A stretch of 64,000 bases of DNA from Xanthostigma xanthostigma (taxonomy: Eukaryota > Arthropoda > Insecta > Raphidioptera > Raphidiidae): NCBI GenBank assembly GCA_963575645.1, contig OY754468.1, forward strand, positions 11,222,001 through 11,286,000, given 5' to 3'. The position numbers and the translations under genes are program-made. The notes beneath the pieces are model-generated. The model saw only the letters and a list, made by a program, of their open reading frames with translations, made no database searches and had not been told where the DNA came from. Below, in pieces: positions 1 through 64,000 of the stretch (its first letter is position 1; every line of letters starts with the position of its first letter).

Positions 1-384
1 ACGGATGGACAGCCAGTTTGATGGACGGACACGTCGCCAAAACGCCACTCTTGTTTACACCGTGCACCTCAACAATACGTTTCTCTCGTATCTCGACGCT
101 CGTCCGCCGCCGACGTCACCCTCGCTCCCCTCCCCGCCCCTTTCCGGCCGATGCATCGGTTATTCGTTACAGGATAGGGTACAAATTATTAATTGTCGAT
201 ACGTTCTAAATAAAGCTATAACGGTAATTAATTATTAAAAATCGTTCCATTTAAAATGCAACATACACCGGGAACGATGAGAACCGCATTTCCGTAGCTA
301 CCACATAAACAAAATCCACTTAGGTATATGTTCTAATCTAACACAACCTGCGCAGCTCGTCTGACAAGGGTTGCAGCTACTATA
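1..384. other. Left-edge sequence, no gene seen
   Basis: The first 150 bases are pyrimidine-rich and more GC-rich than the rest of the window, then composition drops to AT-rich. Short open frames exist on the plus strand but show no motif, low-complexity proline/serine translations and no splice context that I can support. I see no repeat ends here. Confidence 0.5.
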
Positions 385-386
385 TA

Positions 387-874
387 CAGAGTGATTTTTA
401 AGTTGATTCTCTTTTCTTTAACAGCATGTAGAAATCAAATAGACGAACAAATATTTTATCAAAACTCGAAAATAAGAGATAAATAGCTGTTCAAAGTTTA
501 AGTAATTTTTTTAAATTTTATTTCATTAATTCAAAAGCCCGGTTAACACACGCGCAGAAATGATAGCTCGAATCGGAAATGCATCCCGAATAATTCGCGG
601 AAGACCCTCATCGCCTCTACAAGCATGGCTACGACGCAGGCATCTTTGTGTCCAACAAAACGGGGACAACTTCGAAGAATGTCTGTGAACACTCGATGAC
701 GTAACATTTACATAGTGACATAACATAACGGCTGATAACGCCAGGACCGACCTCAAAACTTGATAAAGTTTAATAAAACTTTGAAAGCCTGTTTCTTTTA
801 ATTTTGTTTCTCTCTTATTTTTGAGTTTTGAAAAAAAAGTTACTTGAAATATGTTTAAAAAAATAATCAACCTG
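387..874 (+). mobile_element. Deleted Tc1/mariner-like transposon copy 1 with transposase C-terminal remnant
   Basis: The element begins CAG and ends CTG and is flanked by TA on both sides, as expected for the IS630-Tc1-mariner superfamily. Its ends share a terminal inverted repeat with the second copy at 2162-2658, containing the words ACAGCGTGTAGAAAT and AGACGAACAAATATTT. The right TIR of this copy has lost about a dozen bases. The interior is far too short for a transposase and keeps only its last ~50 codons (542-688). Superfamily assignment is inference from TA flanks and the C-terminal signature; the exact family is not known to me. Confidence 0.7.
542..688 (+). pseudogene. Transposase C-terminal fragment (48 codons, in frame to stop)
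   Basis: An open frame of 48 codons ending in TGA reads VNTRAEMIARIG at its start and LRRRHLCVQQNGDNFEECL at its end. The arginine-rich stretch followed by an NG..FE tail resembles the C-terminal end of many insect Tc1/mariner-type transposases. The opposite-oriented copy at 2351-2509 encodes the same tail with substitutions and no stop, so this was coding sequence in the parent element. The catalytic domain is absent, so it cannot be an active transposase. Confidence 0.65.
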
Positions 875-876
875 TA

Positions 877-1335
877 TAATTCTTAATACTATGGCCACGT
901 GAAGTTACATGGCAGTGCGGGAGACGAATCAAAAGTTGAGACTAAATAGGATCAAATGGTTTATGGAGGGTCTCTGAGACCCTTCCAGATCATAGGTATG
1001 TGTCGGTTAATAGTTGCGTTATCCTATTGCATGTAGATATGAATTCCAATACGATACATATAGTTATAAAGCCCTTGACACATAACCGCAACGCCTCCGC
1101 CTGTCCTAAACTACACATTACAACACGGCGCGGCGCAATGCGATGCTATGTTGCGTCCCGTCTCGTCCCACTGGACACGAGAGTGTGTATTCCGAATTCT
1201 CTGTGTAGCTGCGTACATGTTTAAGCGAATATGCCAATTGTCGAAGGGATGCGCATTAATCGAATATTCTAGTACGTTTATCAACATCGACGAGTCATAA
1301 GTTATTTGTCACCGCAGCTTTGAATTTGGTATTTG
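877..1335. other. Unassigned spacer
   Basis: About 460 bases between two mobile elements. A 74-codon plus-strand frame (1000-1224) has no recognisable motif. Nothing else is supported. Confidence 0.4.
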
Positions 1336-1746
1336 ACAAGCGGGGTGGCGTAGCGGTGAGAGCACTAGACTCGCATTCGAGAGGTACCGGGTTCGAATCC
1401 CGGCGGAGGCAGATGTGGCTAGGAGTTTCTCCCACTGCCTCTCGCCAAGAAACGGTAATTCCTGTACCGGCCATCTTGATGAGGTTTTTCATGGTTTCCC
1501 TCAACAATTCCAGATAAATATCGAGATGGTTCCTTATTCAAGGCCATGGCCGATAACCTGTGCTCAAAATTTGCCTACCTTATCCCAATGTCCTAAAATT
1601 CCTTCATTCGCTCATTGCTATTAATTAAGTTGAAGTTTAAAAACTGTAGAAAATAACAGGAAGTGTGGTAGAAAAAAATAGTAATGGTGCGAATGGCGTC
1701 TGTTATGACATAAAATCGAGAAACGGACGTTAAACGCATTATTATT
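1336..1746 (+). mobile_element. tRNA-derived SINE, full-length-looking copy
   Basis: The head is tRNA-like, with an A-box-like GTGGCGTAGCGGTGAGAG and a B box GGTTCGAATCC at about 1390-1400. A tRNA-unrelated body follows, containing CATGGTTTCCCTCAA, GATGGTTCCTTATT and GGCCATGGCCGA, and the 3' end reads GGACGTTAAACGC then an ATT-rich tail. Body words of this kind recur in SINEs I have seen in several arthropods (memory). Near-matching flanks (GAATTTGGTATTTGA at 1322-1335 and a related GATATTTGGTATATTTGA at 1747-1764) look like a decayed target-site duplication. A second copy lies at 28850-29228. Transcription would be by RNA polymerase III if intact. Confidence 0.8.
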
Positions 1747-1764
1747 GATATTTGGTATATTTGA

Positions 1765-2161
1765 ATTGAAATGTTGAGACTTAAACGAACTGTTCTTAAA
1801 TAACCAGCAGAGCTGTTTTCGGAACATGCGAGGCCCTAAGTCGAAAAAAGCTTGGAGCCCACATTAAGGAATTTAATTAGTCATAAAAAAATGTTTCATA
1901 TTGTTTTCATACTTATGTTCAATAAAATTCATCAAACATATTTTTTGATTGTTTATGTACTGTTTGTTACAATTATTTATTTCTCTCCATTCAATTTTGC
2001 ATAGGTCTTGAATGTTAGAGGGAGCCTAATGTCAGGGGGCCCTTGGGCCCGAGCCCGGCCGGCCCACACCTCAAGACGGTCCTGTTGATCAGTGGTACTT
2101 GGCCTATTTTTTTAAAATTATTTTTCAGTCATTGCTGCTATACATATTTCTTTTGGATATA
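1765..2161. other. Spacer with a possible hAT right end
   Basis: AT-rich sequence followed at 2030-2085 by a GC-rich stretch (GGGCCCTTGGGCCC then CAAGACGGTCCTG) of the kind found at hAT termini. No matching left end or 8-bp duplication was found, so no element is called. Confidence 0.3.
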
Positions 2162-2658
2162 CAGTGATTTTTAAGTTGATTATTTTTTTAACAGCGTGTA
2201 GAAATAGACGAACAAATATTTCAAGTAACTTTTTTATCAAAACTTAAAAATGAGGAACGAGCTTTCAAAGTTTTATTAAATTTTATTAAAATATGAGGTC
2301 GGTTCTGGCGTTATGTTATGTCACTATGGAAATATGTCATTACCAAGTATTCACAAAAATTGTTCGAAGTTGTGCCCGTTTTGTTGGACACAAAGATGCG
2401 TGCGTCGTAGCAATGCTTCTGTACATGCTTGTAGTAGCGATAAGGGCCTTCCACTAATTATTTGAGATGCATTTCCGATTCGTGTTATCATTTCTTTGCG
2501 TGTGTTAACCGGGTTTTTGAATTAATTAAATAAAATTTAAAAAACGACCGTTTGTCTCTTATTTTTGAGTTTTATAAAAAAAGATACTTAAAATATTTGT
2601 TCGTCTATTTGATTTCTACACGCTGTTAAAAAAGGAGAATCAACTTAAAAATCACCTG
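2162..2658 (-). mobile_element. Deleted Tc1/mariner-like transposon copy 2 (opposite orientation)
   Basis: Same family as 387-874 but inverted. TIRs of roughly 100 bp are well kept here: both ends run CAG(G)TGATTTTTAAGTTGAT from the edge, and the copy is flanked by TA at 2160-2161 and 2659-2660. The interior keeps a transposase C-terminal frame on the minus strand (2509 down to 2351). Copy 2 is close to a complete deletion derivative and serves as reference for the damaged copy 1. Confidence 0.75.
2351..2509 (-). pseudogene. Transposase C-terminal fragment (52 codons, in frame to stop)
   Basis: The minus strand reads VNTRKEMITRIGNASQI at its start and LLRRTHLCVQQNGHNFEQFL at its end, then TGA. 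It aligns with 542-688 with a four-residue length difference in the middle and many substitutions but no stop. The tail resembles Tc1/mariner-type transposase C-termini. It lacks any catalytic region. Confidence 0.65.
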
Positions 2659-3143
2659 TATTGTATGCAAATTTGTAAGTTTTTTTATAGGCGTTTTTAG
2701 TACACGAACTCCGCTTTATATCTAATAATCAAAGACATGCGATTTTTCCGTACCATTCTTGTGTATTATAGGCACCTAAATTACCGTCTACATATCATTT
2801 GTACTTACAATGTTTGTGCATAATAATATGTAGGTACCCTATACAGTTAATAAAAGTTTTTGTCTACTCAAGGCTCACTAAGACTGTAAGTTCGAGAAGT
2901 TCTGAGCGAGGATCTACAAAGCTCTGCATTTTATGCACCGAAGAATGAAATTTACAACTGAAATCCAATAAACCGCACATACTACAATCGTTTAATTACA
3001 GGGCTTATCGTTGAATCTGTCATATCGTCTTTTAATTAAATAAATCTTCTTACAAAGTATTTTCAACGTCGAATCTGAAAAGAAATTAAATGTTCTTAAA
3101 CATTAATGGCCATATTCACCGAACCTAAGTAGTTATTTATTCG

Positions 3144-3434
3144 ATAAATAAAATTATCGACCAATTTTTCAGACAATATATTAACAAAAAATATAATTAA
3201 TGCATTAACGTTTCGATCCGGATTGGGATCTTCTTCAGAACGGATCTAAAAAATATAAAAAATAATTAATATTTAATTTCTAATTTGCTTTATATAAAAT
3301 TCGCTTTATATTTTTTAGATCCGTTCTGAAGAAGATCGATTAATTATATTTTTTGTTAATATACCTATTGTCTAAAAAATTGGTCGAAATTTTATTTATT
3401 GAAGAGTTCTAAACAGACGTTAATCAAAGATTTG
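3144..3434. mobile_element. Foldback element PLE-like copy A with 13-bp target duplication
   Basis: Two arms of about 100 bp face each other (around 3155-3260 and 3305-3400), both containing GACCAATTTTTCAGAC or its complement; the right side ends in the one-sided tail GACGTTAATCAAAG. The insertion is bracketed by an exact 13-bp duplication, AGTTATTTATTCG, at 3131-3143 and 3435-3447. Related copies lie at 6617-6836, 32098-32215, 58733-58925 and a stump at 21674-21742. The mixture of inverted arms, a unique tail and a 13-bp duplication fits Penelope-like elements better than a cut-and-paste transposon, but no reverse transcriptase is present, so the class is inference. Confidence 0.6.
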
Positions 3435-3539
3435 AGTTATTTATTCGGTTCATTTGTTCTTCAGGTAGCTATTCCTCCGAATAAATAGCGATAATTCAAT
3501 TCACCAAATATAATTATATATGCTGCAGGTTATAAATCT

Positions 3540-3965
3540 ATTCTGTCTTACATCGAGGGTATAACTATTCGCCTGATAAAATAATAATGGCCGTCACATA
3601 GATCATAATACCTAACCTATAAACTTTGAGTATTATATCAACAGTTTGCTCTTGTGAATTTATTTATGTGTTGTTCATTAGCCTTTTGTGAAGTGTATAG
3701 TTGTAAAACATTAAAGTTAGTGGAAGTTTTGTGTGCAATTGGGCTAGGATAAAACAGTATTGTTTTGTGAAACTTTCTTTTTGACGTTTACACTAACGCC
3801 ATCGGTCGGATTTTTGGATGAAACGTCATAATATTCAACAAAAAGAGCAAAGAGTATAGTGCAGTGTATATTTAATATTTAACTAATTTTTCTACCTGAT
3901 ATTTTGCTTGGAGAATTTTATTCTAACGAATAAAGTTCCAAGATTAGTAACTTCTATCTGATGGT
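3540..3965. mobile_element. MITE family Z, partial copy
   Basis: Shares long stretches with 11725-12233, including CAATTGG, GACGTTTACACTAACGC, ATCGGTCGGATTTTTG and GAGTATAGTGCAGTG, in the same order. The right terminal arm (TTCCAAGATTAGTAACTTCTATCT) is present; the left terminus is blurred and a possible left end (GGCCATATTCACCGAACC at about 3109) lies beyond foldback copy A. Confidence 0.6.
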
Positions 3966-4486
3966 CATAAGGTATTTAAAACTTGCACCTTGCACTGTAC
4001 TGTTGTTACCGCTGTATTTCATACTGATGGTGTATTAGATAGTTACTGTTGCTGAAATAATTGGGATTGCCTATAGTTGCAGAGGCAAGACAAACAATGT
4101 TGGCAATCCGAGTTATCGCCGAACCATTGCAATGTGCACAAACCGGCTTACCTTTCCCATACATAGATAAATAGGTGTAGTATATCCCGTATCATATACA
4201 CGTGATGTGATCTATGCACCACGTAAAACACAGTAACTAGTCTACCGTACTATCATTACCATATAATATCTGCAATGCAGGATTTGCCCTCTTTAACCTC
4301 ACCAACTTTTATATACAGTCAAACCTGAGTGAGTGAGAACTGGGTAAGCGAGAAAACTCTCTAATGGCCATATTCATCAAACACTATTAAAATAGCTTTA
4401 TACTTCACAAAGATAAGTCCATTTACACTATAATATTCAGGTTTGCATCATTCTCTTATAATAAAATGCAAACGGCATATATAGCA

Positions 4487-5195
4487 CTAGCGGTCCCGCC
4501 AAGTTTCACCCGGGTGCAAAAGAACGAATGGGGAAGAAAGGGACATGAGTACACACATTCATCTTAGTTTACCGAGATGAATGTTATGTCCAAACTTCAT
4601 AATTATCGACGTTACCGTTCAAAAGTGTTTGTCGTTTAAAAACAGTATTTATAATTTTTTTAAGTAATAATTTTTTTTAATATAATAAATATTTAATTGA
4701 AAACACTATAGGAAAATTATTTTTATATAGGCGCCTATAATTGTAACAGTTTTCAAATGAGCTATTAATTAAATTTATTTAATTTTAATTAGTCGTAATA
4801 AAACTTTAAAAAATTGAAATGTAAGCCTTAGAAGAAAGCAATGTAGAATACAAAAAAAATAAAAATATATTCGCCGACGTGGGGCTTGAACTCGAGACCC
4901 TGGCATTAAGAATCTTACACTCTACCGACTGAGCTATCCGACCTTGTGACCGTCACGCGCTAATATTGCTATATTAAGTTACGGCATTTCACCTGATAAT
5001 ATTTGTCGGACGATCTAATTTTGAGATACATTTTTCATTCCGCTCCAATTAGTCGTAGCGTGATATTATATAGCCTATATCCTCGATAAATGGGCTATCC
5101 AACAAAAACATTTTTTTTCAATTCGAACCAGTAATTTCTGAGATTAGCACGTTCAAACAAACAAACAAACTCTTCACTTTATATATTAATATAGA
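4487..5195 (-). mobile_element. Helitron-like element H1 carrying a tRNA-Lys body
   Basis: Read on the minus strand the copy starts TCTATATTAATATATAAAG and ends CGGGACCGCTAG, sitting between A and T without a target duplication, which is the Helitron signature (5' TC, 3' CTAG, A|T site). Seven related copies in the window share the boundaries where these are preserved. A tRNA-Lys-like segment (4872-4943) sits in the middle with the same flanking words as in copy H4. No Rep/helicase coding is present, so it would be non-autonomous. Helitron class is inference from ends and insertion site. Confidence 0.6.
4872..4943 (-). tRNA. tRNA-Lys(CTT)-like sequence inside a Helitron-like element
   Basis: On the minus strand the sequence runs GATAGCTCAGTCGGTAGAGT, an anticodon loop TTCTTAA (anticodon CTT) and GAGTTCAAGCC as the T arm. 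This is clearly derived from a lysine tRNA. The anticodon stem is mispaired and other arms have substitutions, so I take it as a mobile pseudo-tRNA rather than a working gene. Confidence 0.6.
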
Positions 5196-5750
5196 TTTTA
5201 ACGAAATGACTCTAAAACCGGGTCTCTTCTGCCAAATTATTGTATTATTCGAAAATGTGCATTAATTTTCGGCCTTCGCCGAACCATGACTGTAAACTAT
5301 TGGTAAGCAAATAAAGTGTATACTTGAAGCAAATGTGAACGAGGTGTAGATGGAAAGGCCATTTGAACGAAAACTGTTTTATGGTTAAAATAAAAGCTTT
5401 ACAAGTGAAACGTCTGAAAGACAGAGAAGGAGAGGAGAACGAGCGTGCGAGTGAGACGGGCGTATAGGGAAACGGGGCTTGAGATGAGAAGCACAACGCA
5501 GACTGAGAATCAAGAAGTGTAAAATTGCTGATGCCATTTCTATGATAACACCCATGCATGTGTGCGCTCACACCCACACCGAAGTATATAATATTATATT
5601 ATATATTGCATACACATTTTATACAGCGTGTTCCGTCAGTGATCCAGGAAACACCGAACATTAGATTGTCGAGCGTCTAAATTAAAGATTAGTTATAATC
5701 CTTAGTTATTGACACGTCACTTTTGTTATTCCCCATTTTTATTTCAATTC
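5196..5750. other. Spacer, no gene supported
   Basis: A 110-codon minus-strand frame (5245-5577) is the longest here but is serine/phenylalanine-rich without domain signatures. A short GTGTTCCGTCAGTGATCC word at 5629 may be a repeat end. Confidence 0.4.
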
Positions 5751-6010
5751 CAAGGGCGTAGATAAGGGGGTAATTCCTCCCCCCAGGATCATAATAATAA
5801 AAAAATAAAACTGAAAATAATGCGAATACCTAGCTAAAAAATAAAATTTAGAAATACTTCTTGAAAAAAAAAATGTAATATTGGTTTGGGAATTAATATT
5901 TTGCTTGACACCTTCCTTCGTGAGTATTCTTGTGCGATATTAATAAAACTTAAAAAAAATATTGATTTTATACATTGTCCCCCAAAGAAAACAAAATATC
6001 TACGCTCTTG
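5751..6010. mobile_element. hAT-type MITE with 8-bp duplication (TTCAATTC/TCCAATTC)
   Basis: Ends are CAAGGGCGTAGATA and its complement TATCTACGCTCTTG (one mismatch). The 8 bases before (5743-5750) and after (6011-6018) agree at seven of eight positions. This length of duplication is diagnostic of hAT transposons. Solitary right ends of the same family occur at about 31678 and 41155. Confidence 0.8.
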
Positions 6011-6105
6011 TCCAATTCTATTAAAGTCTTTTTTGATATTTAGCCTGAACTCAAATTAATCACAATGTTTTCAAATATAGTTTAAAAGCTCTATCTAAAA
6101 TTACC

Positions 6106-6908
6106 AAGAACCCAGACCCGCCAGAATTACGTCATTTCAGTACTGCTAAGATTTCATCAGTAAATGTACAATATTTAGTTAAAAACGTATGCCAATTTGC
6201 TAGCTTGAAAGCGGGGGCCTTTTAGAGATAACAGCTTCTAAAGGTACATAAAACACGTGCTTACCTATGTGCGCAATGGTACTATGGATGCATATATGAG
6301 TGCGAGTGAGAGCATTAGATGATTTTTTTCATTGACAGCTTCATAAAATGTAGGTTGTTTATTTGTTTCCATGAAAATTTTTTCTCATAAACCATTAACC
6401 AGTCTGTGTGTGTGTGTATTAACAAATAAAAACCTCATGAAGCTGTCAAAAAAGATCATCTAGTGCTCTCACTCGCACTCATATGCTTGGATAACACCAT
6501 TGCGTACGTAGGTAAGCACGTGTGTTATGTAACTTAAGAACCAGTTATCTCTAAAAGGGCCCCCGCTTCCAAGCTAGCAAATTGGCATAGATACGTTCTA
6601 AATTAAATATTGTATACAATAAACAAAATTATCGACCAATTTTTCAGACAATATATTAACAAAATATATAATTAATACATTGACGTTTCGGTCCGGATTT
6701 TTTAGATCAGTTCTGAAGAAGCTCTAAATCCGGACGTCAATGTATTAATTATATATTTTGTTAATATATTGTCTGAAAAATTGGTCGATAATTTTGTTTA
6801 TTGAAGAGTTCTATAATCAGACGTTAATCAAAAATTTAAATATTGTATATTTATTGATAAAATCTTAGCACTGCTGAAATGACGTAGGTCTGGCGGGTTT
6901 GGGATCTT
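6106..6908. repeat. Large imperfect palindrome (about 240-bp arms) split by an insertion
   Basis: The left arm (about 6106-6340) and right arm (about 6435-6906) are reverse complements: ACCCAGACCCGCCAG pairs with CTGGCGGGTTTGGG, and GCTAGCTTG..GCGGGGGCC pairs with GGGCCCCCGCTTCCAAGC. The right arm is interrupted by foldback copy B (6617-6836). The centre is an AT-rich loop with a short GT run. It is probably a MITE of the long-TIR type; no duplication at its edges was identified. Confidence 0.75.
6617..6836. mobile_element. Foldback element PLE-like copy B with 13-bp target duplication
   Basis: Same family as 3144-3434: arms with CAATTTTTCAGACAATATA and the one-sided tail GACGTTAATCAAA. It lies inside the right arm of the palindrome, bounded by TAAATATTGTATA at 6604-6616 and 6837-6849, an exact 13-bp duplication. 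The uninterrupted left arm shows the empty site, which confirms the boundaries. Two independent 13-bp duplications indicate a fixed cleavage offset for this family. Confidence 0.7.
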
Positions 6909-7407
6909 AGTCTATAAGCAAATGGACCGCTCCACATGCGGATATTCCAATTTAACATTTTGCCACGATCACTTTTGGGACACACTGTACTGTTCTATGT
7001 AATACGCGTAGATATGTACCAACTGGCATACAAAGAATATAAACGATTTTATGTGATTCTTTTTTTTTTTTTGGGTCAGAACGGTTCACCTTAACCTTTC
7101 GCCATTCCGCTCCTTTTCTTTAATAGCGAAATATCTACTGTGGTATAATACATATCTATATAATACACGTACAACAATAAAACGATAAGGTTGTTGGATT
7201 GTTTGTTGAATGTTGACTGTCTGTGAAAAAATATGTACCTATTCATAAATGGCGTTGCATTTTTTTTAACTCTGAACTTGTGGAGCTTATTGTAGTTTTT
7301 ATTGATACTGTAACAAAACTGTTCTAGTCCGTGGTGGCAATTATTTATTTACAATAATAAGTGTTTAACAAAACACACAAACGAAAGCATACTTCTTCAA
7401 CTTCTTC

Positions 7408-7622
7408 ATGTCATCAAAAGGTATTAAAATTACTATTTTTCTTGAAAAACGGCTTGATTTTTACTAAAAACTGCATAAATGTGTCTATATGTTACTCGTT
7501 TAAAATTATACTCAGTATATAATTTTAAACAAGTACCTAACATAGACACATTTATACAGTTTTTAGTAAAAATCAAGTCGTTTTTCAAGAAAAATAGTAA
7601 TTTTAATACCTTTTGATGACAT
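7408..7622. mobile_element. Hairpin element, ~103-bp arms
   Basis: Near-perfect inverted arms ATGTCATCAAAAGG... and ...CCTTTTGATGACAT meet around 7508-7512 with almost no loop. Just downstream (7688-7720) is a motif CGAAGATGGC..GCCAAAACGTC with the layout of a decayed hammerhead-type core, also seen near the other foldback elements. Confidence 0.7.
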
Positions 7623-8257
7623 TTTATATTTTAATTTATTTTATACATAACAACAATACTGAGAAAACAGACAGCATTTATTCCCCGAAGATGGCATAAA
7701 GATTGCCAAAACGTCAGACAATAAAATGCAATAAAAACCTTCAGTATTTTCTTTGTTTCATCGATCGTATGCCACCAGGATTCTTCCTTTTTAATCTACC
7801 AACAGAAATAATAACGTTAACGTTACGATCTAAACATATTAATTAATTATTAGTTGGTGCTCGGGTGAAGCCGGACTGCAGGGGACCTGGGGACGTCTAG
7901 TGTTAAATAAATTAAAAATGGATACCGACTTGTCCGCAGCGTTTTATACTAATACTCTAAATTTGAATGTTTTTTAATATCTTAAAATTAAATAAACTAC
8001 CTTGGAAATATAAAAGTGGTACAAATACATTCTTATAAACAATAAACTTTTTATAATATGGCAACCCATAAAACTAGTTATTGAGGCTCAGCAGTGTTTG
8101 GCATTTTACATACAATGTGTCTTATTTTCGATGGGATTGTAGGTTAACTCCGGCAGAAAATATATTACAAATGTATTTTTCGCATTTTACTGACATAATA
8201 TAGGTACTACTACCACACCGATACGAAGAAAAAAATAGAAAATATTAATTACAAAAA
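7623..8257. other. Spacer, no gene supported
   Basis: AT-rich. A short stretch at 7853-7895 (GGTGCTCGGGTGAAGCCGGACTGCAGG) resembles a Helitron 3' end but lacks the terminal CTAG. No other structure seen. Confidence 0.35.
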
Positions 8258-8560
8258 AATGAGTACGCACGTTCACCTTAGTTTACCGACATAAATGTTG
8301 TGTCCAAATTTCATGATGATCGGAGTTACCGTTCAAAAGTTTTTGTTGGACGGACAAATTTTGAGTTACATTTTGCAACATTTTTCATGATTGCTCCGCT
8401 CCTATTGGTCGTAGCGTGATATTATATAGCCTATAGCCTTCCTCAATAAATGGACTATCCAACAAATAAAAAAATGTTCAATTCGAACTAGTAGTTCCTG
8501 AGATTAGCACGTTCAACCAAACAAACGAACAAACTTTTCAGCTTTATATATTAGTATAGA
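8258..8560 (-). mobile_element. Helitron-like element H2, truncated
   Basis: Matches H1/H4 through TTTACCGACATAAATGTTGTG, CATGATGATCGGAGTTACC and the end TATATTAGTATAGA. The 3' end with CTAG is missing, and the tRNA-Lys segment is absent, so this is the plain version of the family. Confidence 0.6.
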
Positions 8561-8606
8561 TATAGATTAATAATATATATTAGATATCGTGTCCATCGAG
8601 ATAATC

Positions 8607-8746
8607 ATTAATAATAAAAATCGCAGGATTGTGGAAAAAAAGTTATTTATTTAGTGTACGAAAAAAAAAGTCTAAATCTATAGACGTAACGTTGTACACT
8701 AAATAAATAACTTTTTGTCCACAATCCTGCGATTTTTATTAATAAT
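8607..8746. repeat. Hairpin, ~58-bp arms
   Basis: Arms ATCGCAGGATTGTGG and CCACAATCCTGCGAT with TTATTTATTTAGTGTAC inside pair almost without mismatch around a ~22-base loop. The right arm abuts the (TAA)n tail of the LINE at 8750. Confidence 0.7.
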
Positions 8747-8749
8747 AAT

Positions 8750-9187
8750 AGTAATAATAATAATAACACTCTTTATTTTATCTAATTTTACATTATGTAA
8801 AATTTGCTCAACTTGCGAGCATAAAACATGTCAGAAAACAATAATTAGCAATAATTAATAAATTAATTAATAATTAAATGTTGAAATAAATGCATAACAA
8901 TCGTCCAAAGTGTATGGTGCTAGATTTATCAATTCCTGTTTTAATTTATCTTTCAGTCTACTATTATTTAATTTTACTAAAGCATTAGGCAGTGTGTTAT
9001 AAATGTTTGCTATTGTATTATTTAAACCGCTATTGACAGCCTCCAAATTGGTCTGAAATTTTTCAATATTATTTTTGTTCCGTGTAGGGTAATTATGTAT
9101 ATGACTTCGGTTAGTAAACAGATCTGTATTTTTTCTGTAAAACATTACGCATTCTAGAATGAAGATACTGGTTACAATACGAATCAT
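8750..9187 (-). mobile_element. LINE 3' end: reverse-transcriptase C-terminal tail and 3' UTR
   Basis: A 106-residue minus-strand frame contains SIFILECVMFYRKN, then HNYPTRNKNNI, then IYNTLPNALVKLNNSRLKDKLKQEL. This order (YILE..YY.KN, H.Y.TRNK..I, F..LP..I, FK..LK) is the well-known C-terminal end of insect CR1/Jockey-group LINE reverse transcriptases. The stop is followed by a short AT-rich UTR ending in AATAAAGAGTG and a (TTA)n tail. The 5' part, including the catalytic FADD region, is missing, as usual for a 5'-truncated LINE. The exact clade is not settled. Confidence 0.75.
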
Positions 9188-9610
9188 TGCACCTTTACGG
9201 GGACCCCTTAGGATATACTTATTATTTTTTCAATTATAAAATTGTGATATTTTATGCAATACCAAATTATGTAAATTTGAAAAAATAAATCTTATTTCTA
9301 TTTCTATTTAAAATATATTAAACCCATGTAGTCCGGCTGAAAAAAGACACCCTGTATAGAAGAAGTGTATGTGTTAGCAAACGAGGAGCACGCTAATGTA
9401 GTATAGAGACTAATAATCAAGTTTTTAGGGCAGTAGTGTTGGAGCTGTAGTCGGGGCAGTTGGATCGCGTGCTCGAACCGCCATACGGCAGGTTACCGTG
9501 CAAGACCACCGCCTGTCACCGTATTAATGCCTTACGCTAACTCTCTGTACTGCACACTCGCTCTAAATACAGCCGGTCCACTGAAAAAAACACACTCCGT
9601 GGTGTCATAT
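9188..9610. other. Spacer with a second possible retroelement 3' tail
   Basis: TTTGAAAAAATAAATCTTATTTC then a short TATTTC-type run at 9280-9308 looks like a LINE 3' terminus on the plus strand. A mariner-type end (ACCCTGTATAG) occurs at 9350. The rest is unassigned. Confidence 0.3.
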
Positions 9611-9611
9611 T

Positions 9612-9909
9612 CACGCAAATACTTTTTTCTTCATATCTTGATCAAAAGTGCATACTTTCGGTATCAATATTGTAAGACAGAAAGTCTAACATTCATGCAT
9701 TGATGAGGGAAGTACGTGCGTTCGACTGTTGTTTAGATATCGTTTCCACAGCAACCCTATTACATTTTAGCTAATAGTCGCGAACAGCTGTCGTTCGTGT
9801 TTTCACGTATAACCTCAAAGCTGCTTAATTTGTCTGCGTTTTTATGTAATTGATTAATTAATGTATTTAATAAGCGTATTTACGACCGAGGTATGAAGAA
9901 AATAGTATA
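9612..9909. mobile_element. MITE family Y copy 1 (TIR ends with CATACCTCG)
   Basis: Left end TTTTTTCTTCATATCTTGATC and right end GACCGAGGTATGAAGAAAATAG are inverted repeats. The interior (TTTCCACAGCAACCCTATTAC, GTCGCGAACAGCTGTC, TAACCTCAAAGCTG) matches 38251-38611 along its length. No coding capacity. Confidence 0.65.
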
Positions 9910-9984
9910 CACCACACTGGCAGGAAGTCGTATGGGAAGAATGCTACAGTCATCTTAAGGAACCGTTAAAAAAATAGTATGTTA

Positions 9985-10165
9985 CACCACAAGGGTCGAA
10001 AGTGTGATATCCTTGCACTGCGTTTCATGATGCCGTCGGCTCGCCTTGGGTATCATGGCGCGCAGTGCAAGAATTCTCTACCTATTACGGTTCATGAGAT
10101 AGACAGACAGACGGACGGACAGCAGAGGCTTTGTAATAGGGTCTTGTTGGGCACCCTCCGGGTAC
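9985..10165 (+). repeat. Lepidoptera-type repeat fragment ending GGGTACGGAA
   Basis: Contains GTTCATGAGATAGACAGACAG, GACGGACGGACAGC, TAGGGTCTTGTTGGGCACCC and GGGTACGGAATCGTAAAAA. I know this module as a very common non-coding repeat end in moth and butterfly genomes (memory). Confidence 0.5.
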
Positions 10166-10448
10166 GGAATCGTAAAAATGACAAAAATTGTATAAGTTTC
10201 AAATTTATATACCTACATATAGGTATAAAAAAAAATTTAAAAATCGTTTAGCAAAGTAGGTTTCGTTCGGCGATTTTTGCGTGATGCTCGAACAAACAGA
10301 TTAAGTTTTATTCGTATAGATAGGACTGCAGGATAACTGATAATAAAGGAGCTCAAGCAAAACTGAAATTGGAGCAGAAAATGTAAATATGGTGGAGGTG
10401 TGGGTATTTATGGTGGAAGTGCAGATAGTAATCAAATTTTTTCATTAA

Positions 10449-10674
10449 GAGTATTCGTCCCTGCAAATACCCCCTGCACCCTTCATCTTAAATCTTTTCC
10501 CCTCGCCTTAAAACGGTTCGCGCTCTCCCGACGCTATTTTTAAAGTCTTTCATTTGGCGTTTACCAGAACCCTCTAGCTTTAAAAATAGCGTCGGGAGAG
10601 CGCGAACCGTTTTTAGGCGAGGGGAAAAGATTTAAGATGAAGGGTGCAGGGGGTATTTGCAGGGACGAATACTC
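10449..10674. mobile_element. GC-rich palindromic MITE flanked by TTAA
   Basis: Arms of about 97 bp are nearly identical in inverse, GAGTATTCGTCCCTGCAAAT to CGACGCTATTTTTAAAG, around a ~35-base loop. TTAA stands directly on both sides (10445-10448, 10675-10678) and the inverted identity stops exactly there. That suits a piggyBac-type TTAA target, though TTAA is itself palindromic and the CCC start typical of piggyBac is absent. Very low arm divergence suggests a recent insertion or gene conversion. Confidence 0.65.
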
Positions 10675-10813
10675 TTAACCACAAGTGTATAATTTATTGT
10701 CACTCTATTAAATGCGTAACTATTGAAAACTGTTGCGGAAACTCTGTTTTAATTAATTTATGGCCCAAAGTTTCGTAAACCAAAGATTTTGTAAATATTT
10801 AAATTAAGTAAAT

Positions 10814-11083
10814 ATATCACGCTACGACCAATAGGAGCGGAGCATCAATGAAAAATGTTGCAAAATGTAACTGAAAATTTGTCCGTCCGACAAAAACTTT
10901 TAAACGGTAACCCCGATCATCATGAAATTTGGACACAGCATTCATCTCGGTAAACTAAGATGAATGTGCGTACTCATGCCCCCCCATTCGTTCTTTTGCA
11001 CTCGGGTGAAACCGAAAGATCCACTACTTTTGTCGCTAACGTGTTTCATCAAAATCGCGTGCGGAGCCGCGGGGAGCAGCTAG
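10814..11083 (+). mobile_element. Helitron-like element H3, 5'-truncated
   Basis: Plus-strand copy running from ATCACGCTACGACCAATAGG through CGATCATCATGAAATTTGG, then GCGGAGCCGCGGGGAGCAG and CTAG followed by T. The 3' end differs from H1 and H7 after ACCGAAAG, so the element may be a chimera of two Helitron 3' ends. Confidence 0.5.
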
Positions 11084-11724
11084 TTTTACATAATATAGAT
11101 AAAAGGCTCGTAATAATAGCGTTAGTCATATATAAAATGGTTTTAAGTTATCACAAAGACTTTACGAGGATAATAGGCTAGGAAGTTAAGTAGTCTAATC
11201 ATAGCAACCTTCCCCTATATTGGAGTGTAGAGTTAGACAGAAAAATTTCCACGAAAAAAAAAGACAAAAACTCAACCCTCAAACTGACATTTATGGCAGC
11301 GATATAAAAAGGACGGTTTCGTGCAAAAAAATTTAAAGTGTAAAAATTAGAAAAATGAGATGAAAATTGAAAAAAAAAACCAGTGACACTAATGAACTTC
11401 CAGTGAACTGCAAGCTTTTTTTGTTAGCTTGGCAACCTTTTTAGAGCCTCGCGGTCACAACTTGCTGGCAAAAGCTGATAATGTTCGACTGCACGAAAAC
11501 ATCCGAGTAAAAAGCTTCTCCTGGCACCGCATACCCCGTCCAAGCAAGGAGTCGCATTCAATTCCAGCAACGCTCAAACTGTACAGTCGCGGACTCTATA
11601 CGGTTCAAATTGGAGTTTTTTCAGTGTATGTTCGTAAAAAGTTTGTGGCTTAGAAACGAATGACCAAATCTACATAACTTAGCTACCTAGCAACTATTTT
11701 GCTGTAATAGAGACACTTATTTAT
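11084..11724. other. Unassigned spacer
   Basis: Plus-strand frame 11429-11653 has no motif. No repeat ends were recognised. Confidence 0.35.
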
Positions 11725-12233
11725 TTCACGTATTCACAGAACACTATTTAAAGATAGAAGTTACTTGACCTTGGGACAAATTTATTCGTTAGAATAAAAT
11801 TTACTTTTAATTCATCAAGCAAAATATCATATTCGTCTGAGAAAATTATAATGGCCGCCACATAGATCATAATAGCTTAAACCTATAAACGTGAAGTATA
11901 ATATCTACAGTTGCTCTTGTAAATTTATTTATGAACTGTATAGTTGTAGTTAGTGGAAGTTTTGTGTGCAATTGGTTTAGGATAACACATTATTATTTTG
12001 TGAAACTTTTTTTTGGACGTTTACACTAACGCTATCGGTCGGATTTTTGACTGAACGTCAAAATATTCAACAAAAAGAGCAAGGAGTATAGTGCAGTGTA
12101 TATTTATTCTTTAACTAACTTTTCTACCTGACATTATGCTTGGTGAATTGAAAGTAAATTTTATTCTAGCGGATAAATTTGTTCCAAGATTAGTAATTTC
12201 TATCTTTAATAGTGTTCGGTGAATATGGGCATC
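11725..12233. mobile_element. MITE family Z, complete-looking copy
   Basis: Both ends read (A)TTCACMGAACACTATT..AAAGATAGAA from the edge inward, with TIRs of about 90 bp containing AATTTACTTTTAATTCA-type sequence. The interior holds TTAGTGGAAGTTTTGTGTGC and GACGTTTACACTAACGC. Partial copies lie at 3540-3965 and 53400-53605, and a terminal scrap at 4370-4400. Confidence 0.7.
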
Positions 12234-12462
12234 GGAGACGTACAATAATAATTACGACTAGGAAGGCACAGCTCGGTGAAGTTTGAGAATCGCCGAGTCA
12301 AACGATAAAGCGACTGAAGCGACATACTGTCATTGTCTCGAGTGCGCGACACGGTTGTCTATTCGTCGCTTTCCCGAAGTGTCGAGTGAAAACTGCTGAC
12401 ATTTCAATATCCGAACTTAAACAATACACAATTAATTTTAACTCGCTTCGTTTCACGTTCGT

Positions 12463-12690
12463 TCATATGTTTAAGGGTGGCCGCATACCATTATTATCTA
12501 AAAAAAACACCGGTATAGCATATATCTCTTCTACGCATGCGCCGATTTTCACCAAAAACAATAGGGATCTACATATTTGCATATCAAACATCCTCCCAAA
12601 ATTTGGTTTCAATCCGTTCATCCGTTTGACCTGTATCGTGCTCACAGATTAACAGACGCACAGAGTTTTCAAAACAAAAAATGGTTGTCT
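12463..12690 (-). repeat. Repeat family C, copy 1
   Basis: Shares CTACGCATGCGCCGATTTTC, CAATCCGTTCATCCGTTTGA and CTGTATCGTGCTCACAG with copies at 17862-18160 and 44573-45300, and a second fragment at 12970-13130. No ends with duplications were resolved. The sequence holds no convincing coding frame. Confidence 0.55.
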
Positions 12691-12969
12691 ATAAAGTCGG
12701 TTTACGGACGATAGATTTACGTGATAACGTCATAAAGAAACATTGATCAACTCTCTGACGTCACGCGAGAAGAGAGAGAAATGCGTACAAGCCGACGCTT
12801 GGGCCGATCGTGCCTCTCTATCGCTTATACCGCGCTGTCGCTTGACGCTAAGGCTCAGGCGGAACGTGACACTTTTTCGTGCGTGCAGCCGGTGTTTCAT
12901 CAATTTATAAGACGTTATCACGTCAAAATATGTTTTCTTCATACCTCGATCAAAAGTGCATACTTTTGG

Positions 12970-13130
12970 CTCCAATTGTATCGTGCTCACAGACTAACAG
13001 ACAAACAGACGCACAGAGTTTCTCCAAAAATATGTCTTTTGGATTCGAGGGACCTCAAAACGTAGAAATATCGTAAAATTTTGAAAAGTGAATTTTGGAC
13101 TAAACCATTCCCCACTTGTTGATTGGAATG
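12970..13130 (-). repeat. Repeat family C, fragment
   Basis: Repeats GTATCGTGCTCACAGACTAA and continues into AAATATGTCTTTTGGATTCG and AAAATTTTGAAAAGTGAATT, the part missing from the copy at 12463. It directly follows a family-Y terminus (TTCTTCATACCTCGATC at 12936-12952). Confidence 0.5.
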
Positions 13131-14654
13131 ATAAAATCTTTTAAAATGAAAAACTATTTTTTTTAACTTCTAAACGTGCCGCCACAATTGTCAGTGGCTG
13201 AAAATAATGTAACCGGAAGTGTTTAGTTTCCAAAACGGTTTTGACGTAACAGGAAAGCGTCATTTCGTTTCAGTTAGTTGTTCGCTGTTGTTACGTCATA
13301 TTGTACATGCAATGGTACACACAAAAGCGTTCCCGCCAAGGAGTTTTGTACCTTCGTCATTCTTAAATACAGACTGAAAACCAAAACACGTACCACTCTA
13401 ATCGGTTGTCCAAAAAAGTTAAAAATCATTTATTTACAGACAGATTTTTAACTTCGACGATTTGAAACTAAAAACGTGGAGCGCATTATTCGTTTTAATC
13501 TCATATATAGATTTTTTGAAGTAAAACTTCTTTGGGCACGCTTGACTTGGGGAGTAAGCTGATAAATGCCTGACGAAATCGTTTACGGGTGTGCATCATC
13601 GCGATGCCTGACGAAATCGTTTACGCGGAAGTGCATCATCGCGACGATGCGTGATCGTTTGAGGCGAGCGGAGTTGAGATGGAGATATAAGTTAGTGAGT
13701 GCGACAAAGACGGAGCATTAATACAACTCTTTGACGTTTAAAATGAAAACAACTGTTTCTTTTGTATCAAAAACACATTTCATCGAATTTTGCTGCATTT
13801 TGTAACAGGAAATAATGTAGGTTAGTTAATGAATCCTTTTAAATGTATTATAAATTATGCTAATTAATATATATACATATTTTGCCTATTAATTAATCAA
13901 AAATTATATTTTAAACATTTCGTATTTGTAGATATGTGCTACAGAGTGAGGTTATATTGTGTCGTTAAATCAGGATGTCTAATCAAAATATGGTGATAGA
14001 TTAATGAATATTATGTATCATTATTATATACCTATTATCAAGAAGTTTTACTTCAGTTGTGTGGTTTAAAGCACACTCGCTTTTTTCCGTAATAAACTTC
14101 CCTCTATAAAATTACAATTGCGGTTGTTGCGTCGTGCACCCGGTATACATAAAACGAAGGTAAGAGGAAACAATTGTACAGAGGTAGACGACGACCGACA
14201 CACAGGCGGCGCGGCGGCCGGCACAATAATAGCATGTGTGGCAAATTATACTACTATGGGAAACATCGACTTTATTGTTGTACATACAAACATTCCTAGT
14301 GTAATTAAATATTATACGAACACAATACTAACTACTAGTACTAACACGCCCACACCATATTTATACTACGTAGTACATAACACTGTGTACTGCATACGGT
14401 CGGGGGTATACGCATGTACTGTGATAATAATATATCTGCAGTACAAAAGCAAAACCGATCACGTCGAATTATTTTCGACTAGCATTAAAAAATGTAGCTC
14501 TTTGAAAATGTGAAAAAAATGAAACAATTTTTATAGTGATTCGAGATCATAAAAATTGTGATTGAAAATCTCGAACAGCATTTGTCGGTTAGTGTACGTA
14601 CGTCCAAGCTGTACAGGTCGAAATCTTTGAAGAATCGTCTCGGTTTATATTTTA
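13131..14654. other. 1.5-kb spacer with a short tandem duplication
   Basis: A ~40-bp unit (ATGCCTGACGAAATCGTTTA then GTGCATCATCGCG) is duplicated at 13565-13643. GAAGTAAAACTTC (13518) and GAAGTTTTACTTC (14042) may be ends of one ~540-bp element. A 131-codon plus-strand frame (14118-14513) shows no motif. No gene is supported. Confidence 0.35.
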
Positions 14655-15113
14655 CTAGCGGCCTGGTCCAGGTTCGCTCGAATTTGTAGATTGCCGCCGT
14701 TTTGTCGTCGACTTACGTTGCAAAATTGATATCCACGAAAAGCGCTTAACATTAAAATGGGTACAGTAAGCTATCCTTAAAAGATAGACATATGCCATCG
14801 CGGACTTTTCTATAGGCTTAATAAAAGAGGAACAATTCCACCATACATTGTTTTGTTGTATCTCAAAGGGATTAGGCAGCGTTTTCGATGAAAGCTCAGA
14901 GTCGGCTTGGTTTTTTCCGACATCTTCAACAATCATCGTCAAATTTCAATCGATTTAGACAAAACATTAATGAATTATACACATAAACCTTTCTCTTGGA
15001 TCACAGCGTCCATTGGTGAAAACCGTATGAAAATCCGTTCGGTAGTTTTTGAGTTTAACGCGTTCAGACAGACGCGGCGGGGGGAATTTGTTTTATAATA
15101 TGTAGTATAGTGA
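14655..15113 (-). mobile_element. Helitron-like element H8, second family
   Basis: On the minus strand it starts TCACTATACTACATATTATAA and ends GGACCAGGCCGCTAG between A and T. The interior includes CTTTCTCTTGGATCACAG and GAAAATCCGTTCGGTAGTTT, words I recall from a common lepidopteran repeat. Two short minus- and plus-strand frames inside are chance frames. Confidence 0.55.
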
Positions 15114-15796
15114 TTCTGTTTTCAATATACGTGTATATTTACATACATTCATTACAAGAACTCACAATTATAATTTCATGATTATTCTCAATTATTCGAT
15201 GCATGCAAATGTGCTAAAAAAGCTCTTTCATTTGATACCCAACACGGCATCATTAAAAAATTTTTTGTTAGTTTATGACTTTATGCTCTCTAGAAGGCGC
15301 CATATTTAATTTAATGTGACGTCACATAGCTTATGACCAGCGGACAATCAAAACGCTTCCAACGACACCTCATTTGTCAAATTATGATAAGTAGTTTAGA
15401 AGTTATGAGGGAACAAATGAACATACACACATACCGGTCAAACTCATAACCCTCCTTTTAACTTCGCCGCAGTCGGATAAAAATGATCAAAAATTATACA
15501 TAAGCGGTTTTACTTTTCGGCCAAAGATAGGTAGTTGAATGGAATGCATGACAATAATATTATGACCACTGCGCCACGCACTCCCCTGTTATTAAGCAAG
15601 AATAATATAACACCTAACAAACTGACTCCAAACGCATCTTTTTGCTTGGTGTTCTTTCATTATGCCTATTTACAAATTAACTTGAAAGAGGAGTGTAAAT
15701 CGGCGTGGCAGTTCAATACGTATCAAAACTAACCGTTTTTACGCCCCTAGAAAACATATCAACAACGCTGTTACAACAATCTCGGTTACTCTAGAG
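15114..15796. other. Spacer, repeat-like, no gene
   Basis: The stretch 15210-15480 (CTCTTTCATTTGATACCCAA, TGACGTCACATAGC, AACTTCGCCGCAGTCGG) reads like a degraded lepidopteran repeat, but I could not find its ends. Confidence 0.35.
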
Positions 15797-16580
15797 CAGC
15801 GATGTCGAAGATACGGCCCGCGAGCCACATTAGGCCCTCAAGCCATCTCAACAGAGCCGGATTAAGAAGCAAAGGGGCCCGTAGGCGGGACCCTGGGAGG
15901 TGGGGGGGGGGGGGCTATCGCTTATGTAAGGGGACGAAAATCAATATAAATAAGAATAGCATTTGAAAATGAACTTTTGAAATAATATGAAAAATTATTA
16001 ATTTATTTATACTATGCCAAAAAATAAATATATAAATATAATGATCAGCCTATAACTACCAACATAAACACGCTGTACCTTCACATTTTCTCAAATTATC
16101 ATAACATAAATGAGAAAATTACAAAATGAAAATATCACCTTCTGGAGATCTTAAAAGAAATTATGACGAAGAATTTTGAACAAAAAATTAACAATTTTTT
16201 AGCTTTCATGTTTTTATGTTATACATTTTTTTCTAATCCAAAAAAAATTCATTTTCATTTTTTTCTCAATTTTTTCACTTTGGTGGGGCCCTAAGATTTG
16301 GGGGGCCTATAGGCGCCGCCTATAACGCCTACACAGTAAATCCGGCTCTGCATCTCAATACGGTCCGCGCCTAGATTCTATCCAGTGAGGATTTTAGACG
16401 ACATTCAATGGCACTAAGTATTTTTAAACTTATTTAATTTACCCTTTACTTGAAAATTGTTTTAAACTTAATAAAGATTTTGATTTAGTATGTATTTTAG
16501 TTTTTAATTTAGAGTCTGGCCCGCCAACACACCCTAAGTCTTATAAATGTCCCTTTAGACAAATCAGTCTGACACCCCTG
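15797..16580. mobile_element. hAT element, outer, with 8-bp duplication
   Basis: Termini CAGCGATGTC and the complement of GACACCCCTG pair at eight of ten. The flanks CTCTAGAG (15789-15796) and CTGTAGAG (16581-16588) are an 8-bp duplication with one mismatch. Shorter relatives are at 29818-30143 and 48099-48401, sharing ATACGGCCCGC near one end and TTAATTTAGAGTCTGGCCCG near the other. Another hAT (15852-16350) is inserted in it. No transposase remains. Confidence 0.85.
15852..16350. mobile_element. hAT element nested inside the hAT at 15797
   Basis: Termini CAGAGCCGGATT and AATCCGGCTCTG are perfect complements over 12 bp. The duplication CATCTCAA is exact at 15844-15851 and 16351-16358. Removing the element restores the outer hAT sequence seen at 48099. 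Subterminal GGGGCCC blocks and a run of 13 G at about 15902 are present. The perfect duplication makes it younger than its host element. Confidence 0.9.
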
Positions 16581-16804
16581 CTGTAGAGTCAACCGGAATA
16601 CGTTTTTGGTTTAGACTTTAGAATAATTTCGTTTAGGATTATAACGAAAAATAAAAATAACAGCACCGTCATGGGTGCAGTTAAATCAGCTATTAGAGGA
16701 GAATCGTCTGGATTGGCTGGCGGGTAGTGCGTTGAGGGGAAAACTTATTCGATACGCCCCTTTCTGTTCTAATACCAGCAGTGGGGCATAAATTATAATA
16801 TTAA

Positions 16805-16960
16805 TACACTTAGTTGGTAAACTGACCGCGAGCCAAGTCGATGCATGGGGACAAATTTACCAACGGCAAAACGGGAAAACTCTTCGAGGCTTGATTCCCG
16901 TGATGGACGAACTATTTACACACCCACAAGTTTGTACGGAACCCTTGATGCGCGAGTCCT
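16805..16960 (-). repeat. CCGGCCAAG-type repeat fragment
   Basis: The minus strand carries GGGTTCCGTACAAACTTGTG, CGTCCATCACGGGAATC and CGTTGGTAAA, matching 54940-55105 and 60212-60315. The CCGGCCAAGTGCGAG head is missing in this copy. Confidence 0.5.
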
Positions 16961-17677
16961 ACAATTATATCAGTTTTACTTATGTAGTGTGTAGTGTAAA
17001 ACACACAGTCTGTCTTTTTAAACAAGCTTCTTGCGTACACATGAAAAATTGTATTTCGTATGGTGGGAGAAACGGAACAATTGTGGTGGAGGTGACGGGA
17101 TAGTCATGGAAATATTGATGAGGAAGGAACCGGTTATGCAATTTAGTTTCTTAGAAGAGGTCCCAGCTTCAAATCCGAGAACTGGTCAAGTATCAATTAA
17201 ATTTTGAAAAACAATAAATCTAAAGGATTCTGTGTGACAGATTTTCTCGATTTACTCGAAACTAGAAAAATTGGATTTATCGGGTTTTGTAGGGTTGCTC
17301 CTCAAATAGAAAATATTAATTGGTGTCAGGCTTGAGTAATTCCAGCTTTAAAAATAATTATAAAATGGGAATATGTGAGACACAAATTTTCATTCGGCCA
17401 ATAGACGACATAAACGCGGTCTGAGTGTAATGAGAAATAACTAGCAAATATTATCAGAGTTCACATAAAAATAAAGTACAAAGGAAAATGTACTTTCTTA
17501 TCTTTTTATTTATATGGCACCGAGTATTGTGCCGCTTATTGTATGCCTTACTTTTTGTGTTTCGGTTTGTTCTGTGTAATGTGTGTTAAAACGGAAGCTT
17601 AATTATGCACAGAGATCAAAATTTGGAGTTAAGCCTTGTTTCGTGAAACAAAACAGTTGAGGTTTAGTTTGTCTACG

Positions 17678-17861
17678 AAGTAGTGATGTAACGAATACTC
17701 ACATTTGCGAATACTCGCTTATTTTTAGACATTCGCATTCGCAAAACTTTTTTAACAAAAGTTTTTTTCTTATTCCTATTTTAAAAAATAAATTCAAATA
17801 TCAATTTACGAATTATAATCGACAATTAGTAAAAATAGCAAATAATTAAATTTTACCATCC
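17678..17861. other. Possible hAT left end
   Basis: TAGTGATGTAACGAATACTC at 17682 has the form of a hAT terminus and is followed by repeated GCGAATACTCGC/GCATTCGC words. No matching right end or duplication was found. Confidence 0.3.
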
Positions 17862-18160
17862 CAACCCGCAAGTGGTAGATACTAGCTTAGGTCAAAAATC
17901 ACCCTTCAAAACTTTACAATATCTTTTCGTTTTGAAGTCCCCCGAATCCGAAAAACATATTTTTGGAAAAATTCTGTGCGTCTGTTCTGTTTGTGAGCAT
18001 GATACAGATCAAACGAATGAACGTATTGAAACCAAGTTTAAAGAGGGTGTTTGGTATACAAATATGAAGAGCTCTATTCTTTTTGGGGAAAATCGGCGCA
18101 TGCGCAGAAGAGATATATGCTATAGCGGTGTTTTTTATATGGATAATAGTATACTTTTCA
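17862..18160 (+). repeat. Repeat family C, copy 2
   Basis: Carries ACTTTACAATATCTTTTCG, AAACATATTTTTGGAAAAAT, GATACAGATCAAACGAATGA and GAAAATCGGCGCATGCGCAG in the order seen, reversed, at 12463. The 137-codon frame over it is therefore a chance frame in a repeat. Confidence 0.6.
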
Positions 18161-18338
18161 TAACGGCTTATTATTCTATTTATTTTTCAAGAAAGTTTCA
18201 GAAATATTTTAAAAATAAAAAAAATCAGTTCTTCCTTTGTTTTGTAGATCAGTCAGTAATAAACTGTTTAGCATGCTTTGATTAATTTTTACATGACGTG
18301 GAACAGCATGGCAACTAATAGCAAATATATATTGAATA

Positions 18339-18470
18339 CTAGCCATTACCCGCTTCACCTCACGCGATATCAGAAATTTGATTTTCTTTATTATCCTATA
18401 TCAAATGTCAATATCTTTGAAGTTGGAATGGTCCCGTCGCCTAATTGGCTGGAATTTTTTTATAAATACT
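18339..18470 (-). mobile_element. Helitron-like 3' end fragment
   Basis: The minus strand ends GAAGCGGGTAATGGCTAG followed by T, and includes CCAGCCAATTAGGCGACGGG. The same module lies at 34885-35014 in the opposite orientation. Confidence 0.45.
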
Positions 18471-19863
18471 AAAAACACTGTGCTACAGATGATTATCTTG
18501 AACGTACAAGCACCGCATGTTTAACGGATGAAATAATGGAAAATTAAATAGGTTTTTTAATTCTTTTAATTTATGCAACCCACTGTATGCTAAAATGAGA
18601 TTAAGTTTGCCGCGACAAAAAAATTGGTAGGGTGAAACTTCAGAAAGTGCGTACAGCAACGCAAATATCACCGAAAATCTATTATAAGATTTTATATTAG
18701 GTATACGGAACGTGTTTTTGTTGTAACACGTTAAAACTGCAGGCTTAATATTTTGCAGCAAGAAAATTTATAAAATTGGTTTAGGCATTTTTTTAATCAT
18801 TTCAAACAATTTTGAATGTGTCCACCAAACACTAAAATATATAGTGTGTCCTAAAGTATTTGAAAATTGAGAGTTGAAACACGATTTCAACAGAAGGTAT
18901 TTTTGGGTTCAAAGACCACCCTTATTATTGCCCATTTGGGTCTATTTTAAATAGGCTTCGTGCGATGATGTGTACCAAATTTCGTATAAATCAAATACTT
19001 CGAGAATTATCGTGGTAACATACAGCGTGTCCCATAATATGTGAGACATTAGTGTTTTATAGCATTGAATTATGATATTTTGCTCCCTGTAGAAGGTTTT
19101 CGTAATTTTAATATTATGGATTGGTTTTAAATTTAAATTTCTCTTTCAAAAATAAAAAAAATCGTTTTTTAAAAATAAGATTTGAACAATATTTTGCATA
19201 ACAATTAGACTATCAGTCAAGAACAATTGGTGGACGTGGCCGTCAGTCGACTGTTTATCAATAAGAATGTCATACATCTGACGTTTAAATCCCAAAATAT
19301 AAATTGATTTCGTTTATAATAATAAAAAGATTTTGAAATTTTTAGACCACAAAATTTCAAATATTTCAAACTTTACTTAAAAAAATATTTTTTTTAGTTT
19401 ATAAGAAGACAAATATTTAAATACAATGAGTTTCTATAGAACGGAAAATTTTATTAAATAATACTCCGCTTTGAAAGTAAAATTATACTCAGCAAATAGA
19501 GATTAATTATGGAAAATAATTCCTAACTGTAAAAATTCCAAAAAAAATCTTTACAAATAGAACCTAAATATTTGACGTGGAAATTGTGTCAATAATATTA
19601 GATGAAATTCAAAAAAAACTTCCTAGTTAAATGCGCCACATTGCTGGTATAAAAACAAAACGAAGCTAAACATAAATAATTCAAAAAGCTCTAAAAATTC
19701 TTCAATCAACAAACTTTTACTGACTGAACCATAAAAAAACTAACTAATGAAACAATTGCATTATTTAAACCGGCAGCTTGCATTACATTTGTATATTGTA
19801 ATGTTTTTAATGCATTTGGTGCGGCGACTCTAAAAACTATAAACAGAAAAGTTTCGTTTCAAC
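18471..19863. other. 1.4-kb AT-rich spacer
   Basis: Contains two short words typical of repeat ends (TAGTGTGTCCTAAAGTATTTG at 18842 and ACAGCGTGTCCCATAATATG at 19022). Otherwise AT-rich with no frame of interest. Confidence 0.35.
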
Positions 19864-19900
19864 TAGGGATGGACGACAAAAAAAAATAGTGAGTCTTCGG

Positions 19901-20463
19901 TAGAGCTGTAAAAGTAACGAGAAATTGTGTACCCGTATGTATTCGTTATTTAAAGCAGTGGTTTGCAAGGGGTCCGCGCCTAGCCGGTAAAAAATAAAAA
20001 AAATTTCAAAAAACGCTCAGATACACTAAAAACGTGCCAATTTAAGTGTAATTTTGCAAATTTTCCCGGGGGAGGGCCCCCAGACCCCCCGGTATTCGGG
20101 GATCCCCGACTACTTAGCTAGTTCACTTAGGGGTCCACGATTACCTGTTATTTGGGAACCACTGACTTAAAGAACCAGTACCCGTTACTTTCGTATCGTT
20201 ACGTTACTCGTTACTTTTCATACGACATACAATCGTGTACCTACTAACAGCATCAAGCATGTACCATCGCATCGAGGCGCGTCGCATACGTGATACGGTA
20301 TGACTTCGTTCGTATAACGTATAACCGCATCAAACGAGTCGAACTGACATGGATGCGAAAGATGCGAGTAACGAAATGAATTTGTAAGTAACGATTCGTT
20401 ACTTCGAGTCAGACGATGTACCCGTTACTCAGTAACGAATACATACGGTTTGTTACAGCTCTA
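19901..20463. mobile_element. hAT element with exact 8-bp duplication GTCTTCGG
   Basis: Ends TAGAGCTGTAA and TTACAGCTCTA are perfect complements over 11 bp; GTCTTCGG stands at 19893-19900 and 20464-20471. The subterminal region is full of GTAACGAGTAACG-like words in both orientations, as in hAT transposase-binding regions. A second hAT sits inside it near the left end. Confidence 0.85.
19956..20164. mobile_element. hAT MITE nested inside the hAT at 19901
   Basis: Ends CAGTGGTTTGCAAGG and TTTGGGAACCACTG pair well; flanks ATTTAAAG (19948-19955) and ACTTAAAG (20165-20172) are a 7/8 duplication. The interior carries GGGGTCC..GGCCCCC blocks typical of this subgroup. Confidence 0.85.
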
Positions 20464-21291
20464 GTCTTCGGTAATCGAATTAAATATGAAAACACTCAGA
20501 ATCGATGACTACTACAGCTACATATAACCTCAGAACATTTGACGGCTTAACAATGATAAGCTGACGCACTTCTGCATCATTGATTGCTGAGATATCGATA
20601 ATCAAAGACAGAATTATTGTCCTTTAACGTTCAAAGACCGATATTTCGGCGAGAAGTGGTCGTATCAAGGTCTTTAAAAAAAGAAATTAAAGCTGAATGA
20701 ACAAGTTATTCGGTCCATATTGTGGTTAAGTAAAAAAAATTCCAAATCCGTAGACCAAACAAATTACAAAATTTGTTATTCTTAAGATTACTCGAAAACC
20801 GCTGACGCTAAAAGAATTCGAAGTTCAGATCCAAAAACTAGACACTTGAAGCTACAATTTCCTTTTTTTAAATTTTCTGTATGATAATTTTTCCCCAAGT
20901 TACAGCCTGTTGAAAATTATCTAAAAATGTTGATTTTTCTTCCCTTAAATTTACTGTAGTAGAAACTGACATTTATTGTAGTTACTCAAGTGTTTCGTTT
21001 GTTTAAACTGGATGTTTTAAGAAAATCGATATTTTTTTATCATCAGTCGATTTTCTGAGCATTCGTACACCCCTAATAATTACGAATGCATAGAGATATA
21101 CACAAATTGCATCCCCGCTCTATACACATCCATAGCTTATACATAAAAGTAGACAAACACACGGTAAAAGCTCGCTATCGTACCTGCTCCAGGTTGTAAC
21201 TCTGGAAAACGTTGTTATCCAAGTTTAAAACTGCTAATTTACAGGGATTAAACTCTACTATATTACGTACCTACATATATATATAGGTATA

Positions 21292-21605
21292 TCCCATCAA
21301 AAACATAAATGTGAAAAAGGGAACCAAGTTCAATATTCAATACAAAAAGCATTGAGATCTAAAAAGGTTCCAAGTTTTAACTTGACAAGTTTTCGTGTTT
21401 TATATTATGATTTATAGAGAGAGAGAGAGAGAGATTGTGAATTATAGACGCTCAACGGCTGAGGTCATCAGAGTCTATTTATGATTTATACCTAAACTTC
21501 ATGTTTATATGTGTGAAAACTTGACACCTTTTTAGATCTCAATTCTTTTTGTATTGAACATTGAACTTGGCTCCCTTTTTTATGTTTTTGAAAGGATATC
21601 ATTAC
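21292..21605. mobile_element. Inverted-repeat element, ~125-bp arms, with GA microsatellite
   Basis: TATCCCATCAAAAACATAAA at the left and its relative TTTATGTTTTTGAAAGGATA at the right begin long arms that also pair AAGTTCAATATTCAATAC with GTATTGAACATTGAACTT. The loop side holds a (GA)n run at 21415-21434. Confidence 0.65.
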
Positions 21606-21673
21606 TTTTTATAAAGAAATTATTATTGTTTATCATTCAAAAGTGATTTGTAAAATTAATCTTTTTTCTAGTC

Positions 21674-21742
21674 TTTAATTAACGTCTGAATAGAACTCTT
21701 CAAGTAAATAAAATTGTCGACCAATTTTTCTCAGACCATACG
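21674..21742 (-). mobile_element. Foldback PLE-like fragment
   Basis: The minus strand carries GACCAATTTTT..., then TTGAAGAGTTCTATTCAGACG, the tail and one arm piece of the 3144/6617 family. The rest of the element is gone. Confidence 0.55.
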
Positions 21743-22420
21743 ATATTACCTACAGTTTTCTTTTTCGAAAGACGCTAGGTGTTAATAAAAATCGATTGCT
21801 TGGAAAATATTTCAAATCTTAAGAATTCACTGTTTTCTGATTTTTCCTTTATATACAAACACAATTACCTAGCTGGACGCCAAATTTCAACTTTCTGGGT
21901 CATCTGGAACTGGGTTAGGTTTTTGATCTATGTCAGTGAGTCAGTCAGTGATAAAAATGTCGATTTTTAGACGTTAATATCTCAATAACCGTTTGAGCTG
22001 TTTTTATAAAATTTGGGGTTCTAGTTAATCTAAGCGGTTTTAATAAATAAACCAAATTTCATGATTTCATGATAAATAGATTTTGAGTAATTATTCAAAA
22101 GTGACTCCAAATGGTTCGTGTAATATAATACAGGGCTGCCGCTTCTTTTTCTTTGTTGAACTTGGCTTGACACGCTGCCGTGTGTCTAGATACACGTTAC
22201 TCCAAATGTATATACGTTTGCGAGCACATGCAGGCGAATACACGGCCTACGGCAAGCTCCAACCGTCGTTGGGGTTGGGGTTTGAGCGGAAGGCAAGGAT
22301 GAGTGCTGTTTGCCCTTCTTTTCGCGCTTAACGAACGACCTTGCTTTAAGGGCCGTACGCAATCCCGTTGAAGCGAAACTACTTATGCGGCACTCGACGA
22401 CGATTTGAGAAAAGTGAAAT
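21743..22420. other. Spacer, no gene supported
   Basis: 21880-22080 reads like a diverged repeat (TCAGTGATAAAAATGTCGATT, ATCTCAATAACCGTTTGAGC). A GC-richer block at 22130-22340 carries an 82-codon frame with no motif. Confidence 0.35.
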
Positions 22421-22423
22421 TAA

Positions 22424-23340
22424 CAAAACCAAAAAAGAGTGACACAAACGGCTGACAAAAATGCGTTCACAAATGAGTGACGTATTTCCATGCGAGGTAT
22501 GAATTGACCGCTTATCCTCAGTTGGTTAGAAAGTATACGAACGCGACGATCTACCGATTGTCTTAATAAAACTCAGTGAACAAGAAAAGTAAAATTAACG
22601 GAACGAAAATAGAGTGACACAAACGACTGACAATAAAATATTTTTAACAAAAAAATTGAACCGACTTCAAAATATGCACTAAAAAGTAAAAAAATAATAA
22701 TTATTGTTATTTTTGGAGTCGGTGTCACATCGGAATTCGAACGTAGCAATTTAAATCTTACATGTCTCTAGTTCTCGGAATAGATTTCATTTTGGCTGAC
22801 ACCGACTCCAAAAATAACAATAATTATTATTTTTTACTTTTTAGTGCATATTCTGAAGTCGGTTCAATTTTTTTGTTAAAAATATTTTATTTTTGTCTTT
22901 TTAGTGTTAGATAAAATATTGCAATGGGTAGGCCAAGTATGCGTGCCTTTGAAAGAGAGTTTCCCTCGATTTCTCCGGATTCCACCATCAGATCCTGACT
23001 TGGTTCCGATGGAACCACCTCGGAAGTGCACTCTTTCGAATAAAAAAAAAATTAAAAAAATCAGTCCATAATTGACGGAGAAATCGAAAAACATACATAA
23101 AAAAAAATATACAGTCGAACATAGAACCTTCTCCTTTTTTGAAGTCGGTTAAAAAATGATATTAACAAAACCAAAAAAGAGTGACACAAACGGCTGACAA
23201 AAATGCGTTCACAAATGAGTGACGTATTTCCATACGAGGTATGAAGATGAACTGACCGCTTATCATCAGTTGGTTAAAGCGTACGAACTCGACGCTCTAC
23301 CGAATTAGCAGACACAAGACTCAGTGAAAACAGTTTCGTT
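22424..23340. repeat. Direct repeats flanking an AACCGACTTC element
   Basis: AACAAAACCAAAAAAGAGTG and CACAAACGGCTGACAAAAAT occur at about 22424 and again at 23163, each followed by TTCACAAATGAGTGACGTAT and TCAGTTGGTTA; a shorter variant is at 22590. The AACCGACTTC element (22633-23151) lies between. This is either a tandem repeat that was hit by an insertion or a much larger duplicated flank. Confidence 0.55.
22633..23151 (-). mobile_element. AACCGACTTC element, copy 1
   Basis: On the minus strand it opens AACCGACTTCAAAAAAGGAG and closes GGTTCAATTTTTTTGTTAAA. The 3' part is itself a hairpin: GTCGGTGTCA faces TGACACCGAC, with AATAACAATAATTATT-type sequence on both arms. Copies at 47531-48062 and 52009-52542 share the whole plan. 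I recall this opening as one of the commonest non-coding repeats of Lepidoptera. Class unknown to me. Confidence 0.65.
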
Positions 23341-24067
23341 GATGATCGCGTGGCAAAAACATCTCAGAGACTTGCTTGGTTTTTATATACGCAATAAAAT
23401 CGGATCACCGGCGGATATTTGTACATCTATCGCTACCAGCAATCAGTTAGTACTCTGTTAGTACCTACGCAATGTACTTGAGAAACCGCATTCGGCACTG
23501 GAGTTATGTAACCCGTTCGTGATTTGTGGCAATTTGCGCGACGGCAAATCGCAGTCAAACATTCAGTAAACATTTAAATGATAATGAATAACAAATCTAT
23601 GGACAAGAATTTATAAGATGATAAATCGTCTGTATACACAGTTTTAGTGCTTAGTCGTAAAATTTTACCACTATTGAACATTTCGTAATAAAAGAATAAT
23701 AACAAATAATAAAGTACCAAGTACAAGTCTACTTATTCTCTCGAAGAAAAAAAAAACTAGATAAAAGTGTATGACCTCGATGTTATCATATTATTGTCTA
23801 CCTGTGCTACCCGGTTTCAAAAACAGAATATTCCACGATCTTTTTATCCCTGGGTAATACATTGATCTCTATACATAATTATAAATAAACTAGCAGTCCG
23901 AGCTTCATCGTGGACGTTTTTGTAAAATAAATTTATGCACAACATAATATCTTCCACATACTAAAGTCGGTGTGTCTCGAACGGTTTAGGTAGCGTATGT
24001 TTGCAAAAAAAAAAAAAAACAAATTTTACTCATGCTACTACAACCTGGCCAGACAACAGGTGTTACA
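23341..24067 (+). mobile_element. Fossil LTR (gypsy-like), approximate left edge
   Basis: The right edge is clear: ...GGTGTTACA at 24067, two bases, then a primer-binding site TGGCGCCCAGCGCGGGG at 24070. A promoter-like block near 23384-23450 (TATATA, AATAAAATCGGATCACCGGC, TCAGTTAGT initiator) resembles that at 45436-45484, so both may be related LTRs. The left edge is not resolved. No gag or pol is found nearby: this is a fossil remnant. Confidence 0.45.
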
Positions 24068-25500
24068 ATTGGCGCCCAGCGCGGGGTCAACAAATCTTCC
24101 AAACATTGCATTTCTAACGGTTCAGACACGAAATCTTCGATTTTTTGTCGACTTGTTTCAGTAAAAACATCACTACTAATTCCTTAAAGTAACAAAATAT
24201 AGACTAAAACCTGGCCAGACAACAGGTGTTACAATTGGCGCCCAGCGCGGGGTCAACAAATCTTCCAAACATTGCATTTCTAACGGTTCAGACATGAAAT
24301 CTTCGATTTTTTGTCGACTTGTTTCAGTAAAAACATCACTACTAATTCCCTAAAGTAACAAAATGTAGACTAAAACCTGATCAGACAACAGGTGTTACAA
24401 TTGGCGCCCAACGCGGGGTCAACGAATCTTCCACACATTGCATTTCTAACGGTTCAGACATGAAAGCTTCGATTTCTTGTCGACTTGTTTCAGCAAAAAC
24501 GTCACTACTAATTCCTTAAAGTAACAAAATGTAGACTAAAACCTGATCAGACAACAGGTGTTACAATTGGCGCCCAACGCGGGGTCAACGAATCTTCCAC
24601 ACATTGCATTTCTAACGGTTCAGACATGAAAGCTCCGATTTCTTGTCGACTTGTTTCAGCAAAAACGTCACTACTAATTCCTTAAAGTAACAAAATGTAG
24701 ACTAAAGCCTGATCAGACAACAGGTGTTACAATTGGCGCCCAACGCGGGGTCAACAAATCTTCCACACATTGCATTTCCAACGGTTCAGATATGAAAGCT
24801 TCGATTTCTTGTCGACTTGTTTCAGCAAAAACGTCACTACTAATTCCTTAGAGTAACAAAATATAGACTAAAACCTGGCCAAACAACAGGTGGTACAAGT
24901 GGCGCCCGACGCGGGGCCAACAAATCTTCCACACATTGCATTTCTAACGATTCAGACATGACATCTTCGATTTTTTGTCGACTTGTTTCAGTAAAAACGT
25001 CACTACTAATTCCTTAAAGTAACAAAATGTAGACTAAAGCCTGATCAGAGAACAGGTGTTACAATTGGCGCCCAACGCGGGGTCAACAAATCTTCCACAC
25101 ATTGCATTTCTAACGGTTCAGATATGAAAGCTTCGATTTCTTGTCGACTTGTTTCAGCAAAAACGTCACTACTAATTCCTTAGAGTAACAAAATATAGAC
25201 TAAAACCTGGCCAAACAACAGGTGGTACAAGTGGCGTCCGACGCGGGGCCAACAAATCTTCCACACATTGCATTTCTAACGATTCAGACATGACATCTTC
25301 GATTTCTTGTCGACTTGTTTCAGTAAAAACGTCACTAATTCCTTAGAGTAACAAAATATAGACTAAAACCGGGCCAGACAACAGGTGTCACAAATGGCGC
25401 CCAACGTAGGGTCAATTATTACACCAACAAATATTACATACATTGCGTTAGCACTCGCCAAAAGCTTCGATTCGGCCTGTTTTTGTCGACTTTGTCTCAG
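24044..25500 (+). repeat. Tandem array of eight 166-bp units with LTR-edge plus tRNA-Lys primer-binding site
   Basis: Units start at 24044, 24210, 24376, 24542, 24708, 24874, 25040 and 25206; the eighth is 163 bp and a diverged ninth starts at 25369. Each unit holds the LTR edge (CAGACAACAGGTGTTACA or a variant), a TGGCGCCCAACGCGGGG-type sequence and ~110 bp of leader with TTGTCGACTTGTTTCAG. The site matches the tRNA-Lys 3' end present in this window at 40261 at 16 of 17 bases. Three unit types can be told apart and the last four full units form a 332-bp dimer repeated twice. It is a fossil of a gypsy-like element's leader, amplified by unequal exchange or slippage (inference). Confidence 0.85.
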
Positions 25501-25574
25501 CTGCTAATAATTCAAGATCTCGTCGTAAAAAAATTGCAAGATTTTTGTTAAGACTCATATTTTGAGATTAGTAT

Positions 25575-25780
25575 TTAGATTGAAGAAGATTTGTTTGGTT
25601 GAGAAACAAATTTGAAATAAGCTTTACCAGAATATCGCTTGTGGCCAACGTTTCGAGAAATATATTTTCATTGAGGCCCTGATGATGAAAATATATTTTT
25701 CAAAACGTTGGCTACAAGCGATACTCTGGTAAAGCTTATTTCAAGCTTGTTCCTCAACCAAACAAATCTCCTTCAACACA
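25575..25780. mobile_element. Foldback hairpin with hammerhead-like core
   Basis: Arms of ~100 bp (GAAGAAGATTTGTTTGGTTG... and ...CAACCAAACAAATCTCCTTC) nearly meet at 25677. At the apex the plus strand reads CCTGATGATGAAAATATA, then TTTTTCAAAACGTTGG: the CTGATGA box is exact and the second box is one base away from GAAAC. The other arm, read in reverse, keeps GAAAC but not CTGATGA. Similar to Penelope-type ends; class is inference. Confidence 0.6.
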
Positions 25781-26480
25781 TATTTTTGGAACAAAACTTC
25801 TACTAACAATTAGTATTTATAGAGTATAAATTAATATACCTACCGCAGGTCGGAATATCCTAGCGTCGGGGCGCTTTAAAAGGTGTTAAAAAGCCATCGT
25901 TTTGTAATCGCTGAAATTTGACACAGGGCTCATTGAATATAATTTTTGAAAAAAAAAAAGGACAGACCTCAATTGATGAAACAGTCGGTAGCGCAGAAGT
26001 CTGAAACAACTGTTGACTAAAAAGTAACCAAATTAGTGAGGGCGTTATATTTTTATAAACAAAAAGAAGGAAGAAAAAAAGCCTTTGATGCGTTTTACGT
26101 GTGACCGTCGACATTCTTTAAACCAATTTGTGGCGTAGAGCTTTGCCTAATATATCCAGCATAAGCAATAACTATTCTTTACGAAAAGTAGGATAGAAGG
26201 TACACGCTAAATGGCTACATGCATTGACTCCGTACCATACATATAAAGTGAACATAAAGTCCCCATTTTGTACTTTTATAAAGATTGGATAAATGTTCAC
26301 ATAAATACATCAGAATAAAAGGCACTATACGGTTTATGTACAATGCATAGGAACATATATATGTACACGTTATCGACGGTTACAGTACATAAACAGGGAT
26401 GGGTTTGTGTTCATGTAAAAAATTTAAAAAAAAATAGTATATTACATCACAAGGGCCGAGATTTCAACTTTTAAGGCCCG
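25781..26480. other. Spacer, no gene supported
   Basis: An 84-codon minus-strand frame (25860-26114) is phenylalanine-rich without motif. From 26437 the sequence AATAGTATATTACATCACAAGGGCCG resembles 9975-9998. Confidence 0.35.
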
Positions 26481-26728
26481 TGTGGTGTATACGATTTTTC
26501 TTGATATCCGCTCGAAAGTACGTATACTTTCGTCAGCAGGGACGAAAGATTGACATTTACTCCCAGTGAGAACGGCGGGAGGAAAAAATTTCTCATGAGT
26601 ATTTATACTCGTAACTAGGGTTACCGCTGTCATTTAATATAATAAATAACAGGGAGCAAATGTCAAACTTTCCCTGCTATAAGGGACGAAAGTACGTACT
26701 TTCGATCGAGGTATGAAGAAAAAATAGT
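26481..26728. mobile_element. MITE family Y copy 2
   Basis: Left GTGTATACGATTTTTCTTG and right GATCGAGGTATGAAGAAAAA are the family termini, with CGAAAGTACGTA..CTTTCG just inside both. The interior differs from copies at 9612 and 38251 (GGGACGAAAGATTGACATTT), so this is a subfamily sharing only ends. Confidence 0.6.
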
Positions 26729-27289
26729 TAAGGCCGCTGCACACGACGTTAGATTTGCCGCTAGATTCCTTGCTAGATTTGACTACTTGTTTTCTAGCGC
26801 TGGTTTTCTACAATGCTTTTATGTGCTCGCTTCACACGAGACTATTTACAAGCTTGTTTTGTGGATAGATCTGGTGTGCTCGCAGTGACAGTTCAAATAT
26901 AAACACAGAGCAAAACGTGTCTGCTGTCTAACTGAGCAGAATGACGCCTCTAGGCTTGTGGGCGTTTGTTTATGTCGAACTGAAAAATTCTAGCGAGATC
27001 AATTATCTATAATGAACAATTTAATTTAATTTTCAATTTACTATACCTACTTTTCCACATTTATCCTATTTACTGACAGCAATATTTTTAGGCGACTTCA
27101 AAAAAGAAATGGGTTATCAATTCGACCATGCAATTTTTTTTATCATTTTATAATGTGTTGTTTAAGTTTCATCAGTATTGTATTGTCTCACGAACTTATC
27201 GTTGGCGGCGCCACAGGTCTTCGTATAACCTAAAATTATTCCAGTTTCACTTTTTGCGGTCAGTTTTAACGAAAAAATTTCATTCATTA

Positions 27290-27480
27290 CCTACAAGCTT
27301 TCATTTAGGTTCACCTGTCCCGGTGTCTGTCTGTCTGTCTGAAATCAAATCTTGCAACTTAAATTTGACCCACTTCCCGTTATCCGATTGAGTTGAAATT
27401 TTGCATACGTATGTAGTTCCGATGACAATACAATATTATAATAGCTAACTGACCGATCCGGTTTCTCCCGGTTGCAAATC
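27290..27480 (+). repeat. Dispersed repeat, copy 1 (pair with 56505-56700)
   Basis: AAGCTTTCATTTAGGTTCACC, GTCCCGGTGTCTGTCTG, TTGACCCACTTCCCGTTATC and TTGCATACGTATGTAGTT appear in the same order at 56505-56700. About 190 bp; ends unresolved. Confidence 0.6.
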
Positions 27481-27562
27481 ATACTTTTAATAAAGCACAC
27501 TAAAAACTTAAAAGTAAATAAACAATTCTTTTTAAACAATATTTGATTAGTTGTTTATAAAA

Positions 27563-27786
27563 CAGAACTAAAAATGTAAAAACAATTTTATTCCGAATAG
27601 AAATAAGCCGTTCTATGGGTACTTATCAGTCTCAATTTTCAAATAAAAGCGTATTACATTTTAATAGCAAGAAAGAAAAAAGAGGGTGTTTACAGAGGAT
27701 TTTATTTGAAAATTGAGACTGTGATAAGTGCGTATAGAACGTCTTATTTCTAATCGGAATAAAATTATTTTTAACTTTTTAGTTCT
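27563..27786. mobile_element. Hairpin MITE, ~88-bp arms
   Basis: AGAACTAAAAATGTAAAAAC...TTTCAAATAAAA pairs with TTTTATTTGAAAATTGAGAC...TTTTTAGTTCT. The loop holds an AAAGAAAAAAG run. Arms are ~90% identical. The surrounding GAACTAAAAAGT word recurs at 36960 and 41050. Confidence 0.7.
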
Positions 27787-27924
27787 TTTTACATGCTTTA
27801 TATTAACTTCACTTGTAAGTTTGTATGTATTTATGTATGTAGATATGTATGTTTGTTTGTAACCTTCGTTTGGACTACAGCAAGTGGTTTATTACTGTAG
27901 TATAATATGCCAGCACTGTAACTA

Positions 27925-28014
27925 CAGTGGTTAGCCGTGCGGTCTAAGGCACGAGTCTTCGCTGACGTCAACTCTCGGAATCACGGGTCGTGGGTTCTAA
28001 TCGTGTCCATGCCG
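27925..28014 (+). tRNA. Degenerate tRNA-like sequence
   Basis: GGTTAGCCGTGCGGTCTAAG resembles the D arm of a class II (Leu/Ser) tRNA and CGTGGGTTCTAATCGTG a B box with one deviation from GGTTCRANYCC. The acceptor stem does not pair. Likely the head of a SINE or a pseudo-tRNA, not a working gene. Confidence 0.4.
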
Positions 28015-28074
28015 AAAAAAAAATTGTTTTTTTTTTCGGCAAATTTTTGACAATAAATCGAACTAAAAAGTGGA

Positions 28075-28366
28075 AAATAAATATAGTTTAAAAAAAAACT
28101 AAAAAACACGCTTTATATCCAACTAAAAAATAAAAAATATTTTTTTTAAATAAGCTTAAAACAATAATGAATAAAAAATACCTACAAGTATTATTGTGAA
28201 AAAAGCGTGGGGCGCTTTGTTTCACATTTTCGTACATCCCCCACGCTTTTTCACAATAATACTTGTATTTTTTATTCATTATTGTTTTAAGCTTATTTTA
28301 AAAAAATATTTTTTACTTTTTAGTTCGATATAAAGCGTGTTTTTTTAGTAACTATATTTATTTAAT
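28075..28366. mobile_element. Hairpin MITE, ~130-bp arms
   Basis: The arms ACACGCTTTATATCCAACTA... and ...TAGTTCGATATAAAGCGTGT, and inside them GTATTATTGTGAAAAAAGCG and CGCTTTTTCACAATAATAC, are almost perfect complements with a ~30-base loop. Low arm divergence suggests youth. Confidence 0.75.
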
Positions 28367-28849
28367 AACTAATAAAAACTTGTTTTTAAATTTTTTTTGT
28401 TTAGGTATTTATTTTTATCTTGTAAAGTGGTGTTATTTAAATAAACTCGGCAATAAAAAGAGGAGAACAGACGTTTACGTGGGGTTCACTAACTATTCGA
28501 TCCTTCGGGAACTACGCGTTTATCATCATTGACACTATCCAGCGCCATTGTGCCCGTCCGTTCATCCCTGCAAGGGTATTATGGCACAGGACACACGGGC
28601 GTAACATAATGTGAAATCACCAAGGACGAGTGCGCAGTGAGGCGGGGGGGACGATATTGTACAATGCTTGCGTATGTGAGTGTGCCGCTACCATTGATAT
28701 GTAGTACGAACTGAATTCTTTATTCACATTTGAAAAAAAAATCTTTTTGATAGAATATAACCTAGATTAAAATTCAGCTAAATCTACCATTTTTTGGTAA
28801 ATATTTTGTAGGGCTGGCTTCAGTATACCAATTCATTGTTTTATTATTC
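28367..28849. other. Spacer, no gene supported
   Basis: 28550-28640 contains ATTGTGCCCGTCCGTTCATC and GGCACAGGACACACGGG, GC-richer than surroundings, without frame or repeat match in the window. Confidence 0.3.
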
Positions 28850-29228
28850 AACTCACGGCGGGGGTAGATGAGGCTGCGCCTTTTTCCTGCTGCCTCTCGC
28901 CGAGACACGGTAATTTCTATACCGGCCATCTTGTTGATGTTTTCCATGATTTCCCTCAATAAATCCAGATAAATATTGAGATGGTTTCTTATTCAAGGCC
29001 ATGGCCAATCACCTTCCAAACTCCTATGGTCAAAATTTGCCTACCTTATCCTAATGTTCTAGAATTCCTTCATTCGCCCATTGCTATTAATTAGTTGAAG
29101 TCGAAAAAATGTAGAAAATAACGAGAAGTGTTGATAGATGGAAAATAGTAATAGTGCGAATGGCGTCTGTTATGACATAAAGTCGAGAAACGGACGTTAA
29201 ACGCATTATTATTAATATTATATAATAC
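28850..29228 (+). mobile_element. tRNA-derived SINE, copy 2 (5'-truncated)
   Basis: Begins in CACGGCGGGGGTAGATGAGG, so the A and B boxes of the tRNA head are lost. It then runs with the copy at 1336 through CATGATTTCCCTCAATAAAT, GGCCATGGCCAATC, ATTCCTTCATTCGCCCATTG, GCGAATGGCGTCTGTTATGA and AACGGACGTTAAACGC. The two copies are ~85-90% alike over ~370 bp by eye. Confidence 0.8.
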
Positions 29229-29239
29229 AACCAGCGACT

Positions 29240-29475
29240 CGGTCCTGCTTCGCCCGAGATTGCCACCATTTTTGCCATCAACCTACGTTGCAAAATTGGT
29301 CTCCACGAAAAGAGCTTTTATTTTAAAGCGGTAATATATAAGGAATGTTCGTCCTAAAGGTTCATTCTAAATACTAGTGAAAACATTTTTGAAATCGGAT
29401 GAGTAGTTTTGGAAATTATCGCCTGCATCCAAACTTACAAACGTTACCTCTTTATAATATTAGTATAGGTAATAA
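29240..29475 (-). mobile_element. Helitron-like terminal fragments
   Basis: TTGCAAAATTGGTCTCCACG parallels H8 (14720), and CGGATGAGTAGTTTTGGAAA with ATAATATTAGTATAG recurs at 58145-58210 and 63805-63875. These are the 5' ends, on the minus strand, of a common Helitron-like repeat (TATACTAATATTATAAAGAG, then GGATGTAGGAGGTAAT). A second CTAG-type end lies at 29642. Confidence 0.4.
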
Positions 29476-29817
29476 AACGAAAATCAAATTGATATCTTTA
29501 CTTTCAGACTAGAACCTAAGGGTCAAACCGTTGAATTCAGAGAAAGGGGAAGCCAATTAGTCCTAAGGAAGTTTCATTTAAAAAAACCGAAAGCCTCATT
29601 TTTTATAACATAATTTATACTATAGCACACAAATAACAAACTAGCTGTTACCCGCGACTTCACACGAGATTAAGACGATACCCGGATGCGTTCCCATTAT
29701 TTTCAAGTTACCCTTTCTCGACGTAGAAATCCACTAAGAACGGATTTTATGCAACGGGCATATATACTCTCTCCATCTCTTTTTCTGGAAATATTATATT
29801 GAACTTCCTATCTACGC

Positions 29818-30143
29818 CACGGGTGTCAGACTAATTTTTCTAAAGGGTCATTTTAAAAGATTTAGGGTGTCTTAGCGGACCAGACTCTAAATTAAAAAAC
29901 TTAAACACAATATACTAAATTAAAATCCTAATTTATTTAGTTTAACTCAATTTTCATATAAAGGTAATAAAAAGGGTAAATTCTCTTGAGCTTGAGGATT
30001 CAGACATCTGAAGTCTCTTGTTTTTGATAAGCTCATTGATGTCAGGTGTCTAAAATCCTCACTGGATAGATTCTGGTCGCGGGCCGTATTGAGATGACCT
30101 GAGAGCCGGATGCGGCCCGCGGAACGTATCTTTGATATCACTG
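29818..30143. mobile_element. hAT MITE with exact 8-bp duplication ATCTACGC
   Basis: Ends CACGGGTGTCAGACT and ATCTTTGATATCACTG; ATCTACGC stands at 29810-29817 and again at 30144-30151. Same family as 15797 and 48099, in the reverse orientation (CGGGCCGTATTGAG, GACTCTAAATTAAAAAAC). A 92-codon minus-strand frame crosses it and its flank and is not a gene. Confidence 0.9.
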
Positions 30144-30651
30144 ATCTACGCAACCATCCACACCCACTCACGTAACAATTTTGGATAGGATTTGCATAAA
30201 ACCCTTTCTTCGTGGGTGATGCCAAATTTCAGGTCAATCGGGCACAGTAAGGGCGAGATCTCGTGATTGAGTGGGTGGTGCGCTAATGGTACGTCTGTTG
30301 TTGTATTTTTTGCACTGTAGTTCGTCGTTCCAAAGCGAAACTTTTATGCATCGACCTCGCATCCAGTTTGTATATATTGTTAATCAGTGACCTTGGTACA
30401 CCTTATATACTGCACACAGTTCCGTACACCCAGGCCTCAATTCTACTGTGTTAGCGTCGCATAAGGACGATTATCGATAGGCCGGTTTCGCATAATACAA
30501 GCTCCAGAGCGTGTAATCCGTCCCGCGAAATGGACGACACGTATGAATTGAGTTAACCTATTCAATAACGCCGATAGGCAACCCACACATTTACGGAAAC
30601 TTTTTAAATTAACGTTCCTTGAACAGATTATACAGAATCCGACAACTGCAC

Positions 30652-31050
30652 CATATATTTAAAAATTTACTATACGAATCATTGTCTATCAATGTGCGGT
30701 GAGCGAAAGCAACAAAACCTATCGAAAATATATCTGCGTTTCTTTCTTCGATGTAATTCCCTGACTTCTCCGATGATAGGATTGGTTGATGCACTTGCAT
30801 TCAATCTGAATAAAGTATCTCTGTTTCAAAAACGTTGTCTTTTTCTATGACGTTAACATGGGCGTACCCAGCTTTTGGTCCAGGAGAGAGCAAATTAGAA
30901 ATTTCTTAGGCCGGGTCCCTCGTGCTTGTTTTGCCCTCCTGGATACGCCAGTGCTTACGGCGTAAAAAAAGACAGAAGTATATTATGTTTGCACCCTAAT
31001 GGTTCGATTGCGATTTTATTCCTATGCTCAGTATAAAATAAAAGTATATG
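30652..31050 (+). repeat. Unclassified ~390-bp repeat R2, copy 1
   Basis: Opens CATATAT, carries TCAATGTGCGGTGAGCGAAA, GAAAATATATCTGCGT, CTTTCTTCGATGTAATTCCC, TCTATGACGTTAACATGGGC and GGATACGCCAGTGCTTACGG, and closes AATAAAAGTATATG. Copies 2 and 3 (35359, 44855) are in the same orientation. No pol III boxes, TIR or reading frame was found. I do not recognise the family. Confidence 0.7.
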
Positions 31051-32097
31051 GATATCATGTATTTTTTTAAAGAACCAATGTACTAACACCTTGGAGCGAA
31101 GGGATTGAGCTGCTCTAAGGACGTGACGTAACGAATTGAAACAAAAAGATGTTTAAACAGCGCGACAGTAAAAACTTATCGTAGTTTTCTTTTTTTTTTG
31201 TTGTATCAAAATTGCACATACCTTACAATTGCGTTTTGTAGTTGAAAAGTAAAGAAAAGAATATTACCTGAAACAGAGAAAAAAAATAAATTAGAATTTA
31301 TATTAAACAAACAGCCTTCGGCGGTGCAGGCGTTAAGCTGCCATAAATAGCAATTACGTTCGGATTTATGACACTGGAAAATATTGTTTAATTATAAATA
31401 CAAACATTAATAACATGGAATGGATTTAATTATATATCAACAAGCGACGAAAAGCTAAACAATTGAACAAAAATTCACTCTAAAATAATCAATATTTTTT
31501 TAAGTTTTATTAATACGAATGACCTTTTTTTAGCAACCTAACTTAAAAAATTAAAAAAAAAACAAAGTCCTTTCATTTTCGCAACAAAAAAGACTTTTTT
31601 TGTTTGTTGTGGCTGGGTGTCTTGCGTTCCTGATGAATCCTGAGGCGGAGGAGTAATTACCCCCTGTACCCCCTCATATCTACGCCCTTGTATGCGTCAA
31701 CTTTTCTCTTGAAAATTATTTGCGAAATTCTCGACAATTTAACTACGTTCCCGCTTGACCGTTTTCTTTTTTCCGAATAAAAAAAAACTTTTTAAATTAT
31801 TGCCGCGATTCCCACGTCTAGTCAAGAGTTAAAGTAGAGATTTAGCGTTCAGACTAACACAATAAATTATTCATTCGAATAGCATATAGATACATAGTGT
31901 AAAAGTACCACGAGAGATAGCTCTCTCCTGTTTATTCAATTAATTTCATTTATATAGAGCTTGCTCTTGGGAAACCTTAGAACAACTTATAGTAGGAGAG
32001 AACTATCAAACATTTTTTTCATTAATATTTCGATATTAAAAAAAAAACTCAAACTTAATTCTATTACAAACTAATTAGGTACTAATTAATTTTCATA
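31051..32097. other. 1-kb AT-rich spacer
   Basis: Carries a solitary hAT-like right end at 31678 (TATCTACGCCCTTG, family of 5751). The remainder is homopolymer-rich with no frame or repeat match. Confidence 0.35.
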
Positions 32098-32215
32098 TTT
32101 TTTAGCTCAATTCTGAAGATGCTCCAAATTCGGACCGAAACGGAATTCTATTGAATTATAATTTTTGTCAATATATTGTCTGAAAAACTGGTCGATAATT
32201 AATTAGTGTATTTGC
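32098..32215 (+). mobile_element. Foldback PLE-like copy, one-armed
   Basis: Keeps the apex TCTGAAGATGCTCC, GGACCGAAACGG and one arm (TGTCAATATATTGTCTG, GGTCGATAATT). The CTGAAGA and GAAAC boxes are both intact here and read in the plus direction. Confidence 0.55.
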
Positions 32216-32249
32216 TATAACGCACTGACACTCTTGGCGTCGGTGGGAT

Positions 32250-32304
32250 GGCGGGACCAAAACAACAACTTCTAAGTCTTAGAAGTTGTTGTTTTGGTCC
32301 CGCC
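32250..32304. repeat. Perfect 55-bp palindrome (27-bp arms, 1-base loop)
   Basis: GGCGGGACCAAAACAACAAC is followed by TTCTAAG, a single T, and the exact complement back to GTCCCGCC. There is no mismatch in 27 pairs. Such tight palindromes are unstable in replication; it lies 20 bases before the hairpin element at 32324. Confidence 0.8.
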
Positions 32305-32323
32305 TAAGTAATAATAAAAATAA

Positions 32324-32692
32324 TTTTAAATAATTATGAATAACGGGAATACGGACACATAGGTATAATTCTTTTCTTTTTATTGCTTACGTTTTATCAA
32401 AAATATTGACTTTGTAAAAATTGACATAATTGAGATTTTTCTAAAGTGGAAATTAAATTATAATTTTTTATGTTAAACTTTATTTTTCTAATTTAAAAAA
32501 TTGTCTTTTGGTAATGTATATTTTTTTTATAATTTTTATTTAAATTTGTTTTGTAATTAATAATTTTGTTATATCCATTTTTACAGAGCTTTGACAAAGT
32601 CAATATTTTTGATGAAACGTAAGCAATAAAAAGAAAAGAATTATACCTATGTGTCCGCATTCCCGTTATTCATAATTATTTAAAATAAACAT
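32324..32692. mobile_element. Inverted-repeat element, ~95-bp arms
   Basis: AATTATGAATAACGGGAATA, GGACACATAGGTATAATTC and TTGCTTACGTTTTATCAAAA on the left have exact or near-exact complements at 32594-32690. The ~170-base centre is AT-rich. The right arm apex TTTGATGAAACGTAAGC has the form of a decayed ribozyme-like box. Confidence 0.7.
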
Positions 32693-33346
32693 TACGGTGG
32701 AAAATAATAATAAAAATAATGCAGTCACAGAAATATATACAAGAAATATTTATCCAAGCGTTCTAGAAATTTATATCCGAACTCAATGATTTATGTCATT
32801 CAACTGTGTGTACACTGTCGCGCGACTGTTTTTATATGCCTGGGGTACCCATTATAGCTTTTTCTCGAATGTTCAAAACCCTTCTCTACCTGCTTCTACT
32901 AATACGCACACTGTCAGTGGCGTGCGTAACAATATATTAGATTTTAGAAAATAGACGCTCGTCAACTGGGATCATTGATTATTCGAAACGTAATTCGCTC
33001 TGCGTCCGCAGCACGCTGACAACCATTTAAATCGATCGGGAGTTTTTACAATGAAGGAAGCAGACCAACATAATTCCGTGTCGGCGTGACGTGACGTAAC
33101 TATAGGATATGGTGGCCTGGCACTAGAGATGGGAATAATCGATCATTTTAATAATCGAATGATTAAATTCGAAATTAGTCCTTTGCATGATGTTCGATAA
33201 TAATATGTGTGAATTTTTTTTAATAAACGCATCTATATTGAATCAGATAGTCAGGTGCCACTTGAAGGCCATTGCTAACTCAAGCGTGACACCAAACCTG
33301 ATTTAGGAATTTGCATAAGAGAACTTAAAGAGTTTTGGCAGAACAC

Positions 33347-33690
33347 AACAAAGTAACTTAACTGTGGGTGCCGGGACACTGGAATCGAAGGCAACGAAGA
33401 AGCTGATGAGCTGGTTAGGAAAGGATGGTCAACTTCCATGCATTGGCCGAGAACCTGCCCTGGGAGTATCCAAAAGCACAGTACGGGGTCAAATAAGTGA
33501 CTGGATTAAAAATCAGCACAAGACATATTGTAATCGAATTTTCGGGTAGCAACACGGCAAGGCTTTAATTAAAGGGCTATCTCGAAAGATGAATGAAGAA
33601 CTACTACAACTCAGTAGGAACAATCTTCGTCTCGTTGTAGGCCTCCTGATAGGACACTTGAATGTTTTGAAGGCAAAAGTCTTCAGTGGC
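33347..33690 (+). pseudogene. LINE RNase H domain remnant (R1/Jockey-type)
   Basis: Frame pieces read NKVT-stop-LWVPGH, then GIEGNEEADELVRKG, then IGREPALGVSKSTVRGQISD and, after an in-frame stop, LSRNNLRLVVGLLIGHL. The WVPGH.G..GNE.AD motif and the L.R..LR.VVGLLTGH tail are the C-terminal RNase H end of R1/Jockey-type LINE ORF2. Two frame changes and two in-frame stops show it is dead. It lies in the outer hAT-like element. Confidence 0.8.
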
Positions 33691-33924
33691 AAAATGGCCC
33701 CAAAAAAACGCAATTATTAATATGATATTTGCATTTATTCGCTAACGTTTCAAATAAATCATCATAATATTAGTAATTGCATTTCTTTCTTAGATCCTTT
33801 TGTCTTCAAAACATTCAACAGCTAATTTTGGTTCGCTAGTTTTTATTATTTTTTTTATATCAATGACATTCAGTTGGCGAGGTCTGGGGCAGGACAGCGT
33901 CTTCCTACCGGGTCCACTATTTGT

Positions 33925-34410
33925 CAGTCCCAGATTAATCATTAAACAGAGTAGGCAACTGCCTAGGGGTCCCGCAACGAATAGGGGCCCGTGCACACAC
34001 CAAGAAAAAAAATTTTTCATTGAACGAACATTTTATTTAAACATTTGTATGAAATTTCCCAACAACAATACTATTTTCTTTCGTTGTTTACTGTAATTTA
34101 TTGCATTTAACAAGATAAAATTTAAAATAACTACGTCACGTCTCATTTCTCTTTCCTGACCCATCAAAAAACCTGGATCATCAATTATCTATAACCTATT
34201 CATTAAGACCATTTCAATAAAGCTAACGAGTCAGGTAAGGCGATGCTGCAGCATCTAGTCAAAGTAATCATGTTGTTACAATATCACATAAGATATTGAA
34301 GTAACAGGATGCCTGGAGCCGATCATCTGGAAGTTACTCAGATGCCTTCATCAACTTGAAAAGACCCGATTGCATTGCCTAGGGGCCCGAACAGGGTTAA
34401 TCCGGCCCTG
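33925..34410. mobile_element. hAT element nested inside the hAT-like element at 33124
   Basis: Ends CAGTCCCAGATTAAT and the complement of TTAATCCGGCCCTG agree at 11 of 15. Duplication CTATTTGT (33917-33924) versus CTAGTTGT (34411-34418) is 7/8. The TGCCTAGGGG..CCCG block occurs near both ends. Related to the element at 15852 by its CCGGATT end. Confidence 0.8.
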
Positions 34411-34488
34411 CTAGTTGTGTTTAACCTCTCGAGATATTTTTATAATCGAGCAGTTTCGATTATTTCCACTCGAAAGTGCTCGTCACTA

Positions 34489-34884
34489 GCTGGCAATTCG
34501 TTCCTCGGTTAGGTTGGCATTACACAATAATGAATATCTAAAGTATGGCCGATATTGTGTTGGCATACTGTGTGTCGGCGGCGGCGTCAGCTTTAATGGC
34601 GTGCATGGCGTCCGTGTCTAGACCGACAGACGCCGGGGGCGGAGCGTCCCGCCATCCCCCGTCGACCGATACAGGGTGTATTTTTATTTACTATATATGC
34701 GAAAAAACACAATAACACATTCGCTATAAGGAAGCTTCAGACGATACAATAATAAAATCAATACTGTGATAATGTTTTGTTGTCACAGTATGTGTGCAGG
34801 TGTGCTTGCGTTAACGAACCAGATTGACGACTCTATTCGTAAACTAGTCTTTACCCGCGGACTCGCTTGCGTTAATGTTGGACA
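34489..34884. other. Spacer with a GC-rich block
   Basis: 34560-34680 is strikingly GC-rich (GTCGGCGGCGGCGTCAGC, GACGCCGGGGGCGGAGCG) for this window. No frame longer than 60 codons with any motif crosses it and no TATA/initiator arrangement stands out. Confidence 0.35.
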
Positions 34885-35014
34885 CACGAAAGCTCATGGA
34901 ATTAAAAAACAAAATTCCAGCCAATTGGGCGACAGGACCATTCTAACTTCAAAATGTTGACATTTGATATGGTATAAAATTTCTGGTATCGCGTTAGGTG
35001 ACGCGGGTAATGGC
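34885..35014 (+). mobile_element. Helitron-like 3' end fragment (pair with 18339)
   Basis: Contains CCAGCCAATTGGGCGACAGG, ATATGGTATAAAATTTCTGG and ends GACGCGGGTAATGGCTGG. The terminal CTAG has mutated to CTGG. Reversed match to 18339-18470. Confidence 0.45.
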
Positions 35015-35358
35015 TGGTATTTAATATCATATTTGTTATTCGTTGCCATGGTTACCTACTTAATATGTTCCACGTTTATTTCTGACAGATCTACAAAACA
35101 ATTATTTTCGAAATATTTCCGATATTATAAAGTTTAGAAACAAAAATAGAACGAAACTTTCTAGAAGAAATAAATGGAATAATAAGCCGTTATGAAAAGT
35201 ATACCGTTATCATATAAAAAACACTGTTATAGTAATCAAGACAACCAGCGCTAGAAAACTAGTACTCAAATCTAGCAGCAAATCCAGTCTCGTGTGAAGC
35301 GGCCTTCAGGAAACCGGAACTTCACATTGAAAATTCGGAACGTGTCCTAATCCTGGAT

Positions 35359-35756
35359 CATATATCTATTAACTAACTATATGAATCAGTGCCTATCTAC
35401 TCAATGTGCGGTGAGTGAACGCAACAAAGCGTATCGAAAATATATCTGCGTCTCTTTCTTCGATGTAATTCCCTGATTTCTCCGATGATAGGATTGCTTG
35501 ATTGCTTGCATTTAATCTGAATAAAATATCTCTGTTTCAAAAGCTTTGTGTTTTTCTATGACGTTGACACGTGCGTATCCAGCTTTTGGCCCAGGAGGGG
35601 GCAAATCAGAAATTTCTTAAGCCCCCGTGCTGGTTTTGCCTTCTTGGATACGCCAGTGCTTACGGCGTAAAAAAAGACAGAAGTATATGTTTGCACCCTA
35701 ATAGTTCGAGTGCGATTTTATTTTATTGCTCAGTATAGAATAAAAGTATGTATATG
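35359..35756 (+). repeat. Unclassified ~390-bp repeat R2, copy 2
   Basis: Same orientation and extent as 30652. Distinguishing words: AATGTGCGGTGAGTGAAC, GTATCCAGCTTTTGGCCC, AGGAGGGGGCAAATCAGAAA. Upstream sits AGCGCTAGAAAACTAG, related to 26755-26815. Confidence 0.7.
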
Positions 35757-36770
35757 GTATCCAATCATCTATCTGTTTGATATGTCAGATTGAGGCGAGT
35801 TCGTAAGCGGGATTAGAGAGAGGGCGAACCGGCATAATGTCGTCAAACAGTAGTAATTACGTTCAAACTTCGGGTTGTGTTGTGTTGACCCACTGGCACA
35901 CTGTGTGTGTGTGTGTGTGATGTTGTGTGTGTGAGTGTGTGTTTCCATGGATGGCGTGATGTGCGCGCAAGGTACCGCATATACCGGGTGGCCATATTAA
36001 TTGTAACAGTGTCACGACTACTGCTATACTATATTTAGTTTCAAATCGAAGTATAATACGCGCCACGGATCTAAAAGGTTCTGAAGACAGTCACAAACAG
36101 CGTCGCAAAGGCACATTTTTAGAGCCGTCGATACTCCCATCACCTTCCAGCTACCTGCACGGAACTTGCGCTCGTCGGTGATTGTCCGGGCTCGCTCGTT
36201 GCCTTTGTCACTTGTCGCTTTCCTGCTTTAAAGTACGGTCGAGTACGCTATTGTCAAGTTGTTATTGCTATGTTAGTTTTGTTGATTTACGCGTTTGTAG
36301 TTTTTCAACAGACTGTACAAGCGCAAGCCTGCATTCGCATCTAACTTCCGAGGATTTTAGATTCGTGGCGCGTACTATAATAAATGTGCGTTGGTCAGTA
36401 CTTTTCTCGATTTGATTGGCCGGTCGGAATAATCGAGCGGCATGTATTTTTACCACTCGCTTTTCGTGTATGTCGGGCGGAACTTTGTAATTGATTTTAA
36501 ACTAACTTTCAGATGAGATAGAGACTTGAAATTTTTAACATAACTCAGAATTATATGACAATACGAGAAAATAATAAAAGAAATAAAGAAATTTTAATAA
36601 ATACATATAAATATTATTTAATTAAGAGGATAATGGATCAATTAATAAAAATTCTGTTAAGCAGTATTTTCAATTGCTTGATTCATTATCCTCTTAAAAA
36701 ATAATAATTATAATAATTACTGGATCTGAAACACATAATTTATTCTTACTTGTTTACCGTTGTAAGGCAC
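35757..36770. other. 1-kb spacer with TG microsatellite and small hairpin
   Basis: (TG)n occupies 35901-35940. An imperfect hairpin at 36641-36706 (AAGAGGATAATGGATCAAT/ATTGCTTGATTCATTATCCTC) is the only structure. Overlapping short frames at 36182-36456 have no motif. Confidence 0.4.
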
Positions 36771-36775
36771 ATAGA

Positions 36776-36845
36776 AGTCACTGCTCAGTTGGTTAGAGCG
36801 CATTGCTAATGACGCGAAGGTCGCGGGTTCGATTCCCCATTCGAC
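36776..36845 (+). tRNA. tRNA-Ile(AAT)-like pseudo-tRNA
   Basis: GCTCAGTTGGTTAGAGCG is an exact D arm, the anticodon loop CTAATGA gives AAT, and AAGGTCGCGGGTTCGATTCC is variable loop plus T arm of tRNA-Ile. But acceptor and anticodon stems do not pair, so it is a tRNA-derived relic, perhaps a SINE head (an AT-rich tail follows). Confidence 0.55.
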
Positions 36846-38250
36846 ATATTATACTATTTTTATTTTTTTACGATGTATTTTTATTTTCTTTTTTACTAAA
36901 AAGTTTAAAAATAATAATACCAAATAAAAAACAGTTTTAATATACCGCGTTTTTAAAGCGAACTAAAAAGTGTAAAATCATTTCTTTAAAGACAGATTTG
37001 TAGGATTTGAAACGTAAAACGTAGGGCGAATTATAAACGAAAAACTTTTTTGTTTTCAATTTGTTTCCCTCTGGGACCAAAATTCAAAAATCCGGCTCCG
37101 TCAGGATCTGTCCCATGTCCTATATTATAAGTGTGCCAAATTGTACTTTCTAGTGTTAATGAATTTTTATGTGGCTGATAGCTTTATAATTTTATCTTGT
37201 ATTTCGTTGACGTGTTAAATAGATGCATGACCAAACAAATATCTATCTGTCTATCTAAAAAGTTATTGACCTCTTTAAGAGTTAACTCTCATAACAGATT
37301 GTCTCTTTCCAAAGATCGATGTGCAATATCTCATTATAAAGATAGTTTTTTATTAGTACCTTTGAGTTATGTACTATTGGTATGGTACTCACTACGATAA
37401 ATGTTTGCAATATAAAGGTGCCAAATACGATTTTACGAAATAAAAAATAATCTGAATGGAATTTAACAGTTTTTCATTATTACCTAATCGCCTATATATA
37501 TATATAAAATTTCATCTATGAATTGAAAATTAATAAGGTAAAAGATCTGTAAAAGATTCGCCAAAAACTAACGGATACGGATCTTTCTTCTCCCTCGGAT
37601 TTCCGCGGATACGGATACAGATACGGATATCCGGCACATCACTAGTAATTATATATGTAGATTTTCGTTACAGATTTTTCTTACGATTTTTTTTCTAGTC
37701 CTCTCCATTTACATCTATAACGTCCCATAAAAAAAGTTTCCTCTTAATTCTGCACCCGAACAAACTTCACACAGCTAGCGAGGTTTACCTACGAAATACG
37801 AAACGGCGGTTTTGGAGTGACGTGACGTGAGAAACGAGCCACCACCGCCGCTATATGTACAGACAAGAAGTCAGCCATAATAGCTGCAGGATTGCCACTC
37901 TTGTAAAGTTTAGATGCGTGCCGATGCTTCGTGAACTACCACACGCTTCACGATTTCTTCCGTGAATTGGCTCTTTTAACAACAGCATAGAGAGCCGTGA
38001 GCTTCGAATGTTGGTTTTATTTTTGTAGTCGTCTCGCTTTAGAAACGAGTTTTCATCCGTAACACGTGACCATTCACTTCGGCGAAGATTAATTGAGTTT
38101 TGATACAGTTAACCCCTTCACTACCGCGCTGCAAACGGTTGCCTCGCGGCGTGTGCATGAGAGAAAACCGTTATGCAAGCGTGCGTTTGCGTCAATTAAG
38201 TTTTAACAATGATCTGTTATCATGGCTCTCAAACTTCTGCCCGCGTGGTG
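36846..38250. other. 1.4-kb spacer with a hAT-like right end
   Basis: TATCCGGCACATCACTA at 37629-37645 preceded by repeated GGATACGGATA words is a probable hAT right terminus; no left partner found. 36950-37030 shares GCGAACTAAAAAGTG and GGATTTGAAACG with 41046-41115. (TA)n at 37493-37506. Confidence 0.35.
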
Positions 38251-38611
38251 TATACTATTTTTCATCATACCTCGATCGAAAGTGCGCATACTTTCGGTGT
38301 CGATTGTAAGGCAGAGAGTCTAACATTTATTTCTTGGTGGGGATTACACGCACCAATGCGGGAAGTTCGTCCGTTCGGGCGGTAGTAAAGCAAAAACAAC
38401 AACCAATCAACTGGTGTTTAGATGTCGTTTCCATAGTAACCCTATTACATTTTAGCTAATTGTCGCGAACAGCTGTCATTCGTGTTTTTACGTATAACCT
38501 CAAAGCTGATTGCTTGGAATTTATCTGTGTTTTTATGTAATTATTAAGTAATTAATTAATTAATGTATTTAATAAGCGTGCTTACGACCGAGGTATGAAG
38601 AAAAAGTAATT
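38251..38611. mobile_element. MITE family Y copy 3
   Basis: Left CATCATACCTCGATCGAAAG and right CGACCGAGGTATGAAGAAAA are inverted. The interior tracks 9612-9909 closely (GTTTCCATAGTAACCCTATT, GCGAACAGCTGTCATTCG), with an extra AAGCAAAAACAACAACC segment. Confidence 0.7.
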
Positions 38612-38698
38612 AATTATTTTATTTTAACAGTCGGTCGTTTTATGACTTCTTTAAAAATTGCGCCATTTTTGACATCGGATTTTGTTTATAGTGTTATC

Positions 38699-39378
38699 AG
38701 TCCAGTCAAAATAAACATTTCAATTTACGATAATTCGCATAGAGCTGAAAATTGGAACAGATTACACTATTACAAATACAATATCAAAAGTCCCCACCGA
38801 TCCTACATCTGCTTCAAATAATTTATTCAAGGTCAAAGGTCAAAAGTATCGGTTTCTTGCATTTTTCTCGTATACAGTAAATGTTATCTAAAAATAGGTC
38901 AGACAAAAGTTGTAGATCGTGCAATTATCTACAAGAATTGTTCTTATACTTTTTTTCCTTACGAATCACCATTCTTTTGAAATGGTGATTTCATACATCG
39001 AAAATACTAATATGCATATTAATATTTAACGTTATTTTTAATAAATACGTTCTGTACGTACATAGACATTTTGGTCCCATATCTCAGGAATAATGCTTCG
39101 TAGGAAAAAAAGTATAAGAACAGTTTTTGTAGACAATTGCATGATCTACAACTTTTGTCTGACCTATTTTTATATAACATTTACCGTTCACGAGAAAACT
39201 GCAAAAAACCGATACTTTCGACCTTTGACCTTGAATAATTTTTTTAGCAGATGTAGGATCGGTTGGGACTTTTTATATTTCATTTGTAATAGTGTACCTA
39301 AGACCTGTATCAATTTTCAGCTCTACGCGAATAATAGTAAACCTACCGCTATTTTTATATGTCTATTTTGACCGGACT
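38699..39378. mobile_element. 680-bp element that is almost entirely inverted repeat (~265-bp arms)
   Basis: AGTCCAGTCAAAATAAACAT at the left mirrors ATGTCTATTTTGACCGGACT at the right; CCGATCCTACATCTGC mirrors GCAGATGTAGGATCGG; AGGTCAGACAAAAGTTGTAG mirrors CTACAACTTTTGTCTGACCT. A ~140-base centre separates them. Arm divergence is roughly 10-15%. A MITE of long-TIR type; if transcribed it would form long dsRNA. Confidence 0.75.
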
Positions 39379-40005
39379 AAATATATTATATAAGTATTAT
39401 ACGGAATAGTGTATACTGTATACCATAAAGTATAAGTACTACGTATAGGTGGGTTAGATATAGTAGAGGCTTTATTTCATGTGTACATAAACAATCATAT
39501 CTTGATTATGAGGGGTTGAATGTACAGCTCTCGCTACTGAATGGAAATAATAATTATAAGGCTTTGGCTTTGTGCACAGATTCGTATATACGAACGAGGT
39601 CATAATAATACACTAGATACCGAGCGTCCACTTTTATGAGTCCATTTACATTACGTATCAAAGCCGAGAGATAATAACACGACGCAAAATCACGTGGGAT
39701 TTTCATGTCTGCTTATTACCCGTGTGGAAAAATCGTCGAGTCTTGTAGTGATGTGTCCACATGACTCTTTATCGGGAGCTGGCTCCATGCGCTCCGCTCA
39801 CTAAAAAGAGTCGTTCAAAGGAGCGACACTAGACAGTACCAACTACACAAGCGTGCAGACTGCAGAAGTGTGAACTGTCATCATAATATATGCTCAGGAG
39901 TTACGTAGCATTGCACAGCACAATACACACACTCAGATCTGAGCTCATTTTAATATGATTTTGATCTTATATTACCTATTCGTATTTCGGATAAACTATA
40001 AAGTA

Positions 40006-40573
40006 CTAGCGCGGTCCCGTCCGATTTCATCCGGGTGTAAAAGAACGAATGGGGAGTATACACATTCTTCTTAGTTTACCGAGATGAATGTTGTGTCCAA
40101 ATTTCATGATGATCGGAGTTACCGTTCAAAAGTTTTTGTCGATAAAAAGCAGCATTTAAACTTTTTTTAATTAATTATTATTTAAAATTAAAATAAATTT
40201 AAATGTAAGCCTTAGAAGAAAGCAATGTAGAAAATAAAAAAAAATAAATAAAAATATATTCGCCCAACGTGGGGCTCGAACCCACGACCCTGATATTGAC
40301 AGTCGCATGCTCTACCGATTGTGCCACCTGAGGTTGTGTTCTCACAACGCTAATATGAGTAGAGTATATCTAGTTAGTGCATTTCACATGAATAGAAGCT
40401 TATTTTTGAGATACATTTTGCAACATTTTTCATTAAAGCGTAATATTATATAGCCTACAGTCTTCCTCGATAAATAGGCTATCCGACAATTTTTTTTTTC
40501 AATTTGAACCAGTAGTTCCTGAGATTAGCACGTTCAAACAAACAAACTCTTCAGCTTTATATATTAGTATAGA
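40006..40573 (-). mobile_element. Helitron-like element H4 carrying a tRNA-Lys body
   Basis: On the minus strand TCTATACTAATATATAAAGC begins the copy and GGGACCGCGCTAG ends it, between A and T. It has the same build as H1, including the tRNA-Lys segment with the same flanking words (TAAATGTAAGCCTTAGAAG on one side, GCATTTCAC on the other). Nested inside the hAT-like element at 39746. Confidence 0.65.
40261..40333 (-). tRNA. tRNA-Lys-like sequence inside Helitron-like H4
   Basis: The 3' half, GGGTCGTGGGTTCGAGCCC then CACGTTGGGCG, is a perfect-looking insect tRNA-Lys T arm and acceptor strand. The 5' half (GTGGCACAATCGGTAGAGCA) has lost acceptor pairing and the anticodon loop reads TGTCAAT, so it is no longer a lysine tRNA. 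The intact 3' end is what the primer-binding sites at 24070 onwards complement. Confidence 0.65.
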
Positions 40574-40903
40574 TAATAAAAGCTTAACAATAATGTTTAT
40601 TGTTACAATATTATATCTTTATCATCGACGTCAATGTGAATGGTTTAAGTCACTGTGAACAGTGTGTCATTCAACATTAAACGCCTCAGCAAAGATAACT
40701 CTGTACGTGCAAAGTTCACTAATGTCTCTGTGCCCTGTGCTGTGTGTGCTCTGCAAATGTGCGAATGCAACACAGTACAGAATAGCTCAGCACAGAGCAA
40801 TGGCGCTCGGAGTGAGTCATTCACAAAAAAAAGAGCGACTCGCTCCGCTCCGCGAAAGGAGTCGTTCATTACGAACGACTCTCTCAGGTGCGACACATCA
40901 CTA

Positions 40904-42582
40904 CAGCCATGACAATAGGGTTGACGCTGTTTATACGACGGCGTGTCGACTAAAAACCTTCGATGGTCGGGTTTCTAATCAGTGCATAAAAAGAGTATAT
41001 AATAATAATAGAAATAAAAAGCATTTTTAATATAGCACATTTTTAAAGCGAACTAAAAAATATAAAATAATTTCTTTACAGACAGATCTTTAACTTGTAG
41101 GATTTGAAACGAAAAAAAAATGGTTTTTTTGCTTTACCCACCCCAGAAAAAAATATCTACGCCCTTGCCGCCCAATTAATAAACAATCTAATTCGTCAAC
41201 AAAACGCTTCTAAAACCCTTGTCCACATTTCGACGAAAGCACATCATTTTGAAACCGTCCGTACACCATAATGCCAGCCCCACCATATGAGAGCACAACG
41301 AGGTCAAACTATAATATCGAAGGTTGAAAGCGCGCAGCGGATTCGAGAAAGTCGTGTTGCGCGTTGCGTCGCGACGCTGTCCTCCGCCCGACAGACGCCA
41401 CATAAACCATCGGCGACGACGATTGCGTCTCCACTGCAGACATTCCGGCTGCCTCGCAGAAAACGGAGCGAACAGGATAAGCTCCGATCGTCTGCTGTTC
41501 TGTCTCGACTAGAGGCTATGGTAATGCGACATGGATGAGGTAGGTCTTACGAAAATCGGCATTTAGAAACGCCGCTTGTCTGGGTTGCACAACGCCTTGT
41601 CAAAATCTGAAACGGCCATGTCCTCGGACTGTGACCATACATAATCCGTCATAAGAAATATTAATGTTTGGTTTCTGCGGTACCGACTTCCAACAGTTCA
41701 TAATCGACCAGCGATCTCGGCCAAAAAATTAAGTTGATCGATCGAAAAGTGTCGATTTTCTCGGGTTTCGTACCTCGAAATGAGACCACATTTTTGACCG
41801 TTCGTCAGTCACTTGAGACTTTTTCTCAGGAACGTCTGAAGATATCAAATTACTGTCTACGACTCAATAGTATTCATTTATAATGACCCACTCATCAAAA
41901 CCTATAGGCTCTGTGCACGAAGCCTATTAGCGCCGCTAGTGGATAATAGATAATTATTGAACTCACTTTCTAAGGTGATAAGTTCAAAAACTTTATTTGG
42001 CCATGATGTGTCAAAATAATGTAATAAGGAAAACTGATGTTAATTTGTTTACACTGACAGCGGAACGTCAAATTAGGGCGCCAATGGTCTTGATTTTACT
42101 TAAATCGCCATCAGCGCAACAGCCCGGAACACAACAAGCATTTCCAGATCGCTTAGTTTTGCCCATGTTTTCTTTGTAATTAAAAAACTTCATAAAATTA
42201 TAACTATTTTCATTTTTAATAAAACATTGCTCACTGACATACGGAAAATTTGAGGTTGAAGTTTGCCCTAGTGCTCACCACAAACGCTCGCATCGAAAAA
42301 TTTATAACTCCGCCTCCCTGCACATAGCCCATAGGGTACCTATTTCATGTTGACTTAGAATCTTGAAATTTACCACGAAGGCAGATTTAATAGCACAGGT
42401 AAAGTAAAAAATCTGAAAGAACCCCGCACCAAATACATGGGACAATGGATCTCGGACCTCGGTAAATTTTTTTTCTAACTAGGGTAAATGAATCAGTCAT
42501 TTGATGCTGAACAAAGTTTCCAATATAACTTGGGTCTGAAAATCCCGGTGTCGAAAGTTGCAAGCTTATCAAAAACGGCTGA
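40904..42582. other. 1.7-kb spacer, mixed repeats, no gene
   Basis: 41046-41168 shares GCGAACTAAAAAATA and a TATCTACGCCCTTG end with other families. 41260-41540 is GC-richer with overlapping short frames but no motif. 41800-42420 contains scraps of the TTCTCAGGAACGTCTGAAG / CATGTTGACTTAGAATCTTG repeat seen at 48443-48980. Confidence 0.35.
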
Positions 42583-42765
42583 TGCGGTCCCGCCCAGTTT
42601 CACCCGGGAACGAATGAGAGGGAGGAGGTCATGAGTACGCACGTTCATCTTAGTTTACCGAGATGAATGTTGTATCGAAATTTCATGATGATCGGAGTTA
42701 ACGTTCAAAAGTTTTTGTCGGACGGACAAGTTTTGGGTTATATTTTGCAACATTTTTCATTGATC
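42583..42765 (-). mobile_element. Helitron-like element H5, partial
   Basis: GCGGTCCCGCCCAGTTTCAC through CATGATGATCGGAGTTAACG to TGCAACATTTTTCATTGAT; terminal CTAG has been lost (GATG in place). The 5' part is missing. Confidence 0.5.
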
Positions 42766-43633
42766 CTATCCCGGAACAGCCTGTATAAGAGTTCTGTTTA
42801 CCAATTGCTATAAATAAATTACAAGTTTGTTAGTGATTCCGATTCTAAAACATAGTAGGTCATGTTTGTCAAATTACCAAAACTGACATTGTGCATCAAC
42901 TTTCGGGATATTGTTGTAACAGTGTAGATATTGATTGAATCAGTTATCTAGTTACCACCTGGTTGACCTGATTTGACCTCCGGGCCCCAGGTGAATGGCG
43001 GATAACATCCGGCATATGACGACTGAGATCTCTCTGCGTTCTATTATATAATGTGTTCTACAAAAACGACACGACCGCAGCCGCTTGTATTCCGCAAAGC
43101 TCGGACCACAGACAAAGCCAACAACGTGACTTCTTTGGTCATCATATAAGCGTTGACAAACCAAAATAAAATATTGGAACAACAATGTAGAATATAAGTT
43201 TCTGTAACAGCTAAGCTAAGTACTACTTTACATTTTCTGCCGGTTCGTGAAAAAATTCGCCTGAATCTTGAAACCGGCTACATAATTTGGACGCTACATT
43301 ATAACTATACAATAAAAGAAATTTATACCATACATTCTACATAGAAAAATTAAAAAAAAAATGTTACCCCTATTTTCACCTCTAAATTAAAATTATAATT
43401 GGTGGTAGAGTTCCGGGGAATCTTTTTAATGATTTCAGATATCTGCAATAATAATTTTTGAGATATTCTCAAAAAACCAAACCTCTCTTTTTTAATGTTT
43501 ATAACGTTTGCCATTTTTTCGTCCCCCACTTTATTTTTTTTCTAGATGTCATTTCGAATCGATTGACACCATGATCATAAATTTCGGCGAAGGACTGGAA
43601 TTCATCAAAATGGACATGTGAATTCGACTATAC
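42766..43633. other. Spacer, no gene supported
   Basis: A CCTGTATAAG mariner-like end at 42780 is solitary. 43370-43620 is diverged sequence with long T runs. The 77-codon minus-strand frame (42952-43185) lacks motifs. Confidence 0.35.
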
Positions 43634-43969
43634 CAGGGGTCAGTAACCTGCGGCTCGCGACTCGCATGCGGCTCTTTTGATGTAAAGTTGAGGCTCTCCA
43701 GTTCCATACGGAAAAAATAATTGTTTTATTATATAAACCCTTAAAAATCATCTAATTGATCCATGATTGAGTATACCATGTCTATCTCTCAGCCATTTCC
43801 ACTCGCGTCTCACCCACCGCCCCCGTCGCGTCCTCGGATATATATATTATACCTATATAAGCAAATACTATAATACTGAAACGAAAATCTTTAGTGGCTC
43901 TTTAAAAACTGGGAAATTTCGTAAATTGTAACTTTTGGCTCTTCCGTCTCAAAAGGTTGCCGACCCATG
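43634..43969. mobile_element. hAT MITE with exact 8-bp duplication GACTATAC
   Basis: Ends CAGGGGTCAGTAACC and GGTTGCCGACCCATG pair at 12 of 15. GACTATAC is exact at 43626-43633 and 43970-43977. GGCTC words (TGCGGCTCGCG, GTGGCTCTTT) occur near both ends. No coding sequence. Confidence 0.9.
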
Positions 43970-44572
43970 GACTATACGAACCTCCCTATGTTGCACTGTA
44001 TGTGGAATGATTTCCTGTAAGGCATTAAGGATTTCCATAGCTACCATATCAACAAAACTAATGTACTTCAAGCGCATCTTTTATAATAATTTAGCCATTA
44101 AATAACATTGGGGCAATCAGAGGTTTCCCTGTATTTTGTATTAGATTATATTGTTTTTTTATTGTTAATCTGTTCGCTGATTGATGGAATGACTGTTACC
44201 CAACATGGCAATTGAGTGGTAGGGGTTGGAGCATAAAAATAGTTAGCAAATTTTCATTGGTCATATTTGATAAATCGATTCTCCGAGATCCAATCATAAA
44301 ACAGTAAATCATTCATCCTGTATATGTATTGGATGCTGTATGCACAACATTGATGCATATCCAATTTTCAATTATGAATCTACATGCAAACCTATCGTAC
44401 GTTTGTGAAGCGGCATTGTGTTTATATGTTAACATGTTAAAATAAATATAGAAACATACATAAGCGTTAATTACTTCCGCAGCAAATTAAGAAACTTAAC
44501 GGAAGTCCGTAAACTAAACGTTCCGTGAGACCTAAAGAGACGTCCATAAATTATGCGAATTGTTTTTACCAT

Positions 44573-45300
44573 TCCAATCTAAAAGTGAGGAATGGTACGA
44601 CAGTTTAAGCCAAAATTCACTATTCAAAATTTTACAATATTTTTTCGTTTTGAGATTCTCCGAGTCCAAAACACATATTTTTGGAAAAAATCCGTGCGTC
44701 TGTTCATCGGTTAGTCTGTTTGTCTGTTAGCACGATACAGGTCAAACGGATGAATGGATTGAAACCATACCTATATTTAATAATTTACTTATACAGCATA
44801 TTAATCTAAACTAATATTATAAGTAGGTAAAGTTTGGATGTAGGAAGTAATCTTCATATATCTATAACTATATGAATCATTGCCTATCTACTCAATGTGC
44901 GGTGAGTGAAGGCCACAAAGCGTATCGAAAATATATCTGCGTCTCTTTCTTCGATGTAATTCCCCCCGATGATAGGATTAGTTGATGTGCTTGCATTCAA
45001 TCTGAATAAAGTATCTCAGTTTCAAAAACTTTGATTTTTTCTATGACGTTAACATGGGTGTACTCAGCTATTGGCCCAGGAGGGGGAAAATTATAAATTT
45101 CTTAAGCCGGGTCCACCGTGCTTGTTTTGCACTCCTGGTAACGCCAGTGCTTACGGCTTAAAAAAAGACAGAAGTATATGTTTGCACACTAATGGTTCGA
45201 TTGCGATTTTATTCCTATATAGAATAAAAGTATATGATTGAATCTAACTTTTAGGAGGACGCTTGATATGCAAATTTTGGGGAAAATGGGTGCATGCGCA
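44573..45300 (+). repeat. Repeat family C copy 3, split by an insertion
   Basis: AATTTTACAATATTTTTTCG to GGATGAATGGATTGAAACC (44766) resumes at about 45246 with TTTTAGGAGGACGCTTGATA and GGTGCATGCGCAGAAGAGC. Comparison with 12463 shows these were contiguous. The inserted ~480 bp holds a Helitron-like 5' end (CTAATATTATAAGTAGGTAA) and R2 copy 3. Confidence 0.6.
44855..45237 (+). repeat. Unclassified ~390-bp repeat R2, copy 3
   Basis: Same orientation as copies 1 and 2, with CAATGTGCGGTGAGTGAAGG, TATGACGTTAACATGGGTG and ACGCCAGTGCTTACGGC. It arrived within family-C sequence, so R2 (or the element that carries it) is younger than that copy. Confidence 0.7.
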
Positions 45301-45331
45301 GAAGAGCATTGGGCAGATTTAGGTTTGAGTC

Positions 45332-45850
45332 CTGATGGTAACCAGTTGTATATTTAAAATTTTACCAAATTGATAACCGAACATTTTCAATAGTGCGCGA
45401 TTAAACGAAACACTTCGATCAGGCGTGATCGAAGTTATAAAATCCGAGCGGATCACTGGCGCAGTCAGTCAGTTAGTCAGTTGTTCGTGAGGCGTTCATG
45501 TGTTGATACAGTGCCAGTACGTTGTGACATAAATCACTAAGTGCAGTTATATAAATCCGGTTTAACATAAATAACTTTTTGTAAATAATCGTGTGTATAT
45601 AGTTAATAGACAAGTGTGCTAATAAACTTTGGTGTATTTGTGTATTGTAAATATTTTGTGTACATAATTAGTGACTCTATACTCTTCTGTAACTTAGTTT
45701 CTATTTTATTATTTAGAACTATTCGTTTTGTTTTTGTTAACGTTATTATTACTGTTTCGTTTGAGAAGTACGCTTTAACTGTTTTGTTAAACGTATATTA
45801 TTGTAAATAAATAATTTCCACCATGGACTAGAACAGTTTTGTTACAGTTT
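45332..45850 (+). mobile_element. Possible solo LTR fossil with promoter block
   Basis: TATAAAA at 45436-45442 is followed by CGGATCACTGGCGCAGTCAG and repeated TCAGT initiators, much like the block at 23390-23450 next to the primer-binding-site array. Insect gypsy-group LTRs often have this TATA/initiator layout. Edges and target duplication were not resolved, and no internal region is present. It looks old. Confidence 0.3.
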
Positions 45851-46339
45851 CATAACACTATTTTTATGGCATTATATTAACAGCATAATTCAAATAATAT
45901 CTTAACACAATATTTATCAAAGGTATCAATTTCTACTGATAATAGTGTTTTCATACTTTTGTAACAACCATAGTTAGCAACCGAAATGATCAATAAGTAC
46001 TGATTAATCATTCCTGATACACAAATAATATGTTATATAATAATATACAGGCGCGTGTGATATATACATATTTTGGTATCGTGTCATTGCCGCTTACATG
46101 CATAATCGAGTGCGAAAAAAAAACACACACAATGCATATATGAAAAATACATATCGCAAATGTCAAAATTATAATAATACATTCATTTGTTTTCGAGAAA
46201 AACAGGTGTTAGTCAATAAATCAAAAAAACAACCACATTATTTCAATTTCGCGACGGATTTTACATAAAATCGTTCTTTTTAAAATCAGTGTCGTTACTA
46301 AATCATTTTGCAATTTTTTTTTTACGTCAAAATTTAAAA

Positions 46340-46871
46340 CAGTGATTCCCAAAGTGGTCTATATCCCCCAGGAGTCGACGACAACTTGCAAGGGGTCCAT
46401 GTCAGCGGGAAAAAAATTGGGGTCCATGAAATGAAAATGGGGGTCAACGATAGTGAATCTCCTAACAAAAAAAGAAACAAACTGGACGTCGTTAACCGAA
46501 GAGATTTAAGATTAAATCTAACTAAATTGATGTCAAATGTTCAAAATTTATTATTAAAGCATCAGGTTCATCCCTCACACTAAAAGCATTTATTTTTTGC
46601 TTAATTATTTTATGTAACAGAAAGTAAATTTTAATTTGATTCGTTTAATTTGAATCTAATTAATAATTGTATAAAACTAAACATTTCACACTACATTTCA
46701 ATACCGTTATAAATTTAAATCGTTCAAAGTGAGTAGCACTATACCGGTTATCAAAAACACATTTGAAATTAATGAATTTGCAAAAAATCAATATCAGATA
46801 AGCAGGGGGTCTACCCAAAACCGAAAAACATGGCAAGTGGTCTACGAGACAAACAAGTTTGGGAACCTCTG
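46340..46871 (+). mobile_element. hAT element with exact 8-bp duplication ATTTAAAA
   Basis: Ends CAGTGATTCCCAAAG and GTTTGGGAACCTCTG pair at 12 of 15. ATTTAAAA is exact at 46332-46339 and 46872-46879. Unlike the other hATs here it retains the C-terminal end of the transposase (46470-46583) and its downstream 290 bp. Confidence 0.9.
46470..46583 (+). pseudogene. hAT transposase C-terminal tail (~37 codons)
   Basis: The frame ends KRNKLDVVNRRDLRLNLTKL, then MSNVQNLLLKHQVHPSH and a stop. The order R.RLDV...DLRL.LT.....I..L...Q.HPSH is the C-terminus of hAT transposases of the SCAND3/ZBED5-like group (family knowledge). Its place, just before the hAT 3' terminal region, supports the reading. The dimerisation and catalytic parts are deleted. 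Confidence 0.75.
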
Positions 46872-46879
46872 ATTTAAAA

Positions 46880-47530
46880 CATTGACGCGCCACTCACTTT
46901 TTGCGTGATATTTTTGTAATTGAACTATGAGTAAACTTCAAATAACCGGCAAGGATTAAAAGAACGGACAACTAAAAAATCGTGGTTTATCTTTTGTTTT
47001 CAAAATCTTCTTAGTTTCCGGTCCATTGGTCTTACTATTTGACCACAACTGCGATCGACATGTAGCACAGGTAAGTGTCGACGATTGATATAAGAACGTG
47101 TGCACTTTTGATTTTGCCAACCATTTTGTTTTAGCAGAGTAGAGAGTCTGTCATATTTTTAAGTATATTCTGGCAGTTTTACGCCGAAGAGACGCGGCGG
47201 CGCAGCTCTGTAGAGCGAAGTGAATCTCCATGGAGTGATAGCCAGCGGCGGCACAATATATAGAACCAGTCATCGATCTGTCGTAATGATAACATGGACA
47301 GAATGAATGCGATATTACGTTGGCAAAATTCCAACGGTCGCAAACTGTTCAATTCAACAAAGCTATTATACAAGAAAACTGTATCAATTCTCTGTTATCT
47401 ATCATGTTTGTTATGTACACATGTACAGGCTGTCCATTTTAGCACGTTGCACACTCCTCGGTTCAATATTATATTACGAATTAAAATAATAAACGCTTCT
47501 GTCAGCGGCCTACGAAAAAACACTTCTTTT
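46880..47530. other. Spacer with a foldback-family scrap
   Basis: 46995-47090 (ATCTTCTTAGTTTCCGG, CACAGGTAAGTGTCGACGA) parallels 55676-55830. The rest, including two overlapping short frames at 47294-47533, has no motif. Confidence 0.35.
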
Positions 47531-48062
47531 TAACCGACTTCAAAAAAGGAGGAGATTCTATGTTCGACTGTATATATATAATATATATATATATTTTTTT
47601 TATGTATGTTCACCTATTTCTCCGTCAATTATGGACCGATTTTCAAAATTCTTTTTTTATTCGAAAGAGTGCACTTCCGAGGTGGTCCCATCGGAACCAA
47701 GTGAGGATCTGATGGTGGAATGCGGAAAAATCGAGTGAAACTCTCAAATTTCAAAGGCACGCATACTTGGCCTACCCATTGCTATACTTTATCTAACACT
47801 AAAAAGAGAAAAATAAAATATTTTTAACAAAAAAATTGAACCGACTTCAAAATATGCACTGAAAAGTAAAAAATAAAAATTATTGTTATTTTTGGAGTCG
47901 GTGTCAGCCAAAATGAAATCTATTCCGAGAAATGTAAGATTTAAATTGCTACCTTTCGAATTCCGATGTGACACCGACTCCAAAAATAACAATAATAATT
48001 ATTTTTTACTTTTAAGCGCATATTTTGAAGTCGGTTCAATTTTTTTGTTAAAAATATTTTAT
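47531..48062 (+). mobile_element. AACCGACTTC element, copy 2
   Basis: Runs from AACCGACTTCAAAAAAGGAG, a TA microsatellite (47571-47594), GGTGGTCCCATCGGAACC, CATACTTGGCCTACCCATTG, then the hairpin (GAACCGACTTCAAAATATGC ... AAGTCGGTTCAATTTTTTTG). Overlapping plus and minus frames over the hairpin mirror each other because of the inverted repeat and are not genes. Confidence 0.7.
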
Positions 48063-48063
48063 T

Positions 48064-48980
48064 TAGGTTTCCGTATACCTCAAAAGGAGCCCTTATATCA
48101 GTAATGTCAAAGATACGGCCCGCATCCGGTCCTCAAGCCGTCTCAATACGGCCCGCGGTCAGAATTGGTATATCCAGTGAGGATTTTGGACACCTGACAT
48201 AAATGTGATTATCAAAAACAAGAGACCTTAGGTGTCAGGATCCTCAAGCTCAAGATAATTTACCCTTTTTATTATCTGTATAGGTATGTAAATTGATTTA
48301 AATAAAGATTTTAATTTAGTATGTGTTTTAGTTTTTAATTTAGAGTCTGGCCCGCTAAATCTTATAATTGACCCTTTCGAAAAATCAATCATATACCCCT
48401 GCCTTATAGGATCACTCCGTTGTCCCCCTGTCTGTCCGTCAAGACCTCTTTTCTCAGGAACACGTAGAGGTATTAATTGAAATTAATGTCAAAATACTCA
48501 GGCCTGCAATGCCTTGGAGCTGTGAAAAAAATCAGACTTCTAAGTCAACGCAATCAAAAGATACGACCGTTAATGCCGCATATTTTTACACTCGCAGGGT
48601 AATCAAAACCTAGACCCTTTTCTCAGGAACGCGTGAAGGTATCAATTGAAATTAATATTAAAATACTTAGGTCTGCAATCCCTTGGAGCTGTGAAAAAAA
48701 TCAGACTTCTATAAGTCAACGCAATCAAAAGATACGACCGTCAATGCCGCATATTTTGACACTCGCATGGGAATTAAAACCTATAGGGTACTTCCCGCTG
48801 ACCTAGAATCATGAAATTTGACAGGAAGCAATACCTTATAGCACAAGTAAACTTCGAAGTGAAGATTGGGTTATTCAAGCCATCTTCGATGGAGCTCCGA
48901 GCTATGCAACATTTACGAACGGACTCTCTGTATGTCCTCGCGTTGTTATGAGTAGACTCGTGGCATCGAGACAAGAAAAA
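48064..48980 (+). repeat. Lepidoptera-type repeat with 170-bp internal duplication and a hAT inside
   Basis: Starts GGTTTCCGTATACCTCAAAA, is cut by the hAT at 48099-48401, resumes GATCACTCCGTTGTC. Units beginning 48443 (GACCTCTTTTCTCAGGAACA) and 48613 (GACCCTTTTCTCAGGAACG) are a tandem pair of 170 bp. It continues GGGTACTTCCCGCTGACCTA and CTTATAGCACAAGTAAACTT. A reverse scrap is at 60615-60780. Confidence 0.6.
48099..48401. mobile_element. hAT MITE with 8-bp duplication CCTTATAT/CCTTATAG
   Basis: Starts CAGTAATGTCAAAGATACGG and ends ATATACCCCTG. Flanks at 48091-48098 and 48402-48409 agree at seven of eight. Shortest member of the 15797 family; it interrupts a lepidopteran repeat whose uninterrupted reading (AAGGAGCCCTTATAGGATC) shows the empty site. 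Confidence 0.9.
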
Positions 48981-49672
48981 AAAAGAATGATTGGGGAACA
49001 GCTAAACTATCAGCTGCTATAGACGACGATATAATCAATTCAGATCGCAGCACACAAAAAAACATACAACAATTCATTATTATTGAATATACATGATCAC
49101 ATTGTTGAATAGCAGGCAAAAAATTGTTATTGTGCCATAATTTCGCGAAGTCACTAATTTAAGGAGGTTGAGCCGTTTTACGAGGATAATGAAAAAAATC
49201 TGAAATAAAGTTTTTTTAATAGATTTTTTATGACAAAATTTTCTGTAAAAAATCCAAAATCATTAGGAGATTTATAAAGTTAAAAATTAAAAAAAAACTT
49301 TTACATGTAGTGTTATGGAAAATATGTCAACCTAGCATGCAAACGGTGCATTTTAATTTTTTGCAAATAACCAAATAATGTCAGCAGTTCCGAAAACTAA
49401 CTATGTAAAGCATCGATGTCTTACGCATATTTTAATATTTTTTCCAATTTAATTAGGAGACTTTTAATCAATAAAAAAAAATTATTAAACCTTAGAACTT
49501 TTCGATAATGGACTTTTATTCTTGACAATTTTAACTGAATTTTCAACTTTTTAATGATTTATTTTTAATTTTTATTACTTCTAATTTCTTTTCTTAATTA
49601 TTTACATATTTTTTTCTTTTTTTTAATTATTTACATAAATATTTACATAAATTTATTTTATTCAACACGCGT
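48981..49672. other. AT-rich spacer
   Basis: Long T and A runs, no frame, no repeat ends recognised. Confidence 0.35.
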
Positions 49673-50014
49673 GAGTAATATGTAATTTCGGGGCCCTGCT
49701 AAACTCGGGAGAAATAATAAATTACTTCATGTTGACGCGTAGAGTGCTAATAATAAGCCGTACAGTGTGATAATGAATTTTCTGGACCAATAGAAACTCA
49801 GTAGCAAGCCCAAGCGTGAAATATTGAAAAAAACTGCACGCAGCTTCTGGACCAATAGGAACGTGGTAGGCGGTATTGTATATATGAAAACAGCATCGCA
49901 ATTCAGCGAAAGTCATGGCAATCTTGTGTGCATACACTGACGGTGGGTACGTCAATCAATGAAGTGATTTATTATTTTTCCCTCTTTTATCAGGGCCCCG
50001 ATTACATATTACTC
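49673..50014. mobile_element. MITE with ~55-bp TIRs (GAGTAATATGTAAT)
   Basis: GAGTAATATGTAAT..CGGGGCCCTG at the left and CAGGGCCCCGATTACATATT at the right are inverse. The arms continue into AATAATAAATTACTTCAT and ATGAAGTGATTTATTATT. No target duplication was resolved. Confidence 0.65.
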
Positions 50015-51040
50015 CTGCTAGTTGAATAAAGTATTATGTGCGACCATTGATCGAAGGAGAATATTTCACTCGCGTGCGTTTTACCGCACTCGCTACGCTC
50101 GTGCGGCAAATTTCACGCTCATGGAATCTTCTCCTTCTCTCACTAGTCGCACAATATACTATTTTCTAACCCAACTTTGTACAAAAAATTCAAAAGTTAG
50201 TCCATTAAGTAAAATACTGAAATAATTAATGAATATTAAAAAAAATATTTATTTATGCCTTTATGACAAACATTTTTTGGTATCATCGACTTATAACCTT
50301 TTGTAAAAATTTATTATGGAAAAGTTCCCATTTAGAATTCGACTTACTTTTGATTGGGACCGTAACGCATCAACCTCCTTAAAACGAAGTGCGCCACTTT
50401 TTTATCTATTAAATGCGCTTTCAATTTCACAAAGTTTTTGGTTGAAAAATTGTTTTCAAAACAAAATTTTAATTCTTAATGCAGTACTTAGGACAGCGAG
50501 CCAAAACTGCAAATCCGCCACTGGTATACCCTAAATAAGTTCTTTAAAAATAACGCTGATTTTGAATGCGCCAGAGCAACAAAAAAATAAATAAATAAAA
50601 TAATCGCGTCAATGTAATCAATCATTACGCGTAAAAGCAATCTGGAAAGAAAACAAAATCAAACAAAAACAAAACGAACGGGGATTTTATGTTTCGAAAT
50701 AAAACTGCGTGATGCGCCAAAGTAATCGATCCTGTGTATTGATAAATTAACTGGAACGAACGACGATCTCGCTACTGTCAACTGTTTCGCAGATAGTCGA
50801 TAATTGGCAACCCCTGTGCAAAAACAGCTCGGAGGGTCGCGGCGGCGTGACGAAATATAATATTACAAAATGTTACTCGTCGCGCGCTTGTAAAGTGATG
50901 CCGCTCAAAACAACGGTAATAATTGACATTTCCTCTGAATCTTGCACTGGCAAGCCTCAGTTCGACACGGCTCCGACTTGCCCCAACAACCGACACTGTA
51001 TTATTATTACGTTACCAACACAGGACTGGACAAACCCATA
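50015..51040. other. 1-kb spacer, no gene supported
   Basis: 50060-50150 contains GCGTGCGTTTTACCGCACTC and its inverted relative ACGCTCGTGCGGCAAA, a small inverted repeat bordered by GAAGGAGAATATTTCAC / GAATCTTCTCCTTC. Frames at 50778-51122 mirror one another on both strands without motif. Confidence 0.35.
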
Positions 51041-51320
51041 TACTAATATTATAAATGCGAAAGTCTGCCTGTCTGTGACGCTTTCACAGCCAAGCCGCTG
51101 GATCGATTGTGACGAAATTTAATATGGAGACAGTTTGAAGCCTGGGGAAGGACATGGGCTAATTTTTTTTTTCAAAATTCAACCCCTATGACGATGAAGT
51201 GGGGTTTGTAATATTGTATGAAGTTACGCTTTCACTGACGGACTGCTGGACCGATTGTGACGAAATTTAATATGGACATAGTTTAAACTATGGGGAAAGT
51301 CATAGACGATTTTTTTTTAA
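51041..51320 (+). mobile_element. Helitron-like 5' end with internal duplication
   Basis: TACTAATATTATAAATGCGA then AAGTCTGCCTGTCTGTGACG, CCGCTGGATCGATTGTGACG, AATTTAATATGGAGACAGTT. The block repeats at 51225 as ACGCTTTCACTGACGG, CTGGACCGATTGTGACGAAA. I recall this start from a very common lepidopteran Helitron-like repeat. No matching 3' CTAG end was delimited. Confidence 0.5.
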
Positions 51321-52008
51321 TTAACCCCTAAAAGGCTTAAATGCTTTCTGATAAGTTTTTCATCTGGGTCGGAATATTGTTAGGACTATTATAATTAGTA
51401 GCAAATACAAAAACTCGGGTCGCAGTGCAAAACCCTGCCGACAATATAGTGTATTTGCTATTATAGGCAGTGTGATTACCTTATATAAACTTAACTTTAT
51501 TTTTGAACAAAATAAAAAAATTAACCCCTTAATACACCCCTTAAAATATTTTTTTTCTTAATTTTAATATTACTGTCAATACAACACATTAAATTCACTC
51601 TTCACTAAATAAATCCATATCTACAAACTAAAGTTTTCATAAATTTTATAAGTCCAGTTCTGTCGGGCCGATTTTAATAAAATTTTGGTAGCACAAAGGG
51701 TTAAATTTCAATTTTAAACGATTCGGAGAAATTTTTCGGTATAAATAAAAAGTAAACAACCAACGTTAGATATCTAATTTAACATACTGTGGTCCCAGCT
51801 TAGGTCTCTAGGGAGTAGCCGGGTGACCTTTTCGCAAAAACTAAATTAAATCAATTAAATTAAATGTCATTTACTTACAGACGAATGCAAAGCCAACTCT
51901 CACATACCTGTAACAAAAAAGAAAAAGAAATTAATTAACCTGACAAACTTACGCAAATCATAGTGGCAAGGGAAGAATGGTCAGATACTTATAGAGCGAA
52001 GTATTTTT
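51321..52008. other. Spacer, no gene supported
   Basis: AT-rich with repeated TTAACCCCTTAATACACCCC-type text that may continue the Helitron-like body. Nothing delimited. Confidence 0.3.
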
Positions 52009-52542
52009 AACCGACTTCAAAAAAGGAGGAGGTTCTATGTTTGACTGTATATATTTTTTTATTTTTTTTTATGTAGGTATGTTCACCGATTTCTCCGTCA
52101 ATTATGGACCGATTTTCAATTTTTTTTTTATTCGAAAGAGTGCACTTCCAAGGTGGTCCCATCGGAACCAAGTCAGGATCTGATAGTGGAAACCGGAGAA
52201 ATCGAGGGAAACTCTCAAATTTCAAAAGCACGCATACTTGGCCTACCCATTGCAATACTTTATCTAACACTAAAAAGAAAAAAATAAAATATTTTTATCA
52301 AAATAAATTGAACCGACTTCAAAATATGCACTAAAAAGTAAAAAATAACAATTATTGTTATTTTTGGAGTCGGTGTCAGCCAAAATGAAATCTATTTCGA
52401 GAACTAGAGACATGTAAGATTTAAACTGCTACTTTCGAATTCCGATGTGACACGGCCTCCAAAAATAACAATAAATGTTATTTTTTACTTTTTAGTGCAT
52501 ATTTTGAAGTCGGTTCAATTTTTTTTGTTAAAAATATTTTAT
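52009..52542 (+). mobile_element. AACCGACTTC element, copy 3
   Basis: Same plan as 47531-48062, including GGTGGTCCCATCGGAACCAA, AAATCGAGGGAAACTCTC and the terminal hairpin with GGAGTCGGTGTCAGCC facing GTGACACGGCCTCC. The copies are ~90% alike by eye. Confidence 0.7.
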
Positions 52543-52995
52543 TATTTAATTAGATTGGTCGTCCCTGCTATGAACGAACGGTGCGCGATACTAAACAAGC
52601 GTCCCGAACCGAGGCAAAGACATCGACAAATATATATAGCACGACAGGAAGACAACGAAACACACATAATATGCGGAAAATAAAACGACAGCGTGTTTTC
52701 ATTTGTTTTTTACCGCATTTTAACAAGTAAAATTTGCGATGTTGTAAATGCGATTATGTAATAACTAAAAAAAAAACTCGTTTGATTAACCCTCTGGTGG
52801 ATGGACTATAAACTATTAGTGCGAGATCCGGTATTAGAAATATTTATATACCCTCAGGTGCTATCTTAGAAGGAGCCTATATCTTTCAAATATATTTTCT
52901 TTTTTGTTAAAAAATGTACAACTATTGTAATTTTGAAAGAAATAAATTTCATTTTTTTCATTTCATCTGTTATTTGATGATGACAAAGATTATAT

Positions 52996-53215
52996 GTTAA
53001 TAATAATAATAATAATAATAAATTTATTCGTACTGTTTACACCGTAAAACGGTTAAAATACAAGTCAATACAAAATACATCAAAGTTTATAATAAAAGGT
53101 CGATAAAAGTCTGTTAAATGCATTAGATAATAAATACATTGATAAATCGCACACGGGTTGCTTAGCTAAATCGCGTACCGATGCTGTTAAATTAAATAAA
53201 TTCTAATTAACTTTT
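52996..53215 (-). mobile_element. Probable LINE 3' end with (ATT)n tail
   Basis: On the minus strand a short frame (NLTASVRDLAKQPVCDLS..) ends in TGA, followed by GTAAACAGTACGAATAAATT and a (TTA)n run at the 3' end. The build matches the LINE at 8750. The frame itself lacks a decisive motif, so this rests on the tail. Confidence 0.4.
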
Positions 53216-53399
53216 TTGGATCAACAACCTCGATTAATTGTTAATCATTAAAAAGAGCCTAAGATGAGAGAATATGACACGAATAAAATGTTAACAAAAC
53301 AAATAAACTCAAAGTACGCTGAGCACTATTTACAAGGTATGTTTATGTAGATTGTCTATATTTATCCTTCCTCTTATCTTAGGCTCGATTTTTATGATT

Positions 53400-53605
53400 T
53401 TTTTCATGACGTTTACACTAACGAAATCGGTTAGATTTTTGGGCGAGCGTCAAAATGTTCAACAAAAAGAGCAAAGAGTATAGTGCAGTGTTTATTCTTT
53501 AACTAACTTATCTACCTGATAATTTGTTGGTGAATTGAACGAATAAGTTCGTTCCAAGATCAGTAACTTCTATCTTTAATAGTGTTCGGTGAATATGGGC
53601 ATTTG
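53400..53605 (-). mobile_element. MITE family Z, half copy
   Basis: GACGTTTACACTAACGAAAT, CAACAAAAAGAGCAAAGAGT and TAGTGTTCGGTGAATATGGG correspond to the right half of 11725-12233. Confidence 0.6.
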
Positions 53606-53642
53606 TGGTTTAAAACAACTCTAAATGGTGATCGATATAGAT

Positions 53643-53929
53643 CAGCGTTTCTTAACCGTTTGCAGTCCATGGACCCCTAGAAGAAATCAAGCACAATTTC
53701 AAGGACCTCCTTAATAATAAAAAACAGCAAAAAATTTCGAACCATTTATTTTAGTACTACTAATAAAAATAAAGTTGCTTTCTCATAAAAAAATACGTTA
53801 ATGTGATGGTTGGTGCTGCTTTTTTGCGACTAAATTAGTGTTATTTGGGTCCACAGATGAAACTTTGGACCCCTACACATATACTCGCGGACCCCCAGGG
53901 GTCCGCGGGCCGCAGGTTAAGAAACACTG
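53643..53929. mobile_element. hAT MITE with exact 8-bp duplication ATATAGAT
   Basis: Ends CAGCGTTTCTTAACC and GGTTAAGAAACACTG pair at 14 of 15. ATATAGAT is exact at 53635-53642 and 53930-53937. GGACCCC and GGGGTCC words near the two ends put it in the same subgroup as 19956. Confidence 0.9.
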
Positions 53930-54349
53930 ATATAGATGATAGATTCGATATCGAAAAGTCGACTTTGCCCACTTCGACTTGCGGTCGTAGTGCATCTGCG
54001 TAGAGATATAACAACTGTATTTAGAAGAGCGCGTCGACATTTGCTTTGTTCACTCTTTCGACGTTTTCGTTTTGAGTGGTTTTCTATATAGACGCGTTCG
54101 ACTCTCGCTGGAAAGTAAATTGCCAATGTTGATGAACAATTAACCTCTCTGGCAGCTGTAGATTTATTATTTCTTCTGATAGGACTTATTTATAGGTGTA
54201 CAGAGAACATAATATATATCCTACCATTTACCAATCAGATAGCAAATCAATCATCGCTACACTTGTTAATTAAAAACAAACATTTCAATTCGTAACTGTC
54301 ATCGAATCAAACATAAAATCTTTCACAAACATGTACACACAAACACCTG
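53930..54349. other. Spacer, no gene supported
   Basis: A 69-codon minus-strand frame (53917-54126) overlaps the hAT edge and has no motif. Confidence 0.35.
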
Positions 54350-54353
54350 TTAA

Positions 54354-54840
54354 AGGACCCCCGCACCTTATGGGATTTGGTTCTCGGTTAAATTGGTCGA
54401 AAATGGTTTTATTTTATAGTTTAAAGGTCACTAAGAAAAAGTGTCCAGCGCATAGCCTATAAGCCAATAGATTTGTAGCTACAGATATATTTAACGAGAT
54501 TTTAGACACTTCCATTGAATTCACAAACATGTTCCATGTTCAACGATTGTGTTTTTTTTAGAAATAGAAAAATAGTCGAAAACTAGGTAATGTTTGAAGG
54601 TGTCACCCTGCATAAAATAATAATGTCATGTTCGGATTCAGCGCACTCGAAAACATTATATCTAGAGCTTAGGTTTTTTTAAGATTGGTGAATTCAATAA
54701 ACCTTGCTAAACATAAATCTGTAGCTAAAAATCTATTGGTTTTAAGGCTATGCGCCCATGGACACTTTTTCTTAGTGGCCCTTAAACTATAAAATGAATT
54801 TAACCAAGAATAAAATCCCATGAGGTTTGTGCGGGGTCTT
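54354..54840. mobile_element. TTAA-flanked MITE with ~150-bp TIRs
   Basis: AGGACCCCCGCACC at the left mirrors GTGCGGGGTCTT at the right; inside, TATAGTTTAAAGGTCACTAA mirrors TTAGTGGCCCTTAAACTATA. TTAA stands at 54350-54353 and 54841-54844. The ends carry a CCC block one base in from TTAA, closer to piggyBac-type ends than the element at 10449. Confidence 0.65.
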
Positions 54841-54939
54841 TTAAAGAATGTTGTTTCTTTGCAAACTGAAATCAACTACTGATTTATTCGGCCTATTTAC
54901 AGTTACATCTGATAAATGTTTATAAATCTATAATATTGT

Positions 54940-55105
54940 TTTAAACAAACCGGCCAAGTGCATGCCGGACTCGCGCACCGAGTGTCCCGTACTAACTTGT
55001 AGACGTATGTAAATAGTTCGTCCATCACGGGAATCGCGTTTCGAAGACTTTTCCCGCTTAGCCGTTGGTAAACTGTTGTCCCCATACATCGACAAACGTG
55101 AAAAG
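54940..55105 (+). repeat. CCGGCCAAG-type repeat copy
   Basis: CCGGCCAAGTGCATGCCGGA, CGCACCGAGTGTCCCGTACT, TCGTCCATCACGGGAATCGC, CGTTGGTAAACTGTTGTCCC. Recalled as a common lepidopteran repeat. The minus-strand frames over it are chance. Confidence 0.55.
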
Positions 55106-55675
55106 AAAGTTCCAAAAAATGTTTTCGATTTTGGCATGTCGGGTGTCATTGTTTAGAGCTCGTTAAGTAGAACACGACTGTATTTTTGATAAACAATCAT
55201 GAGGCTCTGGCAGACTTTTGTGCGACGCAAAAGACGAGCTCTTTGATTATTTGATACGAATGTGGAAAGGTGAAGTGTGAACGACGTTCACTTTTTTTTA
55301 CGTAGACAGAAAGAGATAGAACGTTATGGAGACGACGAAGACGGTCCGCGCTAATCCACTTCGGTATGGGAGAGGAGACGTTCACGACCGACGCGGCGGA
55401 GGCCGCGAAGACGTTCTCACTTCACCGTTGCCACCCTCCAGAGATGTGAGCTCGTCGACAAAGGCGGGAGCGTCTGTAGAAGGAGCTGACGACTTCGCAC
55501 TATTTCCCTGAGCCCGAATACCTCAAAAGTCATATTAAACTTTCATAATATTAATCCTTACCCGTAAATCATATCTGTTTTATCGCGAGAGCGCTCACGC
55601 TTTCCAAGAATCTTACAGCAAGGCTTCGAAAACAAGGCTCATTACACAACAAAAAGTACGAGACATGATATAATA
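55106..55675. other. Spacer with a GC-rich 61-codon frame
   Basis: The plus-strand frame 55326-55511 (start METTKTVRANPLRYGRG) sits in an unusually GC-rich stretch. Charged, serine-rich, no known motif, no second copy in the window. Could be chance or part of an exon; I do not call it a gene. Confidence 0.3.
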
Positions 55676-55693
55676 TCGAAATCTTCTTGGTTT

Positions 55694-55970
55694 CCGGGCT
55701 TATATGCCGTGATCCAATGATATTTCTACCTGATGTTTCGTCTACATCTGCGGTAAACATTATCAAATGCGATGTGGTAGCGGGCGAAGTGTTCTTCTAG
55801 ACTGCTCACAGGTAAGTGTGTCGACAAGTGCGGTACTTCTTTCTTTTATGGTCAGCGTGCTGGTGTTCTCTGCTCGGTCGTAGTAGGCTCTTCTGTGATT
55901 GGTCGTTCCATTCAGTTGTAGACGAAACGTCAGGTAGAAATACCAATAGACAACGGCACACAAGCCCGGT
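55694..55970. mobile_element. Foldback element with GAAACGTCAGG apex
   Basis: GGGCTTATATGCCGTGATCC / ATTTCTACCTGATGTTTCG at the left face CGAAACGTCAGGTAGAAAT / GGCACACAAGCCCGG at the right. The centre carries ACAGGTAAGTGTGTCGAC, also at 47068. GAAACGTC is the same box as in the other foldback families. Confidence 0.55.
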
Positions 55971-56504
55971 GGTAATGCAAAAAAAATTGTATTAATGATT
56001 TCATTATTGTATCATTTTGCTAAAGAACTAGAAGGCTGTGGCAGACGAACAAAATGAAACAAATCAGGGTTCGATTTTTGGAGAACGCAAGGCTATACGA
56101 TTACCGAAGCAGGAGTAATATTTTTTTATGGTGCACTGCACACTCTAGACACTTTAGAGTCTAGAGGATGGCAGACCGATTACAGAAATTGGGAGGGAGG
56201 CAAGAATGAGTTTTGGAAAGAGAAGGAAGAAGGTCGTGTTCCATATACCTATGACTGCGAATAAAAAGTTTAGTCACGTTTGCATCACTAACATATTGCG
56301 CATATATATTGAAGAGACACGGTGATTATTAAATATTCAGCGGACCTTAAACTGTTTTATGTTTTCACTTAATGTTTTATTTGTTACAATGTACGGGCAG
56401 TACTACTGCAAAAGATAAAAGTGCCTCCCGTATATACCTACGTTACTTTATTGTCAACTAGAAATCGGCGGCTGAAAGGAAAAAACTGTTCACGTCAATT
56501 TTTA
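55971..56504. other. Spacer, no gene supported
   Basis: No repeat ends or frames of interest. CTCTAGACACTTTAGAGTCTAGAG at 56140-56165 is a small imperfect palindrome. Confidence 0.35.
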
Positions 56505-56700
56505 CAAGCTTTCATTTAGGTTCACCTGTCCCGGTGTCTGTCTGTTTGTAAACAAACCTTGCAAGTTAAATTTGACCCACTTCCCGTTATCCGATTTAGC
56601 TGAAATTTTGCATACGTATGTAGTTTCGATGACAATACAATATTATAATAACTAACTGACAGTTCCGGCTTTCGCCCGGTTGCAAATCGCATTTTAACTA
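56505..56700 (+). repeat. Dispersed repeat, copy 2 (pair with 27290-27480)
   Basis: AAGCTTTCATTTAGGTTCAC to CGCCCGGTTGCAAATCG, ~90% identical to the first copy by eye. A minus-strand frame over it (56522-56794) has a counterpart at 27345-27539 only because the DNA is repeated. Confidence 0.6.
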
Positions 56701-57298
56701 CTTTCCGTTGTCCGATGGAGTAGAAATCTTTAATTTTTGATAGCAACATTTTGTAGAGAATTAAATTTTCCACAAAAAAGGTCCTTAGTACCATTTCCCT
56801 GAATTTATTATTTTCAAAGATATGCTCGTTCTACATACTTTAAAAAATGCTAAATAATCACGGAAACTAAGAATTAATTTGAAGATACAAGTGAAAAAAT
56901 CGACATGAGCGCTTTTGCGCGTTGGCTATACCTACAGAAATATATAAAAAAAGAAACGATTCCGGTTCAATAGAGAATTCCACGGAATGTGAAAATAAAT
57001 AATTCAGTTTTAATTCAGCTGGAGCGGCAGACATTCAGCGGCAAGTATGTAATAAAATTACATACACTTAAAAGGCGATGTTGACTGCCAGGTGGAAGGA
57101 AATATCAACAAGTAATAATATGGCCGCCGTAAAATAAAAACATTACTCGAGTTATGTTTGTATTTATTTAAAAGCGCGACGCCAAATGGGCTCCCATTAA
57201 AAATTGTTATTTGACTTTTCATCTGACAGCTCCAGAAGGAGAGTAGGTACTGTTTGGTTTGTTTCCCTCGACTATAAATTTCGAATATTTATATTATA
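56701..57298. other. Spacer, no gene supported
   Basis: 57180-57270 (GACGCCAAATGGGCTCCC, GACTTTTCATCTGACAGCTCC) looks like a dispersed lepidopteran repeat, unmatched in this window. Confidence 0.3.
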
Positions 57299-57465
57299 CT
57301 AGCGGTCCCGCCCGGTGTCACCTGGGTGCAAAAGAACGAAGAGGGGAGAGACATGAGTACGCACATTCATCTTAGTTTATCGAGATGAATGTTGTGTCCA
57401 AATTTCATGATGATCGGAGTTACCGTTCAAAATTTTTGTCGGACGGACAAATTTTGAGATACATT
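57299..57465 (-). mobile_element. Helitron-like element H6, 3' part only
   Basis: CTAGCGGTCCCGCCCGGTGT to GACGGACAAATTTTGAGATA; the CTAG|T boundary is intact and the 5' half is absent. Confidence 0.55.
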
Positions 57466-58218
57466 ACCTACTTGTGTTTCATCAGTTTTTGCTTGTATCT
57501 TGTCAAAATTCAATATTGTAACCATATGGAAAAGTTCTTCTAATTTTCGAATAAGTGCAAACTGAGTTCGCCATTTTACTAGCCTAATTATACGCCTTGA
57601 ACATTTTGTTAACTATTTTGATTTTAAGCACGTTTAGCAAAAAAAAGTTTCATCAAAATTCGTCAAATAGTTTTACTGGTTTTGAATAAGCCATTAAAAT
57701 AAAGTAGCTGTTTTGCATGAATTGTTGGCTAACTAATAAGATTCTATATACAAGCAAAAGTTGCACATACACACGCATGTAACTGATATAACATAGATGA
57801 GGCGTTGAGGGTGTGAGTGGGTGGAAGGTATACGTCTGTCAAGTTGCATTATGGGTACGCGCGTTTCAAGAGCTATTTTATTTCTTCTCCACCATCTCCA
57901 GAGTCAGCCCCCGACCCGGAGAGATCTGACTTCATCTAACGCGGTCGTCTTTTTCCTCTTCTTTACACTCGCCGCAGAATGTTCTTAAGCATGAATATCA
58001 AAATATATCGCGCGTTCCACTTAAGTCGCAAAAATCAAGAGACACTGTAGATTACAGACAACTGACGTAGTTACCGTAATGTTGTCGTCGAGATGACACG
58101 TGTCCAGAGTCTAAATTCAAAATTTTGGTGAAAAAAAAATTAAATCGGATGAGTAGTCTCAGAGATTACCTCCTACATCCCAACGTTACCTATTTATAAT
58201 ATTAGTATATTTATTATA
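57466..58218. other. Spacer with a Helitron-like 5' scrap
   Basis: 58140-58210 carries ATCGGATGAGTAGTCTCAG and ATAATATTAGTATA as at 29395 and 63805. Nothing else recognised. Confidence 0.35.
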
Positions 58219-58716
58219 TCTATACTAATACCTATATAAAGTTGAAGAGTTTTTTTGTTTGGTTGAACGCGCTAATCTCAAGAGCTACTGGTTCACCACG
58301 TTGGGCGAATATGTTTTTATTTTTTTTTATTTTCACATTGCTTTCTTCTAAGGCTTACATTTAAATTTATTTTAATTTTATTTACGACTAATTAAAATTA
58401 AATAAATCTAATTAATAGATCATTTGAAAACTGTTATAACTATAGGTACCTATATAAAAATAATTATCCTACAGTGTTTTCAATTAAATATTTATTATAT
58501 TTTATTAATTACAGTAATTATTGATTTAAAAGAAATTTATTACTTGAAAAAACTTAAAAAAAGTATAAATACTGCTTTTTATCGACAAAAACTTTTGAAC
58601 GGTAACTCCGATCATCATGAAATTTAGATATATTCATCTCGGTAAACTAAGATGAATGTCGTACTCATGTCCCATTCGTTCTTTTGCAGCCGAGTGAAAC
58701 CGGACGGGACCGCTAG
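58219..58716 (+). mobile_element. Helitron-like element H7 with tRNA-Lys stump
   Basis: Plus-oriented: starts TCTATACTAATACCTATATA and ends GGACGGGACCGCTAG between A and T. ACTGGTTCACCACGTTGGGCGA at 58286-58307 retains only the last bases of the tRNA-Lys body, and GCTTTCTTCTAAGGCTTACA shows the same captured flank as H1/H4. A 67-codon frame over it is chance. Confidence 0.65.
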
Positions 58717-58732
58717 TCTTCAGTAAATAAAA

Positions 58733-58925
58733 TTATCGACCAATTTTTCAGGCAAATATATTGACAAAAATATATAATTATAATTCAATACATTTACGTT
58801 TCGATCCGGAATTGTAAATTTATTGAATTATAATTTTATATTTTTGTCAATATAATTGTCTGAAAAATTGGACGACAATTTTATTTATTGAAGAAGACTA
58901 ATCAGACGTTAATCAAAGGTTTGAC
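58733..58925. mobile_element. Foldback PLE-like copy C
   Basis: TATCGACCAATTTTTCAGGC on one arm, GTCTGAAAAATTGGACGACA on the other, with the one-sided tail CAGACGTTAATCAAAGG. It begins 16 bases after the end of Helitron-like H7. No clean 13-bp duplication is visible here. Confidence 0.6.
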
Positions 58926-59946
58926 TAATTAATATTTATTCCTAAAATGAAGCGACTAAAAACAATCTCCCTGATTTAAAATACCTGATGTTTTGCATCT
59001 TCAAAGAAGACATACAATAACGTAACTTCCGGTTAGATATTTCCGAGATAGCTAGAACACTAAATTCAAGTTCAAATACGTATAAAATATTTTATCACAC
59101 TGTACAAGCTATAAAGGTGCGCTCGCAATACATATATACATATATTAGTGTTATTAGTACCAAATGTGTGTTATTTATAGATTCGAATACAGTTCGCGAA
59201 TATTTGGCTACCACAGCTACGATCTTTCTAGCAAAACTGAATCATTAAATCAAACATACCGCTTGTTGGAATTATTATAACCTATTGACTCTTGTTTGGG
59301 CAACATTTAATTGGAAAGTCACAAACTTTGGCAAAGTATTGAAAATGGCTAATTATTTTCAGACTGACAGCGACAATATTTTCCTAGCGTTTTTATTTAT
59401 TTGTACGAGTTAATTATCGAAACATTAGACAATGGTCGGTGCACAAAAAATAGCGCACTACTTGTGTGTGATTCAGTTCTATCTCTATAGGCGACAGTGG
59501 TCTCGTCTACCAACCCCTCCGCGCCGACTCCAACCGGGAGCGAATATTTTAATAAACGATCGGTAATACTACGCATCATCCGAATACGCAGGGAAGATTA
59601 GGGATAAGAATACGGGAACAGTTGTGGTTCAATTGTATGCGTGTAGTAAGTGGATAAAAGGAATAAGATAGACGGAAACGTGTAGGTGCGTATGTACCTT
59701 TGTTAAATTAAGTACCGCACGTACCAGAAACCAGTATATGCCACGGCCGGGAAGGTTCATAATGCCTTTTCTCCGCAGATACATACATACATACATACGT
59801 GCACGGCGAGTGTGTGGACAAAAGACGGTGCAATCGGTTCGCGGCACGCGGAGGCAATCGGTTCTTTAGATTCGGTTCCGAATTCGCAATATTAAAACAG
59901 TAATTTATGAATCTAGAACGTAAAGTATGTTATTATACGAGGAACC
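58926..59946. other. 1-kb spacer, no gene supported
   Basis: (ATAC)n at 59780-59798. Two minus-strand frames (59397-59579, 59629-59847) lack motifs. Confidence 0.35.
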
Positions 59947-60320
59947 TTTTGTTACGGTTACGAACCTGTAATAGTTCCAGGAGCTATGTTCCTAGTCGAA
60001 GAAGTTTCCTATCGTTCCATAAAAAAACCGGCCAAGTGCGAGCCGGACTCGCTCACCGAGTGTTCCGTACAAACTTGTCCTTTTGTTACGGTTCCGGACC
60101 TGTACTAATAGTTCCAGGAGCTATGTTCCTAGTCGAAGAAATTTCCTATCGTTCCATAAAAAAACCGGCCAAGTGCGAGTCGGACTCGCGCAACCGAGGG
60201 TTCCGTACAAACTTATAGGTATATAATCGATTAGTCCATCAGGAGAATCGAGTCTCGAAAATTTTTTCCGGTCAACCGTTGGAAAACTGTTGTCCCCCAT
60301 ACATCGACACACGTCGCGGT
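59947..60320 (+). repeat. 134-bp tandem duplication of a CCGGCCAAG-type repeat
   Basis: Units 59947-60080 and 60081-60214 each hold CTTTTGTTACGGTT, TAGTTCCAGGAGCTATGTTC, TCCTATCGTTCCATAAAAA and CCGGCCAAGTGCGAG. The second runs on into TTAGTCCATCAGGAGAATCG and GTTGGAAAACTGTTGTCCCC, as at 54940. The duplication spans the repeat boundary, so it happened after insertion. Confidence 0.65.
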
Positions 60321-60614
60321 CAGTTTGGCAAACTAAGCGTGTAATTGCAATGAGTTCAGATGGACCACTAAACCGTATCGTAACTCGTGGCTATATCTGA
60401 TAGCCTAGTTGTCGTACCGTGTTGTATGCGAGAGTTCTGAATTATAAAAATACAATTTATACAAAATATCAATTAATATACAAATTATAAAGTGTTTCCT
60501 GCCCAACTTGGCGATGCGATGTGCTGTATAAACGAACCGGTAGCGGACGCTTGATTTGTGCGCATGCGTAGCATGTTGTTGCGGATTAAAAACATTTTTT
60601 TATGATGTAACTAC

Positions 60615-60780
60615 AAATTTACGGTTTTTGGGATTTTTCCCTCTACTTGTGCTATAAGACATTACTTCTTGCCAAATTTCATGATTATAGGTCAACGGGA
60701 AGTACCCTCTAGGTTTTGATTCCCAAGAGTCTTGACAGACAGACGGACAACAAAGTGATGCTATAAGGGTTCCTTTTTTT
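60615..60780 (-). repeat. Reverse fragment of the 48064-type repeat
   Basis: TTGTGCTATAAGACATTACT, GTCAACGGGAAGTACCCTCT and GACAACAAAGTGATGCTATA are the complements of words at 48064-48090, 48420 and 48785-48850. Confidence 0.55.
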
Positions 60781-60955
60781 AACTTCCCGCTTTAAAAAAA
60801 AAAAAAAAAAAATTTTTTTTTTTTCAAAAATCGGGAAGTTATTGGTTTCACCCCGATTTTCGAAAATCGAGTTTTCGCCAGATCTCGACGTTTTGGGGTC
60901 CTAGGAAGCTATTGAAACTATTTTGGCGATGATGTCCGTAGGGCTGTATGTATGG

Positions 60956-61002
<47 letters not shown>

Positions 61003-61874
61003 AACCTTTTATATCTTTTGAACGGAGTGTCCGACTGAAACGTGGTTTGCGGCATCTGACGTGATCTTGGTGAACTTAGACTTCCTGAAAATTTGAAACG
61101 ATTCGGCCCAAAAAATTTTGAGAAATCTTAAAAAAACAAGTTTCAAAAATTTTTAAAAATTTGTTTTTGTAAAAAATTTTCTAAACTACTAAACCGATTA
61201 ATTCCAAAAACTAATCAGCTCTTCTCCTTAACAAACTGCGTCGATTTCCGCAAACCGCATCAAAATCGGTTCATTTGTTCACGAGAAACCGTGAACGAAA
61301 AAATCGTAAAAAAGTGTTTTTTTAAAATGACTCTTAAAATTGTTATCAGATTGATTTTTTTGTAATAAATTACTTTCTTAAGCTAAAAAAACTGCGTCGA
61401 TCGCCGCAAACCATATCAAAATTGGTTCATTTGTTCATGAGATAACGTGAACGAAAAATTAGGAAAAAAGTAATTTTTTAAAATTACTCGTAAAATTCTT
61501 ATCAAATCGATTTTTTTGTAATAATTTACTTTCTTAGGTTAAAAAAACTGCGTCGATTGCAGCAAACCGCATCAAAATCGGCTCATTTGTTCACGAGATA
61601 TCGGGAACGAAAAATTTTTAAAAAGTGTTTTTTTTTAAATTTCTCGTAAAATTCCTATGAGATCGATTTTTCTGTATAAAATTACTTTTTAAGGTTAAAA
61701 AATTGCGTCGACTGCCGCAAATCGCATCAAAATCGCTTCATTTGTTCATGAGATATCGTGAACGAAAATTTCGTAACAAAGTGTTTTTTTTTGAGCTCGA
61801 AGAGCTAAAAAATAAACTTCTTGCTATATTTGACATATTTTTGAGCGTTTTGAACTCGAAAATAGCGGGAAGTT
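60781..61874. mobile_element. 1.1-kb element AACTTCCCGC...GCGGGAAGTT with four internal ~150-bp repeats
   Basis: The ends AACTTCCCGCT and AGCGGGAAGTT are exact complements over 11 bp. It contains CACCCCGATTTTCGAAAATC, a (TG)n run at 60957-60989, and four degenerate units around 61236, 61390, 61545 and 61694, each with AACTGCGTCGA, CGCAAACCGCATCAAAATCG, TTCATTTGTTCACGAGA and GTGAACGAAAAA. I recall the opening from several arthropod genomes. No coding frame. Confidence 0.6.
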
Positions 61875-62735
61875 ACAGGGATGGCCTGCAGGGTCAAACT
61901 ACTTTTCAAATTTTTTCTTTTGAGGTAACGAAACCCTAAAAAAGACAGCGAGTATAATTGTTTTTGAATTCAACAAACAATTTCGATTTACAAAAGTATA
62001 TTGTATCAATTACTTAATATACGCCGAAAGTTTACATAAAAAAGAATATATGTTTGGATATTTGGAACAGTTCCTGTCGATCGGTCGTTCGCAATCTATC
62101 CACGTCATTTCCGGAACGAAACATGACGGCACGTCTCACAGCGGCAGACGCAGCTATAACTGACCGGTGACCAGCGCTAACCAGTATATGTAGGTATATA
62201 TGTATGTATAGTTTTGGGTGTATTGCTGCCGGAACAGGAGGCTGCACGAGTGCGTGCTTCAGACCAGTTTCCTCCGCTCCACGCACCCTTTTAATATTTA
62301 AACGCCGTTTAAACTGCTCTCACCTTTTGATCTCTTCCAACTTCTGAGTGACGTTTTATGCAAACAATCTAGTTTAACTGGAATAATTAATACTCTAGGT
62401 CCTGGGGTCATCAACTGATGGCGCGTGTCCTTAAAATTTTATTTATTTATTTAATTCCAAAATAGTGATACCTGCATTGTTTTTTCTTATAAATTTTAAA
62501 GTTGGAATAATCCTGCCCAACTTTGCTGAAGCTAGCACTAGGGCAGGAGTATGAGTTTAGGACGAGTGAAAAATAGAATATAAGTATAAAATAAGAAAAT
62601 ACTAGTATGACCTGTGCGAATTATTCGCACTAAATAAGTATAATAATTATCACTTTACAAAATTATTTTTTAAATATGATTGCAGGTATTCAATTCGTTT
62701 CTAATTTTGCACACTGCTTATAACGTTCTTCTTTT
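61875..62735. other. Spacer, no gene supported
   Basis: 62050-62290 is somewhat GC-richer, with an 84-codon minus-strand frame without motif. Confidence 0.35.
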
Positions 62736-62736
62736 T

Positions 62737-63025
62737 GTTGTATTACAATATGAAGCTCAGATGACCGATCGAAGAAATATTTTACTAAAATTGTCATATA
62801 GAGGCGCAAGTAGCAAAAGCGTTGAGCTAAACCGTCAGATGGCATCATGCAGCTGTGCTGTGACGTTGTTCAGCGTTGCTCGCTGTTTCAAAATTAAAGC
62901 CGTCAGATGGCAGTATGCAGTATTGTGTCTGTTGTATTACAATATGAAGGTCAGATGACAGATCGAAGTGTTGACGTTGTTTCAAAATTAAAGCCGTCAG
63001 ATGGCAGACGTTGTTCAGCGTTGCT
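62737..63025 (+). repeat. Scrambled local duplications
   Basis: TTGTATTACAATATGAAGCT with CAGATGACCGATCGAAG (62737) recurs at 62932 as TTGTATTACAATATGAAGGT with CAGATGACAGATCGAAG. GCCGTCAGATGGCAG occurs at 62899 and 62992, GACGTTGTTCAGCGTTGCT at 62861 and 63008. The order of the blocks differs between repeats. Confidence 0.6.
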
Positions 63026-64000
63026 GTATTTTAATTAATTTACAAAAACAAAAGCAATAATAAATTTTTTAGTTGTCGATGTCAGTAGAGCAAGCAATTA
63101 TTTATTATATTATTTATGTGAAGAAATTGTGAGGTTTTTTCTAAAAAGGGAGGCAAACATTCTCAACCTTAGCGTATTAATATATATGATAAAAAATAAA
63201 GATTAAAAATAATAAAGAATACAATTCTGAAAAGTAAATTTTGACCTAAATTACTACAACCCCAGCACTTGTGAATTTGCACTGATAAAATGCAAAATAA
63301 TATGGCAGTCCTATTTTCACAACATATATATACGAAGTGAGTTTTTCAACTTTGATGACGATAATAATAACGCACGCCAATAAAAGCAGAGTCTGGTTCA
63401 TTCATACAATAATCATATCATTTGTATTCATTCTAAACTGGATCCAATTTAGCTAATGCAGCACAAAAAGAATGATTCGCAAGGTAAATAAAGTGTAATG
63501 ACGCCGTTAAAGCAACGCAAATGACATTCTTATATAATAGAAAATGATCTCGTTTTTAGCAATAAGAACAAGCAAAGGTGACGCGTTCTTCAACCCTTTT
63601 CTCAGTCGTGTGACAAGTCGTCGACACTTCTTTCTACAAAATGATTACCCATCCACCGTTTTTACGGGTCTATGACACACGGCGAAGCACTCATCAGTTC
63701 AACTTCGAAAATGGGCATGATGGCAGATTTTGTAATCCAGTTTTATAATGTAGGGTCTACTATTTCCGAAACAAAACATTATTCTAAATATTGGGGAAAA
63801 CATTTTTGAAATCGAATGAGTAGTTTCGGAGATTACCTCCTACATCCAAACTTTACTTCTTTCCAATATTAGTATTCCACTACTCCAAGGTGTTAGTACA
63901 TTAGTTTTTAACCCCTTTGCTTCTGGCGGTCATTTCAATGAACATACTATTCTAACGCGTGTAATTTAAGTCACCGTAATTAAATATAAAATTCATTTCA
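63026..64000. other. Right-edge spacer with a Helitron-like 5' scrap
   Basis: 63795-63875 has ACATTTTTGAAATCGAATGA, GTTTCGGAGATTACCTCCTA and CCAATATTAGTATTCC, as at 29380 and 58145. AACACCTTGGA-like text at 63893 reversed resembles 31085. No gene seen. Confidence 0.35.

Follow-up and report, generated by a model that had tools for sequence, protein, structure and literature searches.

Tandem arrays built from parts of LTR retrotransposons have been described in maize, where CRM1TR and CRM4TR consist of LTR-UTR units derived from centromeric Ty3/gypsy elements (accessible text of PMC3648361). The CRM1TR monomer extends from U5 into the UTR, where it ends; 44 islands at two pericentromeric loci are described, 187 full-length monomers were extracted, and similarity to the parent reaches 97%. 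As its origin, the authors put forward illegitimate recombination and subsequent gene conversion. From the limits of the unit we infer that it includes the primer-binding site, although the main text of PMC3648361 contains neither “primer binding” nor “PBS”. Head-to-tail repetition is also described at the 5′ end of insect elements: 19 of the 49 D. melanogaster LTR-element 5′-UTRs tested are reported to be tandemly repeated (PMC8872304, in part), and the available text of PMC5408687 gives 2.3 repeats of 307 bp for ZAM and two to six repeats of 102 bp for Tirant. In plants, Cassandra is described as forming head-to-tail retroelement arrays, with unequal exchange discussed for changes in copy number (PMC7215508, in part), and a 2022 review, in the portion available, tabulates LTR- and UTR-derived satellites (PMC9659126). 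Our own literature search on elements with more than one primer site, or with a duplicated one, found no relevant title among the matches listed; it took in few subscription journals, and we do not claim absence from print.

The array described here lies in an insect genome, within a window of 64 kb, which is the whole stretch of DNA that was analyzed. CRM1TR may be regarded as a close precedent of nearly the same design: in both cases, as far as CRM1TR and CRM4TR are described in the accessible text, head-to-tail units run from the LTR into the untranslated leader, the LTR part being presumed in our case. CRM1TR is described as 44 islands with a known parent, whereas here there are nine units in one place in an insect. 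ZAM and Tirant, as described in the available parts of PMC8872304 and PMC5408687, are insect LTR elements that likewise have head-to-tail repeats close to their 5′ end; however, their repeats lie in the 5′-UTR, whereas in our array the repetition takes in the primer site itself and the presumed edge of the LTR, and a function is not evident. The Cassandra unit differs in that it comprises the whole LTR and internal domain according to the available text of PMC7215508, whereas the share of the LTR in our unit would be no more than some 25 bp from its end.

The first-pass annotation of this DNA had proposed a tandem array of eight to nine units, and the array is real. Tandem Repeats Finder (TRF) places it at 24037–25415 with a period of 166 bp, 8.3 copies, 93% matches and a score of 2289, and cutting it at the presumed LTR-edge motif yields nine unit starts, which are the first coordinates of the following lines.

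24044–24209, forward strand: unit 1, type A; first primer-binding site, 24070–24087
24210–24375, forward strand: unit 2, type A; primer-binding site 24236–24253
24376–24541, forward strand: unit 3, type B; primer-binding site 24402–24419
24542–24707, forward strand: unit 4, type B; primer-binding site 24568–24585
24708–24873, forward strand: unit 5, type B; primer-binding site 24734–24751
24874–25039, forward strand: unit 6, type C; primer-binding site 24900–24917
25040–25205, forward strand: unit 7, type B; primer-binding site 25066–25083
25206–25368, forward strand: unit 8, type C, 163 bp long with one ACT lost; primer-binding site 25232–25249
25369–25513, forward strand: unit 9, diverged type D, continuing into what would be the remainder of the leader; primer-binding site 25395–25412

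The 64-kb window has one such array of nine units. The class order A A B B B C B C, as it was originally read, holds for units 1–8 and is followed by the diverged D. Units 1–8 differ pairwise by 2–17 substitutions. Within classes the figures are 3 (A-A), 2–7 (B-B) and 5 plus a 3-bp gap (C-C), and between classes they are 10–17 of 166, plus the same 3-bp gap for unit 8. Substitutions affect 26 of the 166 columns, or 29 if the gap is counted.

A repeated 332-bp dimer of types B and C, which had also been claimed, is present in a phase unlike that first given, with 24661–24992 and 24993–25324 forming a higher-order repeat:

24661–25324, forward strand: two successive 332-bp B-C dimers, 4 mismatches in 332

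At an offset of 332, a dense run of mismatches extends up to 24660, just before this clean duplication. In the earlier phase (units 5–6 compared with units 7–8) the dimers match less well, with 7 substitutions plus the 3-bp gap, because unit 8 shares its type of tail with units 5 and 7 and not with unit 6. At an offset of 166, there are 4 mismatches in 24037–24213 (A-A) and 5 in 24351–24634 (B-B). The duplicated blocks differ in length and phase, and therefore several events are needed: following the founding duplication, a minimum of three exchanges or conversions whose boundaries differ. Where the first-pass annotation spoke of several rounds of unequal exchange, the successive duplications, unlike in length and in phase, are directly visible, and unequal exchange is the process that may have produced them.

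Unit 9 is a genuine but old relative of units 1–8. Its local alignment to unit 3 (type B) scores 106, and the part 3′ of the primer site alone scores 61; neither score is reached by any of 300 dinucleotide shuffles. Compared with each of units 1–8 it has 16–23 differences in 123–124 aligned bases (13–19%), together with indels. Extra units in the flanks were rejected, since shuffles often equal the flank scores on both sides: upstream, the score of 23860–24036 is reached by 250 of 300 shuffles and that of 23500–24036 by 48 of 300, and downstream, the score of 25516–25579 is reached by 266 of 300 and that of 25516–26500 by 235 of 300. The lack of unit homology past either end of the array is as expected from a single parent junction.

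An RNA function of the unit was considered and rejected: the four of nine units that were folded (units 1, 3, 6 and 9) are no stabler than shuffles, with z between −0.36 and 0.63. We also note an 8-bp palindrome near the LTR end (in 24044–25380), which reads CTGGCCAG in type A and CTGATCAG in type B. The double change from A to B keeps its self-complementarity, but types C and D break it, and we attribute it to chance.

Every unit contains a site that matches the complement of the 3′ end of tRNA-Lys at 15–16 of 18 bases, as had been proposed; the longest contiguous identity is 12 bases in type B and 13 in unit 9. The three variants of the site noted earlier (CCCAGCG, CCCAACG and CCCGACG) are present as written, and the site of unit 8 has one further change, CGTCCGACG. 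With up to two mismatches, TGGCGCCCAACG has nine matches, all inside the array, compared with 1.55 expected, and none of 100 shuffles gives nine or more. The ideal 18-mer with up to three mismatches has 10 matches in the window (nine in the array and one in a dispersed repeat), compared with 0.02 expected. The nine array sites are copies of one another, so that they represent one coincidence at most, not nine. The only other site in the window scoring at least 15 sits in a tRNA-derived dispersed repeat, part of which was used as a model for the primer:

40261–40333, reverse strand: tRNA-derived segment of the dispersed repeat, ending in GCCCCACGTTGGGCG, taken as the 3′ end of the host primer; Rfam tRNA score 25.9 bits, below the gathering score of 29

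The name tRNA-Lys follows the Drosophila tRNA-Lys(CTT). Judged by eye, the place of the anticodon is occupied by GTC in this copy and by CTT in a related copy at about 4874–4948 on the reverse strand. The dispersed repeat at 40258 has no CCA and would give ATT where the array sites have TGG; the TGG is therefore better explained by a mature tRNA end. Lys-like tRNA segments of this kind sit in a dispersed repeat family with related pieces at 4478–5196, 8259–8561, 39984–40580 and 58208–58717.

Predicted pairing with the modeled tRNA end ranges from −33.8 to −37.6 kcal/mol for the nine sites, compared with −41.8 kcal/mol for a perfect site, and is weakest in unit 9 (−33.8 kcal/mol). At position 13 of the site, units 1–8 all have C and unit 9 has T, which is the base that the tRNA-derived repeat predicts. 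The unit 9 site differs from the tRNA complement at two positions, G14A and C18T, both of them transitions. In retrovirus-like copying, a primer site that is used is rewritten from the tRNA. The C shared by units 1–8 therefore implies that their founder had already drifted or was never the last-used site.

We see no sign of selection on the primer site: among units 1–8, 4 of its 18 columns are variable, compared with 22 of the other 148 columns of the unit, so that it is not better conserved than its surroundings. All four variable positions still pair through G-U. By rough arithmetic made after the event, considering base composition and transitions only, such a pattern has a chance of about 4%, and it could be a weak hint of residual constraint.

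Each unit had been read as including an LTR edge beside the primer site. GTTACA ends 2 bp 5′ of the first site, and a TATA box (23880) and two AATAAA motifs (23884 and 23926) lie upstream of it; these are weak signals, and they point to an LTR that we treat as putative:

23507–24067, forward strand: putative 5′ LTR of a dead element, TGTAAC…GTTACA, 561 bp; a weak assignment with a tentative start

A site complementary to a tRNA 3′ end thus directly follows the LTR, if the LTR is accepted. The start at 23507 is the only TGTAAC in 22300–24069. This motif is common, with 46 occurrences on the two strands of the window, from which about 0.6 would be expected by chance in that stretch, and its presence is therefore weak evidence for an LTR; the start may also lie further upstream. 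There is no TCAGT or TCATT initiator downstream of the TATA box at 23880, the last one being at 23563. In the same region a 175-bp direct repeat is found at about 22408–22582 and 23152–23328 (86% identity), with a truncated copy at 22583–22636. It is split by a mobile element of about 520 bp, which has other copies at 47527–48063 and 52004–52543. The 175-bp repeats may be U3 repeats of the putative LTR, in which case they would offer a rival start further up, or they may be unrelated to it.

The 64-kb window contains no second copy of 23507–24067, and we conclude that the LTR element here is at most a truncated remnant. The designation “gypsy-like” in the first-pass annotation finds no support: no gag, pol or env remnant was found when 66 frames from 19000–30000 (48 aa or longer) and 112 frames from the whole window (70 aa or longer) were scanned. 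The only Pfam matches were Urate_ox_N (0.015) and NPIP (0.034) among the 66 frames, and DUF6611 (0.0045) and DUF5442 (0.0059) among the 112; all are isolated and weak, and we read them as chance. With a longest listed stop-free frame overlapping the array of 70 aa (25339–25548), a coding function of the array was likewise rejected. Exact-pattern scans found no junction, idealized junction or leader in viral contigs, and neither the junction nor the idealized junction in prokaryote genomes, which means little since an insect element would not be expected in either collection.

The origin that we favor, with moderate confidence, is that an LTR edge, its primer site and part of the leader were tandemly duplicated after the death of the element and then reshuffled by exchanges. 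The founding junction would have comprised about 25 bp of LTR end, then the tRNA-Lys primer-binding site, then some 120 bp of leader, and an illegitimate exchange joining the middle of the leader to the LTR end may have duplicated it. One copy, the one nearest to the body of the element, would then have aged by itself as unit 9. In the other lineage, T at position 13 of the site would have changed to C, and this lineage probably reached eight units through several rounds of unequal exchange or conversion. The steps of growth would be A-A, B-B and the doubling of the B-C dimer as one 332-bp block, the blocks themselves being those observed above. The presence of C13 in units 1–8 and T in unit 9 fits founding from a site that was no longer rewritten from the tRNA. 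We count in favor of duplication after death that there is no sign of the site being kept, that the RNA of the folded units is no stabler than shuffles, that no coding remnant was recognized in the scanned frames, and that there is a precedent in maize. No function of the array is evident, beyond that of a substrate for further exchange.

Several observations count against this origin. The last 27 bp of the unit have no detectable match in the LTR that precedes unit 1 (an unanchored alignment whose score is equaled by 841 of 1000 shuffles) or in the sequence after unit 9 (by alignment without a shuffle control), and the founding join is therefore not reconstructed. Moreover, a single array is seen, which would also be compatible with an array shared by the whole family, its variable site positions tolerate G-U pairs, tandem leaders are common in insect LTR elements, and the window has no second LTR.

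The main rival, which we consider possible but distinctly less probable, is that the parent family normally carried a tandem leader in the manner of ZAM and Tirant, and that the fossil simply inherited it; such repeats may serve as insulators or as binding sites for proteins of the host. The Drosophila precedents (19 of 49 5′-UTRs tested, in the available part of PMC8872304, and the ZAM and Tirant repeats in that of PMC5408687) speak for this account, and the greater divergence of unit 9 (13–19%) than of units 1–8 among themselves indicates that the repeated state is old. However, the Drosophila repeats, as there described, lie within the 5′-UTR, whereas here every unit has the presumed LTR edge and primer site. 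Furthermore, a last-used site should match the tRNA, and units 1–8 have in common a base other than the one predicted by the tRNA-derived repeat.

We consider it improbable that the family had many usable tRNA-Lys sites, with units moving in and out of the LTR and LTR length changing in each cycle of copying. Downstream priming would then have moved the upstream units into the LTR, making units 1–8 its tail and the site of unit 9 the true one. The T13 kept by unit 9 alone would fit this account, with G14A and C18T as later decay, as would the predicted pairing of all nine sites with the modeled tRNA end. Yet unit 9, supposedly the last used, pairs most weakly of the nine; the window contains no 3′ LTR, with or without an array; and conservation is no greater in the sites than elsewhere in the unit.

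Similarly improbable, in our view, is an ordinary satellite with no LTR history, its site being fortuitous or a tRNA-derived repeat read backwards: 166 bp is a usual satellite unit length, tRNA-derived repeats do occur in the window, and neither a second LTR (in the window) nor a gag or pol remnant (in the scanned frames) is present, but the match includes the TGG expected from a mature CCA end where the repeat at 40258 has ATT, 10 matches to the 18-mer are seen compared with 0.02 expected, the nine array copies making one coincidence at most, and the first site lies 2 bp after GTTACA, in the place where LTR elements carry it.

The array has the appearance of a small satellite repeat; the kind is known from plants, and this example is from an insect. 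What chiefly makes it interesting is that its presumed source still adjoins it. The beginnings of satellites are usually inferred from large, mature arrays; nine units attached on one side to an LTR-like flank would instead display early steps, namely one old duplication followed by differently phased blocks of 166 and 332 bp. If relatives carried the array, it would represent a natural element with multiple primer sites instead.

The window contains a number of other repeats. Shortly after unit 9 is a foldback element (25580–25776) with arms of 88% identity, over which Rfam gives six miRNA-family rows (25613–25739), all below their gathering scores. A tRNA-like head at 1345–1404 on the forward strand (Rfam tRNA, 32.1 bits) belongs to a probable SINE, with a related body at 28847–29219. 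TRF also identifies a second tandem array at 61233–61790 (156 bp, 3.6 copies, 83% matches) and a 137-bp tandem duplication at 59945–60214 (92% matches). Self-complementary foldback or MITE-like elements occur at 38699–39378, 6167–6614, 7408–7622, 10445–10678, 28075–28363 and 32323–32686.
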